A DNA stretch of 64,000 bases from an uncultured Clostridia bacterium (GTDB lineage: Bacteria > Bacillota > Clostridia > Oscillospirales > CAG-272): positions 1 to 64,000 of the forward strand of contig CANRIL010000007.1 of the NCBI GenBank assembly GCA_947630625.1, given 5' to 3'. Below are positions 1 to 64,000 of this stretch, one piece after another; within the stretch, counting starts at the first letter, position 1, and every line of letters starts with the position of its first letter. The notes under the pieces were generated by a model. That model made no database searches and was not told the DNA's origin. It worked only from the letters and a program-made list of their open reading frames with translations. The position numbers and the translations under genes were made by a program.

Positions 1-233
1 TTCTTAGCGTACGGGCTTAAAAGCGCCACTTATTTGTGCTTGACCAGATGATTCTAACACTGATTAAAATACTGTTTTCAACAAGAAGTGTATCTACGAC
101 TCCTCCTACCGTGCGTTGTAGTATCCCTTCTTCCCACATAGCAGTATACAACAAATTTGTTACTAAATCGCCGCTTTTCAGCACTCTTTCATCCCTATTT
201 GTGCTGACGCTTCGCGGCAGAATGGAGATTAAA

Positions 234-1166
234 ATGAAAAAAACAACAAGAATTCTTTCAGCCGTCCTTGTAATGATTGTTCTTACTATGACTGTATTCT
301 CGGTCAATGCACATGCTTTTGGTGGATATGCACATTGGGAAATAGCAAGAAGAGCAGTATCTGAGAACAACATTCCGACATCGAATAATTACGCTTATGC
401 TTACATGAGCGGAGCTTTACTTGCAGATATAGGTAAAAACTCGTGGGATAATAAGTATACTGTATCCGATTGTGCAGAATTCGCAAAAAAAATGATGGAA
501 ATAGATCCTCCGAATAATCAAGGTACATATTTCGCGCGAGGATGGTCTAGCCATGTATATCAAGACACACACGGAAGTGTATCTCAGATTCTTGATGATG
601 GTGATAGTTATAGAGTTAACTGTGGTCAAATAGACGAATACTTACGGGATACTCTTAAAAAAACTTGCCCCATAAATGGTACTGACAATCTATACGTTGT
701 CTACGATTTGATTAGAGATACATACGAAGCTCTTGATGGCTTTTCACCAAAGGACTCTGAGATTAACAGTGAAATAGAATCTATGTATTTCCTATATAAT
801 ATGCAGATCTTACTGAATTTCTCCGGTATGAGCACAGCGCAAATTCAGCGCATGAATGATCAGTTCGATGAATTAGCCAAAAATTGCTATAGCACTACAT
901 CGAATTTATTAATTGATCATTATTACAATGATAGTATAACTACAATGGATCTGATTCAAAGAGAACGTTCTAATTATGTTAAAGCTGATGCCCTCGCTAA
1001 AATTGAAGAGGCAGCTAAGGACTGCGCCCATCTTGAGACAATCAGTTATTCGGATGGTGTTGCTGAACTTCGATTTGTTATTGATGATCCAGAAACATAT
1101 TTTGCACTTGCAAAGCAACATGCAGAACTTATTATCGAAGGTACGGAATTCGATATTAGTTACTAA
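234..1166 (+). CDS. Secreted zinc-phospholipase C / P1-nuclease-like protein
   Basis: This 310-residue protein starts with a signal peptide (MKKTTRILS, a hydrophobic run, then VNAHAFGG). ATG 234 was chosen because GGAG at 224-227 lies 6 nt upstream; the frame is open further upstream without an RBS. After the signal peptide come AHWEIARRAV, then GALLADIG, then WSSHVYQDTHG. This order of His, Asp and H-x3-D-x-H resembles the metal-binding pattern of the zinc-dependent phospholipase C/S1-P1 nuclease superfamily. The rest looks helical. I infer an extracellular metal-dependent hydrolase; the substrate cannot be told. It opens the AT-rich island and is followed by a strong hairpin. Confidence 0.6.
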   Translation: MKKTTRILSAVLVMIVLTMTVFSVNAHAFGGYAHWEIARRAVSENNIPTSNNYAYAYMSGALLADIGKNSWDNKYTVSDCAEFAKKMMEIDPPNNQGTYFARGWSSHVYQDTHGSVSQILDDGDSYRVNCGQIDEYLRDTLKKTCPINGTDNLYVVYDLIRDTYEALDGFSPKDSEINSEIESMYFLYNMQILLNFSGMSTAQIQRMNDQFDELAKNCYSTTSNLLIDHYYNDSITTMDLIQRERSNYVKADALAKIEEAAKDCAHLETISYSDGVAELRFVIDDPETYFALAKQHAELIIEGTEFDISY

Positions 1167-1177
1167 TTATATGAAAC

Positions 1178-1210
1178 AATCAATAAGCCCTATAACCGGG
1201 CTTATTGATT
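1178..1210 (+). terminator. Hairpin after the phospholipase-like gene
   Basis: A perfect 13-bp stem (1178-1190 with 1198-1210) around the 7-nt loop TATAACC starts 12 nt after the stop codon at 1166. No clean T-run follows, so termination efficiency is uncertain. Confidence 0.6.
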
Positions 1211-1244
1211 ATTTATAAGTCGCTTCAAAGACTGATATGATTAA

Positions 1245-1631
1245 ATGGTGAGATATTTGAGATACATTAAAAGAATAATAATTACTACGATGCTAGTCGC
1301 CGTTATATTCCTTACTTGTAGCATTATATTCATTTATAGCAGGCCGATCGACTGGGATTCAGGTGCTTGTGCCGGCGGTTATGGTAATTATATTTTTGAA
1401 AAATATCAAGATGATCTTGTTCATAAACATGTACTTAGTCTAGATAATGTAGATGGCATAATTTCAGCCAAGCCAATCCAGGGTTCACAAAGTGTTAGTT
1501 GGGATGGAAAAACAATTTATCTTCAGTTCACCATTCATATTGAAAATAGGTACACTGGCATCACTGATTATACAATAAAATATATGGGTAAGCGAGTGTG
1601 GATTGATACTTATGAATGGGTAGAAACATAG
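1245..1631 (+). CDS. Small membrane-anchored protein of unknown function
   Basis: This 128-residue protein has one N-terminal membrane segment (about residues 9-31, IIITTMLVAVIFLTCSIIFI) after a basic start, then an outward-facing domain with YGNYIFEKYQDDLVHKH and a C-terminal stretch rich in Tyr, Thr and Trp. I recognise no family. No clear Shine-Dalgarno precedes ATG 1245, so the start is tentative. It sits between the phospholipase-like gene and the VanZ-like gene, 43 nt before the latter, and shares the low GC of the island. Confidence 0.6.
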   Translation: MVRYLRYIKRIIITTMLVAVIFLTCSIIFIYSRPIDWDSGACAGGYGNYIFEKYQDDLVHKHVLSLDNVDGIISAKPIQGSQSVSWDGKTIYLQFTIHIENRYTGITDYTIKYMGKRVWIDTYEWVET

Positions 1632-1674
1632 ATAAAGCCAATTTATCGGTAATCTATTCAATAGGAGACCAGCT

Positions 1675-2157
1675 ATGAATAAAAAACACATACTTCGATC
1701 AATGATAATAATCATTTTCTGTATATATTGTGTCTTGCTAGTGTATTTTTTGTTTCTAAACACGCGAGTTATACCTTACTCATCATATTGGGATCATATA
1801 AAAAGATCAATTAATTTGATACCGTTTAAAACTGTAACAGAATACATTACTCGTATATCTAATAATACGATCAACTTAACATCATTTATATACAACACCT
1901 TTGGTAATCTCTTTTTATTTATGCCAATGGGAAGTCTACTACCATGTGTCAATAGTAAGATTAATACCTTGTCACGTACATGTTTGATGGGCTTCTCTAT
2001 AATATTATGCGTAGAGGTGCTGCAATTGTTCTCTACGTTGGGAACATTTGATATTGACGATATAATACTCAATATGGTGGGATTAATACTCGGATATTCT
2101 GCGATTAGAATTAGACCGATCAATTATTTTCTCCAGAAATACAATATCATATATTAG
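1675..2157 (+). CDS. VanZ-like family membrane protein
   Basis: This 160-residue protein has about four membrane segments and the hallmarks of the VanZ-like family: NLIPFKT near residue 47, the NTFGNLFLFMPMG stretch near residue 75, and EVLQLF followed by FDIDDIILNMVG in the last third. VanZ itself confers low-level teicoplanin resistance, but most family members are uncharacterised envelope proteins. AGGAGA upstream of ATG 1675 gives a good start. Its place among secreted proteins and MacB-type transporters suggests an envelope-protection or export role, which is inference. Confidence 0.85.
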   Translation: MNKKHILRSMIIIIFCIYCVLLVYFLFLNTRVIPYSSYWDHIKRSINLIPFKTVTEYITRISNNTINLTSFIYNTFGNLFLFMPMGSLLPCVNSKINTLSRTCLMGFSIILCVEVLQLFSTLGTFDIDDIILNMVGLILGYSAIRIRPINYFLQKYNIIY

Positions 2158-2221
2158 ACCGAATCACTCTGATTAAACATGCATTTGTCAGTCTCCAATA
2201 AAAACAGGAGGTAAAATTAGA

Positions 2222-2728
2222 ATGTTAAAAAGAATAATAAGTATGGTGCTTGCGACCATGCTTCTTTGTACTGCACTCATCACCGGAGTAAGTGCTGCAG
2301 AATACGACCCTACTGAGGACTTCGAAGGTTATATCCGCTTCGTTGATAGCAATAAGAGAATTGCTTCCGACGGTACGTTTGAGTTCGAATTGAACTATAG
2401 CCTCACCTCGGGAAGATTCACGGCTAATGGCACTTCAATTACTATTGAAACCACCGCGCAGATATGCATGTGGGACGGAACCGGAAAAATCGTCGATGAT
2501 AACGATGAACAGTATACGGTAACTTTATATCATGAAGTGTGGATCTTTACTATGGAAGTTGGTAGCTATACTGGTACTTGTAATAATAAAACCAGCAGCA
2601 AGACTTTTACGAATTTGACGAAAGGTGATACATATTTCTTTAAAATTAACCCTGTAAATGCAAACTTAAGTATGACTGCCAAACATATTAAGGGTACGGG
2701 AATTGTGTCTGACGTTACAGTTAAGTAA
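2222..2728 (+). CDS. Secreted protein of unknown function
   Basis: This 168-residue protein carries a clear Sec signal peptide (MLKRIISMVLATMLLCTALITG, cleavage probably after SAA). The mature part is about 145 residues, rich in Thr, Asn and aromatics in alternating patterns that suggest a beta-sandwich; it has only two cysteines. AGGAGGT stands just upstream of ATG 2222. No known domain was recognised. A terminator follows at 2768-2794. It differs in sequence from the two secreted paralogues downstream but has the same size and design. Confidence 0.7.
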   Translation: MLKRIISMVLATMLLCTALITGVSAAEYDPTEDFEGYIRFVDSNKRIASDGTFEFELNYSLTSGRFTANGTSITIETTAQICMWDGTGKIVDDNDEQYTVTLYHEVWIFTMEVGSYTGTCNNKTSSKTFTNLTKGDTYFFKINPVNANLSMTAKHIKGTGIVSDVTVK

Positions 2729-2767
2729 CATAATTAGCTATGGAGATTGATATTTGCTTGTTTATAA

Positions 2768-2794
2768 AAGGAGCTGTGGAAAATACAGCTCCTT
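2768..2794 (+). terminator. Intrinsic terminator; start of a 332-nt gene-free stretch
   Basis: A 10-bp stem (2768-2777 with 2785-2794) around GGAAAAT follows the secreted-protein gene. The rest of the gap up to 3060 is AT-rich; I see no open gene or confident promoter there. Confidence 0.7.
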
Positions 2795-3060
2795 CTCTCA
2801 TAATATCGATAAGACTACTATTGTATAGGATGCAGATTTTATGGAGTTGAGCACAATAGCATGATACCGTTGAACAGTGGTGACTCTCAGCGCTGTGTTT
2901 CCGTCAACGAACAGTAATTTGCTTTTCTTCCGAATTTTTTTGCAACAATTGTAAAAAATATCTTTTTCTTTGTACCCTACACACCTGTTTTTGCATTAGA
3001 TATTATGAAGGTAATTCGCGAATTTTACACTTCATAACAACAATTTTCTGGAGGTTATTG

Positions 3061-3576
3061 ATGAAAAAACGAAAACGCATTTTGGCTTTGATTCTTTCAC
3101 TTGTAGCACTATTAAGCATGATGTGCATACCTGTTGGGGCGGTTAACACATCAGGTTACTACACATCACCTTCATGTGTTACAAATGAACTGACAGTAGG
3201 AGCAGCCTACTTCATAAAGAGTTCAAACTCTGTCTTGGATAATACCGATGTCGGTTTATATTTTTATCTTCTTAGCTCTGGTATGCCGACTGAGTTTGTA
3301 CAGGATACCAGTCGCCGATCTTATTTCTACCTCGATGAAGACGATGCTCCCGGGGAGCCATCGTTCGTGTGCAGCTACTACGGTACCTATTCATTTCGAA
3401 ACGGCGTTTATGGTACATGGAATCATACAAGGTTCGAGCAGGATAATCCGTTCATCATTGAAAACGATAATACAGCGGAGCTCATTTTCGAATTTAAGGT
3501 GCAACGCATATCCGGCGATAAGTCACTTACTATAGAGAAAGGGCTCGTGTATAAAGTGAAATTTTGGGCTCAGTAA
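3061..3576 (+). CDS. Secreted unknown protein, paralogue A
   Basis: This 171-residue secreted protein has a signal peptide (MKKRKRILALILSLVALLSMM, then VGAVN). ATG 3061 is preferred over TTG 3058 because GGAGG at 3050-3054 then lies 6 nt away. The mature part shares with the next gene the blocks SPSCVT, DVGLYFYLLSSGMP, GTYSF-NGVYGTWNH, F-IIE-DNTAEL and GDKS-T-E, ending in FWA. One unpaired Cys follows SPS. No family was recognised. The tandem paralogue, the secretion signal and the ABC exporter-like genes 1.5 kb downstream suggest a secreted effector or antimicrobial factor, which is unproven. Confidence 0.7.
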   Translation: MKKRKRILALILSLVALLSMMCIPVGAVNTSGYYTSPSCVTNELTVGAAYFIKSSNSVLDNTDVGLYFYLLSSGMPTEFVQDTSRRSYFYLDEDDAPGEPSFVCSYYGTYSFRNGVYGTWNHTRFEQDNPFIIENDNTAELIFEFKVQRISGDKSLTIEKGLVYKVKFWAQ

Positions 3577-3606
3577 TCAAGAATATTATTGAACAGGAGA
3601 ATGACT

Positions 3607-4137
3607 ATGAAAAAAAGAATAACTCAAATAATCTCAGCAGTTATTTTGCTCGCAATGATTGTCAGCTTGATGTGCATAACAGTCGGCGCCGTAACTGTTT
3701 ACCCCTCGTCTGGATACATATCGTCGCCTTCTTGCGTAACAGGTAAAATAACACATGGCGGGTCAGGCACAGTCAAGTGTCAGAACACAGCTATTGACGA
3801 TAGTGATGTCGGAATGTATTTCTATCTTCTAAGCAGCGGCATGCCTGATGATTTTGTAAAAGATGAATCTCGTAAATCATATTTTGATCTCTGTGAGATT
3901 GATCCGCCAAAAATGGATGGTGACTTTGTGGTTCGCTATATCGGCACATACTCTTTCTTAAATGGTGTATATGGCACTTGGAATCATTATAGAGTCGATA
4001 ATACAAAGCATTTCATCATTGAGGGAGACAATACTGCAGAGTTATACACTGAATTTATAGTAATGCCAGTAGTAGGCGATAAATCTATCACAGTGGAACC
4101 GAATTTAACATTCAAAATTCGTTTTTGGGCTGTTTAA
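3607..4137 (+). CDS. Secreted unknown protein, paralogue B
   Basis: This 176-residue protein is the tandem copy of the gene just upstream. ATG 3607 is favoured because GGAG at 3596-3599 lies 7 nt upstream; ATG 3601 would sit on the RBS. It has a signal peptide (MKKRITQIISAVILLAMIVSL, then VGAV) and the same mature blocks: SPSCVT, DVGMYFYLLSSGMP, GTYSFLNGVYGTWNHYR and GDNTAEL. Divergence is strongest after SPSCVT and in the CEIDPPKMDG loop, which holds an extra cysteine. The gene lies 30 nt after paralogue A and ends at a strong terminator, so the two probably form one unit. Confidence 0.7.
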   Translation: MKKRITQIISAVILLAMIVSLMCITVGAVTVYPSSGYISSPSCVTGKITHGGSGTVKCQNTAIDDSDVGMYFYLLSSGMPDDFVKDESRKSYFDLCEIDPPKMDGDFVVRYIGTYSFLNGVYGTWNHYRVDNTKHFIIEGDNTAELYTEFIVMPVVGDKSITVEPNLTFKIRFWAV

Positions 4138-4157
4138 TTTTCACAGATGCGTTTAAA

Positions 4158-4185
4158 TAGCCGCCGTTAACATGAACGGCGGCTA
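4158..4185 (+). terminator. Terminator after the secreted paralogue pair
   Basis: A perfect 11-bp GC-rich stem (4158-4168 with 4175-4185), loop AACATG, lies 20 nt after the stop of paralogue B. Confidence 0.7.
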
Positions 4186-4235
4186 ATACGCAATTAAGTA
4201 TCAAGATAAAATATGGAGTTAAAATAAATAATATT

Positions 4236-5132
4236 ATGAGCAAAAATTTAACAAAGAAAAAAAAGACCACCATTATAATAATATCATTTATAATACTTCT
4301 GTGCGCACTTACTTCTTTTCTTATATATATTTTTCTATATATTTTTCCATCAGATAACACCACTACTCAAGATAGTGAGTGGACATTCTCATATAAGGTT
4401 GCACGTGAAGTACAGTCAGATGGTTGGGTATATACATTTAAGTACTTCTATTTTAATGATGGAACACAATCTAATACTGTCCCTCCATACGCGTTCAATG
4501 TTATGAATCTTAGATATAGATATGGCGATGACACATATGAAACACCGATGCAAATATATGGTTTCGGCACTAATGAAGATATCGCACACGATATGCGTGA
4601 ATTAGATGATCTATTAGCTTATCATAGCTTGCCAGCTCCGTCGGTGGACGAGATGCTTAGTTTAAGCACAGATGATCTCGAATTCAAAAGTATAGACGAA
4701 AACTTGTTTATACGTTTGGTGCAGGAAGCCTTAACAGGAGAAGCGTGCGTCCCGGGAAACTACACTATTCCAGAATACGCGCTGTTAGCAGAGCCTGATT
4801 ATGAGGACGACTACTCAATTCAAATCGGATTTATGGCAGTTATGGGGAGAGTCGATGTAATGTTGATAGATGTTATATATCCGACTGGAACGGGTAAATA
4901 TGATTTTGTTCAGTTATCTGATATGGTTGAGAATAATACTGCAACAGACGAACAGAGAGAGTTGTATAGTGTATTGAATAACATTGCACAAGGCATTGTT
5001 GAAAGTGGCAACATGCAATATGGTTTTAATGAATTTGAAAATCAAGTAATTGCCGGGACTAAGATTGAGCGCCTTTATACATTTATCGATGATATAGTAA
5101 ATGGTAACTGGGCTAACTATAGTTTAGAATAA
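4236..5132 (+). CDS. Membrane-anchored extracytoplasmic protein of unknown function
   Basis: This 298-residue protein has a lysine-rich start (SKNLTKKKKT), one long membrane segment (about residues 12-37) and an extracytoplasmic acidic domain of about 260 residues rich in Asp, Glu, Tyr and Thr. No known family was recognised, and it lacks the lipoyl/hairpin features of MacA/HlyD adaptors. The RBS is poor (GGAG about 18 nt from the ATG). It stands 14 nt before the first ABC gene, so it probably belongs to the same operon and may be an accessory or substrate-binding part of the transporter; that is inference. Confidence 0.6.
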   Translation: MSKNLTKKKKTTIIIISFIILLCALTSFLIYIFLYIFPSDNTTTQDSEWTFSYKVAREVQSDGWVYTFKYFYFNDGTQSNTVPPYAFNVMNLRYRYGDDTYETPMQIYGFGTNEDIAHDMRELDDLLAYHSLPAPSVDEMLSLSTDDLEFKSIDENLFIRLVQEALTGEACVPGNYTIPEYALLAEPDYEDDYSIQIGFMAVMGRVDVMLIDVIYPTGTGKYDFVQLSDMVENNTATDEQRELYSVLNNIAQGIVESGNMQYGFNEFENQVIAGTKIERLYTFIDDIVNGNWANYSLE

Positions 5133-5146
5133 CTAAGAGGTATATT

Positions 5147-7126
5147 GTGATTATATGTCGCGAAATCATGAAATCATATGGTAACAACATTGTGCTTGAC
5201 AATTATTCGTATACATTCGCGGATACGGGTTTTTATCTTATATTCGGAGAAAGTGGTAGCGGTAAAACCACCTTACTAAATGTATTGTCTGGCATGATAC
5301 CATTCGATTCAGGATCGGTAGAAATAAACGGAACCTCATTATTTAACTTAGTTGATATCGATTCTAATGAATATAGCTTTGATTATATCACACAGGATTC
5401 TTTCTTTGTAGATTACCTTACTGTATACGATAATTTAAGGATAATATGCGATGACCATTCAAACATAATCGATACGCTTGAACAATTTGGCCTAGGCGGT
5501 AAGGAAAAACAATATCCGTCAACTCTTTCGGGCGGTGAGCGCCAAAGACTCTCAATAATACGATCTATTCTTTCAGCAAAGCATGTCTTGTTTTTAGATG
5601 AACCCACAGCAGCGCTTGACGAAGAAAATAAATTGAGGATTTTTGAACTCCTTTCCTTCATATCAAAATCATGCCTTGTAATATGTTCATCTCATGACAT
5701 AGAAGCAAAGATATACGCAGATAGCATAATAGAATTCTCGAAACACAAACGGGAAAACTCAACGACAGAACATAAATTTAATTCCTATACTAAAATAAAG
5801 CGTGCTAATACATGCCATCGACATGCATATGAACTGCGACCTTTTTTAAAAAAATGGTTTTCGTCACGAAAACGTAGCAAACACTCTGACATTTTGTTTA
5901 TACTCTTTATGACTCTCGCACTGTGTTTTCTTATGATTGCGGACACTCCGATGAGGAAGCTCGATGCAAATGCTGCTGAATTATATCGTATCAATATTTT
6001 AGAAATACGGACTAATAATGATAAGAAATCAGACTATGAGTATCTCAAAAGCCTTTCTGGAGTAAGAAACATTGTGCCATTGTATGGTTCAGTATTACCA
6101 AAACTAGTAGATGAGGAACAACTTGACCCCAATGATGGAGATATCGAACTCCCCCCGGTCGAGTATGAAATCGATGCTCTCTACACACTTCCCGGAGATG
6201 CGACATTATTTCCTTTCTCTGATCGTATTCAATACGGATCATATTACACAAGTGAGCACCAAATAATCATATCCGATGCATATGCAAGGTATTTATCGCC
6301 AGATTCCCCCGAATCCTTGATCGGACAAACTGTTACAAAAAATCTATATGGATTCGGTGATATTGATTTTATTATAGTAGGTATACTTGATCCTATTGAT
6401 GATTTTGAATATCAATATTTTCAGGTTGCGACTGGCGGAGTATCCAGCCTCACTGGGAGATATTCCGATGTTGATCCATACACAGCAGGAAAACATGATA
6501 ATGAATTCTATATTAATGGGGATATATTCACACGATACGAAGAAGATGAGTTTTTCAACAATGGTGGCAATCGAACATATTTGCTTTATTTTGAGGATTA
6601 TTATAGCATGAAAGCTTTTTGGCTTGAACACTGTGAAAGCATTGAAGGTAACGGATACTATGGGATGCCATTTTTTGAAAGTGATTTAGTTTTTCCATTA
6701 TTTCAGCTTCTCTCGTTTGTCCTTTTCCCTCTTGCAACACTAATCGTATTTATGACCATAATGTTATACTCGTATCTTGTACGAACAGAACTATTTTACA
6801 ACAACAAGTTCGTGTCTGTTTTCAACTATGCAGGTTATTCAATCGGGCAAATCATAAGTATACTCGCCATACTAATTATAGAACGTTTATTATTGTCTTT
6901 ATTTATCGCGGGTGTTATGTCTTTTACGATTACAATCTTTGTTAATACACTTAACAGGAGGTTTTTGTATGTGAATTTCGAGATATTCACATACAATATT
7001 CCGCTCATTGTTGTATCGTTAGTAGCAATCTGCATATCGTCAGTAATATCGGTGAACATTTTTTTGCGTCGTTTGAGATATAGAAGTTGGTATGAAAACT
7101 TAATCTCGAAGCGTGATCTCTTGTAA
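5147..7126 (+). CDS. MacB-type ABC transporter, fused ATPase and FtsX-like permease (subunit 1)
   Basis: This 659-residue protein starts at GTG 5147 with AGAGG 6 nt upstream. Residues 1-205 are an ABC ATPase with Walker A GESGSGKTT, signature LSGGERQRLS and Walker B VLFLDEPTAALD. After a basic linker come one membrane segment (about 250-265), a large extracytoplasmic domain to about 500, and three C-terminal membrane segments with the FtsX pattern. This is the MacB order and topology, which usually serves mechanotransmission or export of peptides and lipoproteins rather than uptake. The next gene has the same layout, so a heterodimer is likely. The substrate is unknown. Confidence 0.85.
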   Translation: MIICREIMKSYGNNIVLDNYSYTFADTGFYLIFGESGSGKTTLLNVLSGMIPFDSGSVEINGTSLFNLVDIDSNEYSFDYITQDSFFVDYLTVYDNLRIICDDHSNIIDTLEQFGLGGKEKQYPSTLSGGERQRLSIIRSILSAKHVLFLDEPTAALDEENKLRIFELLSFISKSCLVICSSHDIEAKIYADSIIEFSKHKRENSTTEHKFNSYTKIKRANTCHRHAYELRPFLKKWFSSRKRSKHSDILFILFMTLALCFLMIADTPMRKLDANAAELYRINILEIRTNNDKKSDYEYLKSLSGVRNIVPLYGSVLPKLVDEEQLDPNDGDIELPPVEYEIDALYTLPGDATLFPFSDRIQYGSYYTSEHQIIISDAYARYLSPDSPESLIGQTVTKNLYGFGDIDFIIVGILDPIDDFEYQYFQVATGGVSSLTGRYSDVDPYTAGKHDNEFYINGDIFTRYEEDEFFNNGGNRTYLLYFEDYYSMKAFWLEHCESIEGNGYYGMPFFESDLVFPLFQLLSFVLFPLATLIVFMTIMLYSYLVRTELFYNNKFVSVFNYAGYSIGQIISILAILIIERLLLSLFIAGVMSFTITIFVNTLNRRFLYVNFEIFTYNIPLIVVSLVAICISSVISVNIFLRRLRYRSWYENLISKRDLL

Positions 7127-7140
7127 TTATAACATATAAT

Positions 7141-9048
7141 ATGAATGAACTTATTCTTGAAAATGTATCAAAAATTTATGACCGTAATGTCATTAACAAT
7201 TTAACTTATACCTTTGAACCTGGGAAACTATATATAATAAAGGGCGTAAGTGGTTGCGGAAAGAGCACATTGTTTAATATCATTGGCGGAATCGAATGTG
7301 ACTTTGATGGGAATGTGATTTTCAATGGTTGTGACAGTAACAAAGGAAAGACAGTGTATCGGAAAAACATCGGTTACATATATCAAAACAGTCTGTTGTT
7401 ATCTGGAGTAACGATAATAGAAAACTTATTGTTTATAAATAATGATCGTGAAACAGTAGAAGATCTTGCTAAGGCGCTTGATATATATGATCTACTTGAG
7501 AGGTTACCAGATGAGTTGTCTGGCGGAGAGCGACAAAGAGTAGCCATTTTGCGTAGTTTGCTCAATAATCCTCAAATCCTCCTCGCGGATGAACCAACTG
7601 CATCGCTAGACGCAAGTAATTCGATGCATATTGCTAAGCTAATTGCATCTCAAAAGAAGAACAATCGTATCATACTTGTCGCAACACATGAACATTGTTT
7701 CGATTGTTTTGCAGACGAGATTCTGTATCTTGAGTATGGCGAGATTAAGAAGGTTGAAAAAAACAAAAATATCTCCGATCAGACTAGTGCAAGTCAAAGT
7801 CGAGTATTTTCAAATTCAACGATAAAGTCTCACAAAAAGAAGAAAAACATAAATCTACTTTCTTTTGCAGTTAAACGCCATAGAGGTGAATATAGTCTCA
7901 GTAGACTACTTCCTTTTTCACTTATTGTACTACTAATATTGATTATCTCAACTGTTCAAAATAGCTTTGAAATTGAGTACATGCATTATGCCGCGTCAAA
8001 AAGCAATTCTGATTTAGTATCTGCTACAGAAACACAGATTTCGTTACTTGAAGAGACATACCGTGAACACATACGTTTATATTATCCCTACTATGCTGAA
8101 GAGAACGGAACAATTGCTTGCTATCTTGCTGATAAGAAAGATAGCATATTCGCGCTTGAAGGAATGTTAATATTCGGCGAGTTTCCGAAAGAAAAAAACG
8201 AAATATTAATTAGTTTTGAATACGCAGAAGATAATAATTATTCATCTGATATCATAGGAAAGGAAATCACATTCTTGAATCATCAATTTGTCGTCGCCGG
8301 AGTTACATATTCATATGATACTCCTGCTGCTGGACGCAATGCCGATTTTCAAACACTCTATCGTGGAGACTATTATTATCGCCAATATCATGATATTGAT
8401 AGTAGGGCAAACGAGATATATGTATTTCACGACGTTCTCTCCGAATTTGGAGAAATATATCACGGCAGCGGAGCATATAGTGAGTTACTACAGTTTTCAT
8501 ACCCAAATCTGTTCAGTGATATGAAAGCAGTTCAATATTTTCGTGAGTGGATCAATTCTGATAGGGCTAAAATATTAGACTCTGTGTCTGGTGAAAAACT
8601 CGACATTCCGCCTGCAACTCTTAATTATTTCGATTATGCCGCACTATCAATCCAGGAAACAGTTGACAATGTGACAATTGTATTGTTAGCGCTTTTTTTC
8701 ATCTGCTTTTTTATTTTCTGTATTTTCTTGCGTATGAACATTGACATCGAGCTATTTTATCGCAGACGTGAAATCGGATTCCTTAGAATATTTGGTGTCA
8801 ACCATATAACGATATCGAAGCTAATCATATACGAATATGCAAGTAGACTAGCTATGTCATGTTTTGGAGCACTTATCATATATGCCGTCGTTGCAGGTAT
8901 ATATATTACTCTATCCGGGCATATCGTCTGGTTTAATGTTCTTCACGTAATAATAGCTCTCGCAGGTGCGTTATTATTTTATTTTATTACTATCATAGTG
9001 TCTATAATCACCATTATGAGAAAAAAGATTATCGACCTAGTAATATAA
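7141..9048 (+). CDS. MacB-type ABC transporter, fused ATPase and FtsX-like permease (subunit 2)
   Basis: This 635-residue partner follows subunit 1 by 14 nt. It has Walker A GVSGCGKSTL, signature LSGGERQRVA and Walker B ILLADEPTASLD in residues 1-205, a membrane segment at about 258-275, an extracytoplasmic domain and three C-terminal membrane segments. Both ATP sites look complete, so neither subunit is an obvious dead partner. No good RBS is visible, which fits translational coupling. Together with the membrane-anchored gene at 4236 it would form an envelope ABC complex of the MacB/FtsX class. Similar pairs in Firmicutes accompany antimicrobial peptide export or resistance; here that is inference. 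Confidence 0.85.
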   Translation: MNELILENVSKIYDRNVINNLTYTFEPGKLYIIKGVSGCGKSTLFNIIGGIECDFDGNVIFNGCDSNKGKTVYRKNIGYIYQNSLLLSGVTIIENLLFINNDRETVEDLAKALDIYDLLERLPDELSGGERQRVAILRSLLNNPQILLADEPTASLDASNSMHIAKLIASQKKNNRIILVATHEHCFDCFADEILYLEYGEIKKVEKNKNISDQTSASQSRVFSNSTIKSHKKKKNINLLSFAVKRHRGEYSLSRLLPFSLIVLLILIISTVQNSFEIEYMHYAASKSNSDLVSATETQISLLEETYREHIRLYYPYYAEENGTIACYLADKKDSIFALEGMLIFGEFPKEKNEILISFEYAEDNNYSSDIIGKEITFLNHQFVVAGVTYSYDTPAAGRNADFQTLYRGDYYYRQYHDIDSRANEIYVFHDVLSEFGEIYHGSGAYSELLQFSYPNLFSDMKAVQYFREWINSDRAKILDSVSGEKLDIPPATLNYFDYAALSIQETVDNVTIVLLALFFICFFIFCIFLRMNIDIELFYRRREIGFLRIFGVNHITISKLIIYEYASRLAMSCFGALIIYAVVAGIYITLSGHIVWFNVLHVIIALAGALLFYFITIIVSIITIMRKKIIDLVI

Positions 9049-9125
9049 TTGTTGAATAACTCACTTTTCTTCGAATCAGTAGATATGACCATTCAGGTAC
9101 AAAATATTTAGCCGGATAATATCAG

Positions 9126-9176
9126 ACAACACCTTACACCAAGTAGACATACAATCCATGCGGCGGAAGGTGTTGT
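9126..9176 (+). terminator. Long-loop hairpin after the ABC genes; 309-nt gap
   Basis: A 10-bp stem (9126-9135 with 9167-9176), a 31-nt loop and a following TTTTA could terminate the island operon. I see no gene between 9049 and 9357. Confidence 0.5.
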
Positions 9177-9357
9177 TTTATATTCGATCATGCGCAACAT
9201 TTAATAGTTTGTGTCTCTCATTTTGTCGCCATTATTCTACATAATGAGTAGTAGTGTCACATTCTCTAAATCTGATACTACTAATTCTATATTATAATGT
9301 GATAGAGAAAGCCGAAACATTATATTAAGACAGAATTCTTTACCTCGGAAACACACT

Positions 9358-9423
9358 ATCGAGTAGGGGGAAATAAATCCCCCTCTCACACCACCGTACA
9401 TGCCGTTCGGCATACGGCGGTTC
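9358..9423 (-). mobile_element. Group II intron 3' end fragment (domains V-VI), minus strand
   Basis: Read on the minus strand, this segment begins GAACCGCCGTATGCCGAACG, continues as a domain-V-like hairpin and then GTGTGAGAG with a domain-VI-like stem and CTACTCGAT. Its domain V differs by one base from that of the plus-strand intron at 9989-10020, but its domain VI stem is different. It is therefore the 3' end of a second, oppositely oriented intron whose remainder is missing. It lies at the GC transition. Confidence 0.7.
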
Positions 9424-9438
9424 AATTCAAAATTAAAT

Positions 9439-10053
9439 ATGCGCTACTTTCAAGTAGTAATCGGAAATGCTGACTAAGCCACGCTTGGTCAGTATTTCTT
9501 GTATGACGGGCATGCCGTCGGTCTGTGGTGAAAGTCCACAAGGGGCGTAGTTGCCGACGAACCCCAGAGCGACTCCCAAGGTTTGCTCCGTGAGGAGCAG
9601 GCGAGAAGAAAGGATAGCGAAATCGTAGCCTTACGAACAGGAACCTGATACAAAGGCGAATACGGCGGATAAGTGGGCAAGAGGTCATGAAGTCCAAAAG
9701 GCAACCGTAACCCGTATGCGTAAATCAGGAAGGTAGACGAGGAAAGACCGGGGACTTATCCCGTGAGGTCTCACGAACGGAGGAATCCGCAGTAACAACG
9801 AATCGTGAGAAGTCAGCAGAAGCCATAGTACCGAGGAATCGGGAAGGGCTGAACGGTTCAACTTATCGTTAAAAAGATGTAATGCATATGTCCGATATGA
9901 GGAGTAGCCGAAACGTATATGAGGCAAAACAAAGGAAGCCTTAGGGAAGAAATGCAAAAGCGTTGAAGAAGACGAGGAGAAGAACCGAACCGCCGTATGC
10001 CGAACGGCACGTACGGTGGTGTGAGAGGGCGGAGCAATTCCGCCCTACTCGAT
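9439..10053 (+). mobile_element. Group II intron relic without a reverse-transcriptase ORF
   Basis: The segment has the look of a bacterial group II intron ribozyme: a GCGC-containing 5' end near 9439 (an A where the first G is expected), domain I blocks such as GTCTGTGGTGAAAGTCC and GGGGCGTAGTTGCCGACGAA, a domain V hairpin at 9989-10020 (ACCGCCGTATGCCGAACGGC onward), and a domain VI stem (10027-10033 with 10039-10045) with a candidate branch A at 10047 and end near 10053. The maturase/RT gene that normally occupies domain IV is absent; only about 120 nt remain there. Mobility would need a maturase supplied from elsewhere. Confidence 0.75.
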
Positions 10054-10435
10054 TTTTCTTTCCGCATCATAATTATATACACAAACGCCGCCGTTTGACA
10101 GAGCCGCCAGTCGGGCGCTTGCCGCGGTTTCCGTTCGGCGAAATAATGCCGCGTGGCTTTAATGCGGATATCACGCGCCCTCTGCCGCGAAACGACCACA
10201 GCCGAAAAAGCTGCGGCGCATCTTTTGCCTTGGGCGCATGCTTTGTCAATTTAGGCCGTGAAGAGACGCAACAAAAGCACCGCACTATTCAGTATACCAT
10301 AAAAACCGCGCGAGTGCACACTTTGCCGCTCAATTTTTTGCCATAAAAACATAAAATTTTGCGCGCGCGTGCGCTCGCAGCCGCGAACGCGTTCGAAAAT
10401 CGTCATGTCGCGGCAGCGTTTTGACGTGATGGAGC
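10054..10435. other. Gene-free stretch between the intron relic and the repeat tract
   Basis: No credible gene is visible. GC rises to the genome level here, and several short open frames lack an RBS and family resemblance. The stretch may hold decayed coding sequence. Confidence 0.4.
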
Positions 10436-10690
10436 CATTATCTCCCGGAAAACGGGGGAACGCAGCCGCTTCATATCTGCGGGGTGTCTTCTTTATTTTT
10501 GTCATTATTCACCGAAAAAAGTTAAAACAGCCTCTTCATGCCCGCCCGTGATGTCATTTTAATTATGTCATTATCTCTCGGAAAAGCGGGGGTAAAGCGC
10601 CGCCTCGTGCCCGCCCGTGCTGTCTTTTTTAATTATGTTATTATCCACCGGAAAAACGGAATAAAACAGGGCGGCGTTTTGCGTGGCGCG
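10436..10690. repeat. Degenerate tandem repeat, about four units of 66-70 bp
   Basis: Units begin at 10436, 10503, 10569 and about 10639 with CATTATCTCCCGG-like starts. Each has a small CCGG-AAAA-CGG-type hairpin, a GC-rich middle and an AT-rich end near AATTATGT. The whole unit is conserved at low identity, so this is not a repeat-spacer array. It lies downstream of the minus-strand gene that ends at 10746. Confidence 0.6.
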
Positions 10691-10695
10691 GCGAA

Positions 10696-10736
10696 AAATT
10701 GCGGGCGGCAGGGAGATTTTCTCTCTGCCGCCCGCG
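10696..10736 (-). terminator. Terminator of the 10746-12431 gene
   Basis: On the minus strand a 15-bp GC-rich stem (about 10701-10736) is followed by AATTTTT, just past the stop of the upstream membrane-protein gene. Confidence 0.75.
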
Positions 10737-10745
10737 CGGTTTAAT

Positions 10746-12431
10746 TTATTTTGTTCTGGCTTTCGCCTCAAAAATTGACATAGCGCCGCCGAAGCCGACA
10801 AAGGCGATGACGAACAGCAGCCACCACGGCACCGCGCGAACCATTTCCGGAACGCTCCCGAACCCGAACATGATCGCGGTCGGAATGCAGCAGATCAGAA
10901 AAGCTGCCAGCGTCATCAAAACGGCGAACAAACCGCCCATAAGCAAAAACGAGAAGACGATATAGTAAAGCGACACCGGGACGTTTCCGATAAATTCCCG
11001 TTCCCCGCGGCTCAGTTTTTTGCATTCGGCTCGCTTTGCCGCAATTTCCGCCGCCGATCTCGGCGAGCCGTCAAGTTCGCCGTCGGCGTCCCAGGTGAAG
11101 GTTTTAAACAGTCTGCGTCCCTTGTCGAAAAAGCAGCAGGAATAAATGTCTTCGACGACCTCACCCTTTTTCAGAAGCGCCGTTCCGCTCATAAACTGAA
11201 TTTGCAGCGCGCCGCCGTCGGTCAGCTCCCTGCATTCAACAAAATAAGCGACGTTCTTTTCCATGCCGATAAGGTAGCCCTGCCCGTAATTTTCCTCGAT
11301 GTGGACACCTTTCATATCGCCGTTTTTGCGAAATGACGGATATGAGCCTTCGTACCCGCGTGCGTGAAGCTCAGCTTCAATTTCTGAGCGTATGGCGCTG
11401 AGCTTGCCGCCGCCGCTGGAGATGGGTTTGTCGGAGTATCCGCGCTGAGTGGTGGCAGCGAGCGCGTAGAGCTCGCGCCAGAGCGGCTCGCATTTCTTGT
11501 CGCTCAATTTAGTTTCTATGCGGGAAAGGAGCGCCGGGTTGGCGCTGCCGCTGCGGGACTGCGCCGCGGCTTTATCGAGCAGCGGGATCATATGCGTGAG
11601 CCCGTATTTATTTAAATACTGCTTTAAAATCGCAAAGTCCGAAACGGGTTCCCCGCCGTATACGAGCCCCGTCGGTATAGACAGCTCTTTAAAAAGCGGT
11701 ATAAGCGCTTTTTCGTCCTGATTCAGATATTCCTGCCCAAGCTCGGCTTTGGCGAGGATCTCGGACGATATAAGCGCGAGCGTTCTCCAAGGGGCGCTCA
11801 TTATCTCCCCGCGGTCGGCGGGGAAAACATCGACGCATGTTTCCGCGCGGTCGAAAAAGATGCTGACGGGGGCGGAGGTGTCGTCTTCATAATTTTCTGC
11901 GGTGCACGACAGTGTATATCCGCCGTCTTCCTTTGAAATACGCGCGTCTTGGAAGCCGAGCGCGTCAAATTTACCGGCCTCTGTCTTTTGCGGAGTATGC
12001 AGTATCAGTTTTCGCCTGTATGAACACGTCTCGTCGAGCGTGAATATTACCTCGTCCGCGCAGATGTCGACATTTTCACAAATTTCGAACTCTTCAAATA
12101 AAAATGCGAGCGCGAGCCTCACGTCGTCCGGCAGATCGGCCGCCCCTTTTTCAAAGAGCCGTTTTCTTTCGGCGTCGCGGTCGTCTATATACCGGGAGCA
12201 TTCGGCGGCAAGCCCGATTATCAGAGAGTCAGGCCTTGAGGAGTCGATAAGGGATCGTGCCGCCGACGAAAAATTTGTGCCGTCAAAATACGTTTTCTGC
12301 ATCCATTTGCGTATTTTTTTCTGCTTTTCGGGCGGAGAGTTCAGGGGGTCTACTTCAAAAACCTGCGCCGCAACAGAATATGTGAGCGCAAGAATTTCGA
12401 TATCGTCATTATTGAGTGCCTTGATGTCCAT
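10746..12431 (-). CDS. Unknown protein with C-terminal membrane segments
   Basis: This 561-residue protein has a long soluble part, helical and acidic for the first 250 residues, then mixed, with no motif I recognise. About three membrane segments lie at the C-terminus (LYYIVFSFLLMGGLFAVLMT, then AAFLICCIPTAIMF, then WWLLFVIAFVGFGG). There is no signal peptide, so the large domain is probably cytoplasmic. The gene is monocistronic, ends at a strong terminator and has genome-typical GC. The RBS is weak. Function unknown. Confidence 0.7.
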   Translation of the reverse strand: MDIKALNNDDIEILALTYSVAAQVFEVDPLNSPPEKQKKIRKWMQKTYFDGTNFSSAARSLIDSSRPDSLIIGLAAECSRYIDDRDAERKRLFEKGAADLPDDVRLALAFLFEEFEICENVDICADEVIFTLDETCSYRRKLILHTPQKTEAGKFDALGFQDARISKEDGGYTLSCTAENYEDDTSAPVSIFFDRAETCVDVFPADRGEIMSAPWRTLALISSEILAKAELGQEYLNQDEKALIPLFKELSIPTGLVYGGEPVSDFAILKQYLNKYGLTHMIPLLDKAAAQSRSGSANPALLSRIETKLSDKKCEPLWRELYALAATTQRGYSDKPISSGGGKLSAIRSEIEAELHARGYEGSYPSFRKNGDMKGVHIEENYGQGYLIGMEKNVAYFVECRELTDGGALQIQFMSGTALLKKGEVVEDIYSCCFFDKGRRLFKTFTWDADGELDGSPRSAAEIAAKRAECKKLSRGEREFIGNVPVSLYYIVFSFLLMGGLFAVLMTLAAFLICCIPTAIMFGFGSVPEMVRAVPWWLLFVIAFVGFGGAMSIFEAKARTK

Positions 12432-12620
12432 GAGTGTGTCGCCCTTTGTTTAATAAATTATTAATGCAATGATACAACACCCTCGCCCGCTTGTCAAGAG
12501 CGGAGAAAAAATTATCGCCCCGCGCGCTGCGGCGCTTTCGGGATTTTTTTCAAAAAGGCTGAGCGCATCATATAGAACCGCGGTTTGCGGAAGCGTTTCT
12601 GTGACAATTTATGCAGACAA

Positions 12621-12645
12621 AACAAAAAGCTCCCAAAAGGGAGCT
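12621..12645 (-). terminator. Terminator of tRNA-Glu
   Basis: On the minus strand a 7-bp stem (12628-12634 with 12639-12645), loop TTTT, is followed by TTTTTGTT, right after the tRNA 3' end. Confidence 0.85.
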
Positions 12646-12648
12646 GTA

Positions 12649-12720
12649 TGACCCGTACGGGAATCGAACCCATGTTTGCGCCGTGAGAGGGCGCCGTCTT
12701 AGCCGCTTGACCAACGGGCC
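12649..12720 (-). tRNA. tRNA-Glu (anticodon CTC)
   Basis: The minus strand folds as a tRNA: acceptor GGCCCGT with ACGGGTC, D-arm with GTCAAGCGG, anticodon stem GCGCC/GGCGC with loop CTCTCAC (anticodon CTC), and T-arm GGTTCGATTCC. The CCA end is not encoded. CTC is the rarer glutamate isoacceptor. Confidence 0.92.
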
Positions 12721-12823
12721 TTGCCTTAAAGCTCAACTATTATATCATAAAGAACGCGCAATTGCAATACCTTTTTTAAAAAATTTTTGTGCTCCCCGCG
12801 CCTTTGCACCCGTCTGGGTCGCC

Positions 12824-13070
12824 CGCGCATCACAGCAGGCGGCGGAAATATAAGGGATACGGTCATCTTCACAGCTCAATATGATGTCTCCGCGAATCAT
12901 AGAGGGCGGCGGAAATATAAGGGATATGGTCATCTTCACAGCTCAATATGATCCCTCCCGCACGTCACAGCGGGTGGGGAAAAAATAAGGGATATGATCA
13001 TTTTCACAGCTCTCTATGATGTCTCCGCGCATCATAGCAGGCTGCGGAAGATCATATACATATTGCGAGT
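12824..13070. repeat. Tandem repeat, three full units and one partial unit of 67-68 bp
   Basis: Units start at about 12824, 12891, 12959 and 13026. Units 1 and 2 are almost identical over their full length; all share a CATCA-AGC-GG start, GGAAATATAAGGGATA and TCATCTTCACAGCTC-ATATGAT. The fourth is cut short and merges into the leader of the Ca2+ ATPase gene. The tract fills most of the 372-nt gap between tRNA-Glu and that gene. Confidence 0.8.
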
Positions 13071-13092
13071 TCTTATATCCGGGGGACGGCTT

Positions 13093-15774
13093 GTGACGAC
13101 ATTATATAATAATACAAAGGGAAAAGTTCCGGACGCGGCAGCCGCCGCGAGGCGCGGGCTCACGACCGCCGAGGCGGAAAGGTCGCGGCGCGAGCACGGG
13201 GACAACTCTATCACGGGCGGGAAGCGGAAAAGTTTTATCAGGCGGTACCTCGAAGGCTTTTCCGACCCGATCATCCGCATTCTGCTCGGCGCGCTGATTG
13301 TCAACATAATTTTTTCGATCGGGCACGTCGACTGGTATGAAACGGCGGGGATAATCGTCGCCGTCATGATCTCGACGGTCGTTTCCGCCGTTTCTGAGTA
13401 CGGCGGGGACCGCGCGTTTGAGCGCATGCGTTCCGTCGGCGACGGTGTTCCGGTGCGCGTCCTCAGGGACGGCGTCCCTGACAGCATCCGCCTGGCGGAC
13501 GTTGTTGTCGGCGATACGGTGCTGCTCGGTTCCGGCGACGGCGTTCCCGCCGACGGATTTATAATCAGCGGGGAGGTGACCGTCGACCAGAGCGCGCTGA
13601 ACGGCGAGTCGCGCGATGAAAGAAAGCTGCCGGGGCGCGGGGATGAGCTCGACCCGGGCGCGAAAAACGCGCTTTTGCGCGGGGCGACCGTGACCTCCGG
13701 CGCATGCTCGATGACAGTCGTGCGCGTCGGAATGGGGACCATGTACGGCGAGGTCGCCTCGTCTCTCACCGCCGACCGAAAGGGCAGCCCGCTCAAGGAG
13801 AGACTGTCGACGCTGGCTAAAAACGTAAGTACGCTCGGATACGCGGCGGCGGTGCTCGTCGCGGTCGCGTATCTGTTCCGCGCGTTCTTTATCGACGCGG
13901 GCATGGATATGGCGGAGACGATGGCGCGCCTTTCAGACCCGGCATACGTATTTTCGGAGCTGCTCGGCGCGCTGACGCTGGCGATCTCCGTCATCGTCGT
14001 CGCGGTGCCGGAGGGGCTGCCGATGATGATAACCGTCGTGCTCTCGTCGAATATGAAGCGTATGCTGCGCGACAACGTGCTCATAAAAAAGCTCGTCGGA
14101 ATAGAGACGGCGGGAAGTCTCAACATCCTATTCTGCGACAAGACCGGAACGCTGACGTGCGGGGATTTTACGGTCACGCGCGTCATAACGGGGGACGGAG
14201 AATTTTCCGCGCCCTCGCGAATGCGGGAATCGTCGCCGCGCCTTTACGGGCTTTATCTCGATTCCGCCATGTACAATACGGAGTCCGAGCTCGGGCGGTC
14301 GCAGGGAAGACGGGCGGCGCTCGGCGGAAACGCGACAGACCGCGCGATCATGACATCAGTCCTCGAAGGTATAAACGGCGCGCCGAGGGGGCGCGTCATA
14401 TTCCGCCGGCGATTTGACAGCAAAAACAAATACTCGCTCGCGTCTGTTGAGACGGCGGACGGCGTCGTTACATACGTAAAGGGCGCGCCCGACATGATCC
14501 TGCCGCTCTGCACGATGTTTCACCGCGAAGGGGGCGACGTAACATTTTACGGCAGGCAAAAAATCGAGTCCCGCTGCCGCGAGCTGTCGCGGCAGGGCGC
14601 GCGCGTCATCGCGCAGGCGACGTTTCGCGGGCGGTGCGAGTCTTTGCGGGACGGGATGACGTTTTTGTCTCTGACCGTGATCAGCGACGAACCGAGGCCT
14701 GAGGCGAGGGCTGCCGTCGCGGAGATACGCGGGGCGGGCATTCAGCTCGTGATGATAACGGGCGACGGGGAGGGCACCGCGTCCGCGATCGCGTCGCGCG
14801 TCGGGATCACGGACGGCGCGGGCGATCTCTGCATTTCGGGCAAGCAGCTCGAAGAGATGTCGGACGCTTCGCTGAAGGAGGCGCTGCCGCGCCTCCGGGT
14901 CATATACCGCGCAAGGCCGAGCGACAAGGAACGCCTCGTCCGCGTTTCGGGCGACGCCGGGCTCGTCGTCGGCATGACGGGCGACGGCGTCAACGACGCT
15001 CCCGCGCTGCGCGCCGCGGACGTGGGGTTTGCCATGGGGAGCGGCACCGAGGTCGCGAAGGAGGCCGGCGATATCGTCATCCTCGACAACAACGTCAAGA
15101 GCATAGGGCGCGCCGTGCTTTACGGAAGGACGATATTTGACAGCATACGCAAATTCATCGTCTTCCAGCTCACGATGAACCTCTCCGCCGTCGGCGTCTC
15201 GATAATCGGCCCCTTTATCGGGATAGAGGCTCCCGTGACGGTCATTCAGATGCTGTGGGTCAACCTTATAATGGACACACTCGGCGGGCTCGCGTTCGCG
15301 GGAGAGGCGCCGCGCCGCGATTATATGCTCGAGGCGCCGAAAAAGCGGGACGAAAAAATTCTTTCCGGCAGGGAGCTTTCACGCGTGCTCATCACGGGCA
15401 TATACCAGATAGCGCTGTCGATCTCGTTTTTGGCGCTCCCGTTTTTCCGGGAGAAATTCGGATTTTATGACGATTACGACAGGTTCATCACCGTATTTTT
15501 CGCGATGTTCGTCTTCTGCGGCATATGCTGCGCGTTCAACTGCCGGACGACGAGAATAAATCTCGCCTCTTATCTCAGTCTGAACCCGGCGTTTATCTCG
15601 ATCATGACAGCGACGTGTTTCGTTCAGCTTTTGATAGTGTATTTCGGCGGCGAGGTGTTCCGCACTGTCCCGCTGTCGCCGCGCGACCTCGGTTCGGCGC
15701 TGCTGCTCGCGTTCACGGTCGTTCCGTTCGATATGACGAGAAAGTTCCTTACAAGGCGAAAAAAACAAAGCTAA
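13093..15774 (+). CDS. Calcium-type P-type ATPase (P2 class)
   Basis: This 893-residue protein is a cation-pumping P-type ATPase that couples ATP hydrolysis to Ca2+ efflux. GTG 13093 is chosen as start because GGGGGA lies about 7 nt upstream; the longer frame runs into the repeat tract. Visible marks are the actuator TVDQSALNGES, the M4 ion-binding PEGLPM, the phosphorylation motif DKTGTLT (Asp349), the hinge MTGDGVNDAPAL and the M5-M6 region with QMLWVNLIMDTLGG, all typical of P2A/P2B calcium pumps. It lacks a plant-type autoinhibitory tail. A terminator follows at 15782. Confidence 0.93.
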   Translation: MTTLYNNTKGKVPDAAAAARRGLTTAEAERSRREHGDNSITGGKRKSFIRRYLEGFSDPIIRILLGALIVNIIFSIGHVDWYETAGIIVAVMISTVVSAVSEYGGDRAFERMRSVGDGVPVRVLRDGVPDSIRLADVVVGDTVLLGSGDGVPADGFIISGEVTVDQSALNGESRDERKLPGRGDELDPGAKNALLRGATVTSGACSMTVVRVGMGTMYGEVASSLTADRKGSPLKERLSTLAKNVSTLGYAAAVLVAVAYLFRAFFIDAGMDMAETMARLSDPAYVFSELLGALTLAISVIVVAVPEGLPMMITVVLSSNMKRMLRDNVLIKKLVGIETAGSLNILFCDKTGTLTCGDFTVTRVITGDGEFSAPSRMRESSPRLYGLYLDSAMYNTESELGRSQGRRAALGGNATDRAIMTSVLEGINGAPRGRVIFRRRFDSKNKYSLASVETADGVVTYVKGAPDMILPLCTMFHREGGDVTFYGRQKIESRCRELSRQGARVIAQATFRGRCESLRDGMTFLSLTVISDEPRPEARAAVAEIRGAGIQLVMITGDGEGTASAIASRVGITDGAGDLCISGKQLEEMSDASLKEALPRLRVIYRARPSDKERLVRVSGDAGLVVGMTGDGVNDAPALRAADVGFAMGSGTEVAKEAGDIVILDNNVKSIGRAVLYGRTIFDSIRKFIVFQLTMNLSAVGVSIIGPFIGIEAPVTVIQMLWVNLIMDTLGGLAFAGEAPRRDYMLEAPKKRDEKILSGRELSRVLITGIYQIALSISFLALPFFREKFGFYDDYDRFITVFFAMFVFCGICCAFNCRTTRINLASYLSLNPAFISIMTATCFVQLLIVYFGGEVFRTVPLSPRDLGSALLLAFTVVPFDMTRKFLTRRKKQS

Positions 15775-15781
15775 AAAAGCG

Positions 15782-15822
15782 CGCGAGGTGCGGCTCTTTG
15801 TCAAAGCCGCCCCTCGCGTTTT
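15782..15822 (+). terminator. Terminator of the Ca2+ ATPase gene
   Basis: Stem CGCGAGG (15782-15788) pairs with 15812-15818, with an inner CGGCT/AGCCG pairing, followed by TTTTCGTTT. Confidence 0.85.
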
Positions 15823-15854
15823 CGTTTGCTTTTGTAAATTCAACCTTCTACCGG

Positions 15855-18215
15855 TTACTTTAAAAGTCTGCCGCCGACGCCGTATGAGTCGAGGGCGGCG
15901 CGAAGTGCGTCAAGGTCGGTGCCGACTCGCCTGACATCGGCATCTCCGAACGTGTCGCGCATATATCCTATCGGTTTTATGTTTGCAATGCCCGACCACG
16001 GCAGCCACACGCCGACGGTGCCGAAGTCAAAGTCGCTGACGTTTGTCGCCTCGGGACCGATCGCGCTGAATCTCCAGCCCATTTTGCCGTCGTAGTCGGT
16101 GCTGAGCTTCGTGTTCAGTTCGAGAAATTCCGCGGCCTCGCGGTAAAATTCGTTTCCCGTATAGACGTAGAGCTTGAACATCTCGTAATACATGAACGCG
16201 GAATAGTTGTCGGCTCCCGAGTGTCCCGTGGCGATTATGGAAAAACCGGAGACGCCGCCGTCGCGGAACGGGTTGATGGCGTCGTTTTCGGGGGAGGATG
16301 GGCAGGCGAAGTCATAGCAGTATACCCAGCTCATCGCGGACGCGGCGGCGTGCTCCGCGGCGGCGAGATATTTTTTGTCGCCTGTGATGCCGTATGCGGC
16401 GTTGAAGCCGTACATGGCGTATATCGCCGCCTCCTTGTCGACCGTGTTGGCGTTGTCGGGCGTGCCGCCGACGTATTTTTCAAGTCCGAGATAGAGCGTG
16501 TTATAGCTGTAGTCCGCCGCCGCAAGCGCCGCCGACTTGTAGCTTTCATACCCGGTCAGCTCGTACATCTTCGCGAGAAAGCGGATCGCGACGGGCGTGT
16601 TTATTTTTGACGTGCCCTGAAAATTCCGGTCAGAGGTGTCGGTGCATACGGTGCCGTTCGTGTTGTAGGCGCGGTAAAACGAGCCGTCGCCGTTCTGGTT
16701 GTCGACGAGAAAATCAGCCGTCTTTTCGAGCGCGGCGAGCCATTTTTCGTTGTCCTCGCCGTATGCGCGCGCGAGCCTGTAGGCGTCGAGGATCCCCTCC
16801 ATCCCGTCGACGACGCAGCGCAAGAACGAGGGGTACCCCCTTGAATGTCCGGCGGTGGCGTCGTTGACGGGGTCCCACCATACGATCGGGAGCGCGCCGC
16901 GCATTATGAGGTCGGAGGTCCAGAAATCAATGATCTCACGTCCCTGCCGGAGCGCTTTTTCGTCTCCGCTCTCATAGCCGTATCTCATAAGATTGCTGCC
17001 GACGGAGGTCTGCTGACCGACAAATCCCATCTGGAACGTGTATTCCACGACTTTCCCCGTTTTAAGGTCGATGCTCCATGGGACACCGGCGGATTTTTGC
17101 GTACCCGTTCCGAACCACGCGTACGTCTGCCTGAAAACGTCAATGTTGTCGCGGTAAACGTTGTCGATGTCGATCTCGTCCGCCGTCTTCGGGGACTCCG
17201 CCATATATGCTTCGCGGAACGTGTACGCCATCGCGTCCGCGTAAGTGTCCGCCTCGGCGGGGATCAGCGAAAGTGTGTAGGCGTGCGAAAAGCCCTCCTT
17301 CATCGGATGGAATATTCCGCGGGAGGTCGCCGCCGAATAGTACACGGTCGGCAGCTCGACCGACGGATAACAGAAATCGACGGAAAGCGAACCGCGAAGC
17401 GTGTATCCAATCGAGCCGTATTGCAGCGAGCCGTTGATCTCGTCGTTCCCGCCGCCGCCAAGGACGCCGTTGACGGTGATCTCCGGGTGCAGGTGCGCTA
17501 TCGCGACGGAGCGCCCGCTTGATTCCGAGCGCAGCATCGCGAGAGGCAGACCGGTGCGCGTTTCCTTGACATAGACGCGCTCCGCCGTCAAATCCGAGCA
17601 AATTGAGCCGTCGACCATGTTTTTTGTGTCCTTATATATGATCGACGGAATGAAGAAGCTGCTGCCGCGAACGCTGTTGTCGGCGGCGCGGAGCGAAAAG
17701 ACGGAACGGAAGCCTTCGTTTTCCGACGGCGATGAAAGCACGGTCACAACTCTTGAAGCGGCGAATTTGCCCTCCCCGTTCACGGTGTAAGTGTCTTCAA
17801 ATGACAGCTCGCACCCGTCCTCGGTCAGGATCACGGCGGAGCAGACATAGCCGCCGTCCTTTTCGACAACGGACGAATACGGAGCCGAAGCCGGCGTGTC
17901 GCCGTGCGAGACACCGCTGCGGATCGAGATGGCGGCGGGCTCGTCGTTATAAAACATGGCAGAGCCGTCGCCGGCGTCGACGACGTAAACGCCGAAGCCG
18001 CCGGAGGTCTTTTTGAAATCGAGGCGGAAGCTGCCGGAGCGCAGCGACTGTGTCCCGTCCGGCAGCGTCCCGGTATATGACGGCACCTCCGGCTTGCCTG
18101 TCGTCTCCGCCGCCGTCTCGCCGCGCTCGCCCTCGGGCGCGCAGGCGAACATCGCCGCGATCAGCGACGCGCTGATCACGCCGAACAACATGATCCTCAA
18201 AAACGTCTTTTTCAT
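15855..18215 (-). CDS. Lipoprotein with an alpha-toroid (six-hairpin glycosidase-like) domain
   Basis: This 786-residue protein begins with a lipoprotein signal (MKKTFLRIMLFG, then LIAAMFAC with the lipobox Cys near residue 25) and a Thr/Glu-rich linker. The N-terminal half is beta-rich. The C-terminal half (about residues 400-780) shows repeating helical hairpins with YRLARAYGEDNEKWLAALEK, LVDNQNGDGSFYRAYN and AAEHAAASAMSWV, as in (alpha/alpha)6 polysaccharide-processing enzymes. I cannot assign a GH family or substrate. GGAGGG precedes ATG 18215. It is divergent from an AraC regulator that probably controls it. Confidence 0.7.
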   Translation of the reverse strand: MKKTFLRIMLFGVISASLIAAMFACAPEGERGETAAETTGKPEVPSYTGTLPDGTQSLRSGSFRLDFKKTSGGFGVYVVDAGDGSAMFYNDEPAAISIRSGVSHGDTPASAPYSSVVEKDGGYVCSAVILTEDGCELSFEDTYTVNGEGKFAASRVVTVLSSPSENEGFRSVFSLRAADNSVRGSSFFIPSIIYKDTKNMVDGSICSDLTAERVYVKETRTGLPLAMLRSESSGRSVAIAHLHPEITVNGVLGGGGNDEINGSLQYGSIGYTLRGSLSVDFCYPSVELPTVYYSAATSRGIFHPMKEGFSHAYTLSLIPAEADTYADAMAYTFREAYMAESPKTADEIDIDNVYRDNIDVFRQTYAWFGTGTQKSAGVPWSIDLKTGKVVEYTFQMGFVGQQTSVGSNLMRYGYESGDEKALRQGREIIDFWTSDLIMRGALPIVWWDPVNDATAGHSRGYPSFLRCVVDGMEGILDAYRLARAYGEDNEKWLAALEKTADFLVDNQNGDGSFYRAYNTNGTVCTDTSDRNFQGTSKINTPVAIRFLAKMYELTGYESYKSAALAAADYSYNTLYLGLEKYVGGTPDNANTVDKEAAIYAMYGFNAAYGITGDKKYLAAAEHAAASAMSWVYCYDFACPSSPENDAINPFRDGGVSGFSIIATGHSGADNYSAFMYYEMFKLYVYTGNEFYREAAEFLELNTKLSTDYDGKMGWRFSAIGPEATNVSDFDFGTVGVWLPWSGIANIKPIGYMRDTFGDADVRRVGTDLDALRAALDSYGVGGRLLK

Positions 18216-18418
18216 TATACCCTCCGAACAGCACCTGATCAGATTTCTCCGCCTACAATTTTATCAGACCGCGCCGCGGATTTCTAAAATTATTTTCACA
18301 TAAAGCCGCAAAATTGTGAAAGCATCAATGGCGTGCGCGCGAGCGCGGAAAATCAATAAAATTCGGGCGAAATTCGCCTTTATATAAAATATGATTTAAC
18401 CGATATTCTTGTATTATT

Positions 18419-18437
18419 ATGATATTTGTGATATCAT
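18419..18437. promoter_or_regulatory. Inverted repeat in the AraC/lipoprotein divergent region
   Basis: ATGATAT (18419-18425) and ATATCAT (18431-18437) form a perfect 7-bp inverted repeat with a 5-bp spacer, 38 nt before the regulator gene. It could be an operator; no site is known for this regulator. Confidence 0.35.
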
Positions 18438-18474
18438 TTAAATGAATAAAACAGACATTTAATGGAGGGATTTT

Positions 18475-19482
18475 ATGGCGGACAGGGGCGGCGTGTCAAA
18501 AAAGGACAGCCATGTACACGGCAGCGAAAGCTTCCCGGTCGCCGTTTACCGCGTGTCGGATATTCCGGGCAGGACGGGCGGCGGAAAATGCGGCGAATTT
18601 GTGAATCTGCCGCTTCACTGGCATCGTGAGGCGGAGATATTTTATATGGAGACGGGCGCTTGCCGTTACTATATTGACGGGGTCGGGTACGAGCTCGGCG
18701 CGGGCGAGGCGATATTTGTCCGCCCCGGTGCGCTTCACTGGGCGAAGCTCGAAGATGTTGAGCGGGCGGTGTCAGTTTCTGTGACGTTTCATCCCGATTT
18801 TCTTTCGGGCGTGGCGAACGATATAACCTCATCCGTGTACCTTCCGGCGATATTTGAAGGCGGGGTCGGGCAGGGGCAGGTATTCTCGCGCAAAATCGCG
18901 TGGCAGTCTGAAATAATAGACGATTTTCTCCGTATAGTCGAGCTTTTTGACGTTCCGGAAGGGGACGCGGACGAGAGGCACACGGACGTAACGTTGAAGC
19001 TGAAGGGGGAAAACGACGGGTCGGAGCTGAGAATAAAGAGTCTGTTCCTCGATATTTTTTACCTCATGACAAAAAATTCGGCCTCGCGCAGAGCGGGCAA
19101 GGGCGGGAGCCGGTCGGCGTACAAGTGCCTGCTCGACTCGATAGATTACCTTCACGCGCATTATAACGAAAAGCTCACATTGTCAGCCCTCGCCGCAAAG
19201 GCGCTGATGAGCGAGGGGCACTATTCGCGCGTGTTTTCGAAATATATGGGCGAGAGCCCGTTTTCGTATCTCAATTCATATAGGATCAACCGTAGCATAT
19301 GGTTTCTCGTGAACACGGACATGAAAATCATAGATGTCGCCCCCGAATGCGGGTTTCCGAACGTCAGCTACTATAATAGGCGTTTTTCGGAGATAATGCA
19401 CTGCACGCCGACTGAATACAGGCGCGAAAACAGCGGCGCGCGGTATGCTTCGGCGGACGAAAACGACTTTAAAGACGATTGA
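18475..19482 (+). CDS. AraC-family transcriptional regulator with an N-terminal cupin
   Basis: This 335-residue regulator has an N-terminal cupin-like sensor (NLPLHWHREAEIFYMETGACRYY, then GEAIFVRPGALHW, about residues 45-100), typical of sugar-responsive AraC proteins. The C-terminal 100 residues hold two helix-turn-helix motifs: LTLSALAAKALMSEGHYSRV and IIDVAPECGFPNVSYYNRRF, followed by the usual TPTEYRR. GGAGGG stands before ATG 18475. It is divergent from the toroid-domain lipoprotein, so I infer control of carbohydrate use through that gene. Confidence 0.9.
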   Translation: MADRGGVSKKDSHVHGSESFPVAVYRVSDIPGRTGGGKCGEFVNLPLHWHREAEIFYMETGACRYYIDGVGYELGAGEAIFVRPGALHWAKLEDVERAVSVSVTFHPDFLSGVANDITSSVYLPAIFEGGVGQGQVFSRKIAWQSEIIDDFLRIVELFDVPEGDADERHTDVTLKLKGENDGSELRIKSLFLDIFYLMTKNSASRRAGKGGSRSAYKCLLDSIDYLHAHYNEKLTLSALAAKALMSEGHYSRVFSKYMGESPFSYLNSYRINRSIWFLVNTDMKIIDVAPECGFPNVSYYNRRFSEIMHCTPTEYRRENSGARYASADENDFKDD

Positions 19483-19552
19483 AAAATAAACGCGAATAAA
19501 ATCACGCCGGAGGTGAGAGAATAAAACAAAAACCATAAATAGAGGTGACGAT

Positions 19553-20599
19553 ATGCCTCAAAAGGGGATCATAACGCTGCCGAGGAAGGTCTTTTTCAGC
19601 GCGACCGCGTCCGCGGGCGGAGCCGAGGAAGAAAAGGGACCGCTCGGCATGTATCTCGACGTGACAGACGTTGAGGGAGATGATAAATTCGGGACAGATT
19701 CGTGGGAGGCGGCGGAAGGCGAGATGCAGAAACGCGCCCTCACGACGGCGATCGCGAAGGCAGGGCTCACGGAACACGACCTCGACGCCGTATTCGCCGG
19801 AGATCTGCAAAATCAGTGTGTGGGCTCAAATTACGGGCTGCTTGACTTCGATATGCCGTATTTCGGACTTTACGGCGCGTGCTCGACGTGCGCGGAGGCG
19901 CTGATACTTGGCTCCGTTTACTGCGCCGGGTTGGGGACGGGTCCCGTCGCCGCCGTCGCAAGCTCTCACAACTGCGTCGCGGAGCGGCAGTTCCGCTTTC
20001 CGATAGAGTACGGCGGACAGCGCTCGCCGACATCGCAGTGGACGGTGACGGGAGCCGGCGCGTTCGTGCTGTCGGCGGAAGGCGCGGGCGCGTCTCCGGC
20101 GATAACGGACTTTCTGCCGGGGCGCTCCATCGACAGGGGCATAAACGATTTGAACAACATGGGCGCGGCGATGGCTCCGGCGGCGATAGACACGCTCAAG
20201 CGGTATTTCGACGAGTCCGGACGCTCGCCGGACAGCTTTGACCTGATCCTGACCGGCGACCTCGGGGCTGAGGGAAGTCGCATACTGCGGGAATTCATGG
20301 CGTCCTCCGGGTACGACATTTCCGGCGTCCATGAGGACTGCGGGCTTTTGATCTACGACACGGAAGGGACCGACAAGCACGCGGGCGGCTCCGGATGCGG
20401 ATGCAGCGCCACGGTGCTCTCCGCCGCGATCCTGCCGCGTATGGGGATCGCAGAAAAGTGCAAAGGTGTTGAAGGCATACGGCTTCATGATATTCTGTTC
20501 ATGGCGACGGGCGCGCTGATGAGCCCTGCGAGCGTGTATCAGGGGAACAACATCCCCGGCATATGCCATCTATTGCACATCGTATCCGAAGGGAGCTGA
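19553..20599 (+). CDS. spoVAD: Stage V sporulation protein AD
   Basis: This 348-residue protein is SpoVAD, the thiolase-fold subunit of the spore inner-membrane SpoVA channel that binds dipicolinic acid for uptake in sporulation and release in germination. Seen are the GACSTCAEAL block around residue 110, SSHNCVAERQFRFP, the EYGGQRSPTSQWTVTGAGA stretch and the closing LMSPASVYQGNNIPGICH. The RBS (AGAGGTGA) fits ATG 19553. spoVAE follows 7 nt after the stop. The usual upstream partner spoVAC is not present in the window. Confidence 0.96.
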   Translation: MPQKGIITLPRKVFFSATASAGGAEEEKGPLGMYLDVTDVEGDDKFGTDSWEAAEGEMQKRALTTAIAKAGLTEHDLDAVFAGDLQNQCVGSNYGLLDFDMPYFGLYGACSTCAEALILGSVYCAGLGTGPVAAVASSHNCVAERQFRFPIEYGGQRSPTSQWTVTGAGAFVLSAEGAGASPAITDFLPGRSIDRGINDLNNMGAAMAPAAIDTLKRYFDESGRSPDSFDLILTGDLGAEGSRILREFMASSGYDISGVHEDCGLLIYDTEGTDKHAGGSGCGCSATVLSAAILPRMGIAEKCKGVEGIRLHDILFMATGALMSPASVYQGNNIPGICHLLHIVSEGS

Positions 20600-20606
20600 C
20601 AGACAA

Positions 20607-20984
20607 ATGGATTTCCTTTTAAAGCTGACCGATTACGTCATTGTTTTTGCCGTCGGCGGGGCGCTCTGCGTGATCGCGCAGATACTGATAGACAAAACGA
20701 AGCTGACGCCGGCAAGGATTCTCGTCGCGTATGTAACCGCCGGCGTTATTCTCGGCGCAGTCGGCGTTTATGAGCCGTTTGCGAAGTTTGCCGGCGCGGG
20801 CGCGACGACGCCGCTTTTGGGGTTCGGCAATACGATCGCGAAGGGAGTCCGCGAACAGGTGGACGAGAAGGGACTTATCGGTGCGCTGACGGGCGGGCTT
20901 ACGGCCGCGTCCGCCGGTATCGCCGCCGCGATGGTGTTCGGATACCTTGCCGCCGTCGTCTTCAACGGCAAGCGGAAAAAATAA
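20607..20984 (+). CDS. spoVAE: Stage V sporulation protein AE (SpoVAEb type)
   Basis: This 125-residue integral membrane protein has about four hydrophobic segments and the SpoVAC/SpoVAEb family pattern (MDFLLKLTDYVIVFAVGGAL, LTPARILVAYVTAGVILG, and TTPLLGFGNTIAKGV). With SpoVAC and SpoVAD it forms the dipicolinate channel of the spore. It is cotranscribed with spoVAD and ends at a strong terminator. The sporulation sigma factor site upstream of spoVAD was not identified with confidence. Confidence 0.93.
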   Translation: MDFLLKLTDYVIVFAVGGALCVIAQILIDKTKLTPARILVAYVTAGVILGAVGVYEPFAKFAGAGATTPLLGFGNTIAKGVREQVDEKGLIGALTGGLTAASAGIAAAMVFGYLAAVVFNGKRKK

Positions 20985-21000
20985 CGCGCATACAAAAACG

Positions 21001-21050
21001 GGCTGTGGAAGAAAACCGGGGCGATTTTCTTTCACAGCCTGATTTTTATT
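21001..21050 (+). terminator. Terminator of spoVAD-spoVAE
   Basis: A stem of about 15 bp with one mismatch (21001-21015 with 21025-21039) is followed by TGATTTTTATT. It lies between convergent spoVAE and radA and may serve both. Confidence 0.85.
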
Positions 21051-21053
21051 ATA

Positions 21054-22436
21054 TCAGTCCTTTTTCGGCGCGAAGATCGGCAGAAGCTCATAGACGCTTC
21101 TGACAGGGATGACCTCGATATCGCCGGGCAGCATCGAGGTGTCTGTCCCGCGCTTCGGTATGACGATCCGCGAAAAGCCGAGCCTTGCCGCCTCACGGAC
21201 GCGCAGCGCGAGATTCGTGACGCCGCGCACCTCGCCGGCGAGCCCAAGCTCACCGACGACGGCGAGCTCAGACGGTACAGGCACGTCGCGCAGGGACGAG
21301 ATCAGCGCCGCCGCGACGGCGAGGTCGCAGGCGGGTTCGTCGAGCCGCAGACCGCCGACGACGTTAAGGTATACGTCGAGGTCGGAGAAGCGAAGACCGA
21401 GCCGTTTTTCGAGCACCGCGATCAAAAGGCACAGCCTGCCGTAATCAAATCCGTCGGCGGCGCGCTTCGGCGCGGGGAACGAGGTTTTTACAGTCAGCGC
21501 CTGTATTTCCGCGATGACGGGGCGCGTCCCCTCCATGCAGCAGACGGTGGCGCTGCCGGAGACGCCGCGCGGTCTGCCCGCGAGCAGCATCGCGGACGGG
21601 TTTTCGACCTCGGAGAGTCCCTTGTCAGTCATTTCGAAGACGCCGATCTCGTTTGTTGCGCCGTAACGGTTCTTGACCGCGCGGATGACGCGGAAATTCT
21701 GGTGCCGTTCGCCCTCGAAGCAGAGGACGGCGTCCACCATATGTTCGAGCACCTTAGGCCCCGCGATCCCGCCCTCTTTGTTGACGTGGCCGACGATTAT
21801 GACCGATATGCCGCGCGTTTTCGCGAGCGAGCCGAGCACGGCGGCGCAGTCGCGCACCTGAGAGACGCTTCCCGGCTGGGACGGCGTGCTGCCGCAGTAT
21901 AGAGTCTGTATCGAGTCCGCGACTACAACGTCGGGAGACAGTTTTTCGCATTCCGAAACGATCTTGTCAACGTCCGTTTCCGTATAGATGTAGAGATTGT
22001 CCGAGATGACGCCGAGCCGCGAGGCGCGCAGGCGCAGCTGACCGGCTGATTCTTCGCCGGACACGTATAAAACGCGCCGTGTCGACGACAAAACGCCCGA
22101 AATCTGCAAAAGGAGCGTCGATTTTCCGATTCCCGGCTCGCCGGATAAAAGCACCACGGAGCCGTCAACAAGCCCGCCGCCGAGCACTCTGTCGAGCTCG
22201 CCGTATCCGGTCGCGCTCCGCGGGCTGTCGGCGGTCGAGACATCGCCTATAAGAACGGCGGCCTCGCTGCGGAGAATGCCGCGGCGCGGCTTTGAACCCG
22301 TCTCGGTCTGTTCGGGCGTATCCTCGTATTTTTCTTCGACAAATGAGCCGAACGCGCCGCACTGCGGGCAGCGCCCAAGCAGCTTCGGATATTGATAGTC
22401 ACATTTTGTGCAGACGTAAACGGTTCGCTGTTTCAT
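21054..22436 (-). CDS. radA: DNA repair protein RadA (Sms)
   Basis: This 460-residue protein is RadA/Sms, a RecA-related ATPase that drives branch migration in recombinational repair. In order it has the N-terminal four-cysteine zinc finger (CTKCDYQYPKLLGRCPQCG), Walker A GEPGIGKST, the RadA-specific KNRYG motif (usual form KNRFG, a conservative change) and a C-terminal Lon-protease-like domain (LDVYLNVVGGLRLDEPACDL). Length is normal. The SpoVB-like flippase gene lies upstream on the same strand, 73 nt away. Confidence 0.96.
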   Translation of the reverse strand: MKQRTVYVCTKCDYQYPKLLGRCPQCGAFGSFVEEKYEDTPEQTETGSKPRRGILRSEAAVLIGDVSTADSPRSATGYGELDRVLGGGLVDGSVVLLSGEPGIGKSTLLLQISGVLSSTRRVLYVSGEESAGQLRLRASRLGVISDNLYIYTETDVDKIVSECEKLSPDVVVADSIQTLYCGSTPSQPGSVSQVRDCAAVLGSLAKTRGISVIIVGHVNKEGGIAGPKVLEHMVDAVLCFEGERHQNFRVIRAVKNRYGATNEIGVFEMTDKGLSEVENPSAMLLAGRPRGVSGSATVCCMEGTRPVIAEIQALTVKTSFPAPKRAADGFDYGRLCLLIAVLEKRLGLRFSDLDVYLNVVGGLRLDEPACDLAVAAALISSLRDVPVPSELAVVGELGLAGEVRGVTNLALRVREAARLGFSRIVIPKRGTDTSMLPGDIEVIPVRSVYELLPIFAPKKD

Positions 22437-22509
22437 CGCCGACCTCCGGTCGATTTATTATTCAACCGTAATTATAATACAAAAGCGGCCGGATTTCAAC
22501 AGCTATAAA

Positions 22510-24099
22510 TTATCCCGACAGTACGCGCTTCATATATTCGGCGTCGCTTACGGTCAGCGTGTCGGTCACAAATAAAAGCATAAGATAGAGTGCGGCGGCC
22601 GCCGTCATCATCAGAACGGTCGGCATGACGCCGCCCGCGCGGTAGAGGCGCGGGATGAAGTTTATGATAAACCTCGTCGCCGACGAGGCGAGCAGGGACG
22701 CGAGCAGCGGGCGCAGCAGCCAGCCGAATATTTTCGGGCGCACGCCGGTGACGGTGAGCAGCCGCCATATCGAAAGGGACGCGTTGAAGACCTCGCTGAT
22801 TATGATCGTCGCCGCGTAGCCCGAAATGCCGAGGCGCGGCACGAGCAGCCACACAAGCATGACGCTCAGCGCGGAATCAATTATATTTACCCGCATACAG
22901 AAAAGCTGCTCTCCGAGCCCCTTCAGCATGCTGTCGACTGCCGTATCAAGGTACATGACGGGGATAACGGGCGCTATTATCCTGATATAGCGCCCCGCCT
23001 CGACGCTGCCGTAAAGCGTGACGCCAAGCTCGCGCGAAAATGTCATCATCAGTCCCGAGACGCCGACGGCGAAAATTAACGTCGCGCGGAAGACAGAATC
23101 GGCGATATGTCGTATGCGCATATGCTGCCCTCGCGCGCGCGATTCGGAAAGCTCCGGAACGAGCAGCGAGGAAAACGGCCCCATCACCGCGTAAGGGAAC
23201 ATTATGACAGGCATTACCATGCCGTGCAGCGTTCCGTATGACGCGAGCGATTCTTTATAGCCGCAGCCGTAGGCGCGCAGCGCCTTCGGGATCAGGATAT
23301 GCTCTATCGTCACGAGCCCTGAGCGCAGATAAGAGGAAAACGCGACGGGCAGCGCCGCGCCTGAAAGGCTTCGCGCAGCGCTGTACGCTGTGTCGGCGGA
23401 CAGCTCCGTCTGCCCGCCGCCTCCGTCGGGCTCGTTTCCGTCGCCGTGCCTTTTGCGGTCGGCCTTGTAAAGCGCAAACGACACGAAAAATGACGCCGCC
23501 TCAGCCACAGCGCCGCCCCCGACAACGGCGATCAGCGAATATTCAAGCCCGGACGGCAAAAACAGCGAAAGTCCCGCCGCCGTTATCATGATCTTCAGCA
23601 CCTGCCCGCAGAAGTCGGAGAGCGCGTTTTTGTAGACGCGGCGGCACGCGTTGAAGTAGCCGGACAGCGCCGATGTCAGCGCCGTCGGCGGCAGCGTGAA
23701 GGCGAGCAGCTTCAGGCAGCGGATCGTGCGCGCGTCTCCGAGCAGCACGCCGCCAATGTAGTCGGCGCCGAAAAAGAGCACGCAGCCGCCGACGATGCCG
23801 AAGAAGAGGCAGTAGCAAACGGCAGTGCGCATAACGTAGTCAAGACGGCGCCGCCGCACCTCGGCGGGAGCCGTCAGGACAGTTTCCGCCGTCATGCGCG
23901 TGACGGCGAGCGAGATGCCGGATGTGGCAAACGTCACGGCGAAGCCGTAGGCGGAGGAGACGAGCGTCAAAAGCCCCATTCCGTCCGCGCCGAGCCTGCC
24001 CGTTACAAAGACGTTGAACGCGACGGAGACGGCGCGCATCAGAAGCGCCGCCCCCGTCATGAGCATAGCGTTATAAAAATACTGCTTTGCCGCGCGCAT
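22510..24099 (-). CDS. SpoVB/MurJ-like polysaccharide flippase (MOP superfamily)
   Basis: This 529-residue membrane protein has about 14 membrane segments and an N-terminus (QYFYNAMLMTGAALLMRAVS, then GRLGADGMGLLTL) typical of the SpoVB/Wzx branch of MOP flippases, which move lipid-linked precursors across the membrane in cortex or wall synthesis. ATG at 24099 is chosen because GGGAGA lies about 7 nt upstream; a longer frame begins without an RBS. Whether it acts in sporulation (SpoVB) or vegetative wall synthesis cannot be decided from sequence. Confidence 0.88.
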   Translation of the reverse strand: MRAAKQYFYNAMLMTGAALLMRAVSVAFNVFVTGRLGADGMGLLTLVSSAYGFAVTFATSGISLAVTRMTAETVLTAPAEVRRRRLDYVMRTAVCYCLFFGIVGGCVLFFGADYIGGVLLGDARTIRCLKLLAFTLPPTALTSALSGYFNACRRVYKNALSDFCGQVLKIMITAAGLSLFLPSGLEYSLIAVVGGGAVAEAASFFVSFALYKADRKRHGDGNEPDGGGGQTELSADTAYSAARSLSGAALPVAFSSYLRSGLVTIEHILIPKALRAYGCGYKESLASYGTLHGMVMPVIMFPYAVMGPFSSLLVPELSESRARGQHMRIRHIADSVFRATLIFAVGVSGLMMTFSRELGVTLYGSVEAGRYIRIIAPVIPVMYLDTAVDSMLKGLGEQLFCMRVNIIDSALSVMLVWLLVPRLGISGYAATIIISEVFNASLSIWRLLTVTGVRPKIFGWLLRPLLASLLASSATRFIINFIPRLYRAGGVMPTVLMMTAAAALYLMLLFVTDTLTVSDAEYMKRVLSG

Positions 24100-24242
24100 A
24101 AAAAATCTCCCGGTTATCTTTTTCCTCCCTAATTTATACGTTTTCACCCGCCGCGTTATGACCGACCGTGGGCGGCGCGCCGCGAAAAACGGGGGGGAGC
24201 GCACAGGCGCTCCCCCCGAAGAAAAGGATCAGTATATTAATT

Positions 24243-25496
24243 TCAGACGGTGGCGCGGACCTTTTTGAGATTTGCAAATCTCGGAAGCCCGTCTTCCTTC
24301 ACCATTTCAGTCTCGCCCTGAATGAGCGGCAGGCAGTATTCGATGAACTTCTCGTTGAGGCCGTCCTTAGTTTCGTTGAGCCATTCGAGCGGCACCTTCT
24401 TCTCCGCGTTGGCGACGAGGGAGAGGTCGATAAGCTCAGGCTCACAGACGTAGTGGCCGTCCGCGTCGTAGGAACGCTTGAAGCCCACCATCTTGTCCGT
24501 CTGACCTGCAACGGCGTATTCGACTGCGCACTTGCCGGACATAAAGCTTTCGTCGATATCTGTCTGGGAAGCGGAGTGAGCCGCGCAGCGCTGGAGCAGC
24601 GAAAGCTCGATCCCGCGGACCTTTGCGCCGGTCGCTTCCTTGACGACGCCCGCGAGGAACGCGGCGACGCCGCCCATCTGCGCGTGACCGAAGCTGTCCT
24701 TCTGGGACGCGAGATCGGAGCCGTATTCGGCGATATATTTGCCGTCCTTGTCGTGAATTCCCTCGGAGACGCAGACGATGACCTTTCCGGTCTTCTCATA
24801 AACGCTCTTTACCTTCGCGACAAATTCGTCAAGATCGAAATCGACCTCGGGCAGATAGATGAGGTCGGGGCCGTTGCCCTTGTGTGCGGCGAGAGCAGAC
24901 GCTGCCGTGAGCCATCCCGCGTTTCTGCCCATGATCTCGATGACGGTCACCATGCCTGTGTCATAGACGCGGGCGTCGCGGTAGACCTCCATGACGGAGG
25001 TGGCGATATACTTTGCGGCGGACGCGAAGCCGGGGCAATGGTCGGTGATCGCGAGGTCGTTGTCTATCGTCTTCGGGATGCCCATGACGCGGCATTCGTA
25101 GCCGTTCTTGAGGCAGTATTTGCTGATCTTGTTGCATGTGTCCATGCTGTCGTTTCCGCCGTTGTAGAAGAAATAGCGGACATCATATTTTTTGAATATT
25201 TCGAGTATGCGGCGATAATCCGTGTCGTCAACATCGGGGTCCTTGAGCTTGTAACGGCAGGAGCCGAGCGCGCTCGAGGGCGTGAATTTCAAAAGCTCAA
25301 GCTCTTTCGGGTCTTCCATCGCCATGTCGATGAGCTTGTCCTCAAGAACTCCCTTAATGCCGTTTTCCGCGCCGTAAACGTGCGTTATGACATCGGAGTC
25401 GAGAGCTGTTTTTATAGCGCCGTAAGCGCTTGCGTTGATTACGGATGTGGGACCGCCGGACTGACCTATAATGGCGGCGCCTTTAAGTGTGGACAT
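24243..25496 (-). CDS. 6-phosphofructokinase, probably pyrophosphate-dependent
   Basis: This 417-residue enzyme phosphorylates fructose 6-phosphate. The N-terminal GQSGGPTSVINASAYG loop, YNGGNDSMDT and PKTIDND are the key motifs. In the ATP-dependent type the second reads GGDGS; a bulkier residue in place of that second Gly, as in GGDDS or here GGNDS, points to pyrophosphate as donor, and Lys of PKTIDND also supports that. Asn in place of the first Asp is known in some clades. AGGAGA precedes ATG 25496. It fits anaerobic glycolysis saving ATP. Confidence 0.9.
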   Translation of the reverse strand: MSTLKGAAIIGQSGGPTSVINASAYGAIKTALDSDVITHVYGAENGIKGVLEDKLIDMAMEDPKELELLKFTPSSALGSCRYKLKDPDVDDTDYRRILEIFKKYDVRYFFYNGGNDSMDTCNKISKYCLKNGYECRVMGIPKTIDNDLAITDHCPGFASAAKYIATSVMEVYRDARVYDTGMVTVIEIMGRNAGWLTAASALAAHKGNGPDLIYLPEVDFDLDEFVAKVKSVYEKTGKVIVCVSEGIHDKDGKYIAEYGSDLASQKDSFGHAQMGGVAAFLAGVVKEATGAKVRGIELSLLQRCAAHSASQTDIDESFMSGKCAVEYAVAGQTDKMVGFKRSYDADGHYVCEPELIDLSLVANAEKKVPLEWLNETKDGLNEKFIEYCLPLIQGETEMVKEDGLPRFANLKKVRATV

Positions 25497-25610
25497 AGAA
25501 TTAACTCTCCTTTTTCGGGTACCTTGCTTTGTTTTTTCGCAACCGACGTATATTCTATCACATTATCCCGGCAAAAACAATGACCGGATGCAATTTTATC
25601 TGTTTTTTCT

Positions 25611-26486
25611 TTATAGGTCGGGAGCGTCAAATCCTTCGCCCATGACCTCTTTTGCGTCCGCGAGGATCATGAAGGCGTCAGGGTCAATGCTTTTGACGAT
25701 GACTTTAGCCCTATATAGCTCGTGCGGCTTGAATACGCAGAGGATAACGTCCTTGTCGCGGTGCGAATACCAGCCGAGGCCGTGCAGGATCGTGACTCCG
25801 CGGTCGAGCTCCGTTGTGATCTCGTCCGCGATCTCGGCGAATTTGTCTGATATTATGAGCGTCATCTTCGCCGACTTGTTGCCGTCGATGATGTAGTCGA
25901 GGGCGAACGAATACGCGTATGTCGAGACGATTGAGTAGAATATTGCGTTGAAGTTCCGGGTGAGGACGGCGGAGCCGGTGATGATCACAAGGTCGAGGAC
26001 GAACAGAATCCTTCCGGTCGAGACGCTCTTTATGAGCTTTTGCTTGATAATGACCGCCGCAAGGTCGCTGCCGCCCGTGTTGTAGCCGCGCGCCAACAGT
26101 ATCCCGCCGCCGGCTCCGAGCAGAAGGCCGCCCATAATGGCGCAGAGCAGCGGGTCGCTCGTCATCGATACGGAGAAAAGCTCGGTCAGATTCGTCGCAA
26201 GCGAAGTTACTAAAACGGCGACGACGACGCGCCACAGCATGCGCCAGCCGTAAAACAAAAGTCCGAACAGAAGGATCGGGATGTTGACGACAAGGATCAT
26301 CAGACCTATCGAAACATTCGGGAAAAGGATATTGATAGTCGTGGCAATACCTGTCGCGCCGCCCATGACTGTGCCGGACGGCCCTAAAAAGAACGCCACC
26401 GCAATTCCGTAAATGGCGGAGCCGAGCACGATGGAGAGAATTTCTGTTATTATGGCGCGCGCACCTTGGCGGTGTTCGTTCTGCAT
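25611..26486 (-). CDS. YitT family membrane protein
   Basis: This 291-residue protein shows the YitT layout: about six membrane segments with GPSGTVMGGATGIA and ARGYNTGGSDLAA glycine-rich motifs, then a cytoplasmic C-terminal DUF2179 domain (about the last 85 residues, starting DKFAEIADEITTELDRGVT and including GWYSHRDKDVILCV). The family is widespread in Firmicutes and of unproven function, possibly transport. ATG 26486 is chosen with GAGG 9 nt upstream; a GTG five codons earlier overlaps that RBS. Confidence 0.9.
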   Translation of the reverse strand: MQNEHRQGARAIITEILSIVLGSAIYGIAVAFFLGPSGTVMGGATGIATTINILFPNVSIGLMILVVNIPILLFGLLFYGWRMLWRVVVAVLVTSLATNLTELFSVSMTSDPLLCAIMGGLLLGAGGGILLARGYNTGGSDLAAVIIKQKLIKSVSTGRILFVLDLVIITGSAVLTRNFNAIFYSIVSTYAYSFALDYIIDGNKSAKMTLIISDKFAEIADEITTELDRGVTILHGLGWYSHRDKDVILCVFKPHELYRAKVIVKSIDPDAFMILADAKEVMGEGFDAPDL

Positions 26487-26706
26487 GATAGGGTACCTCA
26501 CATTATGTTTATTTGCATATACATTTTATTCCCTCATTCACGCGTTGTCAATCACCGGATCAAGAATATTGTTCAAAAGTTTCTCTAATTAATTTGAAAA
26601 AATTCAAAACTGACCATTATATACCTCTCATAAGCGGGCGTGAGCGCGCACAAAATACTAATGCGGCGATCGACCGCGAAAACAATTGAAAGCAGCAGTC
26701 AGAGCG

Positions 26707-27156
26707 ATGAACAGATCCGATAAGGAAATGTACTGTGAGGTTTACCGCAGCACGACGATGGGCACGGAGTCGATACTGGCGCTTATGCCAAAGGTCGAAA
26801 ACGAACAGCTCAAAGCCGACATGGTGACCCAGATGAACGGATACGGCAGCTTCGCGGAGCGCGCAAAACGCGGGCTCGAGTCGGAGCACGTCACGCCGGA
26901 AGAAGAGAAGAAATCCAAGGTGTTCGCTGCAAAGTCGGGTATAGCCGCTGAAACGATGTTTAATTCGACCCCATCTCATATAGCGGAGCTTGTGATAAGG
27001 GGAAGCGGAGCGGGCATTGTTTCGATAACGCGCTCGCAGAACGAGGCAACACACGGCCAGACGCGTATATCCGAGCCTACCGAGGCATATAAGCTGTGCT
27101 CGGAGCTCGTGGATTTTGAAAATCAGAATATCGAGCGTATGAAAAAGTATCTTTGA
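26707..27156 (+). CDS. Small helical protein of unknown function
   Basis: This 149-residue protein is predicted mostly helical, with charged amphipathic stretches (DKEMYCEVYRSTTMGTESIL, EEKKSKVFAAKSGIAAETM, TEAYKLCSELVDFENQNIER) that recall a ferritin-like four-helix bundle; conserved metal ligands are not obvious, so this is only a guess. ATG 26707 is used although no strong RBS is seen; TTG 26686 in the same frame is an alternative. It is monocistronic with a terminator downstream. Confidence 0.6.
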   Translation: MNRSDKEMYCEVYRSTTMGTESILALMPKVENEQLKADMVTQMNGYGSFAERAKRGLESEHVTPEEEKKSKVFAAKSGIAAETMFNSTPSHIAELVIRGSGAGIVSITRSQNEATHGQTRISEPTEAYKLCSELVDFENQNIERMKKYL

Positions 27157-27182
27157 ACGAAATGTTCAAAGATATAAAGGAC

Positions 27183-27207
27183 GGGAGCTCCGGGAAGCGG
27201 AGCTCCC
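27183..27207 (+). terminator. Terminator of the small helical protein gene
   Basis: A perfect 10-bp GC-rich stem (27183-27192 with 27198-27207), loop GGAAG, 26 nt after the stop. Confidence 0.75.
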
Positions 27208-27262
27208 TATCCTTGTATGTGGGGCTCTGAAAAACGGGAGATGAATTTCGATCAAAAAATTC

Positions 27263-28674
<1,412 letters not shown>

Positions 28675-28730
28675 GGGCTTGATAAAATTTTTATATAAGC
28701 CTGCGAGATCAAAATCAATTAAATCTAAAA

Positions 28731-28762
28731 CGAAAAGAGGGGACACGATCCTCTCTTTTTCG
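28731..28762 (+). terminator. Imperfect terminator of gdhA
   Basis: An AGAGGGGA/TCCTCTC-type imperfect stem is followed by TTTTTCG, 57 nt after the stop. Confidence 0.5.
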
Positions 28763-28816
28763 ATCTGCCGAAAAAGCAGAGTTATTTTACTGAAAAAGGC
28801 GGACTCGTTGACCACG

Positions 28817-28841
28817 GCGCTTTTTTCTTCGAAAAAAGCGC
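28817..28841. terminator. A/T-rich perfect hairpin
   Basis: GCGCTTTTTTC (28817-28827) pairs with GAAAAAAGCGC (28831-28841). It is a second structure between gdhA and the tRNA pair. Confidence 0.5.
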
Positions 28842-28857
28842 TCTCAAGCAACGTTGC

Positions 28858-28900
28858 CCAATAAAAACAGCAGAGGCTTCGCCTCTGCTGTTTTTATTGG
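28858..28900. terminator. Bidirectional terminator between gdhA and tRNA-Tyr
   Basis: A near-perfect 20-bp inverted repeat (CCAATAAAAACAGCAGAGGC and its complement) with A-runs on one arm and T-runs on the other. It ends the tRNA pair on the minus strand and could also stop gdhA readthrough. Confidence 0.9.
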
Positions 28901-28980
28901 GGGAAGGTGGATTCGGACCACCGAAGTGAAAGCACAACAGATTTACAGTCTGCCCCCTTTGGCCGCTCGGGAATTCCCCC
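28898..28980 (-). tRNA. tRNA-Tyr (anticodon GTA)
   Basis: The minus strand folds as a long-variable-arm tRNA: acceptor GGGGGAA/TTCCCCC, D-arm with CCGAGCGGCC, anticodon stem GCAGA/TCTGT with loop CTGTAAA (GTA), a class II variable arm and T-arm GGTCCGAATCC. CCA is not encoded. Confidence 0.94.
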
Positions 28981-29015
28981 TTATTTAGTTTGCAGCTTCA
29001 TATCGTCAGCTGCGA

Positions 29016-29087
29016 AGCTGGTGATCGGAGTCGAACCAACAACCTGCTGATTACAAATCAGCTGCTCTGCCATTGAGCCACACCAGC
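29016..29087 (-). tRNA. tRNA-Thr (anticodon TGT)
   Basis: The minus strand folds with acceptor GCTGGTG/CACCAGC (first pair to last read on that strand), D-arm GGCTCAATGGCAGAGC, anticodon stem GCTGA/TCAGC with loop TTTGTAA (TGT), and T-arm GGTTCGACTCC. It stands 35 nt upstream of tRNA-Tyr and is probably cotranscribed. Confidence 0.94.
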
Positions 29088-29216
29088 ATAGATGCCGTTT
29101 TTATTGCGGCGAGTGCTATTATATCACACCCCGGCGTGTTTGTCAACAAAATTTTTGAATATTTTTTTGATTCCGCGACCACCCGAAAAATGAAAATTTC
29201 ACCTCCCCGTCATCCG

Positions 29217-30239
29217 TTAAACTTTTCCTTTTTTGCCTTTGACGATAAAGCTTCGGCAGGCGCGCAGGATTTCGGTCGTGGCGAGGGCGGCGAACGTCGA
29301 CACCGTGAACGCAACAGCGCTGATGATGTACGGCGACAGCGCGCTTTCACGAAACTGCCAAAATATAACATAATTTATCATCGGATGAAATAAGTATAGC
29401 CCAAACGTGTCGCGGGCGGCGAGCTTATAGACGCGCGAGTCCGTGAGCGGCTTTATGCGGCAGATTTCGTATGCGAGAAAGAGCGATACAAACGTTCCCG
29501 CCGCGGCGAATATGAGATCGGAGCCGATATCGAACGGCAAAAGCAGGAGCGCGGCGGATATTAAGCCGATGGCGGACGACGCGGCGATGCGCTTTTCGAA
29601 AAACCGCAGAAGCGCCGACATGAATCTGTCCGCAAGCGCGCCGCCGAAAAAGAAAACGGCATACACGCACGCGTTATAAATCTGAAATACATCGGGCAGC
29701 CACACATGCGCATGCTTCGCGCCGATGTGGAGCACGAGCGCCGCGGCAAAGACGCCGACGGGCGTTTTTTCAATAAACGGTTTTAAGGCGGCGGCAAGGA
29801 CGAATATCAGGAACAGCGCGAACAAAAACCAGAGATGGCGCGAATTGCGCGAGAGGACGATGCCGTCAAGACAGTAGACGAAATAATTCTGCTCCGTCAG
29901 CCCGAGCAGCTCCATGACGGGGGCGACAACAAGAACGCCGACCGCAAAATACGGAACCATGAGGCGCCGTGCCTTTTTCTTTATAAACGGGAGCGGGCGG
30001 GAATATTTCCCGGTGGCGGCGTTATGCGCGTACACACAGCCGGATATGAAAAAGAAAAGCGGCATGTGGAAGCGGTATATGATCCTCGTCACGGCGGCGA
30101 GCGCGCGGGACGCGCCGAGCACGGGGATCGCCCCGTCGCTCGTGTACATGACGGCGACGTGGCCGGCAACGACGAGGATCGCAGTCATGACCTTTACCGC
30201 CGTGTATACGTCGGTTTTGATGACCTTTTTATTTACCAT
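29217..30239 (-). CDS. Acyltransferase family 3 membrane protein
   Basis: This 340-residue protein has about ten membrane segments and the acyltransferase-3 pattern: an N-terminal VVAGHVAVMY with the likely catalytic His, then RFHMPLFFFISGCVYA. The family O-acetylates or acylates cell-surface sugars and wall polymers. ATG 30239 is chosen because AAGGG lies about 8 nt upstream; nine extra codons upstream lack an RBS. The acceptor is unknown and the gene is apparently monocistronic. Confidence 0.9.
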   Translation of the reverse strand: MVNKKVIKTDVYTAVKVMTAILVVAGHVAVMYTSDGAIPVLGASRALAAVTRIIYRFHMPLFFFISGCVYAHNAATGKYSRPLPFIKKKARRLMVPYFAVGVLVVAPVMELLGLTEQNYFVYCLDGIVLSRNSRHLWFLFALFLIFVLAAALKPFIEKTPVGVFAAALVLHIGAKHAHVWLPDVFQIYNACVYAVFFFGGALADRFMSALLRFFEKRIAASSAIGLISAALLLLPFDIGSDLIFAAAGTFVSLFLAYEICRIKPLTDSRVYKLAARDTFGLYLFHPMINYVIFWQFRESALSPYIISAVAFTVSTFAALATTEILRACRSFIVKGKKGKV

Positions 30240-30423
30240 ATGATGCCCTTGACCCCATTCCCGCACCCGAACTTTCCGTCAAAGCCGCTGCCCGCCGCGC
30301 GGGGAAACCTTCTTTCCCCGACGGTGAAGCTGTCACTGCCGCCGCAAGACGATGCGGCGCAGAATCTGACCGGGTGGCGGCTATATTTTCTTTCGCGTCC
30401 GGATTTTTCGGTGCGCGGGGAGC

Positions 30424-31644
30424 TCACTGCCCGAATATGCGGAGCTCGCCGTCCGGCAGGGAGTAACCGACGAAGCCGCGCTCCTCAAGGCGGGCGAGCT
30501 GTTTGCCCATTTTCTTCGCCCGCTCGTAAATGGCGACATCGTAGTCGGCGCGCAGCTCGCGGGCGCGTTTTTCCGCGCGGATGAAGTCGCCTTCGTCATA
30601 GAGCACGGCGACGCGCGCCGAGGAGTCTTTGACGGCCGCGCCGGAGAGGATGCTGAAAATTCGCTCAAATCCGATCGAAAAGCCGACGGCGGGCGTCGGT
30701 TCGCCGGTGAATTTGCCGATCAGGTTGTCGTATCTGCCGCCGCCGCATATAGCGCCGTGAAAATCAACGCTTTCGATCTCGAAAACGGCGCCCGTGTAGT
30801 AGCCCTGACCGCGGACGAGCGAAATGTCGAACACTATGTCGTATTTGCCGTCCGACAGAGCGCGCGCGGAGGCGATTATGTCTGAAAGCCGCTTTGCCGC
30901 CGTTTCGTCGTCGGTGAACTCGCCTATGCGGTCAATGTCGATCGGGCACGCGGCGAGGAATGACTTAAAATTTTCGATGACGGCGGGCTCGAAGCATTTT
31001 TCCGTCAGCTCCGCGACGACGCCGTCAGCGCCGATCTTGTCAAGCTTGTCGAAGCTGACGCATACGGTGTCAAGCGACTCGGCGGGGAATCCGGCACGCA
31101 GCAAAACCCCGCGCAGAAGCGCGCGGTCGTTGACTCTGACGCGGAAATTGCCGATCCCGATCGCGGACAGCGCGCACGCCGTCGTGGTGATGAGTTCGAC
31201 CTCGCAGTCGGGTGAGGACGAGCCGATTATGTCAATGTCGCACTGCATGAATTCGCGCAGCCGCCCCTTCTGCGGGCGTTCAGCGCGCCAGACGCGGTCG
31301 CACTGTATGAGCTTTGCGGGAGAGGGGAGATTGGCGCGGTTCGCGGCATAATACCGGCAGAGCGGGAGCGTCAGGTCATAGCGGAGCCCCATGTCGGAAA
31401 GCTCGCCGCCGTCGGCGAGCGCGCGCTCAAGCTTTTCGCCGCGCTTGAGGATTTTGAATATGAGGTTGAGGTTGTCGCCGCCGTCGCTCTTGTCGAGGTT
31501 TTCGGCGTCCTCCATCGCGGGCGTGATGATGTGCTCGAACCCGTGATTTTTGTATACGTCAAGTATTGCCGCCTGAAGCTTGTCGCGCAGCGCCGCCTCG
31601 GCGGGCAGATAGTCGTTTGTTCCCTTTACAGGTGTTGTCTTCAT
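30424..31644 (-). CDS. hisS: Histidyl-tRNA synthetase
   Basis: This 406-residue class II synthetase has motif 1 (KGTNDYLPAEA, GFEHIITP), motif 2 with the LRYDLTLPLCRYYA and FMQCDIDIIG stretches, the HisRS loop LVRGQGYYTGAVFE (arginine kept; LVRGLDYYTG is commoner) and motif 3 GGGRYDNLIGKF with GFSIGFERI. The C-terminal anticodon-binding domain (about 75 residues) is short. The kept histidine-binding loop argues for HisS rather than the regulatory paralogue HisZ, though HisZ cannot be fully excluded. It is the last gene of a minus-strand run starting at murI. Confidence 0.85.
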   Translation of the reverse strand: MKTTPVKGTNDYLPAEAALRDKLQAAILDVYKNHGFEHIITPAMEDAENLDKSDGGDNLNLIFKILKRGEKLERALADGGELSDMGLRYDLTLPLCRYYAANRANLPSPAKLIQCDRVWRAERPQKGRLREFMQCDIDIIGSSSPDCEVELITTTACALSAIGIGNFRVRVNDRALLRGVLLRAGFPAESLDTVCVSFDKLDKIGADGVVAELTEKCFEPAVIENFKSFLAACPIDIDRIGEFTDDETAAKRLSDIIASARALSDGKYDIVFDISLVRGQGYYTGAVFEIESVDFHGAICGGGRYDNLIGKFTGEPTPAVGFSIGFERIFSILSGAAVKDSSARVAVLYDEGDFIRAEKRARELRADYDVAIYERAKKMGKQLARLEERGFVGYSLPDGELRIFGQ

Positions 31645-31715
31645 TTCTTTGGGAAACGCATTCCTTTCAAAACTTTTTTCGTGATCCCTGCCGTTGGCAG
31701 AGGAATATCTATATT

Positions 31716-32486
31716 TCAGAGCCTGCTCAGTGTGAATCCGCCGTCGACGTTGATGACCGCGCCTGTCGTATAGCGAAGGTCGCCGCGGGCAAGCGCGTAG
31801 ACGGCTCTTGCAACATCCTCGGGCTTCCCCATCCTGGCGATCGGGAGCAGCCCGGAGGCGATCTTCGCCTCGTATTTGTCCTTGACGCCGGCGGTCATAT
31901 CCGTTTCTATTATGCCCGGTCTGATCTCGTATGAATTTATGCCGTATGGGGCAAGGCGGTCGGCAAACAGCTTTACCGCCATCGAAAGCCCCGCCTTTGA
32001 GATGCAGTATTCGCCGCGGTTCGTGCTCGATGTCTCGGCGGAAATGCTCGTCGTCGTTATTATCATGCGCGGTAAGTCTGTCTGCGGGTCTGATATCATG
32101 CGCGACGCCGCATACTGAGTGAGAAAGAACGCGCCGCGCAGATTGATCCCGAGCACGCGGTCGAAGCTTTCCTCCGTCATCTCAAGCAGATCGGCGCGCA
32201 CGTTCGGCGCGACGCCGGCGTTGTTGACGAGGATCTCAAGCGTGCCGAAGCGGTCATAGAACGTGTCGACGATGCGGCGTCTGTCCTCTCCCGATGAAAT
32301 GTCTCCTTCGATGTAGAAGCTGTCGGGGGAGAGGGCGGTCAGCTTTGACAGAAAATCCGAGACTGCGGACTCCTTCCGCGTCCCGACCGCGGCGACATCA
32401 AAGCCGTGCTCCGCCAGAAGAAGCGAGATTGCGGCGCCTATCCCGCGCGCGCCGCCGGTTACGAGAACGTGAGATTTAGTTTCCAT
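31716..32486 (-). CDS. SDR-family oxidoreductase
   Basis: This 256-residue short-chain dehydrogenase has the classic TGGARGIG nucleotide loop, the NNAGVAP motif, catalytic Ser-Tyr-Lys (TTTSISAETS and YCISK) and the C-terminal GAVINVDGG. It resembles 3-oxoacyl-ACP reductase and sugar-alcohol dehydrogenases. Its neighbours (an OYE-like flavoenzyme, a sugar isomerase-like TIM barrel and a Gfo/Idh/MocA protein) point to oxidation of an unusual sugar or polyol; the substrate is unknown. Confidence 0.9.
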   Translation of the reverse strand: METKSHVLVTGGARGIGAAISLLLAEHGFDVAAVGTRKESAVSDFLSKLTALSPDSFYIEGDISSGEDRRRIVDTFYDRFGTLEILVNNAGVAPNVRADLLEMTEESFDRVLGINLRGAFFLTQYAASRMISDPQTDLPRMIITTTSISAETSSTNRGEYCISKAGLSMAVKLFADRLAPYGINSYEIRPGIIETDMTAGVKDKYEAKIASGLLPIARMGKPEDVARAVYALARGDLRYTTGAVINVDGGFTLSRL

Positions 32487-32504
32487 AATGTGTTAGCCTC
32501 CGCG

Positions 32505-33824
32505 TCAGAACAAAGTCGGCTTGCCGCCGCAGTTTTCAACGAATATAGGCGCATAAAGCCTGTCGCGGACGGGACAGCCCGCCGTCGCGCAGCGGCGCAT
32601 AAGCTGAACGCAGCTGCCGCAGCCGATGCACGTTTTCTTCCGGTCAAAGCTGCCGTTTATCATGTCGCGCGCGAAATCAGGATACGCAAACGCCATCCTG
32701 CCGAAACCTATAAGGTCGGCGCCGCCTGACTTTAGGACGCCGGCGGCGGCGTACGGGGACGACGCTCTCAGATATGAATATCCGGTCCCGATCACAAAGA
32801 GCGTCGGAAGCGCGGATTTGATATTCGCCGCCGTCTTTATCATGCGTTCAACGCCCGTGAGCGGGTGCTCCGGCGGCTCGTAGCCGCCGCTGTCGTAGGG
32901 TCGGTTCACGTGCGGGTTGTAGTAAGGTGTCCCCATCGAGACGTTCAGGAGCGACAGCCCGGAGCCGTGCAGCTCGGAGAGCAGGCGGTAAGCTTCTGTC
33001 AGATCGACATCTCCCGCCTCGGTCGTGCAGAACCCGTAAGGATACGGGATGCAGTCGGAGACGCTCATTCGGGTGCAGATGAGAAAATCGTCCGAGCCGT
33101 AAACGGAGGCGGCGTCGGCAACGACATCGCGCAAAAGGCGTGTGCGGTTTTCAAACGAGCCGCCGTATTTCCCAGGGCGCGTGTACGCGGACAGCAGCTC
33201 CGACATCAAATAGCGGTGGCACGATTTTATGTCGATCCCGTCAAATCCCGCTTTTTTCGCGAGCGCGGCGGCGTTCATGTAGGAGTCGTGCAGGCTGTCA
33301 AGGTAGTCGTCGGTCGCGGTCGGATAGTCGGCGGGGATATTGAATTTTTCGTTCAGGTACGGGTTATGGTATGCGATTATCGGCACGGGAGTATTGTCGG
33401 GCTTTGAAAATCTGCCCGAATGCGTCAGCTGGCAGATGACGGGCGCGCCGCCCGATTTTTCATGTATCTGCTCGACGATGCGCTTGTAAACGTCCAGATT
33501 GCCGTCGTTTATCCACAGTTGGCGGCGCGAGGAACGTCCTTCGGGACAGACGGCTGTCGCCTCGAACCAGAAAAGACCGGCGCCGCCGGAGGCAAAGCGG
33601 TCATAGCGCCTGAAGGTGAGCTCGTCGGGAGCGCCTTCGGGCGTGCCGTCAAAGCCCTCCATCGGATGTACGGCGAGGCTGTTCTTCGCTTCAACGGAGC
33701 GAATTTTTACGGGTCGCGCGAGTATATCTGTGTCGTGCGATACGGGAATGTTGACGCCGACCTCCGCCGCCGTTGCCAGAAGCTCGTCAGGACTGCCGCA
33801 GGTAAATTTGTATTTCCCGGACAT
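32505..33824 (-). CDS. OYE-type NADH:flavin oxidoreductase with a C-terminal Cys cluster
   Basis: This 439-residue protein is an FMN TIM barrel of the old-yellow-enzyme family (LAVHPMEGFDG, QLTHSGRFS, GFDGIDIKSCHRYLMSELLS). It ends with CIGCGSCVQLMRRCATAGCP, the four-cysteine Fe-S cluster motif of the 2,4-dienoyl-CoA reductase/BaiH branch, but stops there, so the FAD/NAD domains of the full-length enzymes are missing. Reducing power would have to come from a partner protein. The SDR gene follows 18 nt after. Confidence 0.88.
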   Translation of the reverse strand: MSGKYKFTCGSPDELLATAAEVGVNIPVSHDTDILARPVKIRSVEAKNSLAVHPMEGFDGTPEGAPDELTFRRYDRFASGGAGLFWFEATAVCPEGRSSRRQLWINDGNLDVYKRIVEQIHEKSGGAPVICQLTHSGRFSKPDNTPVPIIAYHNPYLNEKFNIPADYPTATDDYLDSLHDSYMNAAALAKKAGFDGIDIKSCHRYLMSELLSAYTRPGKYGGSFENRTRLLRDVVADAASVYGSDDFLICTRMSVSDCIPYPYGFCTTEAGDVDLTEAYRLLSELHGSGLSLLNVSMGTPYYNPHVNRPYDSGGYEPPEHPLTGVERMIKTAANIKSALPTLFVIGTGYSYLRASSPYAAAGVLKSGGADLIGFGRMAFAYPDFARDMINGSFDRKKTCIGCGSCVQLMRRCATAGCPVRDRLYAPIFVENCGGKPTLF

Positions 33825-33859
33825 GACTTTTCACCGGAACCCTTTCTTTGATATTTTGT

Positions 33860-34594
33860 TTATTCGGTCATGGTACGAAGCGCCTCCGCGTCGCGCAGAA
33901 GGTCGGACTCCGTTTCGGACGGCAGAAATTCAAGCAGCGCCGCACGCGGCGAGCCGAATGTCAAAAGCACGTCAAAGTACCGCTTCCAATCGTCAGCGTG
34001 CGCCGCCAGCGGCAGCCGCCGCTCGCCCTCCCACGAAAAGACGTGCACAAAATCGACAAACGGCGCGACGCGGTGAAGCTCGGCGGCGTTTTGATCCGCG
34101 TCCTTATACTGATTCGGCTGCCAGTGCAGGCGTACGTTATCGCGCCCGCAGTCGGAGAGCAGCCGAAGCGCGCTTGCAGAATTGTCCGTGAGCGTATTCG
34201 GGTGGTATTCGAACGTGAGCGTTAGTCCGAACGCGGCAGCGTCGTCGGCGTCGCGGCGAAGCTTGTCCATTATCGCGCTGTATATCACGACATCCGTGTC
34301 GCGTGAGCCTTTGACGCCTGCCCAAATGCGGACGGAGTCCGCGCCGAGCGCCGAAGCCGTTGCGGCGACGGGGGCAAAATCGGAGGCAAGTTTATAATAT
34401 GAGCCGTAAGAGCGCGCGGCGAGCGCATTGTCATGGCAGAGTTTCGTCGCATCCCCGGCTGCCGGAATGTCGCCGTGCGGCACGTGTATGTCGCCGCCCC
34501 ATTCTATTTCGGAAAGCCCCGCACGGACGGCGAGAGATACGATCTCGCCCCGGCTCTTTGAGCGGAACGTTACCGAGACTAATCCTTTATTCAT
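33860..34594 (-). CDS. Sugar phosphate isomerase/epimerase-like TIM barrel
   Basis: This 244-residue protein has the xylose-isomerase-like fold: LSEIEWGGDIHV near the N-terminus, RIWAGVKGSRD, TFEYHPNTLTD (a metal-ligand Glu), and a C-terminal HVFSWEGERRLPL and ALLEF. Such proteins isomerise or epimerise sugars and inositol derivatives. Its ATG overlaps the stop of the Gfo/Idh/MocA gene by one base, so the two are translationally coupled and likely act in one pathway. Confidence 0.85.
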   Translation of the reverse strand: MNKGLVSVTFRSKSRGEIVSLAVRAGLSEIEWGGDIHVPHGDIPAAGDATKLCHDNALAARSYGSYYKLASDFAPVAATASALGADSVRIWAGVKGSRDTDVVIYSAIMDKLRRDADDAAAFGLTLTFEYHPNTLTDNSASALRLLSDCGRDNVRLHWQPNQYKDADQNAAELHRVAPFVDFVHVFSWEGERRLPLAAHADDWKRYFDVLLTFGSPRAALLEFLPSETESDLLRDAEALRTMTE

Positions 34595-35628
34595 CAGACC
34601 CTGACGCTTTTGCCCGTCCTTGCGGACTCGTATATCGCCTCGACTATGCGGACGCTCTTCATCGCCTCGAGCGGCGTGATGCGCGGCTCGTGACCGTCGA
34701 GCACGGCTGATATTATGTCCTCGACGACGGCGCGGTGCCCGGTTATTACATCCGGGGAGCCGCCGTTGCCGCGGCCGTATTTTTTAAGCATCTCCTCTTC
34801 CTCCGCGTCCTCGTCGTCGGAGTCGGCGAGCTTCCATGTCTTAAGTATGTCGGCGTCGACCTCGATCGTGCCGCGTGAGCCGTAAAGGCAGATGTCGGTT
34901 GAGATCCCGGGATATGCGCACGTCGTTGAGATGAACGAGGCGACGGCGCCGCTCTTGAATTTTACCGTCGACACGGTCAAGTCTTCGGTGTCGATTTTGT
35001 GGTTGTATATGCCCATGACGGAGTTAACTGATTCGACCTCACCCATCAGCCACTGCATTAAGTCGACTGTGTGCACCGCCTGATTCATCAGCGAGCCGCC
35101 GCCGTCCTGCTCCCACGTGCCGTGCCAGCTGCCGTCGTAGTAGCTCTGTTCGCGGTACCATTTGACCGCGAACGTGCCGAGAATGAGGCTGCCGAGCCTC
35201 CCCTCGTCAACGGCCGCTTTCATCGGCGCCATCGGGACGTTGTACCTGTTCTGATGAACGACCCCGGCGACGAGCCCGGTACGCGCTCTTTCCTCTTCGA
35301 TCTTCATCGCGCTTTCGACCGTTATATCTACGGGCTTCTCGATCAGAACGTGCTTGCCCGCCCTCATCGCGCGGACCGCGTACTCGGCGTGCATCGCGCT
35401 CGGCAGACATATGCTGACGATGTCGATGTCGGGAGATTTGATCATCTCGTCAAAATCTGTATACGTTCTGACGTATGGATATTTTTTCTTCGCTGCGTCG
35501 AGTTTTTTTTCGATCAGGTCACAGACGGCGACAAGGTCAGCCCTCTCCGACGCTGCCGCGGCGTCCATGTGTGCGCGGCCTATCCCGAGGCCGACTACGG
35601 CATATCCGACTTTCTTTTCGGTGTTCAT
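34594..35628 (-). CDS. Gfo/Idh/MocA family oxidoreductase
   Basis: This 344-residue NAD(P)-dependent dehydrogenase has an N-terminal Rossmann fold (YAVVGLGIGRAHMDAA) and the family EKP motif (GKHVLIEKPVDIT) near residue 98, then the substrate domain with GGGSLMNQAVHTVDLMQWL. Members oxidise sugars, inositols or scyllo-inosose-type compounds. It starts 24 nt after the murI stop and is coupled to the next gene. Confidence 0.92.
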   Translation of the reverse strand: MNTEKKVGYAVVGLGIGRAHMDAAAASERADLVAVCDLIEKKLDAAKKKYPYVRTYTDFDEMIKSPDIDIVSICLPSAMHAEYAVRAMRAGKHVLIEKPVDITVESAMKIEEERARTGLVAGVVHQNRYNVPMAPMKAAVDEGRLGSLILGTFAVKWYREQSYYDGSWHGTWEQDGGGSLMNQAVHTVDLMQWLMGEVESVNSVMGIYNHKIDTEDLTVSTVKFKSGAVASFISTTCAYPGISTDICLYGSRGTIEVDADILKTWKLADSDDEDAEEEEMLKKYGRGNGGSPDVITGHRAVVEDIISAVLDGHEPRITPLEAMKSVRIVEAIYESARTGKSVRV

Positions 35629-35651
35629 GACATTTGTGCTTCCTTAACTTG

Positions 35652-36443
35652 TCAGTATTTGCTTATGTCTACAAACTCGGCGCTGCCGAGCGGAATATCT
35701 CCCATAAATACGCGCGCCGCGGATTCAAAGCTCTCCGGCGTGTCGCTGACAAAGCAGCGTATAGTGCCCTTTTTGCCCGGCGAGATGTCCTCTTTCAGCG
35801 CCGAGGCGAGCATGTCTGCGGCGGCCTTGCCGCTGCTGATGAGCGTGACGCCGGGCAGCGCCGCGGCGATAGCGCCGCTGATTATCGGATAATGTGTGCA
35901 GCCGAGCACGAGCGTGTCTATTCCCGCCGTCCGCAGCGGGGACAAATACCGCTCCGCGGCGGCGAGCGTCACGGGGTCGCCGGGGGCGGTAAACCCATCC
36001 TCGACCAGGTGAACGAACAGCGGGCACGCGACGGAGCTGACCTCGATTTTTGGGTCAAGTTCGTTTATTTTCTGCGCGAATGCGCCGAGCCTGATCGTCG
36101 TAGAGGTGCCGATGACGCCGACACGCCCGTTTTTCGTCGTCCGGACGGCGGCCTCGGCCGCCGCGTCTATGACGCCGAAGATCGGGAGCGCGAATTTCCG
36201 GCGCAGCGTCGGCAGCGCCGCGGACGAGGCGGTGCCGCACGCGACGAGCGCAGCCCTGATCCCGAATCCGAGCAGGAAGCGCATGATCTCTTCCGAATAT
36301 CTGATTATGGTGTCCGCCGACTTCGAACCGTACGGAACGCGTCCGGTGTCGCCGAAATATACGAAGTCCTCGCCCGGCATGAGCTCCGCAAGCTCGCAGA
36401 GCGCTGTCAACCCGCCAAGACCGCTGTCAAAAACTCCGATCAT
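35652..36443 (-). CDS. murI: Glutamate racemase
   Basis: This 263-residue enzyme makes D-glutamate for peptidoglycan. It has IGVFDSGLGGLT, FVYFGDTGRVPYGSKS, the first catalytic Cys in VACGTASSAA and the second in LGCTHYP. The usual first motif reads ACNTAS; Gly in place of Asn is uncommon because that Asn contacts substrate. ATG 36443 has GGAGG 8 nt upstream and is preferred over the longer frame. It heads a minus-strand run of sugar-enzyme genes ending with hisS. Confidence 0.93.
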   Translation of the reverse strand: MIGVFDSGLGGLTALCELAELMPGEDFVYFGDTGRVPYGSKSADTIIRYSEEIMRFLLGFGIRAALVACGTASSAALPTLRRKFALPIFGVIDAAAEAAVRTTKNGRVGVIGTSTTIRLGAFAQKINELDPKIEVSSVACPLFVHLVEDGFTAPGDPVTLAAAERYLSPLRTAGIDTLVLGCTHYPIISGAIAAALPGVTLISSGKAAADMLASALKEDISPGKKGTIRCFVSDTPESFESAARVFMGDIPLGSAEFVDISKY

Positions 36444-36488
36444 ATGTACGACCTCCATCTCCCGGCAGGGTGTAGTCTCCATACGCTC

Positions 36489-36517
36489 ATTATACAATAT
36501 ACCGCCGCCGAATACAA
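36489..36517 (-). promoter_or_regulatory. Promoter of the murI gene run
   Basis: On the minus strand TTGTAT (36512-36517), a 17-bp spacer and TATAAT (36489-36494) stand 46 nt before murI. Confidence 0.6.
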
Positions 36518-36579
36518 CAAAAATTTTCCCGCGCGCCAAAAAATAAGTGTAAAATTCATCAGAATGTACATTATATTTG

Positions 36580-36608
36580 TTGACAAGCCGGACGTTTTGT
36601 GTTACAAT
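36580..36608 (+). promoter_or_regulatory. Promoter of the MinD-like gene
   Basis: TTGACA (36580-36585), 17-bp spacer and TACAAT (36603-36608) stand 39 nt before the start at 36647. Confidence 0.8.
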
Positions 36609-36646
36609 CACATTGTACAGTGCCGTATTGTCCGGAGGAGCCGTTT

Positions 36647-37462
36647 ATGCGAGCGGACAGAAGCGTTTATCTGATAACATCGTGCAAGGGAGGCGTCGGA
36701 AAATCAACCGTCGCCGTGAATCTTGCGTTCGCGATGGCGCTGACCGGCGACACTGTTCTTCTTGCCGACTGCGACACCAAAAACCGCACCGCCGACCTGA
36801 TGCTCGGTTATGAAGGCGTCGGGATGTTCGATCTTTCCGACGTTGCGGAAGAGAGGGTCATGCCAGATGAGGCGATCCTGCGCGACCCGCGCTGTGAGCT
36901 TCTCTATTATTGTACGACCCCGCCCTCGGGGGAGGTGATCGACCCCTCACGGGCGGCGCGCGCCGCCGTTCGGTGCGCAGACGCGGTCGGTGCTGACTGT
37001 CTTATTGTCGATACTTCCGGCGGGATAGATTTCCCGCTCGCCATGTACCGCGATGTCGTATACGACGCAATAATCGTATCAACAATGTCAACTCCCGCGA
37101 TTCGCGCAGCGGAAAGAACGGGGGCAGAGCTCTCGCATCACGGAGTAAAAAATCTGCGCCTTATAATCAACGAGTTCACATATAAGGACGCCTCACCGAT
37201 CACGGAGCTGATAGATGAGACGCGCGTCCCGCTTCTGGGAGTCATTCCCTATGACGTGGCGATGAGACGCGGTCAGGAGCTCGGCATGCCGGCGGCGGCA
37301 GTAGAAGAATCTGTGTGCCCGCGTGCGTTTTACAATATTGCCATGCGCCTGCGCGGCGCGGACGTTCCGCTCTTTGACGGGATGCACGTCCGCGGCAAGC
37401 GCCGGCTGATCTCCTCCCGCCCGCGCCAGGCTGACGTAAGCGAGAACCAGATCGCGATATAA
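36647..37462 (+). CDS. MinD/ParA-like ATPase
   Basis: This 271-residue P-loop ATPase has the deviant Walker A CKGGVGKST, DCDTKNRTADLMLG and CLIVDTSGGIDFPLAM. It resembles the MinD/Mrp/ATPases of the SIMIBI class, which dimerise on ATP and often bind membrane or cargo. The C-terminal 25 residues are basic and lack the clear amphipathic membrane helix of MinD. No minC, minE or parB lies nearby. ATG 36647 follows GGAGGAG by 6 nt. Its role is unassigned. Confidence 0.85.
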   Translation: MRADRSVYLITSCKGGVGKSTVAVNLAFAMALTGDTVLLADCDTKNRTADLMLGYEGVGMFDLSDVAEERVMPDEAILRDPRCELLYYCTTPPSGEVIDPSRAARAAVRCADAVGADCLIVDTSGGIDFPLAMYRDVVYDAIIVSTMSTPAIRAAERTGAELSHHGVKNLRLIINEFTYKDASPITELIDETRVPLLGVIPYDVAMRRGQELGMPAAAVEESVCPRAFYNIAMRLRGADVPLFDGMHVRGKRRLISSRPRQADVSENQIAI

Positions 37463-37614
37463 TTATTACAGCAGGAGAAAAAGGGAGACGCATTTTATAT
37501 ATTCATATTGATACCTTGTTTCATTTTTATAGTAACTTGTTTATTCATATCAATATTTAGAGTGCCGCCACGACGCGGGATCATCGGTTCCGCAGAAAGG
37601 GTCATTACAAATAT

Positions 37615-38061
37615 ATGGAAATAGCAATCATCGCTGACGACACGAGAAAAGAACTCATGATCCAGTTCTGCATCGCATATTGCGGAACGCTCTCGAAGCA
37701 TAATCTGTGCGCAACCGCGAAAACCGCCACCGTCCTTTCCGAGGCGACGGGGCTCACGGTCGAGACTTTCCTTCCGGGAAGTCACGGGGGAGATCAGCAG
37801 ATCACGTCGCGCATAGCGTGCGACGAGATCGACGTTCTGCTCTACTTCCGCTCGACGAATCCGAAGCCCGAATTCGATGAGGCGGAATATAATCTGCTTC
37901 GCATGTGCGACGTGCACAACGTCCCGTTCGCGACGAACATCGCCACAGCGGAGGTCATTGTTCACGCGCTCGAGCGCGGCGACCTCGACTGGCGCGAGCT
38001 TGTGAATCCGCACTCGGAGTACAACCGCAGAAAGCGCGGAGCGGCGTCCGTCCACACGTAA
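37615..38061 (+). CDS. mgsA: Methylglyoxal synthase
   Basis: This 148-residue enzyme converts dihydroxyacetone phosphate to methylglyoxal and phosphate, a bypass that relieves sugar-phosphate stress. It has the N-terminal IAIIADDTRKELM (usual HDxKK is changed to DDTRK), LCATAKTATVLSEATGL, the catalytic-Asp block GSHGGDQQI and the closing PFATNIATAEVIV. DVLLYFRSTNPKP replaces the common FFxDP, so phosphate contacts may differ. A GAAAGGG lies upstream. An unusual 15-bp repeat and the thrS leader follow. Confidence 0.88.
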   Translation: MEIAIIADDTRKELMIQFCIAYCGTLSKHNLCATAKTATVLSEATGLTVETFLPGSHGGDQQITSRIACDEIDVLLYFRSTNPKPEFDEAEYNLLRMCDVHNVPFATNIATAEVIVHALERGDLDWRELVNPHSEYNRRKRGAASVHT

Positions 38062-38078
38062 CAGGGGCGCGGAATCAA

Positions 38079-38200
38079 GGCGCTTAAAAGCGCAGCGTTT
38101 AAAAGCGCCGCACTTGAAAGCGCAGCACTCGAAGGCACAGCGTTTAAAAGCGCGGTACTTAATAGAGCAGCGCGGAAGCAGAACACTTAAAAGCACAGCG
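38079..38200. repeat. 15-bp tandem repeat, about eight degenerate units
   Basis: The unit CTTAAAAGCGCAGCG recurs with base changes from about 38079 to 38195, mostly at exact 15-bp spacing. Both strands are open in one frame over part of it, giving A(L/F)KSA-like pentapeptides on one strand and CAFKR-like ones on the other. No start with an RBS was found, so this is listed as a repeat, not a gene. Confidence 0.75.
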
Positions 38201-38209
38201 CTTAAAAAA

Positions 38210-38473
38210 TTAAAAGAGGAACACGTCCGGCTATTTGACCGGCAGCAGAGAACGCGCGGGGCGCGGCATTTGCCGCGCCGCTGGAACCGCGCCGCCGAAG
38301 TCTTTTCCCGGATACCGCCCTCTTTGTAAGTCAGGCGGCAGGGCGTCACATTTCCTTTCGCCTTTTATCAGAATACCTTTAAAGTGAAAAGCGCGGGTGG
38401 AACCGTGCGTTACTCAAGACGCACCCCGACAGGAAATGCCGATCTACGGTATTTTCTGTCGTTTTTGTTTTAT
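38210..38473 (+). promoter_or_regulatory. T-box riboswitch leader of thrS
   Basis: The leader has the T-box antiterminator core GCGGGTGGAACCGTGCG around 38393-38410 and a terminator hairpin (38428-38441 with 38447-38460) followed by GTTTTTGTTTT. Stem I probably begins near 38210. An ACC triplet at 38314-38316, next to GCCC, is a candidate threonine specifier. Uncharged tRNA-Thr would stabilise the antiterminator and switch thrS on. Confidence 0.88.
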
Positions 38474-38514
38474 CCCGGGAAAATATAATTGAACAGGAAA
38501 AAGGAGACACAAAA

Positions 38515-40422
38515 ATGTTCAAAGTTAAGTTTGTCGGAGGCGGCGAATACGAAGGGGAGTCCCCGATATCTGTATTTGACGCCGCGAAGGAAGCCGGTCT
38601 GATCTCGCGCGAGGTCATTGCCGCCGTGCTGGACGGGGAGACGGTCGACCTGACGCATCAGCTGACCGGCGACTGCGAGGTCAAGCTCTGCACGTTTGAC
38701 GACCCAGAAGGGAAGCACGCTTTTTTCCATACGGCGAGCCACATAATGGCGCAGGCGATCAAGCGCCTTTATCCCGAGTCAAAGCTGACGATAGGTCCCG
38801 CGATCGAAACGGGATTCTACTACGATATTGACCGCGACGAGCCGTTCACGCAGGAAGATTTGCCGAAGATAGAGGCGGAGATGCAGAAGATCGTGAACGA
38901 GAATTACAGGCTCGAACGGTTCACGTTGCCGAGAGACGAGGCGGTGAAATTCATGGAAGAGCGCGGCGAGCCCTATAAAGTCGCGCTTATAGCGCGCGTC
39001 CCGGAGGGCGAGGAGATATCATTCTACCGCCAGGGCGAGTTCGTCGACCTCTGCGCGGGGCCGCACCTCTTCTCGACCGGCGCCGTCCGCGCGTTCAAGC
39101 TGACCTCGCTGACGGGCGCGTACTGGGAGGGCGACTCGAAGAACAAGATGCTGCGCCGCATATACGGTGTTGCGTTCCCGAACAAGACGCTTCTGTCCGA
39201 GTACATGAACATGCTCGAGGAGGCAAAGCGCCGCGACCACAGAAAGCTCGGCCACGACCTCGACCTTTTTGACATCTACGACGAGGGACCCGGTTTCCCG
39301 TTCTTCCTGCCGAAGGGCATGGTGCTCCGCAACCTGCTTGAGGATTTCTGGCGCGAGGAGCACAGGCGCGCGGGATATGAAGAGATCAAGACGCCGATAA
39401 TGCTCTCCCGCGAGCTCTGGGAGCGCTCCGGGCATTGGGATCACTATAAGGACAACATGTACACGACGAAGATCGACGACAGGGATTTCGCGATCAAGCC
39501 GATGAACTGCCCGGGCGGAATGCTCGTCTTCAAGCGCAAGATATGGAGCTATAAGGAGCTCCCCGTCCGCTGCGGCGAGCTCGGACTTGTCCACCGTCAC
39601 GAGCTGTCGGGCGCGCTTCACGGGTTGATGCGCGTGCGCTGCTTCACGCAGGACGACGCACACATCTTCATGCGTCCCGATCAGATAAGGGACGAGATAA
39701 AGGGCGTTTACAGCCTGATCGACCGCGTCTACAAGCTGTTCGGTTTCACATATCATGTCGAGCTTTCGACGCGCCCCGAAAATTCCATCGGCACGGACGA
39801 GATGTGGGAAATGGCGACGGATGGTTTGCGCGGCGCGCTTGACGACCTCGGCGTCGACTACGTTGTGAACGAGGGCGACGGCGCGTTCTACGGGCCGAAG
39901 ATAGACTTTCACCTCCGTGACTGCATCGGCAGAACGTGGCAGTGCGGTACGATACAGCTTGACATGAACCTGCCGGAGAGATTTGATCTCACCTACGTCG
40001 GCGCGGACAACGAAAAGCACCGCCCCGTAATGATACACCGCGTCGTTTTCGGCTCGATAGAGCGCTTTATCGGCATTCTGACCGAGCATTTTGCGGGCGC
40101 GTTCCCGCTCTGGCTCGCACCCGTGCAGATGACGGTAACGGCTATCCGCACCGACATCAACGACTACGCGCGCGAGGTCTACGAAAAGCTCAACGAGGCA
40201 GGATTCAGGGTCGAATTCGATGACAGAAACGAGAAGATAGGATATAAGATCCGCGAGTCGCAGCTTCAGAAGATACCGTATGTCCTCGTTGTCGGCGACC
40301 GCGAACGCGAAAACGGCACCGTCTCCGTCCGTTCCCGCAAGGAAGAGAACAAGGCGATAGTGATGTCGCTCGACGACTTCATCTCCGCCGCCAAAACCGA
40401 GGTCGAGACGAAGGCGCTGTAA
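38515..40422 (+). CDS. thrS: Threonyl-tRNA synthetase
   Basis: This 635-residue class IIa synthetase has an N-terminal TGS domain, the editing domain with HTASHIMAQAIKRLYP and the zinc-site Cys-His residues (LCAGPHL), motif 2 RCGELGLVHRHELSGALHGLMRVRCF, the catalytic MNCPGG, motif 3 and the C-terminal anticodon-binding domain (LAPVQMTVTAI). Length is normal. AAGGAGA precedes ATG 38515. Expression is under the T-box leader upstream. Confidence 0.97.
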   Translation: MFKVKFVGGGEYEGESPISVFDAAKEAGLISREVIAAVLDGETVDLTHQLTGDCEVKLCTFDDPEGKHAFFHTASHIMAQAIKRLYPESKLTIGPAIETGFYYDIDRDEPFTQEDLPKIEAEMQKIVNENYRLERFTLPRDEAVKFMEERGEPYKVALIARVPEGEEISFYRQGEFVDLCAGPHLFSTGAVRAFKLTSLTGAYWEGDSKNKMLRRIYGVAFPNKTLLSEYMNMLEEAKRRDHRKLGHDLDLFDIYDEGPGFPFFLPKGMVLRNLLEDFWREEHRRAGYEEIKTPIMLSRELWERSGHWDHYKDNMYTTKIDDRDFAIKPMNCPGGMLVFKRKIWSYKELPVRCGELGLVHRHELSGALHGLMRVRCFTQDDAHIFMRPDQIRDEIKGVYSLIDRVYKLFGFTYHVELSTRPENSIGTDEMWEMATDGLRGALDDLGVDYVVNEGDGAFYGPKIDFHLRDCIGRTWQCGTIQLDMNLPERFDLTYVGADNEKHRPVMIHRVVFGSIERFIGILTEHFAGAFPLWLAPVQMTVTAIRTDINDYAREVYEKLNEAGFRVEFDDRNEKIGYKIRESQLQKIPYVLVVGDRERENGTVSVRSRKEENKAIVMSLDDFISAAKTEVETKAL

Positions 40423-40438
40423 GATAATGCGATTACGT

Positions 40439-40475
40439 GGGGGAGGAAAACTCTTCTATAGAGTTTTCCTCCCCC
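40439..40475 (+). terminator. Hairpin after thrS
   Basis: A perfect 15-bp stem (40439-40453 with 40461-40475), loop TTCTATA, starts 17 nt after thrS. The bases after it are C-rich rather than T-rich. Confidence 0.7.
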
Positions 40476-40538
40476 ACACCCCCCTCCTTGTATAATGTAT
40501 TTAGGTTGTTGAAGGTAACCTATAAACCTGAAATAACC

Positions 40539-40568
40539 TTGCTCAATGTGCCTCAGGTGAGGTATAAT
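40539..40568 (+). promoter_or_regulatory. Promoter in the IS110 left non-coding region
   Basis: TTGCTC (40539-40544), 18-bp spacer and perfect TATAAT (40563-40568). It would drive the candidate bridge RNA and the transposase. Confidence 0.6.
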
Positions 40569-40574
40569 TGACCT

Positions 40575-40760
40575 GTTGGAAGAGTGGCGCCGCCCCCCCC
40601 CTGAGAGAAAGTCTCGTAAATGAAAGAGTGGCGCCTCTTGCCTGCAGGCAGGCTGCGAATGAGTTGGATGAAGGATTAAGCATCGCTTCGAATCTACCAC
40701 AAGGTTGTGGCGCTTGTCGGCCAAGAGGAAAACATTCTCCGACAGAAAGAAGAGGTAGGA
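40575..40760 (+). ncRNA. Candidate IS110 bridge RNA
   Basis: The region between the TATAAT and the transposase start is non-coding and structured. AGAGTGGCGCC occurs twice (40581 and 40625, 44 nt apart) around a C-rich loop and a GAGA-CTC helix, and CCTGCAGGCAGG forms a hairpin near 40650. In characterised IS110 elements this position encodes the bispecific bridge RNA with donor- and target-binding loops. Loops could not be matched to flanks by eye. Confidence 0.5.
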
Positions 40761-40761
40761 T

Positions 40762-41937
40762 ATGTTTTATCTTGGCATCGACATCGGAAAAAACACACAT
40801 GTAGCATCCATGTTGAACAGCGACGGCAAAGTCGTTTTCAAAGCGTTCTCTTTCTCAAACACCGTCGAGGGCGGCGAAAGCCTGCTCAGACAGCTTGAAG
40901 AGTTCGGAGCAGTCCATGACGAACTGGAGATCGGCATGGAAGCGACGGGACATTACTGGCTGTCCGTCTATTCATATCTTCATGACAAAAGCTACAAGAT
41001 ACATGTCATCAACCCGATTCAGACGGACGGCTGGAGGAAAGGTGTAGAAATACGCAAGCGCAAGACCGATATCATTGATTCCCAGCTGATTGCCGACCTT
41101 ATCCGGTATGGTGATTTTATCGAAACACAGTTATCGGATGAATCATACCTTACCTTGAAGAATCTGACACGTTTCCGCAGCTATCTGATCGACTCTATCG
41201 GAGATTTAAAACGCAAGGTCGTGTGTGTCCTCGATCAAGTATTTCCTGAATATCAAAGCGTATTCTCAGACATTTTCGGCAAGACCTCAAAGGAAATACT
41301 TCTTCAATTCTCAAGTCCTGCGGACTTTGAAAATGTTTCTGTTGACACATTGGCACGGTTGCTTGCAGATCTTAGCCGCAAGAAGATCAATGCAGATACC
41401 GCACGAAATCTCTCTGAGCTTGCCGCTAATTCCTTTGGCGTAACCTTTTGCCGTGACAGCTTCACTTTTCAGCTACGTATGATGATCGAACAGATGAAAT
41501 TTATCGAGTCACAGGTCAAGGACACGGAGAACGAGATCAAGCGTGTTATGGATGATTTGGATTCTCCGATCACTACGATCCCCGGCATTGGCAAAATCAC
41601 AGGTGCGGTAATACTTGGCGAACTCGGCGACATCAGTCGTTTCGACAGTCCGTCAAAAATCGTTGCCTACGCCGGCATTGATGCCTCTGTTTCGCAGTCT
41701 GGAGAATTTGCTTCTACTAACAACAGAATGAGCAAGCGCGGTTCCCCATACTTAAGAAAAGCGCTTTTTCAAGCTGCGACTGTAGCTGCTTTCAACGATA
41801 CTGAACTTTCCGCGTTCTACAAAAAGAAGATTGCCGAAGGCAAGCATCATAAAACCGCTATCGGTGCTGTTGAACGCAAGCTCTGCTACATCATTTTTGC
41901 TATTTTAAAAGATAACCGCCCGTACATCAAACGCTGA
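40762..41937 (+). CDS. IS110-family transposase
   Basis: This 391-residue recombinase has the N-terminal DEDD RuvC-like domain (FYLGIDIGKNTHVASM with the first Asp, EIGMEATGHYW, then RKRKTDIIDSQLIADL) and the C-terminal transposase-20 domain (ITTIPGIGKITGAVIL, AYAGIDASVSQSG, MSKRGSPYLRKALF) with the catalytic Ser. It appears full length and intact. AAGAGGT lies before ATG 40762. It acts with a bridge RNA to join donor and target DNA. Confidence 0.95.
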   Translation: MFYLGIDIGKNTHVASMLNSDGKVVFKAFSFSNTVEGGESLLRQLEEFGAVHDELEIGMEATGHYWLSVYSYLHDKSYKIHVINPIQTDGWRKGVEIRKRKTDIIDSQLIADLIRYGDFIETQLSDESYLTLKNLTRFRSYLIDSIGDLKRKVVCVLDQVFPEYQSVFSDIFGKTSKEILLQFSSPADFENVSVDTLARLLADLSRKKINADTARNLSELAANSFGVTFCRDSFTFQLRMMIEQMKFIESQVKDTENEIKRVMDDLDSPITTIPGIGKITGAVILGELGDISRFDSPSKIVAYAGIDASVSQSGEFASTNNRMSKRGSPYLRKALFQAATVAAFNDTELSAFYKKKIAEGKHHKTAIGAVERKLCYIIFAILKDNRPYIKR

Positions 41938-41954
41938 TTTTTCGTTCGTGTTTC

Positions 41955-41978
41955 GCCCGCCGAACGACGGGCTTTTTT
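41955..41978 (+). terminator. Terminator of the IS110 transposase
   Basis: GCCCG (41955-41959) pairs with CGGGC (41968-41972) followed by TTTTTT. Confidence 0.8.
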
Positions 41979-41997
41979 GGCTTGCTTGCGTTTCCAT

Positions 41998-42036
41998 CAA
42001 CCCCTATGTGAAAAATATTTTTCACGTAGGGGTTGA
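41998..42036. repeat. Long palindromic hairpin next to the IS110 right end
   Basis: TCAACCCCTATGTGAAAAA and TTTTTCACGTAGGGGTTGA form an imperfect inverted repeat with one mismatch and a tiny loop. It lies 26 nt after the transposase terminator. It could be the insertion target or the right-end structure of the element. Confidence 0.6.
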
Positions 42037-42159
42037 CTTTTAATAGTTGGTCTTTCAGAACTTTTCAGGGACGGTCTATATTGCCCGGCAGATCGGGCCT
42101 CTTGGTTATACGCTGTTGCTGCCGATCCTTCAAGGCAATAGTTTACATTGCAAAAGGCT

Positions 42160-44478
42160 TTACAGGAACATCAAAAATCGCGCAGTTTTTCCCATATATT
42201 CCAGGTACTCGATCGACTTCTTAAGGAATTCGATACGTGCCTCGCGCTCATTGTTTTTATTTTCAATAAGCGTGCGAATTTTTTCAGAGGTTTCGTCCCA
42301 TTCTTTAACAATATTGTCGCACCCTAGGATAAACGCCTCTTTTGTGTCATCCCAAAATTTGTTGACGGACTTCAGGTATGTGCCGAGAGCGTCTGCTTTT
42401 TCATATTGCTTGACGATCTTATTTCCTATTGACCGTTTCCATGTTCCTCCCAAAGCGAGGAACAACGTCAAAGCCGCCGCAACAGCCAATCCGATCGCAA
42501 TGGTCACAGGACCTCCGATAGCAGAGACCGCCGAGATGGCCGCTGCCGTTCCTCCGACATGGATCCCGATGGACGCAAGCAGACCGACTACCTGTGCGAT
42601 TATGATATAACCGCCGAGGTTTCCGCATGCGGCTGCCCATATCGCGAGCGCTCCCAAAACCGCCGCACCGGCTACGCCGCCCGCAAATGCTCTTTTTGCA
42701 TCGAACGAAAAGTTGAATTCCCCGGAGAATGTCTTTGAAAAGTCGCTGTCCGTTTTTTCTGTGAAGTCATCGATCCTTTCACTGAACATAGCTCCCTTTT
42801 CATTCAAAATTCCCATGACTCCGTTGTTCAATTCTGCTGACAGATCGTTCAGAAGCTCCCCGATATCGCGCTTGTTCTTGTGATATTTTTTGTCTTCGAT
42901 AATCTCAACGATGTGATCTTTGTTGATTACCCTGTTATAAACCTCCTTCGTTTCCGATATAGATTCATTTCGAAGCTGTTCTATGAACTCGAGTATTTCG
43001 TTTGCTTCTTCCGTGATCTTTTCCGAAGAATGCGTGTGCGCATTGAGATCAAGGGCTGTCAGTGACGAGGACACATTGTTCAAAGCTTCAAGTTCATTCT
43101 TTGCCGCCAGATGCTTTCCCGTAAAAAAACCGCTTACCATATCAATGCTTCGCTTAAGCTGAACGACCGGAAGCTTTTCCGAGAAGCTGCAAAAATCTGC
43201 AATAAACCTTTGTGAAAGTTTGTTTGAAGTTATGTCTGATGTAAAGAAACGCGCCCTGAAATCGCTTTCGGTGTATCCCGCTTTCATCAGTGACGGATGC
43301 CCCTTGACCCTCTCCCAGAGCGAATGCGACCCCTTCTGCAAAATCTTTTGCAGATCTTTGTTGTCCTCGGTATAATCGTTATCCTCGTTATTAGGGACGT
43401 TTTTCGCATGAGAAGCAAGGACAAACAGGTTTGCCATCGGTTTCATATCTTCTTTTTCGGTAAATGTCGGAAGAGACGTGATGGCGGTGTATGCCATGTC
43501 ACCATTGTCACCGTACAAGAAGTTGCCTGCATTGCACATGATGACGATCGCGTCTGCGTTCCGCATCTCGTTTACGGCAAGCATTGAATCGTTGGAATCA
43601 AACTCCTCTTCTCCACCGAGCTTCGACGTGCCGTGCGGGTTGTATCCGGGAAGATCGACGATGTCGCAGTTTTTCAGCAAACTCGCGTCTGAATAGGCAA
43701 CAATCGCGTCAGCATCATCCGTGATATCATCGATACCAAGCTCTTCGCGCCTGCTGTGAGACGTATAGTCGGCTAAAATATCCCATCCTCCACTCTTTAC
43801 GATGCACCGGCTTCTGAACTCTTCATCTCCTCTGCTGCAGGCATCAATCAATTCGTCTATTGATTTCGGCTTTTCGCTTTCATGTTCCGACGTTTTGACG
43901 TTTACGGAATTGAAAACGATGACACGGTCATTGCCCGCCCATGCCGGTCTGTCTGCAACGGATTTGATGCAGCAGACACAGCTTGTCTCAGGCGTCCATC
44001 CGACTGGCAAATGCTTGCCGTCTTCACCGATAAGCGCGGCGATAAGAGATGTTTTCCCGCTGTCCGGATGACCTATGAATTTGATCTTGACCTTGCGCCG
44101 CACTCTTTGGGACAGGAGTCTGACCTCTTCTTCGGTGCCGGCATCAAGACATTGATCAAAACCGTTACGATAGTCTGCAAAACCGTTTAGTTCATCTGCA
44201 AGCCTTAACAGCGGCTCAAAGTTGTCTTTAGTTTCGGGAATGACGAGCTTGTCATCGCTGTCTTGCGAGATCGAATTGCCAAATACTGCGTTCCAGATTT
44301 TTTCGTCTAAACGAGTCATCGAGTCGGGATCGTTTTCCATCCGTAAAATCATGTCGGCGGAATAATGATTGCTTTGCCCCGGATACCGGCGCTCGTACTC
44401 TTCGCTCATAAGCTGAGCTGTTCTTTCACGTGTAAGACCTTTGGAAAGCCTTTGTGTTAATGGATCAAAATTTTCCAT
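42160..44478 (-). CDS. Dynamin-like GTPase with membrane segments
   Basis: This 772-residue protein has a G domain from about residue 130: G1 GHPDSGKTSL, a likely G2 Thr in TPETSC, G3 DLPGY and a candidate G4 LASHAKN. A long helical stalk follows, then a hydrophobic region (about residues 610-690, AGGVAGAAVLGALAIWAAAC and VTIAIGLAVAAALTLFLALG) that would insert in membrane, and a coiled C-terminus. This is the bacterial dynamin-like plan; members remodel membranes and some act in phage defence. The first 110 residues match nothing I know. Lower GC and the IS110 neighbour suggest acquisition. Confidence 0.8.
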   Translation of the reverse strand: MENFDPLTQRLSKGLTRERTAQLMSEEYERRYPGQSNHYSADMILRMENDPDSMTRLDEKIWNAVFGNSISQDSDDKLVIPETKDNFEPLLRLADELNGFADYRNGFDQCLDAGTEEEVRLLSQRVRRKVKIKFIGHPDSGKTSLIAALIGEDGKHLPVGWTPETSCVCCIKSVADRPAWAGNDRVIVFNSVNVKTSEHESEKPKSIDELIDACSRGDEEFRSRCIVKSGGWDILADYTSHSRREELGIDDITDDADAIVAYSDASLLKNCDIVDLPGYNPHGTSKLGGEEEFDSNDSMLAVNEMRNADAIVIMCNAGNFLYGDNGDMAYTAITSLPTFTEKEDMKPMANLFVLASHAKNVPNNEDNDYTEDNKDLQKILQKGSHSLWERVKGHPSLMKAGYTESDFRARFFTSDITSNKLSQRFIADFCSFSEKLPVVQLKRSIDMVSGFFTGKHLAAKNELEALNNVSSSLTALDLNAHTHSSEKITEEANEILEFIEQLRNESISETKEVYNRVINKDHIVEIIEDKKYHKNKRDIGELLNDLSAELNNGVMGILNEKGAMFSERIDDFTEKTDSDFSKTFSGEFNFSFDAKRAFAGGVAGAAVLGALAIWAAACGNLGGYIIIAQVVGLLASIGIHVGGTAAAISAVSAIGGPVTIAIGLAVAAALTLFLALGGTWKRSIGNKIVKQYEKADALGTYLKSVNKFWDDTKEAFILGCDNIVKEWDETSEKIRTLIENKNNEREARIEFLKKSIEYLEYMGKTARFLMFL

Positions 44479-44595
44479 ATTATTTTTCCTTTCTAATTTT
44501 TTAAAATTTTTTAATATTTAATGATGTTTGTTGAGCTAAGCTCGCTCGTTGAACGCAGCGCTAAACCATATTGAGCGCCTCCTTCCTTTTTGAGA

Positions 44596-44697
44596 TTGGA
44601 CATATCGATCTGTTCTGTGCACATTTTATCATGTCCAAAGGCGCTTGTCAAGTGTTTTGTCATAATTTTTTTGAAATTTTCAAAGTCATCATGTCCA
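44596..44697. promoter_or_regulatory. Three TTGGACAT/ATGTCCAA operator-like motifs
   Basis: TTGGACAT at 44596-44603 faces ATGTCCAA at 44631-44638; another ATGTCCA lies at 44691-44697. The middle one overlaps the promoter spacer of the GTPase gene, the first lies just past its start site. This arrangement fits a repressor. Confidence 0.5.
44623..44651 (-). promoter_or_regulatory. Promoter of the dynamin-like GTPase gene
   Basis: On the minus strand TTGACA (44646-44651), 17-bp spacer, TAAAAT (44623-44628). The leader to the start codon is about 140 nt and holds an AAGGAGG followed by only Met-Val-stop. Confidence 0.75.
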
Positions 44698-44753
44698 TCG
44701 TGCGCCAAAACCTCTCCGTAGGTCTCTTGCCCGATCAAAAACCAATCTCAATC

Positions 44754-44782
44754 TTGACAATGCCGCATCAGCATAGTAAAAT
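44754..44782 (+). promoter_or_regulatory. Promoter of the transketolase genes
   Basis: TTGACA (44754-44759), 17-bp spacer and TAAAAT (44777-44782) stand 46 nt before the first transketolase gene. Confidence 0.8.
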
Positions 44783-44828
44783 ATAAAAGGAGAACAAATT
44801 TAAACTAATATAAAGGAGACATAAAACT

Positions 44829-45665
44829 ATGGATCAGGCAAAAGAAAGATCGCTGCGCCTTCACGCGGCGGATGTGCGTCTTGGCATCATCGAGGCCGTC
44901 TACAATGCGAAATCCGGGCATCCGGGCGGCTCGCTCTCGGTGGCTGACATCATGACGTACCTCTACTTCGAGGAAATGAACATCGACCCCAAGAACCCGA
45001 AGTGGGATGACCGCGACCGCTTTGTTCTCTCGAAGGGACACACGTCCCCGGCGCTTTATTCGACGCTTGCGAATCGCGGCTATTTCCCGGTCGAGGACCT
45101 TAAGACGTTCCGCCACACGGGCAGCTATCTCCAGGGGCATCCCGACATGAAGGGCGTTCCGGGCGTCGATATGTCGTCGGGCTCGCTCGGTCAGGGCTTC
45201 TCGGTCGCGTGCGGCATGGCGCTCGCAGCAAAGCTCTCCGGCAAGTCGTACAGGGTCTATACCGCAGTCGGCGACGGTGAGAGCGAGGAAGGTCAGATCT
45301 GGGAGGCGGCTATGTTCGCCGCTCACTATCACCTTGACAATCTCGTACTCATCATCGACTGGAACGGACTTCAGATCGACGGCAGGATCACGGACGTTAT
45401 GAATCCGACGCCGCACGACGAAAAGCTCCGCGCGTTCGGCTGGAACGTCATTTCCATCGACGCACACAACTTTGAAGAGATCGAGGCGGCATTCAACGCC
45501 GCTCGTGAACACAAGGGTCAGCCGACCGCCATCATCGCCAAGTCGACAAAGGGCAAAGGCGTTTCCTTCATGGAAGACCAGGCGGGCTGGCACGGCAAGG
45601 CGCCGAACGAAGAACAGTACGAGACGGCAAAGGCGGAGCTTCTGGCTTTGCGCGCGTCGATATGA
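44829..45665 (+). CDS. Transketolase, N-terminal (thiamine diphosphate-binding) subunit
   Basis: This 278-residue protein is the first half of a split transketolase, which moves two-carbon units in the pentose phosphate pathway. It has NAKSGHPGGSLSVADIM, the active-site FVLSKGHTSPALYS, the SGSLGQGFSVACGMALA stretch and the ThDP motif GDGESEEGQIWEA ending near LIIDWNGLQIDG. AAGGAGA precedes ATG 44829. The C-terminal subunit follows 21 nt later. Split forms are usual in Clostridia and archaea. Confidence 0.96.
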   Translation: MDQAKERSLRLHAADVRLGIIEAVYNAKSGHPGGSLSVADIMTYLYFEEMNIDPKNPKWDDRDRFVLSKGHTSPALYSTLANRGYFPVEDLKTFRHTGSYLQGHPDMKGVPGVDMSSGSLGQGFSVACGMALAAKLSGKSYRVYTAVGDGESEEGQIWEAAMFAAHYHLDNLVLIIDWNGLQIDGRITDVMNPTPHDEKLRAFGWNVISIDAHNFEEIEAAFNAAREHKGQPTAIIAKSTKGKGVSFMEDQAGWHGKAPNEEQYETAKAELLALRASI

Positions 45666-45686
45666 CGGAAAGGAAGGTATACTGAA

Positions 45687-46628
45687 ATGGCAGAAGCTGT
45701 TGCTACAAGAGAAGCTTACGGAAAAGCTCTCGCCGAATTCGGCGCTAAATATGATAAGCTCGTCGTGCTCGACGCAGACCTTGCAAATGCGACGAAGACG
45801 GATACGTTCAAGAAGGTGTTCCCGGATCGTCACTTTGACTGCGGCATCGCCGAGGCGAACATGATGTGCGTTGCCGCCGGCCTTTCGACCGCCGGTTACA
45901 TCCCGTTCGCATCCACGTTTGCGATGTTCGCGTCGGGACGCGCGTTCGAGCAGGTCAGAAATTCCATCGGTTATCCGCACTTAAACGTCAAGATAGGCGC
46001 GACGCATGCCGGCATTACGGTCGGCGAGGACGGCGCTTCCCACCAGTGCCTTGAGGATATCGCCCTCATGCGCACGATCCCGGGCATGACGATAATAAAC
46101 CCGTCCGATGCAGTTGAGGCGCGCGCCGCAGTCGAGGCGGCGATCAACTACTACGGTCCCGTATATATGCGCTTCGGAAGAATGGCGATCCCGGTCATAA
46201 ACGACACTCCCGACTATAAGTTCGAGCTCGGACGCGGCATACAGATGGCGGACGGCAAGGACGTTACGGTCGTCGCGACCGGCATGATGGTCGAGGTTGC
46301 GCTGCGCGCCCGCGAGCTGCTTGCAAACGAGGGCATCTCGGCGCGCGTCATAAACATCCATACTATAAAGCCGCTCGACGAGGAGATCATCCTCCGCGCC
46401 GCCGCTGAGACGGGCGCGATCGTAACGGCTGAGGAAGCGACCGTCATCGGCGGTCTTGGCGGCGCTGTTGCGGAGCTGCTTTCCGAAAAGCGCCCGACGC
46501 CCGTTGTCAAGCTCGGCATCAACGACGTGTTCGGCAAATCGGGCCCCGCAAAGGAGCTTGTGACGCTGTTCGGCCTCACCGCCGAAAACGTAGCCGCAAA
46601 GGCAAAGGCAGCAATCTCGCTGAAGTAA
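45687..46628 (+). CDS. Transketolase, C-terminal subunit
   Basis: This 313-residue protein is the second half of the split transketolase: the pyrimidine-binding domain with the catalytic Glu region FDCGIAEANMMCVAAGLS, GATHAGITVGEDGASHQ and the C-terminal domain with MADGKDVTVVATGMMVEVAL and TAEEATVIGGLGGAVAELL. It pairs with the N-terminal subunit to form the active site. A strong terminator follows at 46647. Confidence 0.96.
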   Translation: MAEAVATREAYGKALAEFGAKYDKLVVLDADLANATKTDTFKKVFPDRHFDCGIAEANMMCVAAGLSTAGYIPFASTFAMFASGRAFEQVRNSIGYPHLNVKIGATHAGITVGEDGASHQCLEDIALMRTIPGMTIINPSDAVEARAAVEAAINYYGPVYMRFGRMAIPVINDTPDYKFELGRGIQMADGKDVTVVATGMMVEVALRARELLANEGISARVINIHTIKPLDEEIILRAAAETGAIVTAEEATVIGGLGGAVAELLSEKRPTPVVKLGINDVFGKSGPAKELVTLFGLTAENVAAKAKAAISLK

Positions 46629-46646
46629 AAGGTATAATACATAATG

Positions 46647-46677
46647 AAGGGGCGCCTTTCCGAAAGGCGTCCCCTTT
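46647..46677 (+). terminator. Terminator of the transketolase genes
   Basis: AAGGGGCGCCTTT pairs with AAAGGCGTCCCCTT around a C-C-G loop, 18 nt after the stop; only a short T-stretch follows. Confidence 0.75.
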
Positions 46678-46768
46678 AAAATTATTCGGGATATGGTAAA
46701 ATGTCCGCCGACAGTCCGGCGGATTTTTTGATCTCGGCGTTCAGCGCAGGTCTTTCTTTTTTGTTCTA

Positions 46769-47032
46769 TTATTTTAATGACAGTAAATCGTTCGGAGTTA
46801 TGCCGAAGAATTCGGCTATGACCGATATCTCGATGTCGGTCACAAAGCGCTTGCCCGCCTCGATCCGCTGTATCGCGTTTTTGTCGATATCAAGACCGGA
46901 CAGCTGCAAGCCGTCGGCGAGCTGACGCTGAGATATACCGAGCTCTTTGCGCAGCCTTGATATTGTTTCACCGCAGATATTGTTTTTCCCGTCCGCCGAT
47001 TTGTTTATGAACATTATAGCCTCATTTGACAT
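46769..47032 (-). CDS. XRE-family helix-turn-helix regulator
   Basis: This 87-residue protein is a Cro/CI-type DNA-binding domain: ISRLRKELGISQRQLADGLQ then LDIDKNAIQRIEAGKRFVTDIEI and AEFFGITPNDLL. It lacks a separate sensor domain. A later ATG (MFINKS) is an alternative start. It is divergent from a small membrane protein gene, and repeated TGACAT/ATGTCA motifs lie between them, so autoregulation and control of that neighbour are likely. Confidence 0.9.
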   Translation of the reverse strand: MSNEAIMFINKSADGKNNICGETISRLRKELGISQRQLADGLQLSGLDIDKNAIQRIEAGKRFVTDIEISVIAEFFGITPNDLLSLK

Positions 47033-47039
47033 TCAGTGC

Positions 47040-47098
47040 TTGACATAAAAAATATTATATGTTATAATCAATCGGACAATGACATTCAATAAATGTCA
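47040..47098 (+). promoter_or_regulatory. Consensus promoter with a start-site palindrome, small membrane protein
   Basis: TTGACA (47040-47045), 17-bp spacer and TATAAT (47063-47068) form a perfect consensus promoter. Just downstream, TGACATT-CAATA-AATGTCA (47080-47098) is a perfect 7-bp inverted repeat placed to block transcription, most likely by the divergent XRE protein. Further TGACAT copies lie near 47027 and 47041. Confidence 0.75.
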
Positions 47099-47113
47099 AA
47101 CGGGAGGCGTGAC

Positions 47114-47350
47114 GTGTTAAATATACGAGCCACAGGGCGTTTGTTTATGATCATCGGAGTTTGTATCGGAGCTGTTTGCTATACGGTCATTTATAAAGAC
47201 ATGAAGCCCGAAGATGCCTTTGGCGATTACTATACGTACAGAGCGCCGTTTTCGCTTCATGAGTTGTTTATAGTCGTGCTTTTGCTTTTCGCGCCGTTTT
47301 TACTTTTGATCGGGGCGGTTTGCATGGCGGTGAGCCGGGCAAAGGCGTGA
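47114..47350 (+). CDS. Small two-segment membrane protein
   Basis: This 78-residue protein has two membrane segments (FMIIGVCIGAVCYTVIY and LFIVVLLLFAPFLLLIGAVCM) joined by a polar loop with KPEDAFGDYYTY. GTG 47114 is chosen because GGGAGG at 47102-47107 lies 6 nt upstream; the in-frame ATG 47093 lies before that RBS. It is divergent from the XRE regulator. Function unknown. Confidence 0.7.
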   Translation: MLNIRATGRLFMIIGVCIGAVCYTVIYKDMKPEDAFGDYYTYRAPFSLHELFIVVLLLFAPFLLLIGAVCMAVSRAKA

Positions 47351-47392
47351 ACGCTTTTCAATATATCCAAAAATATTTACATAATATACGGT

Positions 47393-47436
47393 GGCAGGGA
47401 GAAAACCTTTTTATAAAGGATTTCCTCCCGCATTTT
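47393..47436 (+). terminator. Terminator of the small membrane protein gene
   Basis: GGGAGAAAACCTTT pairs imperfectly with AAAGGATTTCCTCCC, followed by GCATTTTTATT. Confidence 0.75.
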
Positions 47437-47438
47437 TA

Positions 47439-47468
47439 TTCACGCGTTAAAAACGCGTTGAATATAAT
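47439..47468 (+). promoter_or_regulatory. Promoter of the SOD-like gene with an overlapping palindrome
   Basis: TTCACG (47439-47444), 18-bp spacer, TATAAT (47463-47468). The palindrome ACGCGTT-AAA-AACGCGT (47442-47458) fills the spacer and is a likely operator. Confidence 0.55.
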
Positions 47469-47495
47469 GACCTAAAAGGTTTTCGGAGGTTTTTT

Positions 47496-47978
47496 ATGAA
47501 CGGTTCACCGCAATATGTTATGAGGCTGCTGCGCTCCCGTCCGCAGGCGGCGGCTGAAATTTCGGGGAGCGAGGCATACCCCGATATTTCGGGCATCGCA
47601 AGATTTTATCAGACGCCTATGGGCGTGATCGTGTACGCGGAGATCACGGGACTGCCGAAGGAAGATCGCGTTTTCGGCTTTCATATCCACGAGGGTGACT
47701 CGTGCGGGGGAGCTGATTTTTCAGACGCAGGCGGACATTATAACCCGGACGGCGGCGCGCACCCGTACCACGCGGGCGATCTGCCGCCGCTGTTCGGCAA
47801 TGACGGCTACGCGCTCGCGCTCTTTCTGACAGACAGGTTCTCGGTGTCCGAAGTGGTGGGGCGCACGATGATCGTGCACGGCAGCCCCGACGACTTCACG
47901 ACTCAGCCCGCCGGAAATTCCGGCGAGCGGATAGCGTGCGGCATAATAAAACAGCTCGGGCGGGGGCGGATGATGTAA
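47496..47978 (+). CDS. Cu/Zn superoxide dismutase-like protein
   Basis: This 160-residue protein has the SOD-like fold with GFHIHEGDSCGG (two metal-ligand His), the GGHYNPDGGAHPYHAGDLPPL block (further His and Asp ligands) and the closing HGSPDDFTTQPAGNSGERIACGII with the active-site Arg. The metal ligands look mostly kept. No signal peptide is present, so it would act in the cytoplasm, unlike typical bacterial SodC. CGGAGG lies before ATG 47496. Superoxide removal is plausible, but some Firmicute homologues are inactive. Confidence 0.88.
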   Translation: MNGSPQYVMRLLRSRPQAAAEISGSEAYPDISGIARFYQTPMGVIVYAEITGLPKEDRVFGFHIHEGDSCGGADFSDAGGHYNPDGGAHPYHAGDLPPLFGNDGYALALFLTDRFSVSEVVGRTMIVHGSPDDFTTQPAGNSGERIACGIIKQLGRGRMM

Positions 47979-48000
47979 GCCGCTGCCAATCATAAACGAC

Positions 48001-48037
48001 GCGCGCCGGTCGAAAAAAGACCGGCGCGCACGCTTTT
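48001..48037 (+). terminator. Terminator of the SOD-like gene
   Basis: GCGCGCCGGTC pairs with GACCGGCGCGC around GAAAAAA, followed by ACGCTTTTTT. Confidence 0.88.
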
Positions 48038-48060
48038 TTGGATTTTTCCGTGCTCATATA

Positions 48061-48089
48061 TTGCCGAGGCGCGATAAAACTGATATAAT
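48061..48089 (+). promoter_or_regulatory. Promoter of rhaD
   Basis: TTGCCG (48061-48066), 17-bp spacer and TATAAT (48084-48089) stand 35 nt before rhaD. Confidence 0.7.
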
Positions 48090-48124
48090 GAAGAAAAACG
48101 GACAAATCAAAGCGAGGACTTTTT

Positions 48125-48937
48125 ATGAACGATATTTTGACATCTCCATTTATCTCCGAGATGGCGGAGATAACGTCGAATATGTACCGGCTCGGCTGGA
48201 ATGAGCGCAACGGCGGGAACATAAGCGTTCTGCTCGGCGAGGACGAGATAGCTCCGTACCTCGACGTGACGCGCGTCCTGCGCACGATCCCGACCGGATT
48301 TGAAGCGCCGGAGCTTGACGGGAAATATTTCCTCGTGACCGGCACGGGCAAATACTTCCGCCGCGTCGCAAATGACCCTGAAAACACGCTCGGCATCGTT
48401 CGCATAACGGACAAGGGCAGGGCGGCTGAGCTGCTTTGGGGTTACTCTGACGGCGGCAAATTCACGAGCGAATTTCCGGCGCACATGATGAGCCATGCGG
48501 CGCGCCTGTCGGTCGACCCGGAGAACCGCGTTGTCATGCACTGCCACCCGACGCACACGCTGGCGATGAACTATATACACCCGCTTGACGACAGATCGTT
48601 TACGCGCACGCTCTGGCAGATGTGTACCGAGTGCATCGTCGTTTTCCCGGAGGGCGTCGGCGTTCTGCCGTGGATGCTGTGCGGGACGAACGAGATCGGC
48701 CGCGCCACGGCTGAAAAGATGAAGGAATACCGCACCGTAGTCTGGGGTATGCACGGACTTTACTGCGCGGGCAAGTCGATGGAGGAGACGTTCGGGCTTG
48801 TGGAGACGGTCGAAAAGGCCGCCGAGATATTCATCCTGACAGCGGGCAAACCGCGCCTCAACACGATCCGCGACTGCGAGCTGCGCGAGCTCGCGGAATC
48901 GTTCGGCGTCGCTTACAGAGCCGATTTCCTTGACTGA
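48125..48937 (+). CDS. rhaD: Rhamnulose-1-phosphate aldolase
   Basis: This 270-residue class II aldolase cleaves L-rhamnulose 1-phosphate to dihydroxyacetone phosphate and lactaldehyde. Seen are GWNERNGGNISVLL, KYFLVTGTGKYFR, the zinc-binding HCHPTHTLAMNY and VVWGMHGLYCAGKS with the third His. Length matches E. coli RhaD. It has its own promoter; no rhaA, rhaB or regulator lies nearby, so it is separated from the rest of the pathway. Related fuculose or other ketose-phosphate activity is possible. Confidence 0.93.
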   Translation: MNDILTSPFISEMAEITSNMYRLGWNERNGGNISVLLGEDEIAPYLDVTRVLRTIPTGFEAPELDGKYFLVTGTGKYFRRVANDPENTLGIVRITDKGRAAELLWGYSDGGKFTSEFPAHMMSHAARLSVDPENRVVMHCHPTHTLAMNYIHPLDDRSFTRTLWQMCTECIVVFPEGVGVLPWMLCGTNEIGRATAEKMKEYRTVVWGMHGLYCAGKSMEETFGLVETVEKAAEIFILTAGKPRLNTIRDCELRELAESFGVAYRADFLD

Positions 48938-48952
48938 AAAAAGACAAAACGG

Positions 48953-48981
48953 AGCCGTCGGCGGCAAAGTCTGCCGGCGGC
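48953..48981 (+). terminator. Terminator of rhaD
   Basis: AGCCGTCGGCGGCA pairs, with small mismatches, with TCTGCCGGCGGCT; TTTAAAAT follows. Confidence 0.65.
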
Positions 48982-49035
48982 TTTAAAATAATATGCGCGC
49001 GCATAATATGCGCGCTGCCTTCGCGCCGGGCGGCG

Positions 49036-49202
49036 GTCTTTATCAAAGAAAGCGCCCGTGGATCGAAATATTAAGAGATACGCGGAAACGGGATTTGACA
49101 TAAGTCGGGCTTACCGCGGAGCCCGTGGATTGAAATGCAAACGTCGTCAAGATGGACGCGGACAATTACGTCGGGCTCCCCGCGGAGCGCTGTCGTTGAA
49201 GG
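49036..49202 (+). CRISPR. Degenerate CRISPR remnant, three repeats and two spacers (type I-C-like repeat)
   Basis: The best copy is 49104-49136, which starts GTCGGGCTTACCGCGG and ends GTGGATTGAAAT, the typical end of type I-C repeats. A third copy (49170-49202) keeps GTCGGGCTCCCCGCGGAGC but has a decayed end. A first copy (49036-49069) keeps only GCGCCCGTGGATCGAAAT. The spacers are 34 nt (49070-49103) and 33 nt (49137-49169). No cas gene is in the window. ogt starts 30 nt downstream. Confidence 0.72.
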
Positions 49203-49231
49203 AAACACTTACATCAAATGTGGAGCGAAAA

Positions 49232-49735
49232 ATGAAATATTACACGAAATATGACTCTCCGGTGGGGGAGATCACGATAACGAGCGATGGGGAAGCCGTC
49301 ACGGGGGTGTATATGGCAAACCAGCGGTTCCTCCCCGCGTCGTACGGTGAAAGCGTGAGAGGGCTCGCGATACACGACGCGGCGAGGGCGTGGCTCGACA
49401 GCTATTTCGGCGGCGGCAAACCGCGGCCGCACGATATCGCGCTCGCGCCCGCGGGGACTGAATTCCGCCTTGCGGTGTGGGAGCTTTTGTGCCGCATACC
49501 GTACGGGCAGACGGCTTCGTACGGGGACATAGCGAAGGAGATGGCAGCTTTGAGGCATGTTCCACGCATGTCGGCGCAGGCGGTCGGCGGCGCCGTCGGC
49601 CACAATCCGATTGGTATCATAATACCGTGTCACCGCGTGATCGGCAGCGACGGCGGTCTTGTCGGATACGGCGGCGGACTTGACAGAAAAGTGTTTCTGC
49701 TCCGTCACGAGGGCGTTGACCTGACCGGAATATAA
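49232..49735 (+). CDS. ogt: Methylated-DNA--protein-cysteine methyltransferase
   Basis: This 167-residue suicide repair protein removes alkyl groups from O6-alkylguanine. It has the helix-turn-helix region IPYGQTASYGDIAKEMA and the active-site IIIPCHRVIGSDG, followed by GLVGYGGGLDRKVFLLRHEG. ATG 49232 is chosen with GGAG 6 nt upstream; the longer frame runs into the CRISPR remnant. ATP-independent and monomeric; length is normal for Ogt/MGMT. Confidence 0.95.
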   Translation: MKYYTKYDSPVGEITITSDGEAVTGVYMANQRFLPASYGESVRGLAIHDAARAWLDSYFGGGKPRPHDIALAPAGTEFRLAVWELLCRIPYGQTASYGDIAKEMAALRHVPRMSAQAVGGAVGHNPIGIIIPCHRVIGSDGGLVGYGGGLDRKVFLLRHEGVDLTGI

Positions 49736-49766
49736 ATCGTTCGCGACGCGGAAAATGTCGAAATCG

Positions 49767-49796
49767 TTGACATTTTGGCGGTATCCGTGATATCAT
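49767..49796 (+). promoter_or_regulatory. Promoter of the Card1-like gene
   Basis: TTGACA (49767-49772), 18-bp spacer and TATCAT (49791-49796), giving a leader of about 65 nt. Confidence 0.7.
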
Positions 49797-49812
49797 ATAC
49801 ACGATAAAAACG

Positions 49813-49838
49813 TCATCGCCGCAGGCCTGCGGCGGTGA
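49813..49838. promoter_or_regulatory. 26-bp loop-less palindrome in the leader of the Card1-like gene
   Basis: TCATCGCCGCAGG is followed directly by CCTGCGGCGGTGA, a 26-bp dyad with one mismatched pair, centred about 22 nt past the predicted start site and 32 nt before the ATG. It may be an operator, or a hairpin limiting translation, since no good RBS precedes the ATG. Confidence 0.55.
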
Positions 49839-49869
49839 CCGGAATAAAGTAAAAAAGCTGTGACGTAAA

Positions 49870-51111
49870 ATGACGTATATTGAATTCTTTGACAAAACCC
49901 AGATAGAAAACATCTGCTCAAGTTTGATCTCCCAGCCGGAGAGGGTGATTTTGATCGGGGACAAGCTTAAGCTGCTGCAGAAGCACGCGGACAGGTTCGC
50001 CTCTATCCTTGAAAAGCGCGGGCAGCCGGTCGAGTTTTTGTGCAGAGCGGTAAACAAAAACGACATTTCCGACGTTATAGGCGTTTTGTCCTCGATCGTC
50101 GAGGAATACGACGACTGCGTGTTTGACCTGACGGGAGGCGATGACGTGCTCCTTGTCGCCTCCGGCATCGTATTCGAGCGCTACCGCGACCGCAATATAC
50201 AGATGCACAGGATCAATATCCGCAGCAATAAAATTCAGGACTGCGATCTTGACGGCGTTACCGTTTTTGAAGGCGACGCGCCGTGCGTCTCCGTTGAAGA
50301 AAACGTGCGCATATACGGCGGAGATATAGTTTACGAAGGCAGAGCCGGGGCGACGCCGCGCTGGGACATGAACGACGACTTCGCGCACGATATCGACGTG
50401 ATGTGGGACATATGCAGGCAGGATGTAAGGCGCTGGAACGCGTATATAGGCATTTTTAAGCTGGCGGAGGAATTGGGCGCTCCCGGAAACGACGAGCTCT
50501 CGACTGTCGCGGCAGTATATCTGCTGAAAGAACGCATGAAGGGCGACGGATGGGGAACATATAAGGATCGGATAATTGACGACCTTCGCCTGTTCGGGCT
50601 TGCCGAGGTGACGCGCGATTACGGGCTTATTACAATAAAATACAAAAACGCTCAGGTAAAAAAGGTGCTCACAAAAGAGGGTCAGGTCCTCGAAATGAAG
50701 ATATACCTGACCGCGCTGCGGGCGCAGGACAATGAAGGGGAATATACATACAATGACGTGATGAACGGCGTCAGCATCGACTGGGACGGCGAAATACATA
50801 CAGAGCCCGGCTCCGTCGACACGAAAAACGAGATCGACGTTATGATGATGCGCGGACTTGTGCCAGTTTTCGTGTCGTGCAAAAACGGGCTCGTCGACAT
50901 AAACGAGCTATACAAGCTGAACACGGTCGCTGAACGATTCGGCGGCAGGTACGCGAAAAAGATTCTCGTTGCGACGGCGCTCGACAGCTGCTCCTCCGAC
51001 GATTATATCAGGGCGCGCGCGAAGGACATGGGCATAAGGATAATCGACGACGCCGCGGAGCTTGACGAGGCGGGACTTCTGAAAACGGTAAAATCCTTCT
51101 GGCGCGTTTGA
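49870..51111 (+). CDS. Card1/Can2-like (DUF1887) CARF-domain nuclease
   Basis: This 413-residue protein has a Rossmann-like N-terminal CARF domain (about 1-150) with FDLTGGDDVLLVASG, the ligand-loop type motif of CARF proteins. A winged-helix-like middle (about 205-290) is followed by a PD-(D/E)XK nuclease-like end: N320-E321-I322-D323 and VFVSCKNG with Ser336 and Lys338, then ELYKLNTVAERFGGRYAKKILVATA. Card1/Can2 proteins are cut-on nucleases activated by cyclic oligoadenylate in type III CRISPR. Here there is no Cas10. The usual E-x-K Glu is Ser. It starts the four-gene cluster. Confidence 0.75.
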   Translation: MTYIEFFDKTQIENICSSLISQPERVILIGDKLKLLQKHADRFASILEKRGQPVEFLCRAVNKNDISDVIGVLSSIVEEYDDCVFDLTGGDDVLLVASGIVFERYRDRNIQMHRINIRSNKIQDCDLDGVTVFEGDAPCVSVEENVRIYGGDIVYEGRAGATPRWDMNDDFAHDIDVMWDICRQDVRRWNAYIGIFKLAEELGAPGNDELSTVAAVYLLKERMKGDGWGTYKDRIIDDLRLFGLAEVTRDYGLITIKYKNAQVKKVLTKEGQVLEMKIYLTALRAQDNEGEYTYNDVMNGVSIDWDGEIHTEPGSVDTKNEIDVMMMRGLVPVFVSCKNGLVDINELYKLNTVAERFGGRYAKKILVATALDSCSSDDYIRARAKDMGIRIIDDAAELDEAGLLKTVKSFWRV

Positions 51112-51187
51112 GCTTTTTCGGCGGTTGCGGCTTATTTCGGCAAACGGCGGCAAAAGCTGAAACAAATTGGAACAAAACGCGTTTTTG

Positions 51188-51216
51188 TTGACATGTTCGA
51201 CACGGAGATGTATAAT
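51188..51216 (+). promoter_or_regulatory. Consensus promoter of the AAA+ protease gene
   Basis: TTGACA (51188-51193), exactly 17 bp, TATAAT (51211-51216): a perfect consensus promoter, 86 nt before the start at 51302. The protease and downstream genes can thus be transcribed apart from the nuclease gene. Confidence 0.85.
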
Positions 51217-51301
51217 AATATCTGTAATTTATGATAATTTCGCGTGCCTGCCTTCCGGCGGCGCATGATAAACCTGACATGATCAAAAAAGGGGAGAAAA
51301 C

Positions 51302-54300
51302 ATGGGAGAGATCAAAAACAGCGCGGTGCTTGACAAGCTGTTAGCATACGCAAAAGAGATCGGGGACGGCACGAGCTCCGTTCTGACCGCTGAAAAATTC
51401 GTCATAGCCGTATGCGATTATATCGACGGGACGTTTGACGCGGAGGATACGGGAAACATAGATTCCCTCAGGGCAATTTTCAGCGTCGAGGGAATAGAGC
51501 CGAAAAGCCTCCGGCAGTCGCTGATGATGCGCATCGTCGAAAATAAAGATCCTGCATATGTCGGAGAGCTTTTCATAAGAAAGAAGACGTATGAGGCGAG
51601 GGCGAAGGCGGAAAAGGAAAAAGCGCCTGAAATCACGCCGGAGCTGCTGCTCGTTCTCGTTCTGGACGAACCGACAGATACGATCAGGCAGTGTATGGGC
51701 GGTTCAGCCGGGGCGCCCGGCATTAAGCTGCCGACGGGCGGGGGAAAAGACCCTTACGCCGCGCTGTTCGGGCGCGACTCCGGGGAAAAGTCGAAGGATG
51801 AAGAAAAGAAAAAGCAGCCGGAGCCGGAGACTCGGCCGGCGAACTCGAAGGACGCGATCTACAACATAACCGAAAAGACTAAAAACATCCGCGAGACGCT
51901 CAAAAACATAGTTTTCGGGCAGGATAACGCGATAAACGTTTTCGCGTCCGGATATTTTCAGGCGGAGCTTCTGTCGCTGACGGACAAAAAGCGCGTCCGC
52001 CCGAGAGCGACATTCCTGTTCGCAGGCCCTCCGGGCGTCGGCAAGACGTTCCTCGCGGAAAGCATCGCGAACGCGCTCGGTCTGCCGTTCCAGCGCTTTG
52101 ACATGAGCGAATATTCGGACAACGAGGCGAGCGTTGAATTCTGCGGCTCCGATAAGGTTTACAAAAACGGCAAGGCGGGCAACGTCACGGGTTTTGTCGA
52201 ATCTCATCCGGAGTGCGTGCTGCTGTTTGACGAGGTCGAGAAGTGCCACATAAGCGTTATACATCTGTTTTTGCAGATGCTTGACGCCGGGCGTCTGCGC
52301 GACAATTATACGGACACCGAGGTCAGCTTCAAAGACGCGATCATAATCCTCACGACAAACGCCGGAAAGCAGCTTTATGAGCAGTCGGAATCCGGAGATT
52401 TCTCCGGGCTGCCGAGAAAGGTCATTCTCAACGCGCTCAACAGGGATGTCAACCCGGTGACGGGCGCGCCGTTCTTCCCGTCCGCGATCTGCTCAAGATT
52501 CGCGTCCGGCAACGTCGTTATGTTCAACCATATCGGCGCGCACAATCTGCGAGCGATCGCGAAGAAGGAAATTCTCCGGCACGCGGCGAATTTCGAGCGC
52601 GAGATAGGGATCAAGGTCAACGTCGACGAGAATGTATTCACGGCGATTTTATTCGCTGAGGGCGGCGCTGCGGACGCGAGAACGATCCGCAGCCGCTCGG
52701 AGATGTTCTTTGACGACGAGCTTTACGAGCTTTCAAGGCTCGCCGCCTCCGGCAAAACGACGATCGGTCTGAAGGACATCGACAAAATAGATATAAAGGT
52801 CTGCCTCAGGGAGGGAGACACACAGATCAACCCGCTCTTTATAAGCAAAGAGGCGCCGGATATCCTCGTTTTCGCCTCGGAAGAAATCGCGGCGGCTGTC
52901 GGAACTTATCCGGGACTTTGTGAAATTTCGTCCGCGAAAACGCTCGACGAGGCGGCGGCGATTTTGCACAATAAGGATATAAAAGTGATCCTTATGGACC
53001 CGGCGTGCGGGCGCAGGTCAAACGACACGCAATATCTGAACGTCGAGGACGTTGAATCCGAGGCGAGGGATTTCTTCCGTTACCTGAGGGAGAATTACCG
53101 CGACACGCCCGTATATATACTTGAAACCCCCGGTCACGCGCTTGATCACGAGGAAATGGTCTCGTTTGACAGGCTCGGCGTCCGCGGAGAGCTGTCGCTT
53201 GAGAGCGGGGCTGACGCGCTGAGAAGCAGGCTTGAGCTTATATGCGCGGGCATACATCAGCAGAACAGCATGGCGTATCTTGCGCGGGCGAACAAGCTCA
53301 TTTCGTTTGAAACGGCGCAGTCGATAAACGAGGCGGAAAAAACGGCGGAGATCAGGCTGTTTGACTTCAGGATGGTCACGGCGGTCGACGCCGAGGACTC
53401 CAAAAACATCTTAAGCAGCGTCTCAAGGCCAAACGTGCATTTTGATGATGTTATAGGCGCGGAGGACGCGAAAAACGAGCTCCGTTATTTCGTCGAGTAC
53501 CTGAAAAATCCGAAAAAATATATCGGCACGGGCGTTCGCGCGCCGAAGGGCATCATTTTATACGGTCCTCCCGGCACGGGCAAAACGATGCTCGCGAAGG
53601 CGATGGCGTGCGAATCAGACGTGACATTCATCAACGCGGAGGGAAATCAGTTCCTGCAAAAGCTTGTCGGAGAGGGCAAGGACAAGGTACACGAGCTGTT
53701 CCGCGTGGCAAGAAAATACGCGCCGTCGATTTTGTTCGTCGACGAAATTGACGCGATAGCGAAAGAGCGCACGGGCGGCGAGAACGCGCTTCAGAACGGA
53801 GAGGATATCTTAACGGCGTTCCTCGCGGAGATGGACGGCTTCAAAAACGATCCGTCAAAGCCCGTATTCGTGCTCGCGGCTACGAATTTCGACGTTGAGC
53901 CCGGCAGCTCAAGAAGTCTTGACGCGGCGCTGATGAGAAGATTTGACCGCAAGCTGTACATAGACCTTCCGAAAAAAGACGAGCGGATAAGGTTCATGCG
54001 CAAAAAGCTCGCGTCCAACAAGGCGTTCGAGGTCAGCGACGAAAAGATGGCGAATCTCGCCGTCCGTTCGACCGGAATGAGCCTTGCTGACCTTGAGTCT
54101 GTATTTGAGCTTGCGCTGCGCTCTATGATCCGCGAGGGCATACTTAAGGTAAACGACGACGTGCTTGACGATGCGTTTGAGACGTTCAACGGCGGCGAGG
54201 TCAAGAAGTGGGACGCGGCGACTATTGAACGTGTCGCAAGACATGAGGCGGGGCACACATATATCGCCTGGAGGAGCGGCGAGACGCCTTCATACGTTAC

Positions 54301-54754
54301 CGTAGTCTCAAGAGGAGATCACGGCGGATATATGCAGCATGACAGCGACGAGGACAAGGCGATATATACGAAGGACGAACTGCTCTCGCGGATACGCACG
54401 TCTCTCGGCGGCCGCGCCGCGGAGATAGTGTATTACGGTGAGCGCGACGGACTTTCAACGGGACCGTCTTCCGATCTGATCTCCGCCACCTCGACGGCGC
54501 AGAAGATCATATGCACGTTCGGCATGGACGCTGACTTCGGGCTTGCGGTCGTGACGACGCGTTCCGCAAGAGACGGTGAGCTTTCGGGCGAGGTCAGATC
54601 AGCCGTGAACAGGATACTTGACGAAGAAATGAAGCGTGCGATCGCGCAGATAACGGAAGGAAAGCCGGCGATCGACGCGCTTGTCGAGAAGCTCATCTCC
54701 GAAAACCATCTGGGCGGAGACGAAATAAAGAAGATATTCGAAGAAAACAGATAA
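51302..54754 (+). CDS. Fusion of ClpA/B-type AAA+, receiver-like domain and FtsH-type AAA+/M41 protease
   Basis: This 1150-residue protein combines parts normally separate. After a Clp-N-like helical region and an acidic linker comes a ClpA/B-type AAA+ domain with Walker A GPPGVGKT (242-249), FQRFDMSEYSD and Walker B VLLFDEVEK. Residues about 515-655 look like a response-regulator receiver (ILVFASEE, VILMDPACG, TPVYILETPG) with altered acidic pocket. From about 713 lies an FtsH AAA+ domain (GPPGTGKT, 755-762; ILFVDEIDAIAKER) and an M41 protease with HEAGH (981-985) and third zinc ligand Asp1058 in STGPSSDL. FtsH's membrane anchor is absent, so it is probably soluble. GGGGAG precedes the ATG. 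Confidence 0.88.
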   Translation: MGEIKNSAVLDKLLAYAKEIGDGTSSVLTAEKFVIAVCDYIDGTFDAEDTGNIDSLRAIFSVEGIEPKSLRQSLMMRIVENKDPAYVGELFIRKKTYEARAKAEKEKAPEITPELLLVLVLDEPTDTIRQCMGGSAGAPGIKLPTGGGKDPYAALFGRDSGEKSKDEEKKKQPEPETRPANSKDAIYNITEKTKNIRETLKNIVFGQDNAINVFASGYFQAELLSLTDKKRVRPRATFLFAGPPGVGKTFLAESIANALGLPFQRFDMSEYSDNEASVEFCGSDKVYKNGKAGNVTGFVESHPECVLLFDEVEKCHISVIHLFLQMLDAGRLRDNYTDTEVSFKDAIIILTTNAGKQLYEQSESGDFSGLPRKVILNALNRDVNPVTGAPFFPSAICSRFASGNVVMFNHIGAHNLRAIAKKEILRHAANFEREIGIKVNVDENVFTAILFAEGGAADARTIRSRSEMFFDDELYELSRLAASGKTTIGLKDIDKIDIKVCLREGDTQINPLFISKEAPDILVFASEEIAAAVGTYPGLCEISSAKTLDEAAAILHNKDIKVILMDPACGRRSNDTQYLNVEDVESEARDFFRYLRENYRDTPVYILETPGHALDHEEMVSFDRLGVRGELSLESGADALRSRLELICAGIHQQNSMAYLARANKLISFETAQSINEAEKTAEIRLFDFRMVTAVDAEDSKNILSSVSRPNVHFDDVIGAEDAKNELRYFVEYLKNPKKYIGTGVRAPKGIILYGPPGTGKTMLAKAMACESDVTFINAEGNQFLQKLVGEGKDKVHELFRVARKYAPSILFVDEIDAIAKERTGGENALQNGEDILTAFLAEMDGFKNDPSKPVFVLAATNFDVEPGSSRSLDAALMRRFDRKLYIDLPKKDERIRFMRKKLASNKAFEVSDEKMANLAVRSTGMSLADLESVFELALRSMIREGILKVNDDVLDDAFETFNGGEVKKWDAATIERVARHEAGHTYIAWRSGETPSYVTVVSRGDHGGYMQHDSDEDKAIYTKDELLSRIRTSLGGRAAEIVYYGERDGLSTGPSSDLISATSTAQKIICTFGMDADFGLAVVTTRSARDGELSGEVRSAVNRILDEEMKRAIAQITEGKPAIDALVEKLISENHLGGDEIKKIFEENR

Positions 54755-54782
54755 AAACTCTGCAAAAAGCGAGGACATTTGC

Positions 54783-57056
54783 ATGGACGGGACGGCGGTA
54801 TACATCGAGTCGTTTGAAATAATGCCGGAACCGCTGATAGATCGGGATACGGCGATTTGGTGTATAACGCTGTCCTTTCTTGCGCTTGTTGGTGGGGTAA
54901 CGTTTGCGCTTATGTGCAATCGGATACTTAAGAAAAAAAGGCTGTCGTTGACGGCGCGTCTGTGGATAGGCTTCGGCAGCCTTGCTTCCTCCGTGTTCAT
55001 CCTTCGGCTTATGGTAGGACTGTCCGGCGTGCTCGGAGAGAAGAAATTTATAGGGGCAGGCGCGGTATTTGACAGCCTCGTACACACCTTGCAGACATTC
55101 AGCATGGACGAGGACTACACGGAGTACGTTGAAACGGGCACCAAAATGCTGGAGATACTCTTCGGAGAAACGGATTTTCTGCCCGCATTTTACAACATTT
55201 ATTCGGCAGCCCTCAACTTTATATGCCCGATAGCCGCCGGAGGATTCTTGCTTTCGTTAGTCACCCGATTCTTGCCGAAATTTCGCCTGTGGATGCGGCT
55301 TCATATCTTCGGCAGAAGGAGCGTCCACTGTTATTTCTCGGAGCTTAATGATGCGTCGCTTGCGCTGGCTAAAAGCATTAAGGAACACGACTCCAAGCTG
55401 CAGAACGCGAACATCATCTTTCTCGACGTGTATCCCGACACGGACGACGAGGCTGTTTCCGAGCGGATCGAGCAGGCGGCACGGTTGGGCGCGATATGTA
55501 TGATGGACGACATCCTCGGCATATCCTTCAGAAAGAAAACGAACAAAAAAATCTTTCTCATGGACAGGGTCGGCGAGAACGAGATCGGAAATCTGCAGAC
55601 GTTTGCGGGGTTTACAGATACAAAAGTGTGCGAAAAGCTCCACGCGGGCGATGAGATATACCTTTTCTGTCAGAGCGACAGCAATATACTTGTCGAGCGT
55701 GAGGTCAGCGACATTTTTAAGCGTGAGCTCGGCGAGAACAATGTGCCCGTAGTCATACCGGTCAAAAGCTACAGGAATCTCATCTGCAATCTGTTGACGG
55801 CGGTGCCGCTTTATACGGCGCTCGACCGCGGCAATGACGACGGTGTGCTCAGCGTCACGATATTCGGCTCAGGTCTTATCGGCACCGAGATGTTCCTTGA
55901 CACGTACTGGTGCGGGCAGCTGCTCGACTATACTCTTTCGATAAACGTCGTGTCGATGGAAAAAGAGAGCGATTTCATCGCGAGGATCGACCACATAAAT
56001 CCTGAGATATTCGAAACGCGGAAGCCTGATTCGGAGCTGCTACGGATATACAGCGGCAGCGACGAGCGCGCGCCCGTGTACTTTCATTTCGAATATTATG
56101 AGACGAACATAAGAAAGGACGACCTCTCCGCCAAGCTGAAGGAGAGCAGAGGTGGGAAACGGCTGATCGATTCCGATTACTTTGTCGTAGCCCTCGGCTC
56201 TGACGAAGAAAACCTTGAAATAGCGGAGCTTCTCGGCAGATTCGTGACGGCAGACAAACCGTCGGTGAAGAAAAAGATCCCGGTCGCATATGCTATATAT
56301 GACGACGGACTTGCAAAGGTGCTGGGGACGAACGGCGGGGACGACAAAACATCGGTCATGATGTGCCCGTTCGGCTCGCTCGGCGAGACGTATAATTACA
56401 GCAAGATCGTGCTTGAAGGAATACGTGAATCCGCGGAGCGGATATCGGACATATATAATAAGGCGATCATACGGAAGACGGCGGACAACAAGACGCTTAT
56501 ATACGACCAATATACGTACTGGGCGAACATAGCACGTGCGATACACATGAGCTATAAGGCTTTTTGCATGGGGCTTGACACCGACAGTTATTATCAGGCG
56601 GTGACCGGTAAGGCGGGAACCATAAAAGAGCGCGACAGAAACAGGCTCGCGTGGCTTGAGCACAGGCGCTGGTGCGCGTTTATGCGGACGCGCGGGTTCC
56701 GCGCGCCGACGAGAGAGGAGGAGGCGGGATATATATCGCAGCTTCCCGACGCGGAAGACGGGGATACGTCAAACTGGGGCAAGCACAAAAATCGCGAGCT
56801 TAAGCTCCACCCGTGCCTTGTGGAGGATGACGATCTCGGAAAAAGGGATATTTTTGCCGAAGGCGCGAAGATAGACAGGCTTGATGAGGTCCTTTTCCGC
56901 ATAAAGACGACGTACAAGAGCAAAAATCTTCGTTCGGACGACGATTTCAAGACGGCGGATTTCCCGGACTGGGAATTCAGGGAGTTTGAAAAAAAGAACG
57001 CCGAAAAAGAGAACACACGAAAAAAGCATAATAGGAGGCTCAAATCACATGTATAA
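54783..57056 (+). CDS. Membrane protein with TrkA/RCK-like domains and a C-terminal RyR domain
   Basis: This 757-residue protein has three N-terminal membrane segments (about 23-45, 60-85, 136-163). A cytoplasmic part follows with a degenerate Rossmann-like region (VHCYFSELNDASLALAKSI, then IIFLDVY) and a second with VTIFGSGLIGTE near residue 362, recalling TrkA-N/RCK regulatory domains of ion channels. Near residue 620 begins a ryanodine-receptor (RyR) domain: LAWLEHRRWCAFMRTRGF and KLHPCLVEDDDL. The C-terminus is basic. It starts 28 nt after the protease gene. I infer a ligand-gated membrane sensor or effector; channel activity is not shown by the sequence. Confidence 0.72.
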   Translation: MDGTAVYIESFEIMPEPLIDRDTAIWCITLSFLALVGGVTFALMCNRILKKKRLSLTARLWIGFGSLASSVFILRLMVGLSGVLGEKKFIGAGAVFDSLVHTLQTFSMDEDYTEYVETGTKMLEILFGETDFLPAFYNIYSAALNFICPIAAGGFLLSLVTRFLPKFRLWMRLHIFGRRSVHCYFSELNDASLALAKSIKEHDSKLQNANIIFLDVYPDTDDEAVSERIEQAARLGAICMMDDILGISFRKKTNKKIFLMDRVGENEIGNLQTFAGFTDTKVCEKLHAGDEIYLFCQSDSNILVEREVSDIFKRELGENNVPVVIPVKSYRNLICNLLTAVPLYTALDRGNDDGVLSVTIFGSGLIGTEMFLDTYWCGQLLDYTLSINVVSMEKESDFIARIDHINPEIFETRKPDSELLRIYSGSDERAPVYFHFEYYETNIRKDDLSAKLKESRGGKRLIDSDYFVVALGSDEENLEIAELLGRFVTADKPSVKKKIPVAYAIYDDGLAKVLGTNGGDDKTSVMMCPFGSLGETYNYSKIVLEGIRESAERISDIYNKAIIRKTADNKTLIYDQYTYWANIARAIHMSYKAFCMGLDTDSYYQAVTGKAGTIKERDRNRLAWLEHRRWCAFMRTRGFRAPTREEEAGYISQLPDAEDGDTSNWGKHKNRELKLHPCLVEDDDLGKRDIFAEGAKIDRLDEVLFRIKTTYKSKNLRSDDDFKTADFPDWEFREFEKKNAEKENTRKKHNRRLKSHV

Positions 57057-57333
57057 ACCAAAGCCTGCTGACACGAGCGCCGTCGTGCTCGACACGGAGC
57101 TCACGGAGCTGACGGAGAGAATAGCCGAAAACGTGCACGATGTCTGGGCTGCCGGAAGAATAGCTGAAGGGTGGACATGGGGTCCCGAACGAAACGACGC
57201 TGAAAAAAAGACGCCGTGCCTTGTGCCGTATGATGAGCTCCCGGAGAGCGAGAAGGAGTACGACAGAAAAACGGCGACAGAGACGCTGAAGCTGATCTCC
57301 GCGCTCGGATACGATATAGTAAAAAGACCGTGA
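57049..57333 (+). CDS. Stand-alone RyR-domain protein
   Basis: This 94-residue protein is nearly all RyR domain: ELTERIAENVHDVWAAGRIAEGWTWG, then TPCLVPYDELPESEKEYDRKTATETLKLISALGY, matching the RyR repeat of ryanodine receptors and prokaryotic relatives. ATG 57049 overlaps the end of the upstream gene by 8 nt, with AGGAGG 10 nt before it, so the two are coupled. It could bind the same ligand as the RyR domain of the membrane protein, as a buffer, sensor or subunit. Confidence 0.88.
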   Translation: MYKPKPADTSAVVLDTELTELTERIAENVHDVWAAGRIAEGWTWGPERNDAEKKTPCLVPYDELPESEKEYDRKTATETLKLISALGYDIVKRP

Positions 57334-57360
57334 CGCGGAAAATTTGCGGAATATAACCCG

Positions 57361-57418
57361 ACGCGCATCAACATTTTTGCCTTTATTTGCGGCAAAACGG
57401 CTGATGCGCGTTTTTTTC
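57361..57418 (+). terminator. Terminator of the RyR/protease cluster
   Basis: ACGCGCATCA (57361-57370) pairs with 57402-57411, with an inner TTTTGCC/GGCAAAA helix, followed by a run of seven T. It separates the cluster from convergent dapL. Confidence 0.88.
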
Positions 57419-57462
57419 GTGCGCGGCGGCGATCACAGACCGCGCCGCGGTTCATTTAATTG

Positions 57463-58644
57463 TCAGAGGAAACGTATGAGGCGGGACGCCGCCTCGGACA
57501 TTGTTTCGCGGGAGCCGAACGATGTAAGCCGGAAGCAGCGCTCACCGCATTTCCCGAAGCCGGAGCCGGGCGTCCCGACGATGCCCGCTTTGTCGAGCAG
57601 CTTGTCAAAAAACGTCCATGAATCGTCGCCTCCGGGGCATTTCATCCAGATATACGGCGACGATGTCCCGCCCGTGAACGAAATGCCGCATTCGCGGAGC
57701 ACGGAGGTGAGAATGGCGGCGTTTTCCATATAATAGCGCACAAGCGCAAGGCATTCGCCGCGCCCCCTGTCGGAAAGCGCCGCTTCCGCGCCGCGCTGCA
57801 CGACGTATGGGACGCCGTTGAATTTCGTCGCCTGCCTTCTCCCCCACATCTCGCGCAGCGAAATTCCCCCGGCAATAAGCTCGGACGGGACGACGGTCCA
57901 CGAAAGGCGCGTCCCGGTAAAACCGGCGGTCTTTGAAAGGCTGCATATCTCTATCGCGCAGCCGCGTGCGCCGGGAATTTCGTATACGGTGTGCGGGGAG
58001 CCGTCGCTTATGTAAGCTTCATATGCGGAATCGTATATGATGAGCGAGCCTGTTTTGAGCGCGAAACCGACCCATTCCGAAAGCGCTTCCCGGTCAAGGA
58101 CCGCGCCGGTCGGATTGTTCGGCGAGCAGAGATATATTATATACCCTTCGCCGGAAAGCCCCTCGTGCGTCGGAAGGAACGCGTTTTCCTCGGTCGCCGG
58201 CAGAAATTCGACGCGCCTGCCCGCCAATATGTTCGAGTCAAGGTAGACGGGATAGACGGGGTCGGGGATAAGCGCTGTGTTGTCGCCGAACAGCTCCGTT
58301 ATATTTCCGGCGTCGCTTTTCGCGCCGTCGGAGACAAATATCTCGGATGCTTCGATAAGGACGCCGAAGCGGGCGTAGTGGCGCTTTATCGATTGGAGCA
58401 GGAAATCGTAGCCGAACGCGGGCGCGTACCCGCGAAACGTCGAGGCATCCGCCATTTCGGCGACCGCGCTCGCCATCGCGTCCGTCACCGATCTTGTGAG
58501 CGGAAGCGTAACGTCCCCGATCCCGAGGCGAAGGAGCTTTTTGTCCGGGTGCAGTTCTTCAAATTTGCGGACGCGCGCGTCAATTTCGGTGAAGAGGTAG
58601 TTTTTCCCGATCAATTTGAAATTTTCGTTGATTCTGATCTTCAT
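57463..58644 (-). CDS. dapL: LL-diaminopimelate aminotransferase
   Basis: This 393-residue PLP enzyme converts tetrahydrodipicolinate to LL-diaminopimelate in one step, bypassing acyl intermediates. Seen are LLRLGIGDVTLPL, the FRGYAPAFGYDFLLQ region, YLCSPNNPTGAVL and the PLP lysine in CSLSKTAGFTGTRLSW. It overlaps dapF by 4 nt, so the two successive lysine/wall-pathway enzymes are coupled. Length is near the family's norm. Confidence 0.96.
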   Translation of the reverse strand: MKIRINENFKLIGKNYLFTEIDARVRKFEELHPDKKLLRLGIGDVTLPLTRSVTDAMASAVAEMADASTFRGYAPAFGYDFLLQSIKRHYARFGVLIEASEIFVSDGAKSDAGNITELFGDNTALIPDPVYPVYLDSNILAGRRVEFLPATEENAFLPTHEGLSGEGYIIYLCSPNNPTGAVLDREALSEWVGFALKTGSLIIYDSAYEAYISDGSPHTVYEIPGARGCAIEICSLSKTAGFTGTRLSWTVVPSELIAGGISLREMWGRRQATKFNGVPYVVQRGAEAALSDRGRGECLALVRYYMENAAILTSVLRECGISFTGGTSSPYIWMKCPGGDDSWTFFDKLLDKAGIVGTPGSGFGKCGERCFRLTSFGSRETMSEAASRLIRFL

Positions 58645-59501
58645 CTGTAAGCCTCCGTTTCGTAAATGCCCTCGTAGACCTTGACGGCTCCCCCCGTCAT
58701 CGTGACGCTGCCGTCATCCTCGACTGTAACGGTCAGTTCGCCGCCGAGAAGCCGGACCGTCACGGGCAAACCGGAGCGGCAGTATCCGTGCCTGACCGCA
58801 GAGGCGACGGCGGCGCACGCTCCGGTGCCGCATGCGTATGTCTCGCCGGAACCGCGCTCCCAGACGCGCATTTCAAGCGTGTTTTCATCAATTATGTGTA
58901 CAAATTCAACGTTTGTCCGCTCCGGAAACATCTCGTGGTATTCGATGTTTCGCCCGATTTTGCTTACATCTATTGAGTTTATGTCGTCGACGAAGATCAC
59001 GGCGTGCGGATTCCCCATAGAAACGCATGTGACACGCCATATCTGCCCGGAGACGCAGAGCTCGCCGCCGACAAATTCTTTGCCGGCGCACAAGACGGGT
59101 ATATCCGCCGCCGCGAACGACGCGCGCCCCATCATAACGGTCGCGGCGGCGACTTTGCGTGTCGCGGGGTCGATATCGAGCGTCAGCTCCTTTATGCCGC
59201 TTGGAGTTTCGATTTTAATGCGGCTTCTTTTTGCGATCCCGCATTCGAATATATATTTGCCGACGCAGCGTATCGCGTTGCCGCACATCAACCCCTCGCT
59301 GCCGTCACAGTTGAACATGCGCATCTTCGCGTCCGCGGCGGTCGAGGGGAAAATCAGCACAATGCCGTCAGCGCCGACGGAGGTGTGCCTTTTTGACATT
59401 TCGACCGCGAGCGCGCCGGGAGCTTTCGGCTCCCAGCCGAAGCAGTTTATGTATATATAGTCGTTGCCGCAGCCGTGCATCTTTGTAAAGCGTATCTTCA
59501 T
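58641..59501 (-). CDS. dapF: Diaminopimelate epimerase
   Basis: This 286-residue PLP-independent epimerase makes meso-diaminopimelate for wall and lysine. The two catalytic cysteines lie in FNCDGSEGLMCGNAIRC and ERGSGETYACGTGACAA; the N-terminal KMHGCGNDYIYI is typical. The usual NADGSE is NCDGSE here. dapL follows, overlapping by 4 nt, so dapF is promoter-proximal. Confidence 0.96.
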   Translation of the reverse strand: MKIRFTKMHGCGNDYIYINCFGWEPKAPGALAVEMSKRHTSVGADGIVLIFPSTAADAKMRMFNCDGSEGLMCGNAIRCVGKYIFECGIAKRSRIKIETPSGIKELTLDIDPATRKVAAATVMMGRASFAAADIPVLCAGKEFVGGELCVSGQIWRVTCVSMGNPHAVIFVDDINSIDVSKIGRNIEYHEMFPERTNVEFVHIIDENTLEMRVWERGSGETYACGTGACAAVASAVRHGYCRSGLPVTVRLLGGELTVTVEDDGSVTMTGGAVKVYEGIYETEAYR

Positions 59502-59595
59502 TCATCCGCCCCATCTTTGTCGCATCATGTTCCATTATAAAATATGCGGGAATTCGCGTTTCAGTGAAAAAAGAGTGCGCAGGCCGTGAGGCGCG

Positions 59596-59628
59596 CGAAA
59601 AAAAGCGCGGGAGCAGATGCCCCCGCGC
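59596..59628 (-). terminator. Terminator of the GH43-like gene
   Basis: On the minus strand a GCGCGGG/CCCGCGC stem (59605-59611 with 59622-59628) is followed by a run of T (59596-59604). Confidence 0.85.
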
Positions 59629-59650
59629 AAAACGGTTTTTTGATAAATTG

Positions 59651-60571
59651 TCAGACGGCTGCCGGAACTTTTCCGAAAGCGGCGGCGATCCGGTCATATT
59701 CCTCCGCGGTGATCGTCAGCATGCTCCCGTGGCGCTTGATGGAGGCGCCGAGGTCATAATCCTTGCGGTCCATGATCTCGAATTTGCCGCTCGGAAGGTC
59801 GCGGGTCAAAAGCGGCAGATATCCGGCGCCCTTCGCGAACTGGTCTACCATCAGGCACCATGCGCCGTCGTGCCGCATGAAGGCGATGGGACCTTCGACG
59901 CCGGGCAGGGACGCGAGCGCGTCGCTGTGGATCTCGGTGAATTCGCCGATCAGATCGGGGCCGCAGTCGAGGATTATGCGCTTTGTCGTTTCGTCCTTGG
60001 AGAAGCGGTAGAAGACGCCGTTTTCACTGACGATCGTAGTGTCAATCACGTCGTCGCCCTTCTCGATATAAAGCTTCGGTTCGGAAAATGTCCTGAAGTC
60101 GCGCGTGTAAGCGCGGTATATCTTCTGCTTGCGGTGTCCGTTCCCCATGTCCATTTTTGATGCCCAGAACACAAGATACGCGTCGCGTTCGGAATCGTAT
60201 GCCGCCTCCGGCGCCCAAACGCAGCCCGCGCCCTCAAGCGCGGTGTCGAACATCCAGGGCTCCGACCAATTTACAAGGTCGTCGGAGGTCCAGATTACCA
60301 TCTTGCGGCTCCCCTCATTCTGTGCGACGCCCCAGCCCTTGCCGTTCGCGATGCGCAGGTCGGTGGCGATTATGTAGAATTTACCGTCGATGCGTGAGCG
60401 GAGAATGAACGGGTCGCGGACGCCGCCCTCGCCTATTGTGGAGCGGAGGACAGGCATGGCGCCGTTCTGATCTTCAAAATGCAGCCCGTCGCGGCTGAGA
60501 GAAAAATATACCTGCTCGCCGTTTGGCGATTCCCCTGTAAAGTGTACAAGCAGGTAACAGTTCTTTTCCAT
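59651..60571 (-). CDS. GH43-like five-bladed beta-propeller glycosidase
   Basis: This 306-residue protein has the family 43/62 style: EQVYFSLSRDGLHFED, GGVRDPFILRSRIDGKFYIIATDL (catalytic-base Asp region), DDLVNWSEPWMF and CVWAPEAAYDSERDAYLVFWA. Family members cleave arabinosyl or xylosyl residues. It has no signal peptide, so it would act on imported oligosaccharides. A third catalytic Glu (LPGVEGPIAFM) is plausible. Monocistronic, with a terminator. Confidence 0.88.
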   Translation of the reverse strand: MEKNCYLLVHFTGESPNGEQVYFSLSRDGLHFEDQNGAMPVLRSTIGEGGVRDPFILRSRIDGKFYIIATDLRIANGKGWGVAQNEGSRKMVIWTSDDLVNWSEPWMFDTALEGAGCVWAPEAAYDSERDAYLVFWASKMDMGNGHRKQKIYRAYTRDFRTFSEPKLYIEKGDDVIDTTIVSENGVFYRFSKDETTKRIILDCGPDLIGEFTEIHSDALASLPGVEGPIAFMRHDGAWCLMVDQFAKGAGYLPLLTRDLPSGKFEIMDRKDYDLGASIKRHGSMLTITAEEYDRIAAAFGKVPAAV

Positions 60572-60714
60572 ATATAAAAGTGTCCTTTCTCAAAAACGCT
60601 ATTTCTTCACTTTGTATGATACCATGAAGGGCGCGTAAAATCAACTCGAAAACGATGATTTGAAAAAATATTTCGCGAAAAAATTTCTCTCTCCGGCAAA
60701 AAGCGGATGAACGG

Positions 60715-60875
60715 CCGCCGTGTGTATGCGGGGCTTGAGCTGCGAGAGGAGGCAGCAGAAAATCAACATGCGGCAGCCGTGTATATGCGGGGGGGTGAGG
60801 CGAGTTGGACGACGCGGCGTGGACGTACACGGTCATGCTGCCGCCGCGTATGTGCGGGATGAGATGACAGAGCGA
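60715..60875. repeat. Weak GC-rich tandem repeat in a 360-nt gap
   Basis: GCCGCCGTGTGTATGCGGGG-like starts recur at about 60715, 60774 and 60840 (spacing 59 and 66 bp), each followed by a purine-rich part. The gap 60572-60931 holds no convincing gene. Confidence 0.4.
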
Positions 60876-60915
60876 AGCGCCGCTCTTTACGGCGGCGCTT
60901 TACTTTTTATTTTGC
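60875..60915 (+). terminator. Hairpin in the gap after the dehydrogenase gene
   Basis: AAGCGCCGC pairs with GCGGCGCTT around TCTTTACG, with T-rich bases on the plus-strand side. It lies past the stop of the minus-strand dehydrogenase but has no T-run in that direction. Confidence 0.4.
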
Positions 60916-60931
60916 TTTAGAAAATCGCGTA

Positions 60932-62470
60932 TCACGCGCCGGCTATGACATCGTGAAGCGTTTCCCGAACGGCGCCGGGGGCTTTGACCATGCGCGCAAA
61001 ATATTCGACGACGCGCGGGAAGAGAGTTGTTTTCGTTACGTCGTAACCGAATATGGTGGTGTCGGACATGATCGGGTATAGCTCGTCCGAAAAGTCGCGA
61101 ACGTCGCCGAGGCGGATATCTTTGAGGTGCGCGCTGCAATCGTCGTAACGCGGATCGCTGCTCGGCGTGAACGGTTCACCGTTGTCGTCGACGGCGAGCA
61201 TATAGCGGCACCATCCGGCATATACGAGCGGGACGGCGACGAGCGTTTCAAGCGGAAGCCCGCGCGAAATATATTCTTTTACAGTCTGCCCGAACCGCAC
61301 GGACAGCTTTTGCGAAGTGTCCGTCGCGATGCGCTGCGGAGAATCTGGCATGAAGGGGTTCGGCAGCCTCACTTCCACCACCTCGTCAATGAACGCGCGC
61401 GGCGAAATAATGCCGGGGTCGGTCACAACGGGGAGCCCCTCGACATAGCCGAGGCGGCGGATAAGCGCGGAGAGGTCGTCGTCGGCGACCTCGCTGCTGA
61501 TGAGCGTATAGCCGAGCAGACATCCGAACACGGCGAGCGAGGTGTGAAGCGGGTTGAGGCACGTCGAAACCTTCATGCGCTCGGTCATTGACACCGTCTT
61601 TCTGTCCGTGAATATCATGCCCACGCGGTCAAGCGGCGGCCGCCCGGCGGGGAACTTGTCCTCAACCACGAGGTACTGCGGCGCTTCCGCGTTTACGAAC
61701 GGCGCTATGTAAGTGTGCTTTTCGGTCACGACCGTCTCGGTGTCGTCAAATCCGTCCTCACGGAGCATCGCGGCGACCCTTTCGTCCGGGCGCGGCGTGA
61801 TCTTGTCTATCATCGAGCACGGGAACGCGACGGAGGCTTCATCCGTCAGCCATTCGGTGAACGACGCGGGCAAAAGTCCTCTCTTTTCCCAGCCGGAGGC
61901 GTAAGCGAGCACGGCGGCGCGGAGCCTGTCCCCGTTGTCGGAGCAGTTGTCCATCGACAAAAGCGTTATCGGGAATCTGCCCGATTCAAATCTTTTGTAA
62001 AGGAGCCACGTGAGCTGACCCATGAACGCGCGCGCGTTTTCCGGCTTGCCTTCGAGGTCGGCGATCTTTTCCGGCAGCGCGTATCCCTTTTCCGTTATCG
62101 TGAAGCTGACAAGGCGCAGGGACTGCGACGTGAATATCTCCGTGAGCCTTTCTATGCTGTCGGCGACGAACAGCGATTCCGCGACGCAGCCGATGGGGGT
62201 CTTTGTGACGGTGCCGTTGCCGTGGAGTGTCACCAAAAGCGAAAGGTCGTCGCGCGGATGATATATCTTTTCAATTATCTCGCGGTCAAACCCTTCGGCG
62301 GCGATTATGCCGCGGCTCGACAGACCTTCAGCGAGCATGCGCTCCGCGAGCGCGCACGGAAACGCGCGGAAAATGTTCCCGGCGCCGAAATGGAGCCATT
62401 CGGGGGAAGCTTTCGTTTTTTTGCGCATCTCGTCGCGGTCATAGGGAAACTTCATATCATAAAGTGTCAT
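60932..62470 (-). CDS. Mannitol/fructuronate-type dehydrogenase
   Basis: This 512-residue polyol-specific long-chain dehydrogenase has an N-terminal WLHFGAGNIFRAF nucleotide loop, SFTITEKGY, LLSMDNCSDNGDRLR, a catalytic Lys/Asn/His-type region with KVSTCLNPLHTSLAVFG and a C-terminal helical domain. The family includes fructuronate reductase (UxuB), altronate dehydrogenase (UxaB) and mannitol 2-dehydrogenase; which it is cannot be told, though hexuronate use is likely. It follows greA by 32 nt on the same strand. Confidence 0.88.
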   Translation of the reverse strand: MTLYDMKFPYDRDEMRKKTKASPEWLHFGAGNIFRAFPCALAERMLAEGLSSRGIIAAEGFDREIIEKIYHPRDDLSLLVTLHGNGTVTKTPIGCVAESLFVADSIERLTEIFTSQSLRLVSFTITEKGYALPEKIADLEGKPENARAFMGQLTWLLYKRFESGRFPITLLSMDNCSDNGDRLRAAVLAYASGWEKRGLLPASFTEWLTDEASVAFPCSMIDKITPRPDERVAAMLREDGFDDTETVVTEKHTYIAPFVNAEAPQYLVVEDKFPAGRPPLDRVGMIFTDRKTVSMTERMKVSTCLNPLHTSLAVFGCLLGYTLISSEVADDDLSALIRRLGYVEGLPVVTDPGIISPRAFIDEVVEVRLPNPFMPDSPQRIATDTSQKLSVRFGQTVKEYISRGLPLETLVAVPLVYAGWCRYMLAVDDNGEPFTPSSDPRYDDCSAHLKDIRLGDVRDFSDELYPIMSDTTIFGYDVTKTTLFPRVVEYFARMVKAPGAVRETLHDVIAGA

Positions 62471-62501
62471 CGCGGTCGCTCCTTTATACGTTTTTGAAAA
62501 T

Positions 62502-63002
62502 TTAATACTTCGCTATCGGAAGCGTGTCGTCGTCGGTCCCTTTTTTTATTGCGCGTATTTCGATCGGGTAAGAGACGCCGTCCTTGACATGGACAGTAAC
62601 CGTCTGCCCGACACGGCCGCCGAGAAGCGCCGCTCCCATGGGGGATTCCTTCGATATACAGTCTTTGAAAACGTCGCGCCGCAGCGTCGTGACTATCCTT
62701 ATCACGCGCTCCTCGTCGTCCTCGGGGTAATAGATCGTCACCTCGTCGAAAAGACCTACAACGTCGTCGGCGGAGTCCGTCGTGATTATGACGGCGGTGC
62801 GGATCATATTCTCAAGATACCGTATGCGGCTGTTGTTGCGGTTCATTTCGCGCTTCGCGGAGCGGTATTCGTCGTTTTCGGAGAGGTCGCCGAGCTCGCG
62901 CGCGGCGCGGACGGCTTCCTTCAGCTTCGGGCGGGCTGCTATGCGTTCGTCGATCTCCGCCCGCATCTTTTCTATGTCGATCTTCGTCAGTTCGTTGTGC
63001 AT
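62502..63002 (-). CDS. greA: Transcription elongation factor GreA
   Basis: This 166-residue protein rescues backtracked RNA polymerase. The N-terminal coiled coil carries the acidic tip region ARELGDLSENDEYRSAK (the catalytic Asp-Glu pair), and the C-terminal FKBP-like domain has ISKESPMGAALLGGRVGQTV. It is 14 nt after the acyl-carrier-like gene and precedes the dehydrogenase. Confidence 0.93.
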   Translation of the reverse strand: MHNELTKIDIEKMRAEIDERIAARPKLKEAVRAARELGDLSENDEYRSAKREMNRNNSRIRYLENMIRTAVIITTDSADDVVGLFDEVTIYYPEDDEERVIRIVTTLRRDVFKDCISKESPMGAALLGGRVGQTVTVHVKDGVSYPIEIRAIKKGTDDDTLPIAKY

Positions 63003-63016
63003 CTTTTTCTTTTCGC

Positions 63017-63244
63017 CTATTCGTCGAGCAGCTCCGAAACGAGGTTCCAGAGCGCCTCGGCGGAATTGAAGTTTTCGGGCTTTACCATGTCGGGCGTTAT
63101 CTCAACGTCGAAATTGTCCTTGATGTCGGCGATGAGCGATTCGATGTCGGCCTCGTCAAGGATGCCGTCCGTGTAAAGCGAGTCCTCCTCTTCAAAGTTT
63201 ATGTCCTCGTGCAGGTCCTGCAAAAGCTCGAGAATGATGTCCAT
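63017..63244 (-). CDS. Acyl-carrier-like protein lacking the phosphopantetheine serine
   Basis: This 75-residue acidic protein has the carrier-protein length and helix pattern, closest in look to DltC-type carriers: LYTDGILDEADIESLIADI near residue 23. In functional carriers the loop reads DS(L/F) with a modified Ser; here LLDS is LDE, so no Ser is present. The C-terminal ITPDMVKPENFNSAEALWNLV fits helix IV. It may be a structural relic or a regulator. Cotranscribed with greA. Confidence 0.75.
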   Translation of the reverse strand: MDIILELLQDLHEDINFEEEDSLYTDGILDEADIESLIADIKDNFDVEITPDMVKPENFNSAEALWNLVSELLDE

Positions 63245-63298
63245 CTGATGTCTCCTTTGGTGTTTATGTATGCTTTTTGCAAATCAAACTGTGAAAAG

Positions 63299-64000
63299 TC
63301 ATTCTGCGTTGTCGTAATACGATGTCGTTCCGCGCGTCGGATATTTTGATTTATCGTATCTGTAGTAGTATTCTATGTTGTACTGCCGGCAGTATTCATC
63401 AATTTCGGCGTCCGTGCGCATAAACGGCTCGTAGGCGCGCCCCGTCGGGCAGGAGTCGAAGTGGTAGAGTCCGTCGCCGATGTCGACGAGCAGCCAGTAG
63501 TGGGCGTCCTCCTTGTCGTACTGCAGGCGCGAAATTTGCTGACATTTTATGCCCGCGATCTCAAGCAGCACCTTCGCCGTCGACATATAGACGAAGCTGT
63601 CGCCCTCCTTGTCGTTAAGTCCCGCGTATGCGGCGCCGACAGGGTCTGTCGTGTCGGAAGCGGTGGTAGACTTTTTGATATTTTCGCGCGTCCACTTGAA
63701 TATCGCGTACGCGGTATCCCACTTTGTCATGCCCGGCTGCGTGTGTATCTCGTCGTCATAGATCTGGCGCGCGAGCGTCTTCATCTCGTCCTCCGTGATC
63801 TTCGGCTTTTCGACGACGTAGACGGTGGCATGTACGATAGTCTTGTTGCCCGACGAGTCGGTGGCGCTGTACGTGATCTCGTATGAACCGATTACATTTG
63901 TGTTGACGCGGCTTACATCGACCTCGAGGCGCGGGACCTCGCCGGAGTCGTCGGTCACGGTGATGCCCTCGCGGTATTTGGGCGAGGTGCCGACAAACGT
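63299..64000 (-). CDS. Ig-like plus transglutaminase-like protein (C-terminal part; runs off the window)
   Basis: The frame is open to the window edge, so the N-terminus is missing; at least 233 residues are visible. First comes a bacterial Ig-like (DUF5011-type) domain (NTNVIGSYEITYSATDSSGN), then a transglutaminase-like domain: DTAYAIFKWTRENI, KEGDSFVYMSTAKVLLEIAG, HYWLLVDIGDGLYHFDSCP. The catalytic Cys expected in GDCF is Ser here, while His and Asp are kept. Such proteins are usually cell-surface. The protein may be inactive or have changed chemistry. Confidence 0.8.
   Translation of the reverse strand, partial: TFVGTSPKYREGITVTDDSGEVPRLEVDVSRVNTNVIGSYEITYSATDSSGNKTIVHATVYVVEKPKITEDEMKTLARQIYDDEIHTQPGMTKWDTAYAIFKWTRENIKKSTTASDTTDPVGAAYAGLNDKEGDSFVYMSTAKVLLEIAGIKCQQISRLQYDKEDAHYWLLVDIGDGLYHFDSCPTGRAYEPFMRTDAEIDEYCRQYNIEYYYRYDKSKYPTRGTTSYYDNAE

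Follow-up and report, generated by a model that had tools for sequence, protein, structure and literature searches.

A putative antisense terminator in the RT gene of class C group II introns, and an intron apparently nested head to head behind it

Our analysis suggests that two class C group II introns meet head to head in the window, by which we mean the whole stretch analysed (the first 64 kb of contig C7, from a draft genome of 2.49 Mb in 63 contigs). With a probability of roughly three in four, an intron on the plus strand inserted 3′ of a hairpin that lies antisense to the end of an RT gene in a minus-strand intron, this hairpin is a terminator under selection, and the right half of the present join stems from a second copy of the plus-strand intron. 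Beyond the window, a comparison of RT genes makes it quite probable that class C introns often encode an antisense terminator in the 3′ end of the RT gene. This element would have evolved at several positions of the protein and would insulate the intron against transcription from its 3′ side; the creation of targets for reverse nested insertion would be a side effect.

Two group II introns were detected by Rfam/Infernal searches, which located domain V-VI at 9358-9422 on the minus strand (RF00029, 45.3 bits) and at 9988-10053 on the plus strand (RF00029, 45.9 bits), both above the gathering score of 40. The plus intron also yielded parts of D1-D4 at 9584-9749 (111.6 bits) and 9788-9849 (50.3 bits) and in all matches RF02001, RF01998 and RF00029; the minus copy, being truncated, matches RF00029 only. 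A sequence-only reading of the same DNA had proposed this search and had described two oppositely oriented group II intron relics. The orientations and the minus-strand relic were borne out; for the plus-strand intron, whose ends and core are present, the word relic was not borne out. That reading had also noted that the domain V hairpins are one base apart and the domain VI hairpins unlike, which was seen again in both copies, and had taken the two for relatives rather than one duplication. We agree. A single twisted copy, which it had raised together with a failure of the covariance models, was rejected on the two domain V-VI occurrences, the RT codons and the lack of a minus-strand remainder at the right: a search right of 10053 for the rest of the minus intron found none.

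As a reference we used an intact intron of 1846 nt (locus L059, 1217-3062) from an order-level relative, G032, which encodes an RT/maturase of 465 aa with PF00078, PF08388 and TIGR04416. The minus relic, the 3′ remnant of an RT-bearing class C intron, matches this intron at 89.5% over 143 nt (9358-9500, minus strand), and its 3′ end is at 9358. It carries the last 21 RT codons at 9498-9436 (minus strand, reading EILTKRGLVSISDYYLKVAHI), followed in frame by the stop codon at 9435-9433, just before domain V. Because 9358-9500 aligns with the 3′ end of the reference and carries the RT frame, the minus relic includes these 21 codons and reaches 9500. It had earlier been drawn as a fragment of 9358-9423 separated from the plus intron by 15 nt; the plus intron in fact starts at 9501, directly after the relic, with zero gap at 9500/9501.

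The plus intron itself (9501-10053, 553 nt) is a complete, ORF-less class C intron, judging by its Rfam matches and by its end-to-end alignment with the reference intron minus the RT gene. Its 5′ end is GTATGACGGG at 9501 and its 3′ end CTACTCGAT at 10053; both ends and the Rfam core parts are present, and what is missing relative to the reference is the RT gene in domain IV, an absence that the sequence-only reading had already recognised. A candidate EBS1, AAGAAA at 9606-9611, is complementary to a putative IBS1, TTTCTT, at 9495-9500. ORF-less group II introns are mobilised in trans. The window intron resembles such elements in keeping its ribozyme core while the RT gene is absent; its RT-bearing relatives in this genome are contig-end fragments, and its own mobilisation in trans is a presumption. 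A complete RT-bearing copy, which had been suggested as something to look for, was not assembled in this genome: only fragments were found, on C15, C20 and C44, and the intact relative is that of G032. The genome also has an RT of 351 aa on contig C34 (L033, 1294-2349; RVT_1, 34.9 bits), which by its weak match to the group II RT is not of the group II type.

By these and the following features, both window introns are assigned to class C (IIC). The catalytic triad in domain V reads CGC in the window and in the class C set (CGCCGTAT) and AGC in several controls (AGCCGTATG); CGC replacing AGC is a mark of class C. The reference RT has RVT_1 and GIIM only and no endonuclease domain, a point that was examined in this intact relative. 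Insertion right after an intrinsic terminator was found at 7/7 of the 5′ ends examined in this genome and G032 (window, C29, C44, C53, C56, C15 and G032): each is preceded by a hairpin whose folding energy lies between -16.4 and -25.0 kcal/mol and which has a T-rich tail, and at random positions in the same sequences 7/1050 reach -10 kcal/mol. Intrinsic terminators are the known target of class C introns (Robart et al. 2007, as cited in PMC4424553 and PMC8919778).

At the window junction, the terminator-like structure (9467-9500, plus strand) consists of a hairpin at 9467-9495 with -17.0 kcal/mol and a T-rich tail, TTCTT, at 9496-9500, after which the intron begins. It thus has the stable hairpin followed by a T-tract that is expected of an intrinsic terminator, and the hairpin lies antisense to the RT C-terminus in the minus relic. 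The plus intron thus sits nested, head to head, on the antisense strand of the minus intron, right behind a terminator-like hairpin. The pair agrees with class C introns as described in the consulted parts of PMC4424553 and PMC8919778 in its terminator target, small ribozyme, domain V CGC and RT type without an endonuclease domain, and differs in having its target within a second class C intron, on the antisense strand of the latter; those parts do not speak of an antisense terminator inside an intron. Similarly, it shares with the bacterial and archaeal twintrons treated in PMC4424553 that one group II intron sits in another, here with the far half of the outer intron absent. The two differ in orientation, however: the window introns are on opposite strands, so that the inner one cannot be removed from the outer's transcript by sequential splicing in a shared direction. 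The nested insertion is a single case. Among the other fetched loci, a check for nested insertion at antisense RT ends gave none that was convincing and one chance motif (L026).

The sequence to the right of the plus intron points to a second insertion. The right flank (10054-10330, plus strand) resembles what lies beyond the spoVG terminator in two sister species, G004 and G005. BLAST aligned 34 nt with G005 at 91% (10287-10320, E 4.5e-6), and a local alignment of the flank with this species scored 136, whereas 300 mononucleotide shuffles reached at most 119.5. With up to three mismatches allowed, the 19-mer ATTCAGTATACCATAAAAA still has a single occurrence in the window (0.02 expected), and 12/229 fetched loci contain it, these being overlapping copies of the window site or spoVG loci of G004/G005. 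In the genome under study, the last gene of contig C29, which we take from its sequence to be spoVG, is followed by a terminator, by ATTTCTT and then by the opening 70 nt of this plus intron, and the end of C29 is identical to window 9494-9570 over exactly 77 nt. Since the right flank belongs downstream of spoVG, yet spoVG ends C29 beside the same intron, the join appears chimeric: the left half of an insertion in the minus intron is combined with the right half of an insertion after spoVG. The sequence-only reading had rightly suspected insertion or rearrangement here and had noted the change in GC, which is ~0.36 over 1-9000 and 0.49-0.63 over 10-15 kb. Its proposal that the introns mark the edge of an island should not be read as biology, because the two insertions that meet here, both of one intron, may have been joined by recombination or, quite possibly, through an error in the draft assembly.

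How the two halves came together bears on how much of the join is real. That contig ends overlap by 77 nt hints at an assembly graph with k=77 that broke at introns, which makes a misjoin at least as likely as recombination. We would give about even odds to the head-to-head join being an artefact, in which a short-read assembler crossed the repeated 553-nt intron and swapped its flanks, possibly for those of another organism. The exact 77-nt identity at the end of C29 and the spoVG context of the right flank in the sister species fit this well. Several further contigs also end within introns: the other 5′ ends in this genome (C29, C44, C53, C56) and the other 3′ ends (C44, C48, C52) are at or near contig ends. 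The sharp change in GC agrees with it too, and so does the GC of related ABC pairs of the genus, which is 0.49-0.57. On the other hand, the contig is unbroken at the 3′ end of the plus intron, the bin contains no second exit from this plus intron, and the join might have paired-end support. Even under misassembly the nested left junction between relic and plus intron may be real, as it is not internal to the repeat.

A genuine recombination between two plus-intron copies, one in the minus intron and one after spoVG, is possible but somewhat doubtful as the event by which the low-GC segment came to adjoin the region downstream of spoVG. The copies at both sites are identical over the comparable 77 nt, and the spoVG context of the right flank speaks for recombination as it does for any chimera; yet repeat misassembly yields the same pattern, and the reciprocal product was not seen. 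It is unlikely that the minus relic was cut short at the hairpin by 5′-truncated retrohoming, before or without the plus intron landing, so that their meeting point would be partly coincidence: other 3′-only pieces do exist in this genome, on C15 directly after a terminator and on C52 beginning near the hairpin, but the relic ends exactly at the plus-intron junction, after the T-tract, as insertion predicts, and the right flank belongs to spoVG.

Intron remnants elsewhere in this genome, on C15 and C20, were also inspected. The C15 relic (L024, 3216-3507) has an internal deletion: its 5′ end is intact and follows a terminator, and after it come a frameshifted piece of the RT, in which YADD is present, and domain V. 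The same contig holds a solo domain V-VI (L024, ~5740-5830) directly after a terminator, as a 5′-truncated retrohoming product would be. On C52, the 3′-only piece (L030, ~4033-4165) begins ~10 nt upstream of the antisense hairpin and may be a 5′-truncated copy or reflect a breakpoint at this hairpin.

We surveyed antisense hairpins in RT genes. These were gathered from 25 of the 26 loci of one set, 50 loci from further searches and four others, with 20 RTs of other intron classes as controls; after copies, relics and loci without the C-terminus were dropped, 70 class-C-like and 20 control genes remained. A gene was scored positive if an antisense hairpin of -10 kcal/mol or lower lay in its last 120 nt (+12) and was followed by 8 nt of which 5 or more were T. 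By this measure, 38/70 class-C-like genes were positive, against 0.9/70 expected when codons were resampled synonymously according to the usage of each gene. The sense strand gave 1/70, windows elsewhere in the same ORFs gave 6/895 antisense and 3/895 sense, and the controls gave 1/20. The set contains near relatives; when clustered at 70% identity, 17/30 clusters were mostly positive. In the alignment, the hairpins are centred on columns 114, 127-128, 131, 132, 138 and 141, that is, over different codons, so the antisense hairpin seems to have arisen or shifted several times.

The feature is not universal, as 32/70 genes lack it by the set criterion. Widening the search to 330 nt and 4 T gave such a hairpin to 5/32 of these, and one sub-group (L108-L110, L116, L117, L120, L156, L158) has none even then. 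Among six plasmid introns, the one from S. agalactiae is positive at -21.4; two beside resistance-gene cassettes and three others are negative. A model in which the antisense terminator replaces that of a convergent neighbour was set aside for want of enrichment, the downstream gene being convergent at 17/38 positive and 10/28 negative loci. A generic terminator scan of L059, L223 and the window did not list the antisense site, in our opinion because the scan extends the stem through A/T flanks. A search of viral contigs gave no relative of the RT, and one of phages a single short match.

The imperfect pairs bear on which strand folds; they were counted under a scoring that treats G.U and A.C alike. 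Across 35 distinct antisense hairpins, 32 such pairs are G.U and 3 A.C on the antisense RNA, a bias that folding of this RNA would lead one to expect; 26 target hairpins in front of introns have 22 and 3. Resampled genes gave G.U:A.C of 98:62 (23:14 at the same threshold) and windows elsewhere 40:44; Fisher p for 32:3 is 3e-4, 5e-3 and 4e-6 against these in turn, with related genes treated as independent. The tail holds 5.44 T of 8 where 4.70 are expected from the codons, with 35/39 above expectation and 3 below. The G.U bias and the T excess both suggest that it is the antisense RNA on which selection acts. Covariation in one group gave 10 double-change cells versus 3.3, above all 500 shuffles; in a second group it was not above chance. 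We infer that selection maintains this structure at the 3′ end of the RT gene as an antisense intrinsic terminator. A function in the sense RNA, as part of domain IV or in control of the RT mRNA, with a T-tract that merely mirrors lysine codons, would suit a DNA hairpin that folds on both strands and a T-tract that overlaps conserved K/E codons; we consider it improbable, given the 32:3 ratio on the antisense RNA and a T-tail beyond codon prediction.

If the antisense terminator is what we propose, it would stop transcription entering the intron from its 3′ side, and the intron would be doubly insulated, with the host's terminator ahead of it and a reverse terminator of its own close to its end. 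As class C introns target terminators, the antisense hairpin would make an intron a landing site for one in reverse orientation. In the window, the ORF-less intron may have been moved there by an RT supplied in trans, and the right half of the join would come from a second plus-intron copy downstream of spoVG, either because intron copies recombined or because the draft was misjoined. Neither class C introns nor their insertion at terminators nor nested introns are new; in the open-access literature, as far as its consulted parts go, no mention was found of an antisense terminator in class C introns or of head-to-head nesting there. Among bacterial retroelements, class C introns are widespread, and they are related to RTs in laboratory use. 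A dual-coding antisense terminator in a protein gene would, if true, be a new functional part of them. It would also explain how an element between genes avoids antisense RNA, and it implies that nested introns and intron-mediated rearrangements can arise by this route again and again.

The S. agalactiae intron is on plasmid pGB2002 (NC_015971) and is presumably of the GBSi1 type. Its RT is 66% identical to that of L059, it follows a hairpin, and its antisense hairpin of -21.4 with a T-tract is like that of the window, from which it differs in not being nested. The class C-attC introns of integrons are relatives within class C (PMC4424553). The two introns beside resistance-gene cassettes (L225, L226), taken as attC type, are without the antisense hairpin.

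The low-GC left flank (1-9357, GC ~0.36), of doubtful origin and doubtful linkage to the right flank, carries an ABC transporter pair. When 5147-9357 was compared with 394 genomes of the order, with two candidates scored per genome, no close DNA match was found outside this genome. The low-GC part at 1675-9048 encodes a VanZ-like protein, small secreted proteins and two fused ABC-permease proteins, whose best NCBIfam match is a lactococcin 972-type exporter model, below cut-off. A diverged ABC-permease pair of normal GC is located on contig C14. Behind the ABC operon, a long-loop inverted repeat with a T-run, seen by eye at 9127-9185, is perhaps the operon's own terminator.

Follow-up and report, generated by a model that had tools for sequence, protein, structure and literature searches.

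Can one polypeptide carry two different AAA+ motors together with its own protease, and if so, what would such an enzyme be used for? AAA+ proteases have either one motor ring (FtsH, Lon) or a separate, borrowed peptidase (ClpAP). A chain with two unlike rings and an attached protease makes it possible to ask whether different motors hand over a substrate. The window (the whole 64,000-nt stretch of DNA analyzed here) contains an ORF of 1150 aa with an ATG start and no interruption (ORF list and translation), which the initial annotation described as a ClpA-type AAA+ protein fused to FtsH, lacking the membrane anchor and perhaps acting as a self-contained unfoldase-protease. In a literature search over an incomplete range of journals, neither a Clp-FtsH-M41 fusion nor a RyR/CARF/protease locus was found described. 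The features of the gene are as follows:

51302-54754, + strand, fusion AAA+ protease, 1150 aa: N-domain, AAA+ (ClpA/B D2 type), receiver-like domain, AAA+ (FtsH type), M41
51302-51694, + strand, N-terminal all-helical domain (aa 1-131), weakly ClpN-like (AF2 secondary structure; weak profile matches)
51701-51841, + strand, linker of low confidence, probably disordered (aa 134-180; pLDDT <50 at 134-177)
51869-52747, + strand, first AAA+ module, ClpA/B-D2 type (aa 190-482; Pfam, NCBIfam, homologue alignment)
52025-52048, + strand, P-loop 1 of the first AAA+ module, GPPGVGKT (aa 242-249)
52844-53287, + strand, receiver-like domain (aa 515-662; (beta-alpha)5 order, invariant Asp566 ending strand 3)
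53294-53380, + strand, long beta-hairpin (aa 665-693) between the receiver-like domain and the FtsH-type ring, which it links (AF2)
53414-54193, + strand, second AAA+ module, FtsH type (aa 705-964; Pfam, homologue alignment)
53564-53587, + strand, P-loop 2 of the second AAA+ module, GPPGTGKT (aa 755-762)
54215-54745, + strand, peptidase M41 domain (aa 972-1148; Pfam, alignment)
54242-54256, + strand, HEAGH zinc site of the M41 domain (aa 981-985)
54473-54475, + strand, third zinc ligand of the M41 domain, Asp1058

The domain anatomy is well supported by profile comparison. Pfam matches were obtained to AAA_2 (aa 233-363, 5e-32), AAA (aa 751-888, 9e-49), and Peptidase_M41 (aa 976-1145, 5e-28); among NCBIfam models, the best partial matches were ClpA D2 for the first ring and FtsH for the C-terminal part. 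The best fold matches of the AF2-predicted structure (monomer) were FtsH (4z8x and 4ww0) and AFG3L2. Both P-loops, the HEAGH motif, and Asp1058 lie exactly where the initial annotation had placed them. The first AAA+ module has its Walker B at D310-E311, its sensor at N353, its Arg finger at R399, and a conserved pore Tyr287, and no obvious IGL/IGF-type ClpP-docking tripeptide was seen in the aligned region 352-400. The second module has its Walker B at D814-E815; its pore position is occupied by Leu788 in the window protein and by an aromatic residue in most aligned relatives, a substitution that may weaken the second motor. The description as ClpA fused to FtsH thus needs refinement: the ClpA/B-type ring and the FtsH-type AAA+/M41 part are both present, but the former is a D2 ring alone, the N-domain is weakly ClpN-like, and a receiver-like domain lies between the rings. 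The initial annotation had overlooked these two domains, as well as Leu788 and the neighboring genes. Matches of the N-domain to ClpC2/ClpA N-domain profiles reached E values of 0.03-0.1 only, and Clp_N matched 2 of 18 family members weakly (best E 0.12); a firm ClpN assignment was not reached with matches at this level (E 0.03-0.12). Within the family, the N-domain varies more than any other part, and some homologues have a different one in its place. Profile matches to the receiver-like domain are also weak, and its predicted fold order (AF2) agrees with the assignment; the beta-hairpin that follows is kept across the aligned fusion family. The Kyte-Doolittle maximum over any 19-residue window was 1.23 for the whole 1150 aa, and therefore the fusion has no transmembrane segment that could serve as a membrane anchor, as originally claimed.

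A chimera produced by misassembly or by pseudogene fusion of two genes had to be considered, since the source genome (94%-complete) is split over 63 contigs and is probably a MAG. Against this, full-length relatives of the fusion were found in more than 20 independent Clostridia gut MAGs originating from different hosts and studies, and a more distant full-length relative in Tractidigestivibacter. The two P-loops, two Walker B motifs, HEAGH/HESGH, and Asp1058 are intact in almost all of ∼29 homologue rows; the exception, L030, is truncated and ends before P-loop 1. Among 22 homologues, the distances of AAA1, receiver, AAA2, and M41 correlate (rho 0.67-0.80; for AAA1 versus AAA2, permutation p = 0.001), indicating that the parts evolved as one unit. 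The recurrence of the full-length fusion rules out misassembly and the intact first-ring and zinc-site motifs rule out a degenerate enzyme, two doubts raised at the outset; we consider the chance of a chimera negligible. The phage and plasmid records that were listed matched only the FtsH half, with no match covering 80% of the query, and viral contigs gave only partial AAA matches; a phage- or plasmid-borne fusion was rejected on these results. We concluded that the fusion is a real and conserved enzyme, apparently undescribed. Its intact motifs, conservation, absence of a membrane segment, and absence of an obvious IGL/IGF tripeptide suggest, at the sequence level, that it is probably an active, self-contained AAA+ protease.

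The neighboring features relevant to its function are:

49767-49796, + strand, promoter-like site upstream of the CARF gene (11/12, extended -10; consensus match)
49870-51111, + strand, CARF-PDDEXK protein, Card1/Can2-like (PF09002 2e-6; PADLOC CARF4--CARF_PDDEXK 6e-26)
51188-51216, + strand, perfect sigma-70 consensus TTGACA-17-TATAAT, 86 bp 5' of the fusion (consensus match only)
54783-57056, + strand, membrane-RyR protein, 757 aa (N-terminal hydrophobic helices, tandem Rossmann/RCK-like domains, C-terminal RyR-like domain)
57049-57333, + strand, stand-alone RyR domain, 94 aa (PF02026 4e-36; H, W(+3), T(+25), D(+42))
57360-57416, + strand, intrinsic-terminator-like hairpin and T run 3' of the RyR gene (-26.8 kcal/mol)

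The CARF-PDDEXK gene sits upstream of the fusion. The membrane-RyR gene follows the fusion after a 28-bp gap and its stop codon overlaps the start codon of the stand-alone RyR gene; with the consensus promoter at 51188 in front and the terminator-like hairpin behind, the three genes from the fusion onward form one apparent operon. The predicted structure of the membrane-RyR protein gave the Slo2.2 K+ channel as its best Foldseek match (E 7e-4). H627, W630, and H676 of its RyR-like domain are invariant and are present in the window protein, in which an insertion disrupts the simple +25/+42 spacing. Recent work showed that RyR domains of phages bind cADPR immune signals or cleave them, and the phage RyR protein RyDEP binds cADPR through H75/W78/H100/D117 (PMC13232231). 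The stand-alone RyR domains of the module carry H, W, H or T, and D at the RyDEP spacing. The position equivalent to H100, where His is phosphate-binding, is Thr in the window protein and His in several relatives, with H, W, and D kept.

At least one recurrent partner was located within 6.5 kb in 21 of 27 fusion loci, a descriptive count, as the partner profiles were made partly from the same 27 loci; genome-wide counts provide the stronger test. Of the 196 genomes in the family, 20 have membrane-RyR, including 9 of the 10 fusion genomes (p = 1.6e-9); YbjN-like genes occur in 10, all inside those 20 (p = 1e-11), and stand-alone RyR in 9, of which 5 are shared with the fusion (p = 1.3e-5), the p values being read with the caution that genomes sharing ancestry are less than fully independent samples. 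The linkage between the fusion and a recurrent partner set is strong. These counts bear on whether the enzyme is a general proteostasis protease, i.e., a soluble FtsH/Clp hybrid that clears stress-damaged cytosolic proteins and lies near signaling genes by location only. Such a role would fit the integrity of every enzymatic motif and the ClpN-like domain, as ClpN domains of ClpA/ClpC usually recruit general adaptors; it would also fit the 6 of 27 loci (some with short flanks) in which no partner was recognized within 6.5 kb. These loci count against a module role for the fusion, as does the absence of the recurrent partners from the distant relatives L036 and L053. We nevertheless regard a proteostasis role as unlikely: the fusion is scattered, being present in 10/196 genomes of the family and in 2/399 genomes from the rest of the phylum, its N-domains vary, the source genome already carries separate canonical FtsH and ClpB/C-like genes, and general housekeeping does not fit the strong co-occurrence with membrane-RyR.

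Homologous fusion loci also hold TIR, SIR2, ADP-ribosylglycohydrolase, and YbjN-like genes. In the source genome, TIR domains exist elsewhere, and none was found among the scanned neighbor genes (Pfam, PADLOC). The CARF, RyR, TIR, and SIR2 neighbors are typical immune-signal sensors and makers, and AAA plus protease defense pairs such as IetAS are known, with PADLOC IetA models matched by the AAA2 part. The fusion might then be a direct antiviral effector, activated at infection by CARF or RyR sensors and destroying proteins of the phage or essential ones of the host. PADLOC has no model spanning the whole fusion, however, and membrane-RyR and CARF modules often occur without it (L056, L060, L062), so the protease is not required; we give this possibility a rather low probability. 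An ancillary role in type III CRISPR, with cyclic oligoadenylate acting through the CARF protein, was suggested by the CARF-PDDEXK neighbor and by Cas1 elsewhere in the genome. No Cas10-palm match was found in the 94%-complete genome, on which ground this reading was rejected; moreover, the CARF neighbor occurs in 5 of 27 fusion loci only and the Glu of its (D/E)xK motif is Ser (SCK) in 7/7 family members, making it very improbable. TIR adjoins membrane-RyR also where the fusion is missing. In L143, a YbjN pair and a membrane-RyR gene share an operon-like row with an AAA+ ATPase that is not a protease, and in L144 such an ATPase adjoins a YbjN pair, which suggests that protein remodeling is a need common to these modules.

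Since the fusion is accompanied by putative sensors of NAD-derived or cyclic-nucleotide immune signals, a stress or anti-virus system may use it as its protease arm. We infer its role and substrates from this context, and consider it evenly balanced whether the fusion is the protease arm of a nucleotide-signal-linked stress or immune module not previously described. The enzyme would be a soluble ATP- and zinc-dependent protease, presumably a hexamer in which two AAA+ rings are stacked. Substrates chosen by the variable N-domain would be gripped and pre-unfolded in the ClpA/B-D2-type ring and then threaded by the FtsH-type ring into the M41 chamber; ClpP and the membrane would not be needed because this chamber is covalently attached to the FtsH-type ring. 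The receiver-like domain may couple or regulate both rings. In the proposed arrangement, the fusion would be an optional proteolytic arm of a patchy Clostridia module centered on the RCK-channel-like membrane protein with its RyR domain, with stand-alone RyR, CARF-PDDEXK, TIR, or YbjN-like partners as extras; the partners resemble proteins that make or sense NAD-derived (cADPR-type) or cyclic-oligonucleotide signals, or that serve as their effectors. The protease most likely would remodel or degrade module components to set a threshold or reset, or else attack intruder proteins once the signal appears; dedicated substrates, perhaps from its own cluster as the initial annotation supposed, are plausible. 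More tentatively, and with rather more doubt than confidence, we propose that an NAD-derived signal (e.g., a cADPR isomer) is read by the RyR domains, including that of the RCK-channel-like membrane effector, and that the response is set or terminated through proteolysis by the self-contained zinc protease with its two AAA+ rings. If true, bacterial nucleotide immune signaling would be tied directly to a dedicated ATP-dependent protease. The partners connect RyR domains with membrane channel-like proteins and regulated proteolysis, and provide testable predictions on signal-controlled protein destruction in gut bacteria.

Among known systems, the fusion shares with FtsH, m-AAA, and i-AAA (M41) the FtsH-type AAA+ joined to M41, the HEXXH motif, and the third-ligand Asp. 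It differs from FtsH in having no membrane anchor or periplasmic domain, in its additional ClpA/B-D2-type ring, receiver-like domain, and N-domain, in its non-aromatic pore-1 residue (Leu788 in the window protein), and in its NCBIfam FtsH_fam score (325.8 bits versus a cut-off of 600). The D2-type module (AAA_2 5e-32; partial ClpA/ClpB matches) resembles that of ClpA/ClpC/ClpB (HSP100), as the weakly ClpN-like N-domain may resemble theirs, whereas the D1 ring is absent and an FtsH-type AAA+ and protease are attached instead; unlike ClpA/ClpC, no obvious IGL/IGF ClpP tripeptide is present, and the ClpA score is 156 versus 993. IetAS, a defense pair of an AAA ATPase and a subtilisin-like protease, likewise couples AAA+ to proteolysis (AAA2 matches PADLOC IetA models at 4e-46), but the fusion is one polypeptide with two rings and a zinc M41 rather than a serine protease. 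The CARF plus PDDEXK layout in the window is that of Card1/Can2, in a divergent form with SCK for ECK and with no Cas10 found in the genome. The TIR and membrane-RyR pairs in L062, L146, and L149, a possible maker and effector, recall Thoeris; the TIR genes are weakly ThsB-like and, unlike in Thoeris, no ThsA was recognized, an RyR/RCK-like membrane protein being present instead. The stand-alone RyR partners share H, W(+3), H/T(+25), and D(+42) with RyDEP/RyR R12 (PMC13232231), a likeness of residue spacing alone; they differ in being chromosomal, in adjoining a protease or membrane protein, and, in many, in Thr for His at +25. The double AAA+ architecture with an FtsH-type second domain in a conflict-system context is also found in the MoxR-vWA FtsH ternary systems, in which both AAA domains are FtsH-type, the first is inactive, MoxR-vWA are core genes, and ClpN fusions occur, although rarely (Kaur 2020; PMC7159879). 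Unlike in those systems, MoxR was not seen in the loci read (neither MoxR nor vWA among Pfam-scanned neighbors within 42160-57333), M41 is fused, and the first ring of the fusion is ClpA/B-type and intact.

We analyzed the gene encoding the ClpA/B-type and FtsH-type AAA+ fusion together with its neighbors. The gene is an uninterrupted frame with a product of 1150 residues. The features of the locus (nucleotides) and of the protein (residues) are as follows.

Nucleotides 49870-51111: CARF-PDDEXK protein, 5' of the fusion (PF09002, 2e-6; PADLOC CARF4--CARF_PDDEXK, 6e-26)
Nucleotides 51188-51216: perfect consensus promoter, by sequence match
Nucleotides 51302-54754, plus strand: fusion
Nucleotides 54783-57056: membrane-RyR, an RCK-channel-like membrane protein of 757 aa ending in a RyR domain, starting 28 bp after the fusion
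Nucleotides 57049-57333: stand-alone RyR domain, its start codon overlapping the membrane-RyR stop
3' of the stand-alone RyR gene: terminator hairpin
Residues 1-131: N-domain, all-helical in the AlphaFold2 model
Residues 134-177: linker, low confidence in the model
Residues 233-363: AAA_2 (Pfam), the first AAA+, ClpA/B-D2-like in the model
Residues about 515-662: middle domain, (beta-alpha)5 in the model
Residues 665-693: long hairpin in the model, followed by the second AAA+ and M41
Residues 751-888: AAA (Pfam)
Residues 976-1145: Peptidase_M41 (Pfam)

The P-loops, HEAGH motif and Asp1058 of the initial annotation were all found where it had placed them, and its claim that the protein has no membrane anchor held, as no transmembrane segment was detectable. 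Both P-loops, both Walker B motifs, the sensor-1 Asn, the arginine fingers, HEAGH/HESGH and Asp1058 are retained across about 29 homologue rows of the fusion alignment (row L030 is truncated before P-loop 1). The pore residue of the first ring is aromatic (Tyr287) in nearly all homologues; the corresponding position of the FtsH-type ring is Leu788 in the window's fusion versus Tyr, Phe or Trp in most relatives, a reason to treat the window's copy with some care. In the homologue alignment, the first ring shows no obvious tripeptide of the IGL/IGF type for ClpP docking. The parts of the fusion co-diverge (Spearman 0.67-0.80, 22 homologues).

The AlphaFold2 model was built from an 18-sequence input (mean pLDDT 74.7, pTM 0.47); because the pTM is low, relative domain placement is unreliable. 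FtsH structures ranked first in a Foldseek search of the PDB (E 1.8e-25), with p97 further down the list. Profile matches of the middle domain to receiver-type domains are weak (Response_reg and OKR_DC_1_N, 0.003 each); a receiver fold nevertheless fits the modeled strand order and the invariant Asp566, just past strand 3. The N-domain may at best be a degenerate ClpN (profile E 0.03-0.1). In homologue L036 an RNase H-like segment takes its place (PF00075 4.5e-7, short stretch), and in L015 the N-domain is also replaced. L036 is a Tractidigestivibacter locus with its fusion homologue at 7272-11072.

The fusion is present in 10/196 family genomes and in 2/399 other genomes sampled across the phylum. 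A GTDB contig scan, which overlaps the family survey (a few contigs are identical), added some 20 full or near-full relatives from Clostridia gut MAGs and one from Tractidigestivibacter (35% identity). No phage or plasmid record reached 80% query coverage; among the matches listed, the FtsH half was matched. From the patchy counts and this lack of phage or plasmid records with such coverage, we concluded that the fusion is an accessory, chromosomal gene. The window's genome (63 contigs totalling 2.49 Mb, 94% complete) has one fusion copy and also encodes a separate 723-aa FtsH-like protein and ClpB/C-like proteins; the latter proteins and the patchy distribution count against a general proteostasis role, one of two main rival explanations. 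Another genome has, besides an intact copy, an apparently broken one (L147 3712-5483, G011:C58) with N- and C-terminal pieces, the middle missing, adjoining membrane-RyR, NERD and TerB-like genes.

At least one recurrent partner lies within 6.5 kb in 21 of the 27 fusion loci: YbjN-like (11), membrane-RyR (10), stand-alone RyR (8) and CARF-PDDEXK (5), with TerB-like, ADP-ribosylglycohydrolase, DUF1292-like and TIR-TPR genes also recurring. One row (L048) reads membrane-RyR, TIR, SIR2, TIR, fusion, YbjN-like; another locus (L049) has kinase and vWA genes. The YbjN label comes from a Pfam match of the small protein adjoining the fusion in L015 and from general resemblance; the main family of ~155 aa has no Pfam match. 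Since the partner profiles derive from the same 27 loci, co-occurrence was tested apart from linkage in the 196 genomes, with p-values somewhat inflated by genome kinship: membrane-RyR occurs in 20, shared with 9/10 fusion genomes (p = 1.6e-9); the YbjN-like family in 10, all inside those 20 (p = 1e-11); and stand-alone RyR in 9, with the fusion also present in 5 (p = 1.3e-5). The window's genome also carries a tandem YbjN-like pair unlinked to the fusion (G000:C2:12883-13848; L140 7881-8948), with a long TIR-domain frame about 11 kb away.

According to a 2026 preprint (PMC13232231), RyR-domain proteins of phages use H75, W78, H100 and D117 to bind or cleave 2'/3'cADPR. Compared with these RyDEP residues, stand-alone RyR partners have His, Trp at +3, His/Thr at +25 and Asp at +42, with identical spacing, and the full set of four is unaltered in several membrane-RyR proteins. 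These residues suggest, by analogy, that the RyR partners are putative cADPR-type ligand binders. In the window's membrane-RyR, His627, Trp630 and His676 of the RyR-like C-terminus are invariant. Its model (pLDDT 72.7, pTM 0.70) best matches the Slo2.2 potassium channel (E 7e-4), which is consistent with predicted tandem RCK-like domains. A second membrane-RyR gene in this genome (G000:C13:31419-33179; L054/L141) stands alone and, unlike the window's copy, has all four RyDEP-like residues at exact spacing. Several TIR domains in the same genome are possible sources of cADPR-type signals; no Cas10 palm match was found in this 94% complete assembly. The ExK motif of the CARF-PDDEXK nuclease has Glu replaced by Ser in 7/7 relatives. 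A Hydrogenedentota protein (L040 3424-6249) joins RelA/SpoT, TPRs and RyR, and adjoins a ClpB-like AAA+ protein.

Also in the window are a dynamin-like GTPase (42160-44478, minus strand), 7 kb off the fusion locus and weakly like PADLOC LeoBC/LeoA (1e-13, 9e-11), and, 5' of the CARF locus, a Cu/Zn superoxide dismutase (47496-47978, plus strand; Sod_Cu, 2e-29), which we regard as unusual for an apparently anaerobic gut lineage.

A role as direct antiviral effector, the other main rival, has against it module loci that lack the fusion: CARF, membrane-RyR and RyR in L056 and L060, and TIR with membrane-RyR in L062, L146 and L149. Two of these genomes (G031 for L060, G158 for L149) have the fusion on another contig. 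A TIR-LRR protein adjoins membrane-RyR in L062 (6204-7853) and L146 (4977-6623); the two may form a Thoeris-like pair whose effector is of a new type. A non-protease AAA+ unlike the fusion adjoins a YbjN pair and membrane-RyR in L143, and a non-protease AAA+ adjoins a YbjN pair in L144. These ~690-aa proteins (L143 8263-10353, L144 7054-9108) have AAA_lid_6, and the fusion was not found in their genomes. Because another AAA+ partly replaces the fusion, protein remodelling is suggested as a need common to module versions. Most likely, the fusion is a putative ATP-driven unfoldase-protease that would work inside, or downstream of, a nucleotide-signal module.

No description of this architecture was found in the literature searched. 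We class the fusion with the AAA+ proteases; its genomic setting is unexplored. Of published ideas the FtsH ternary system (PMC7159879) comes closest, but its first AAA domain is of another type and in another state, and its core genes are different.
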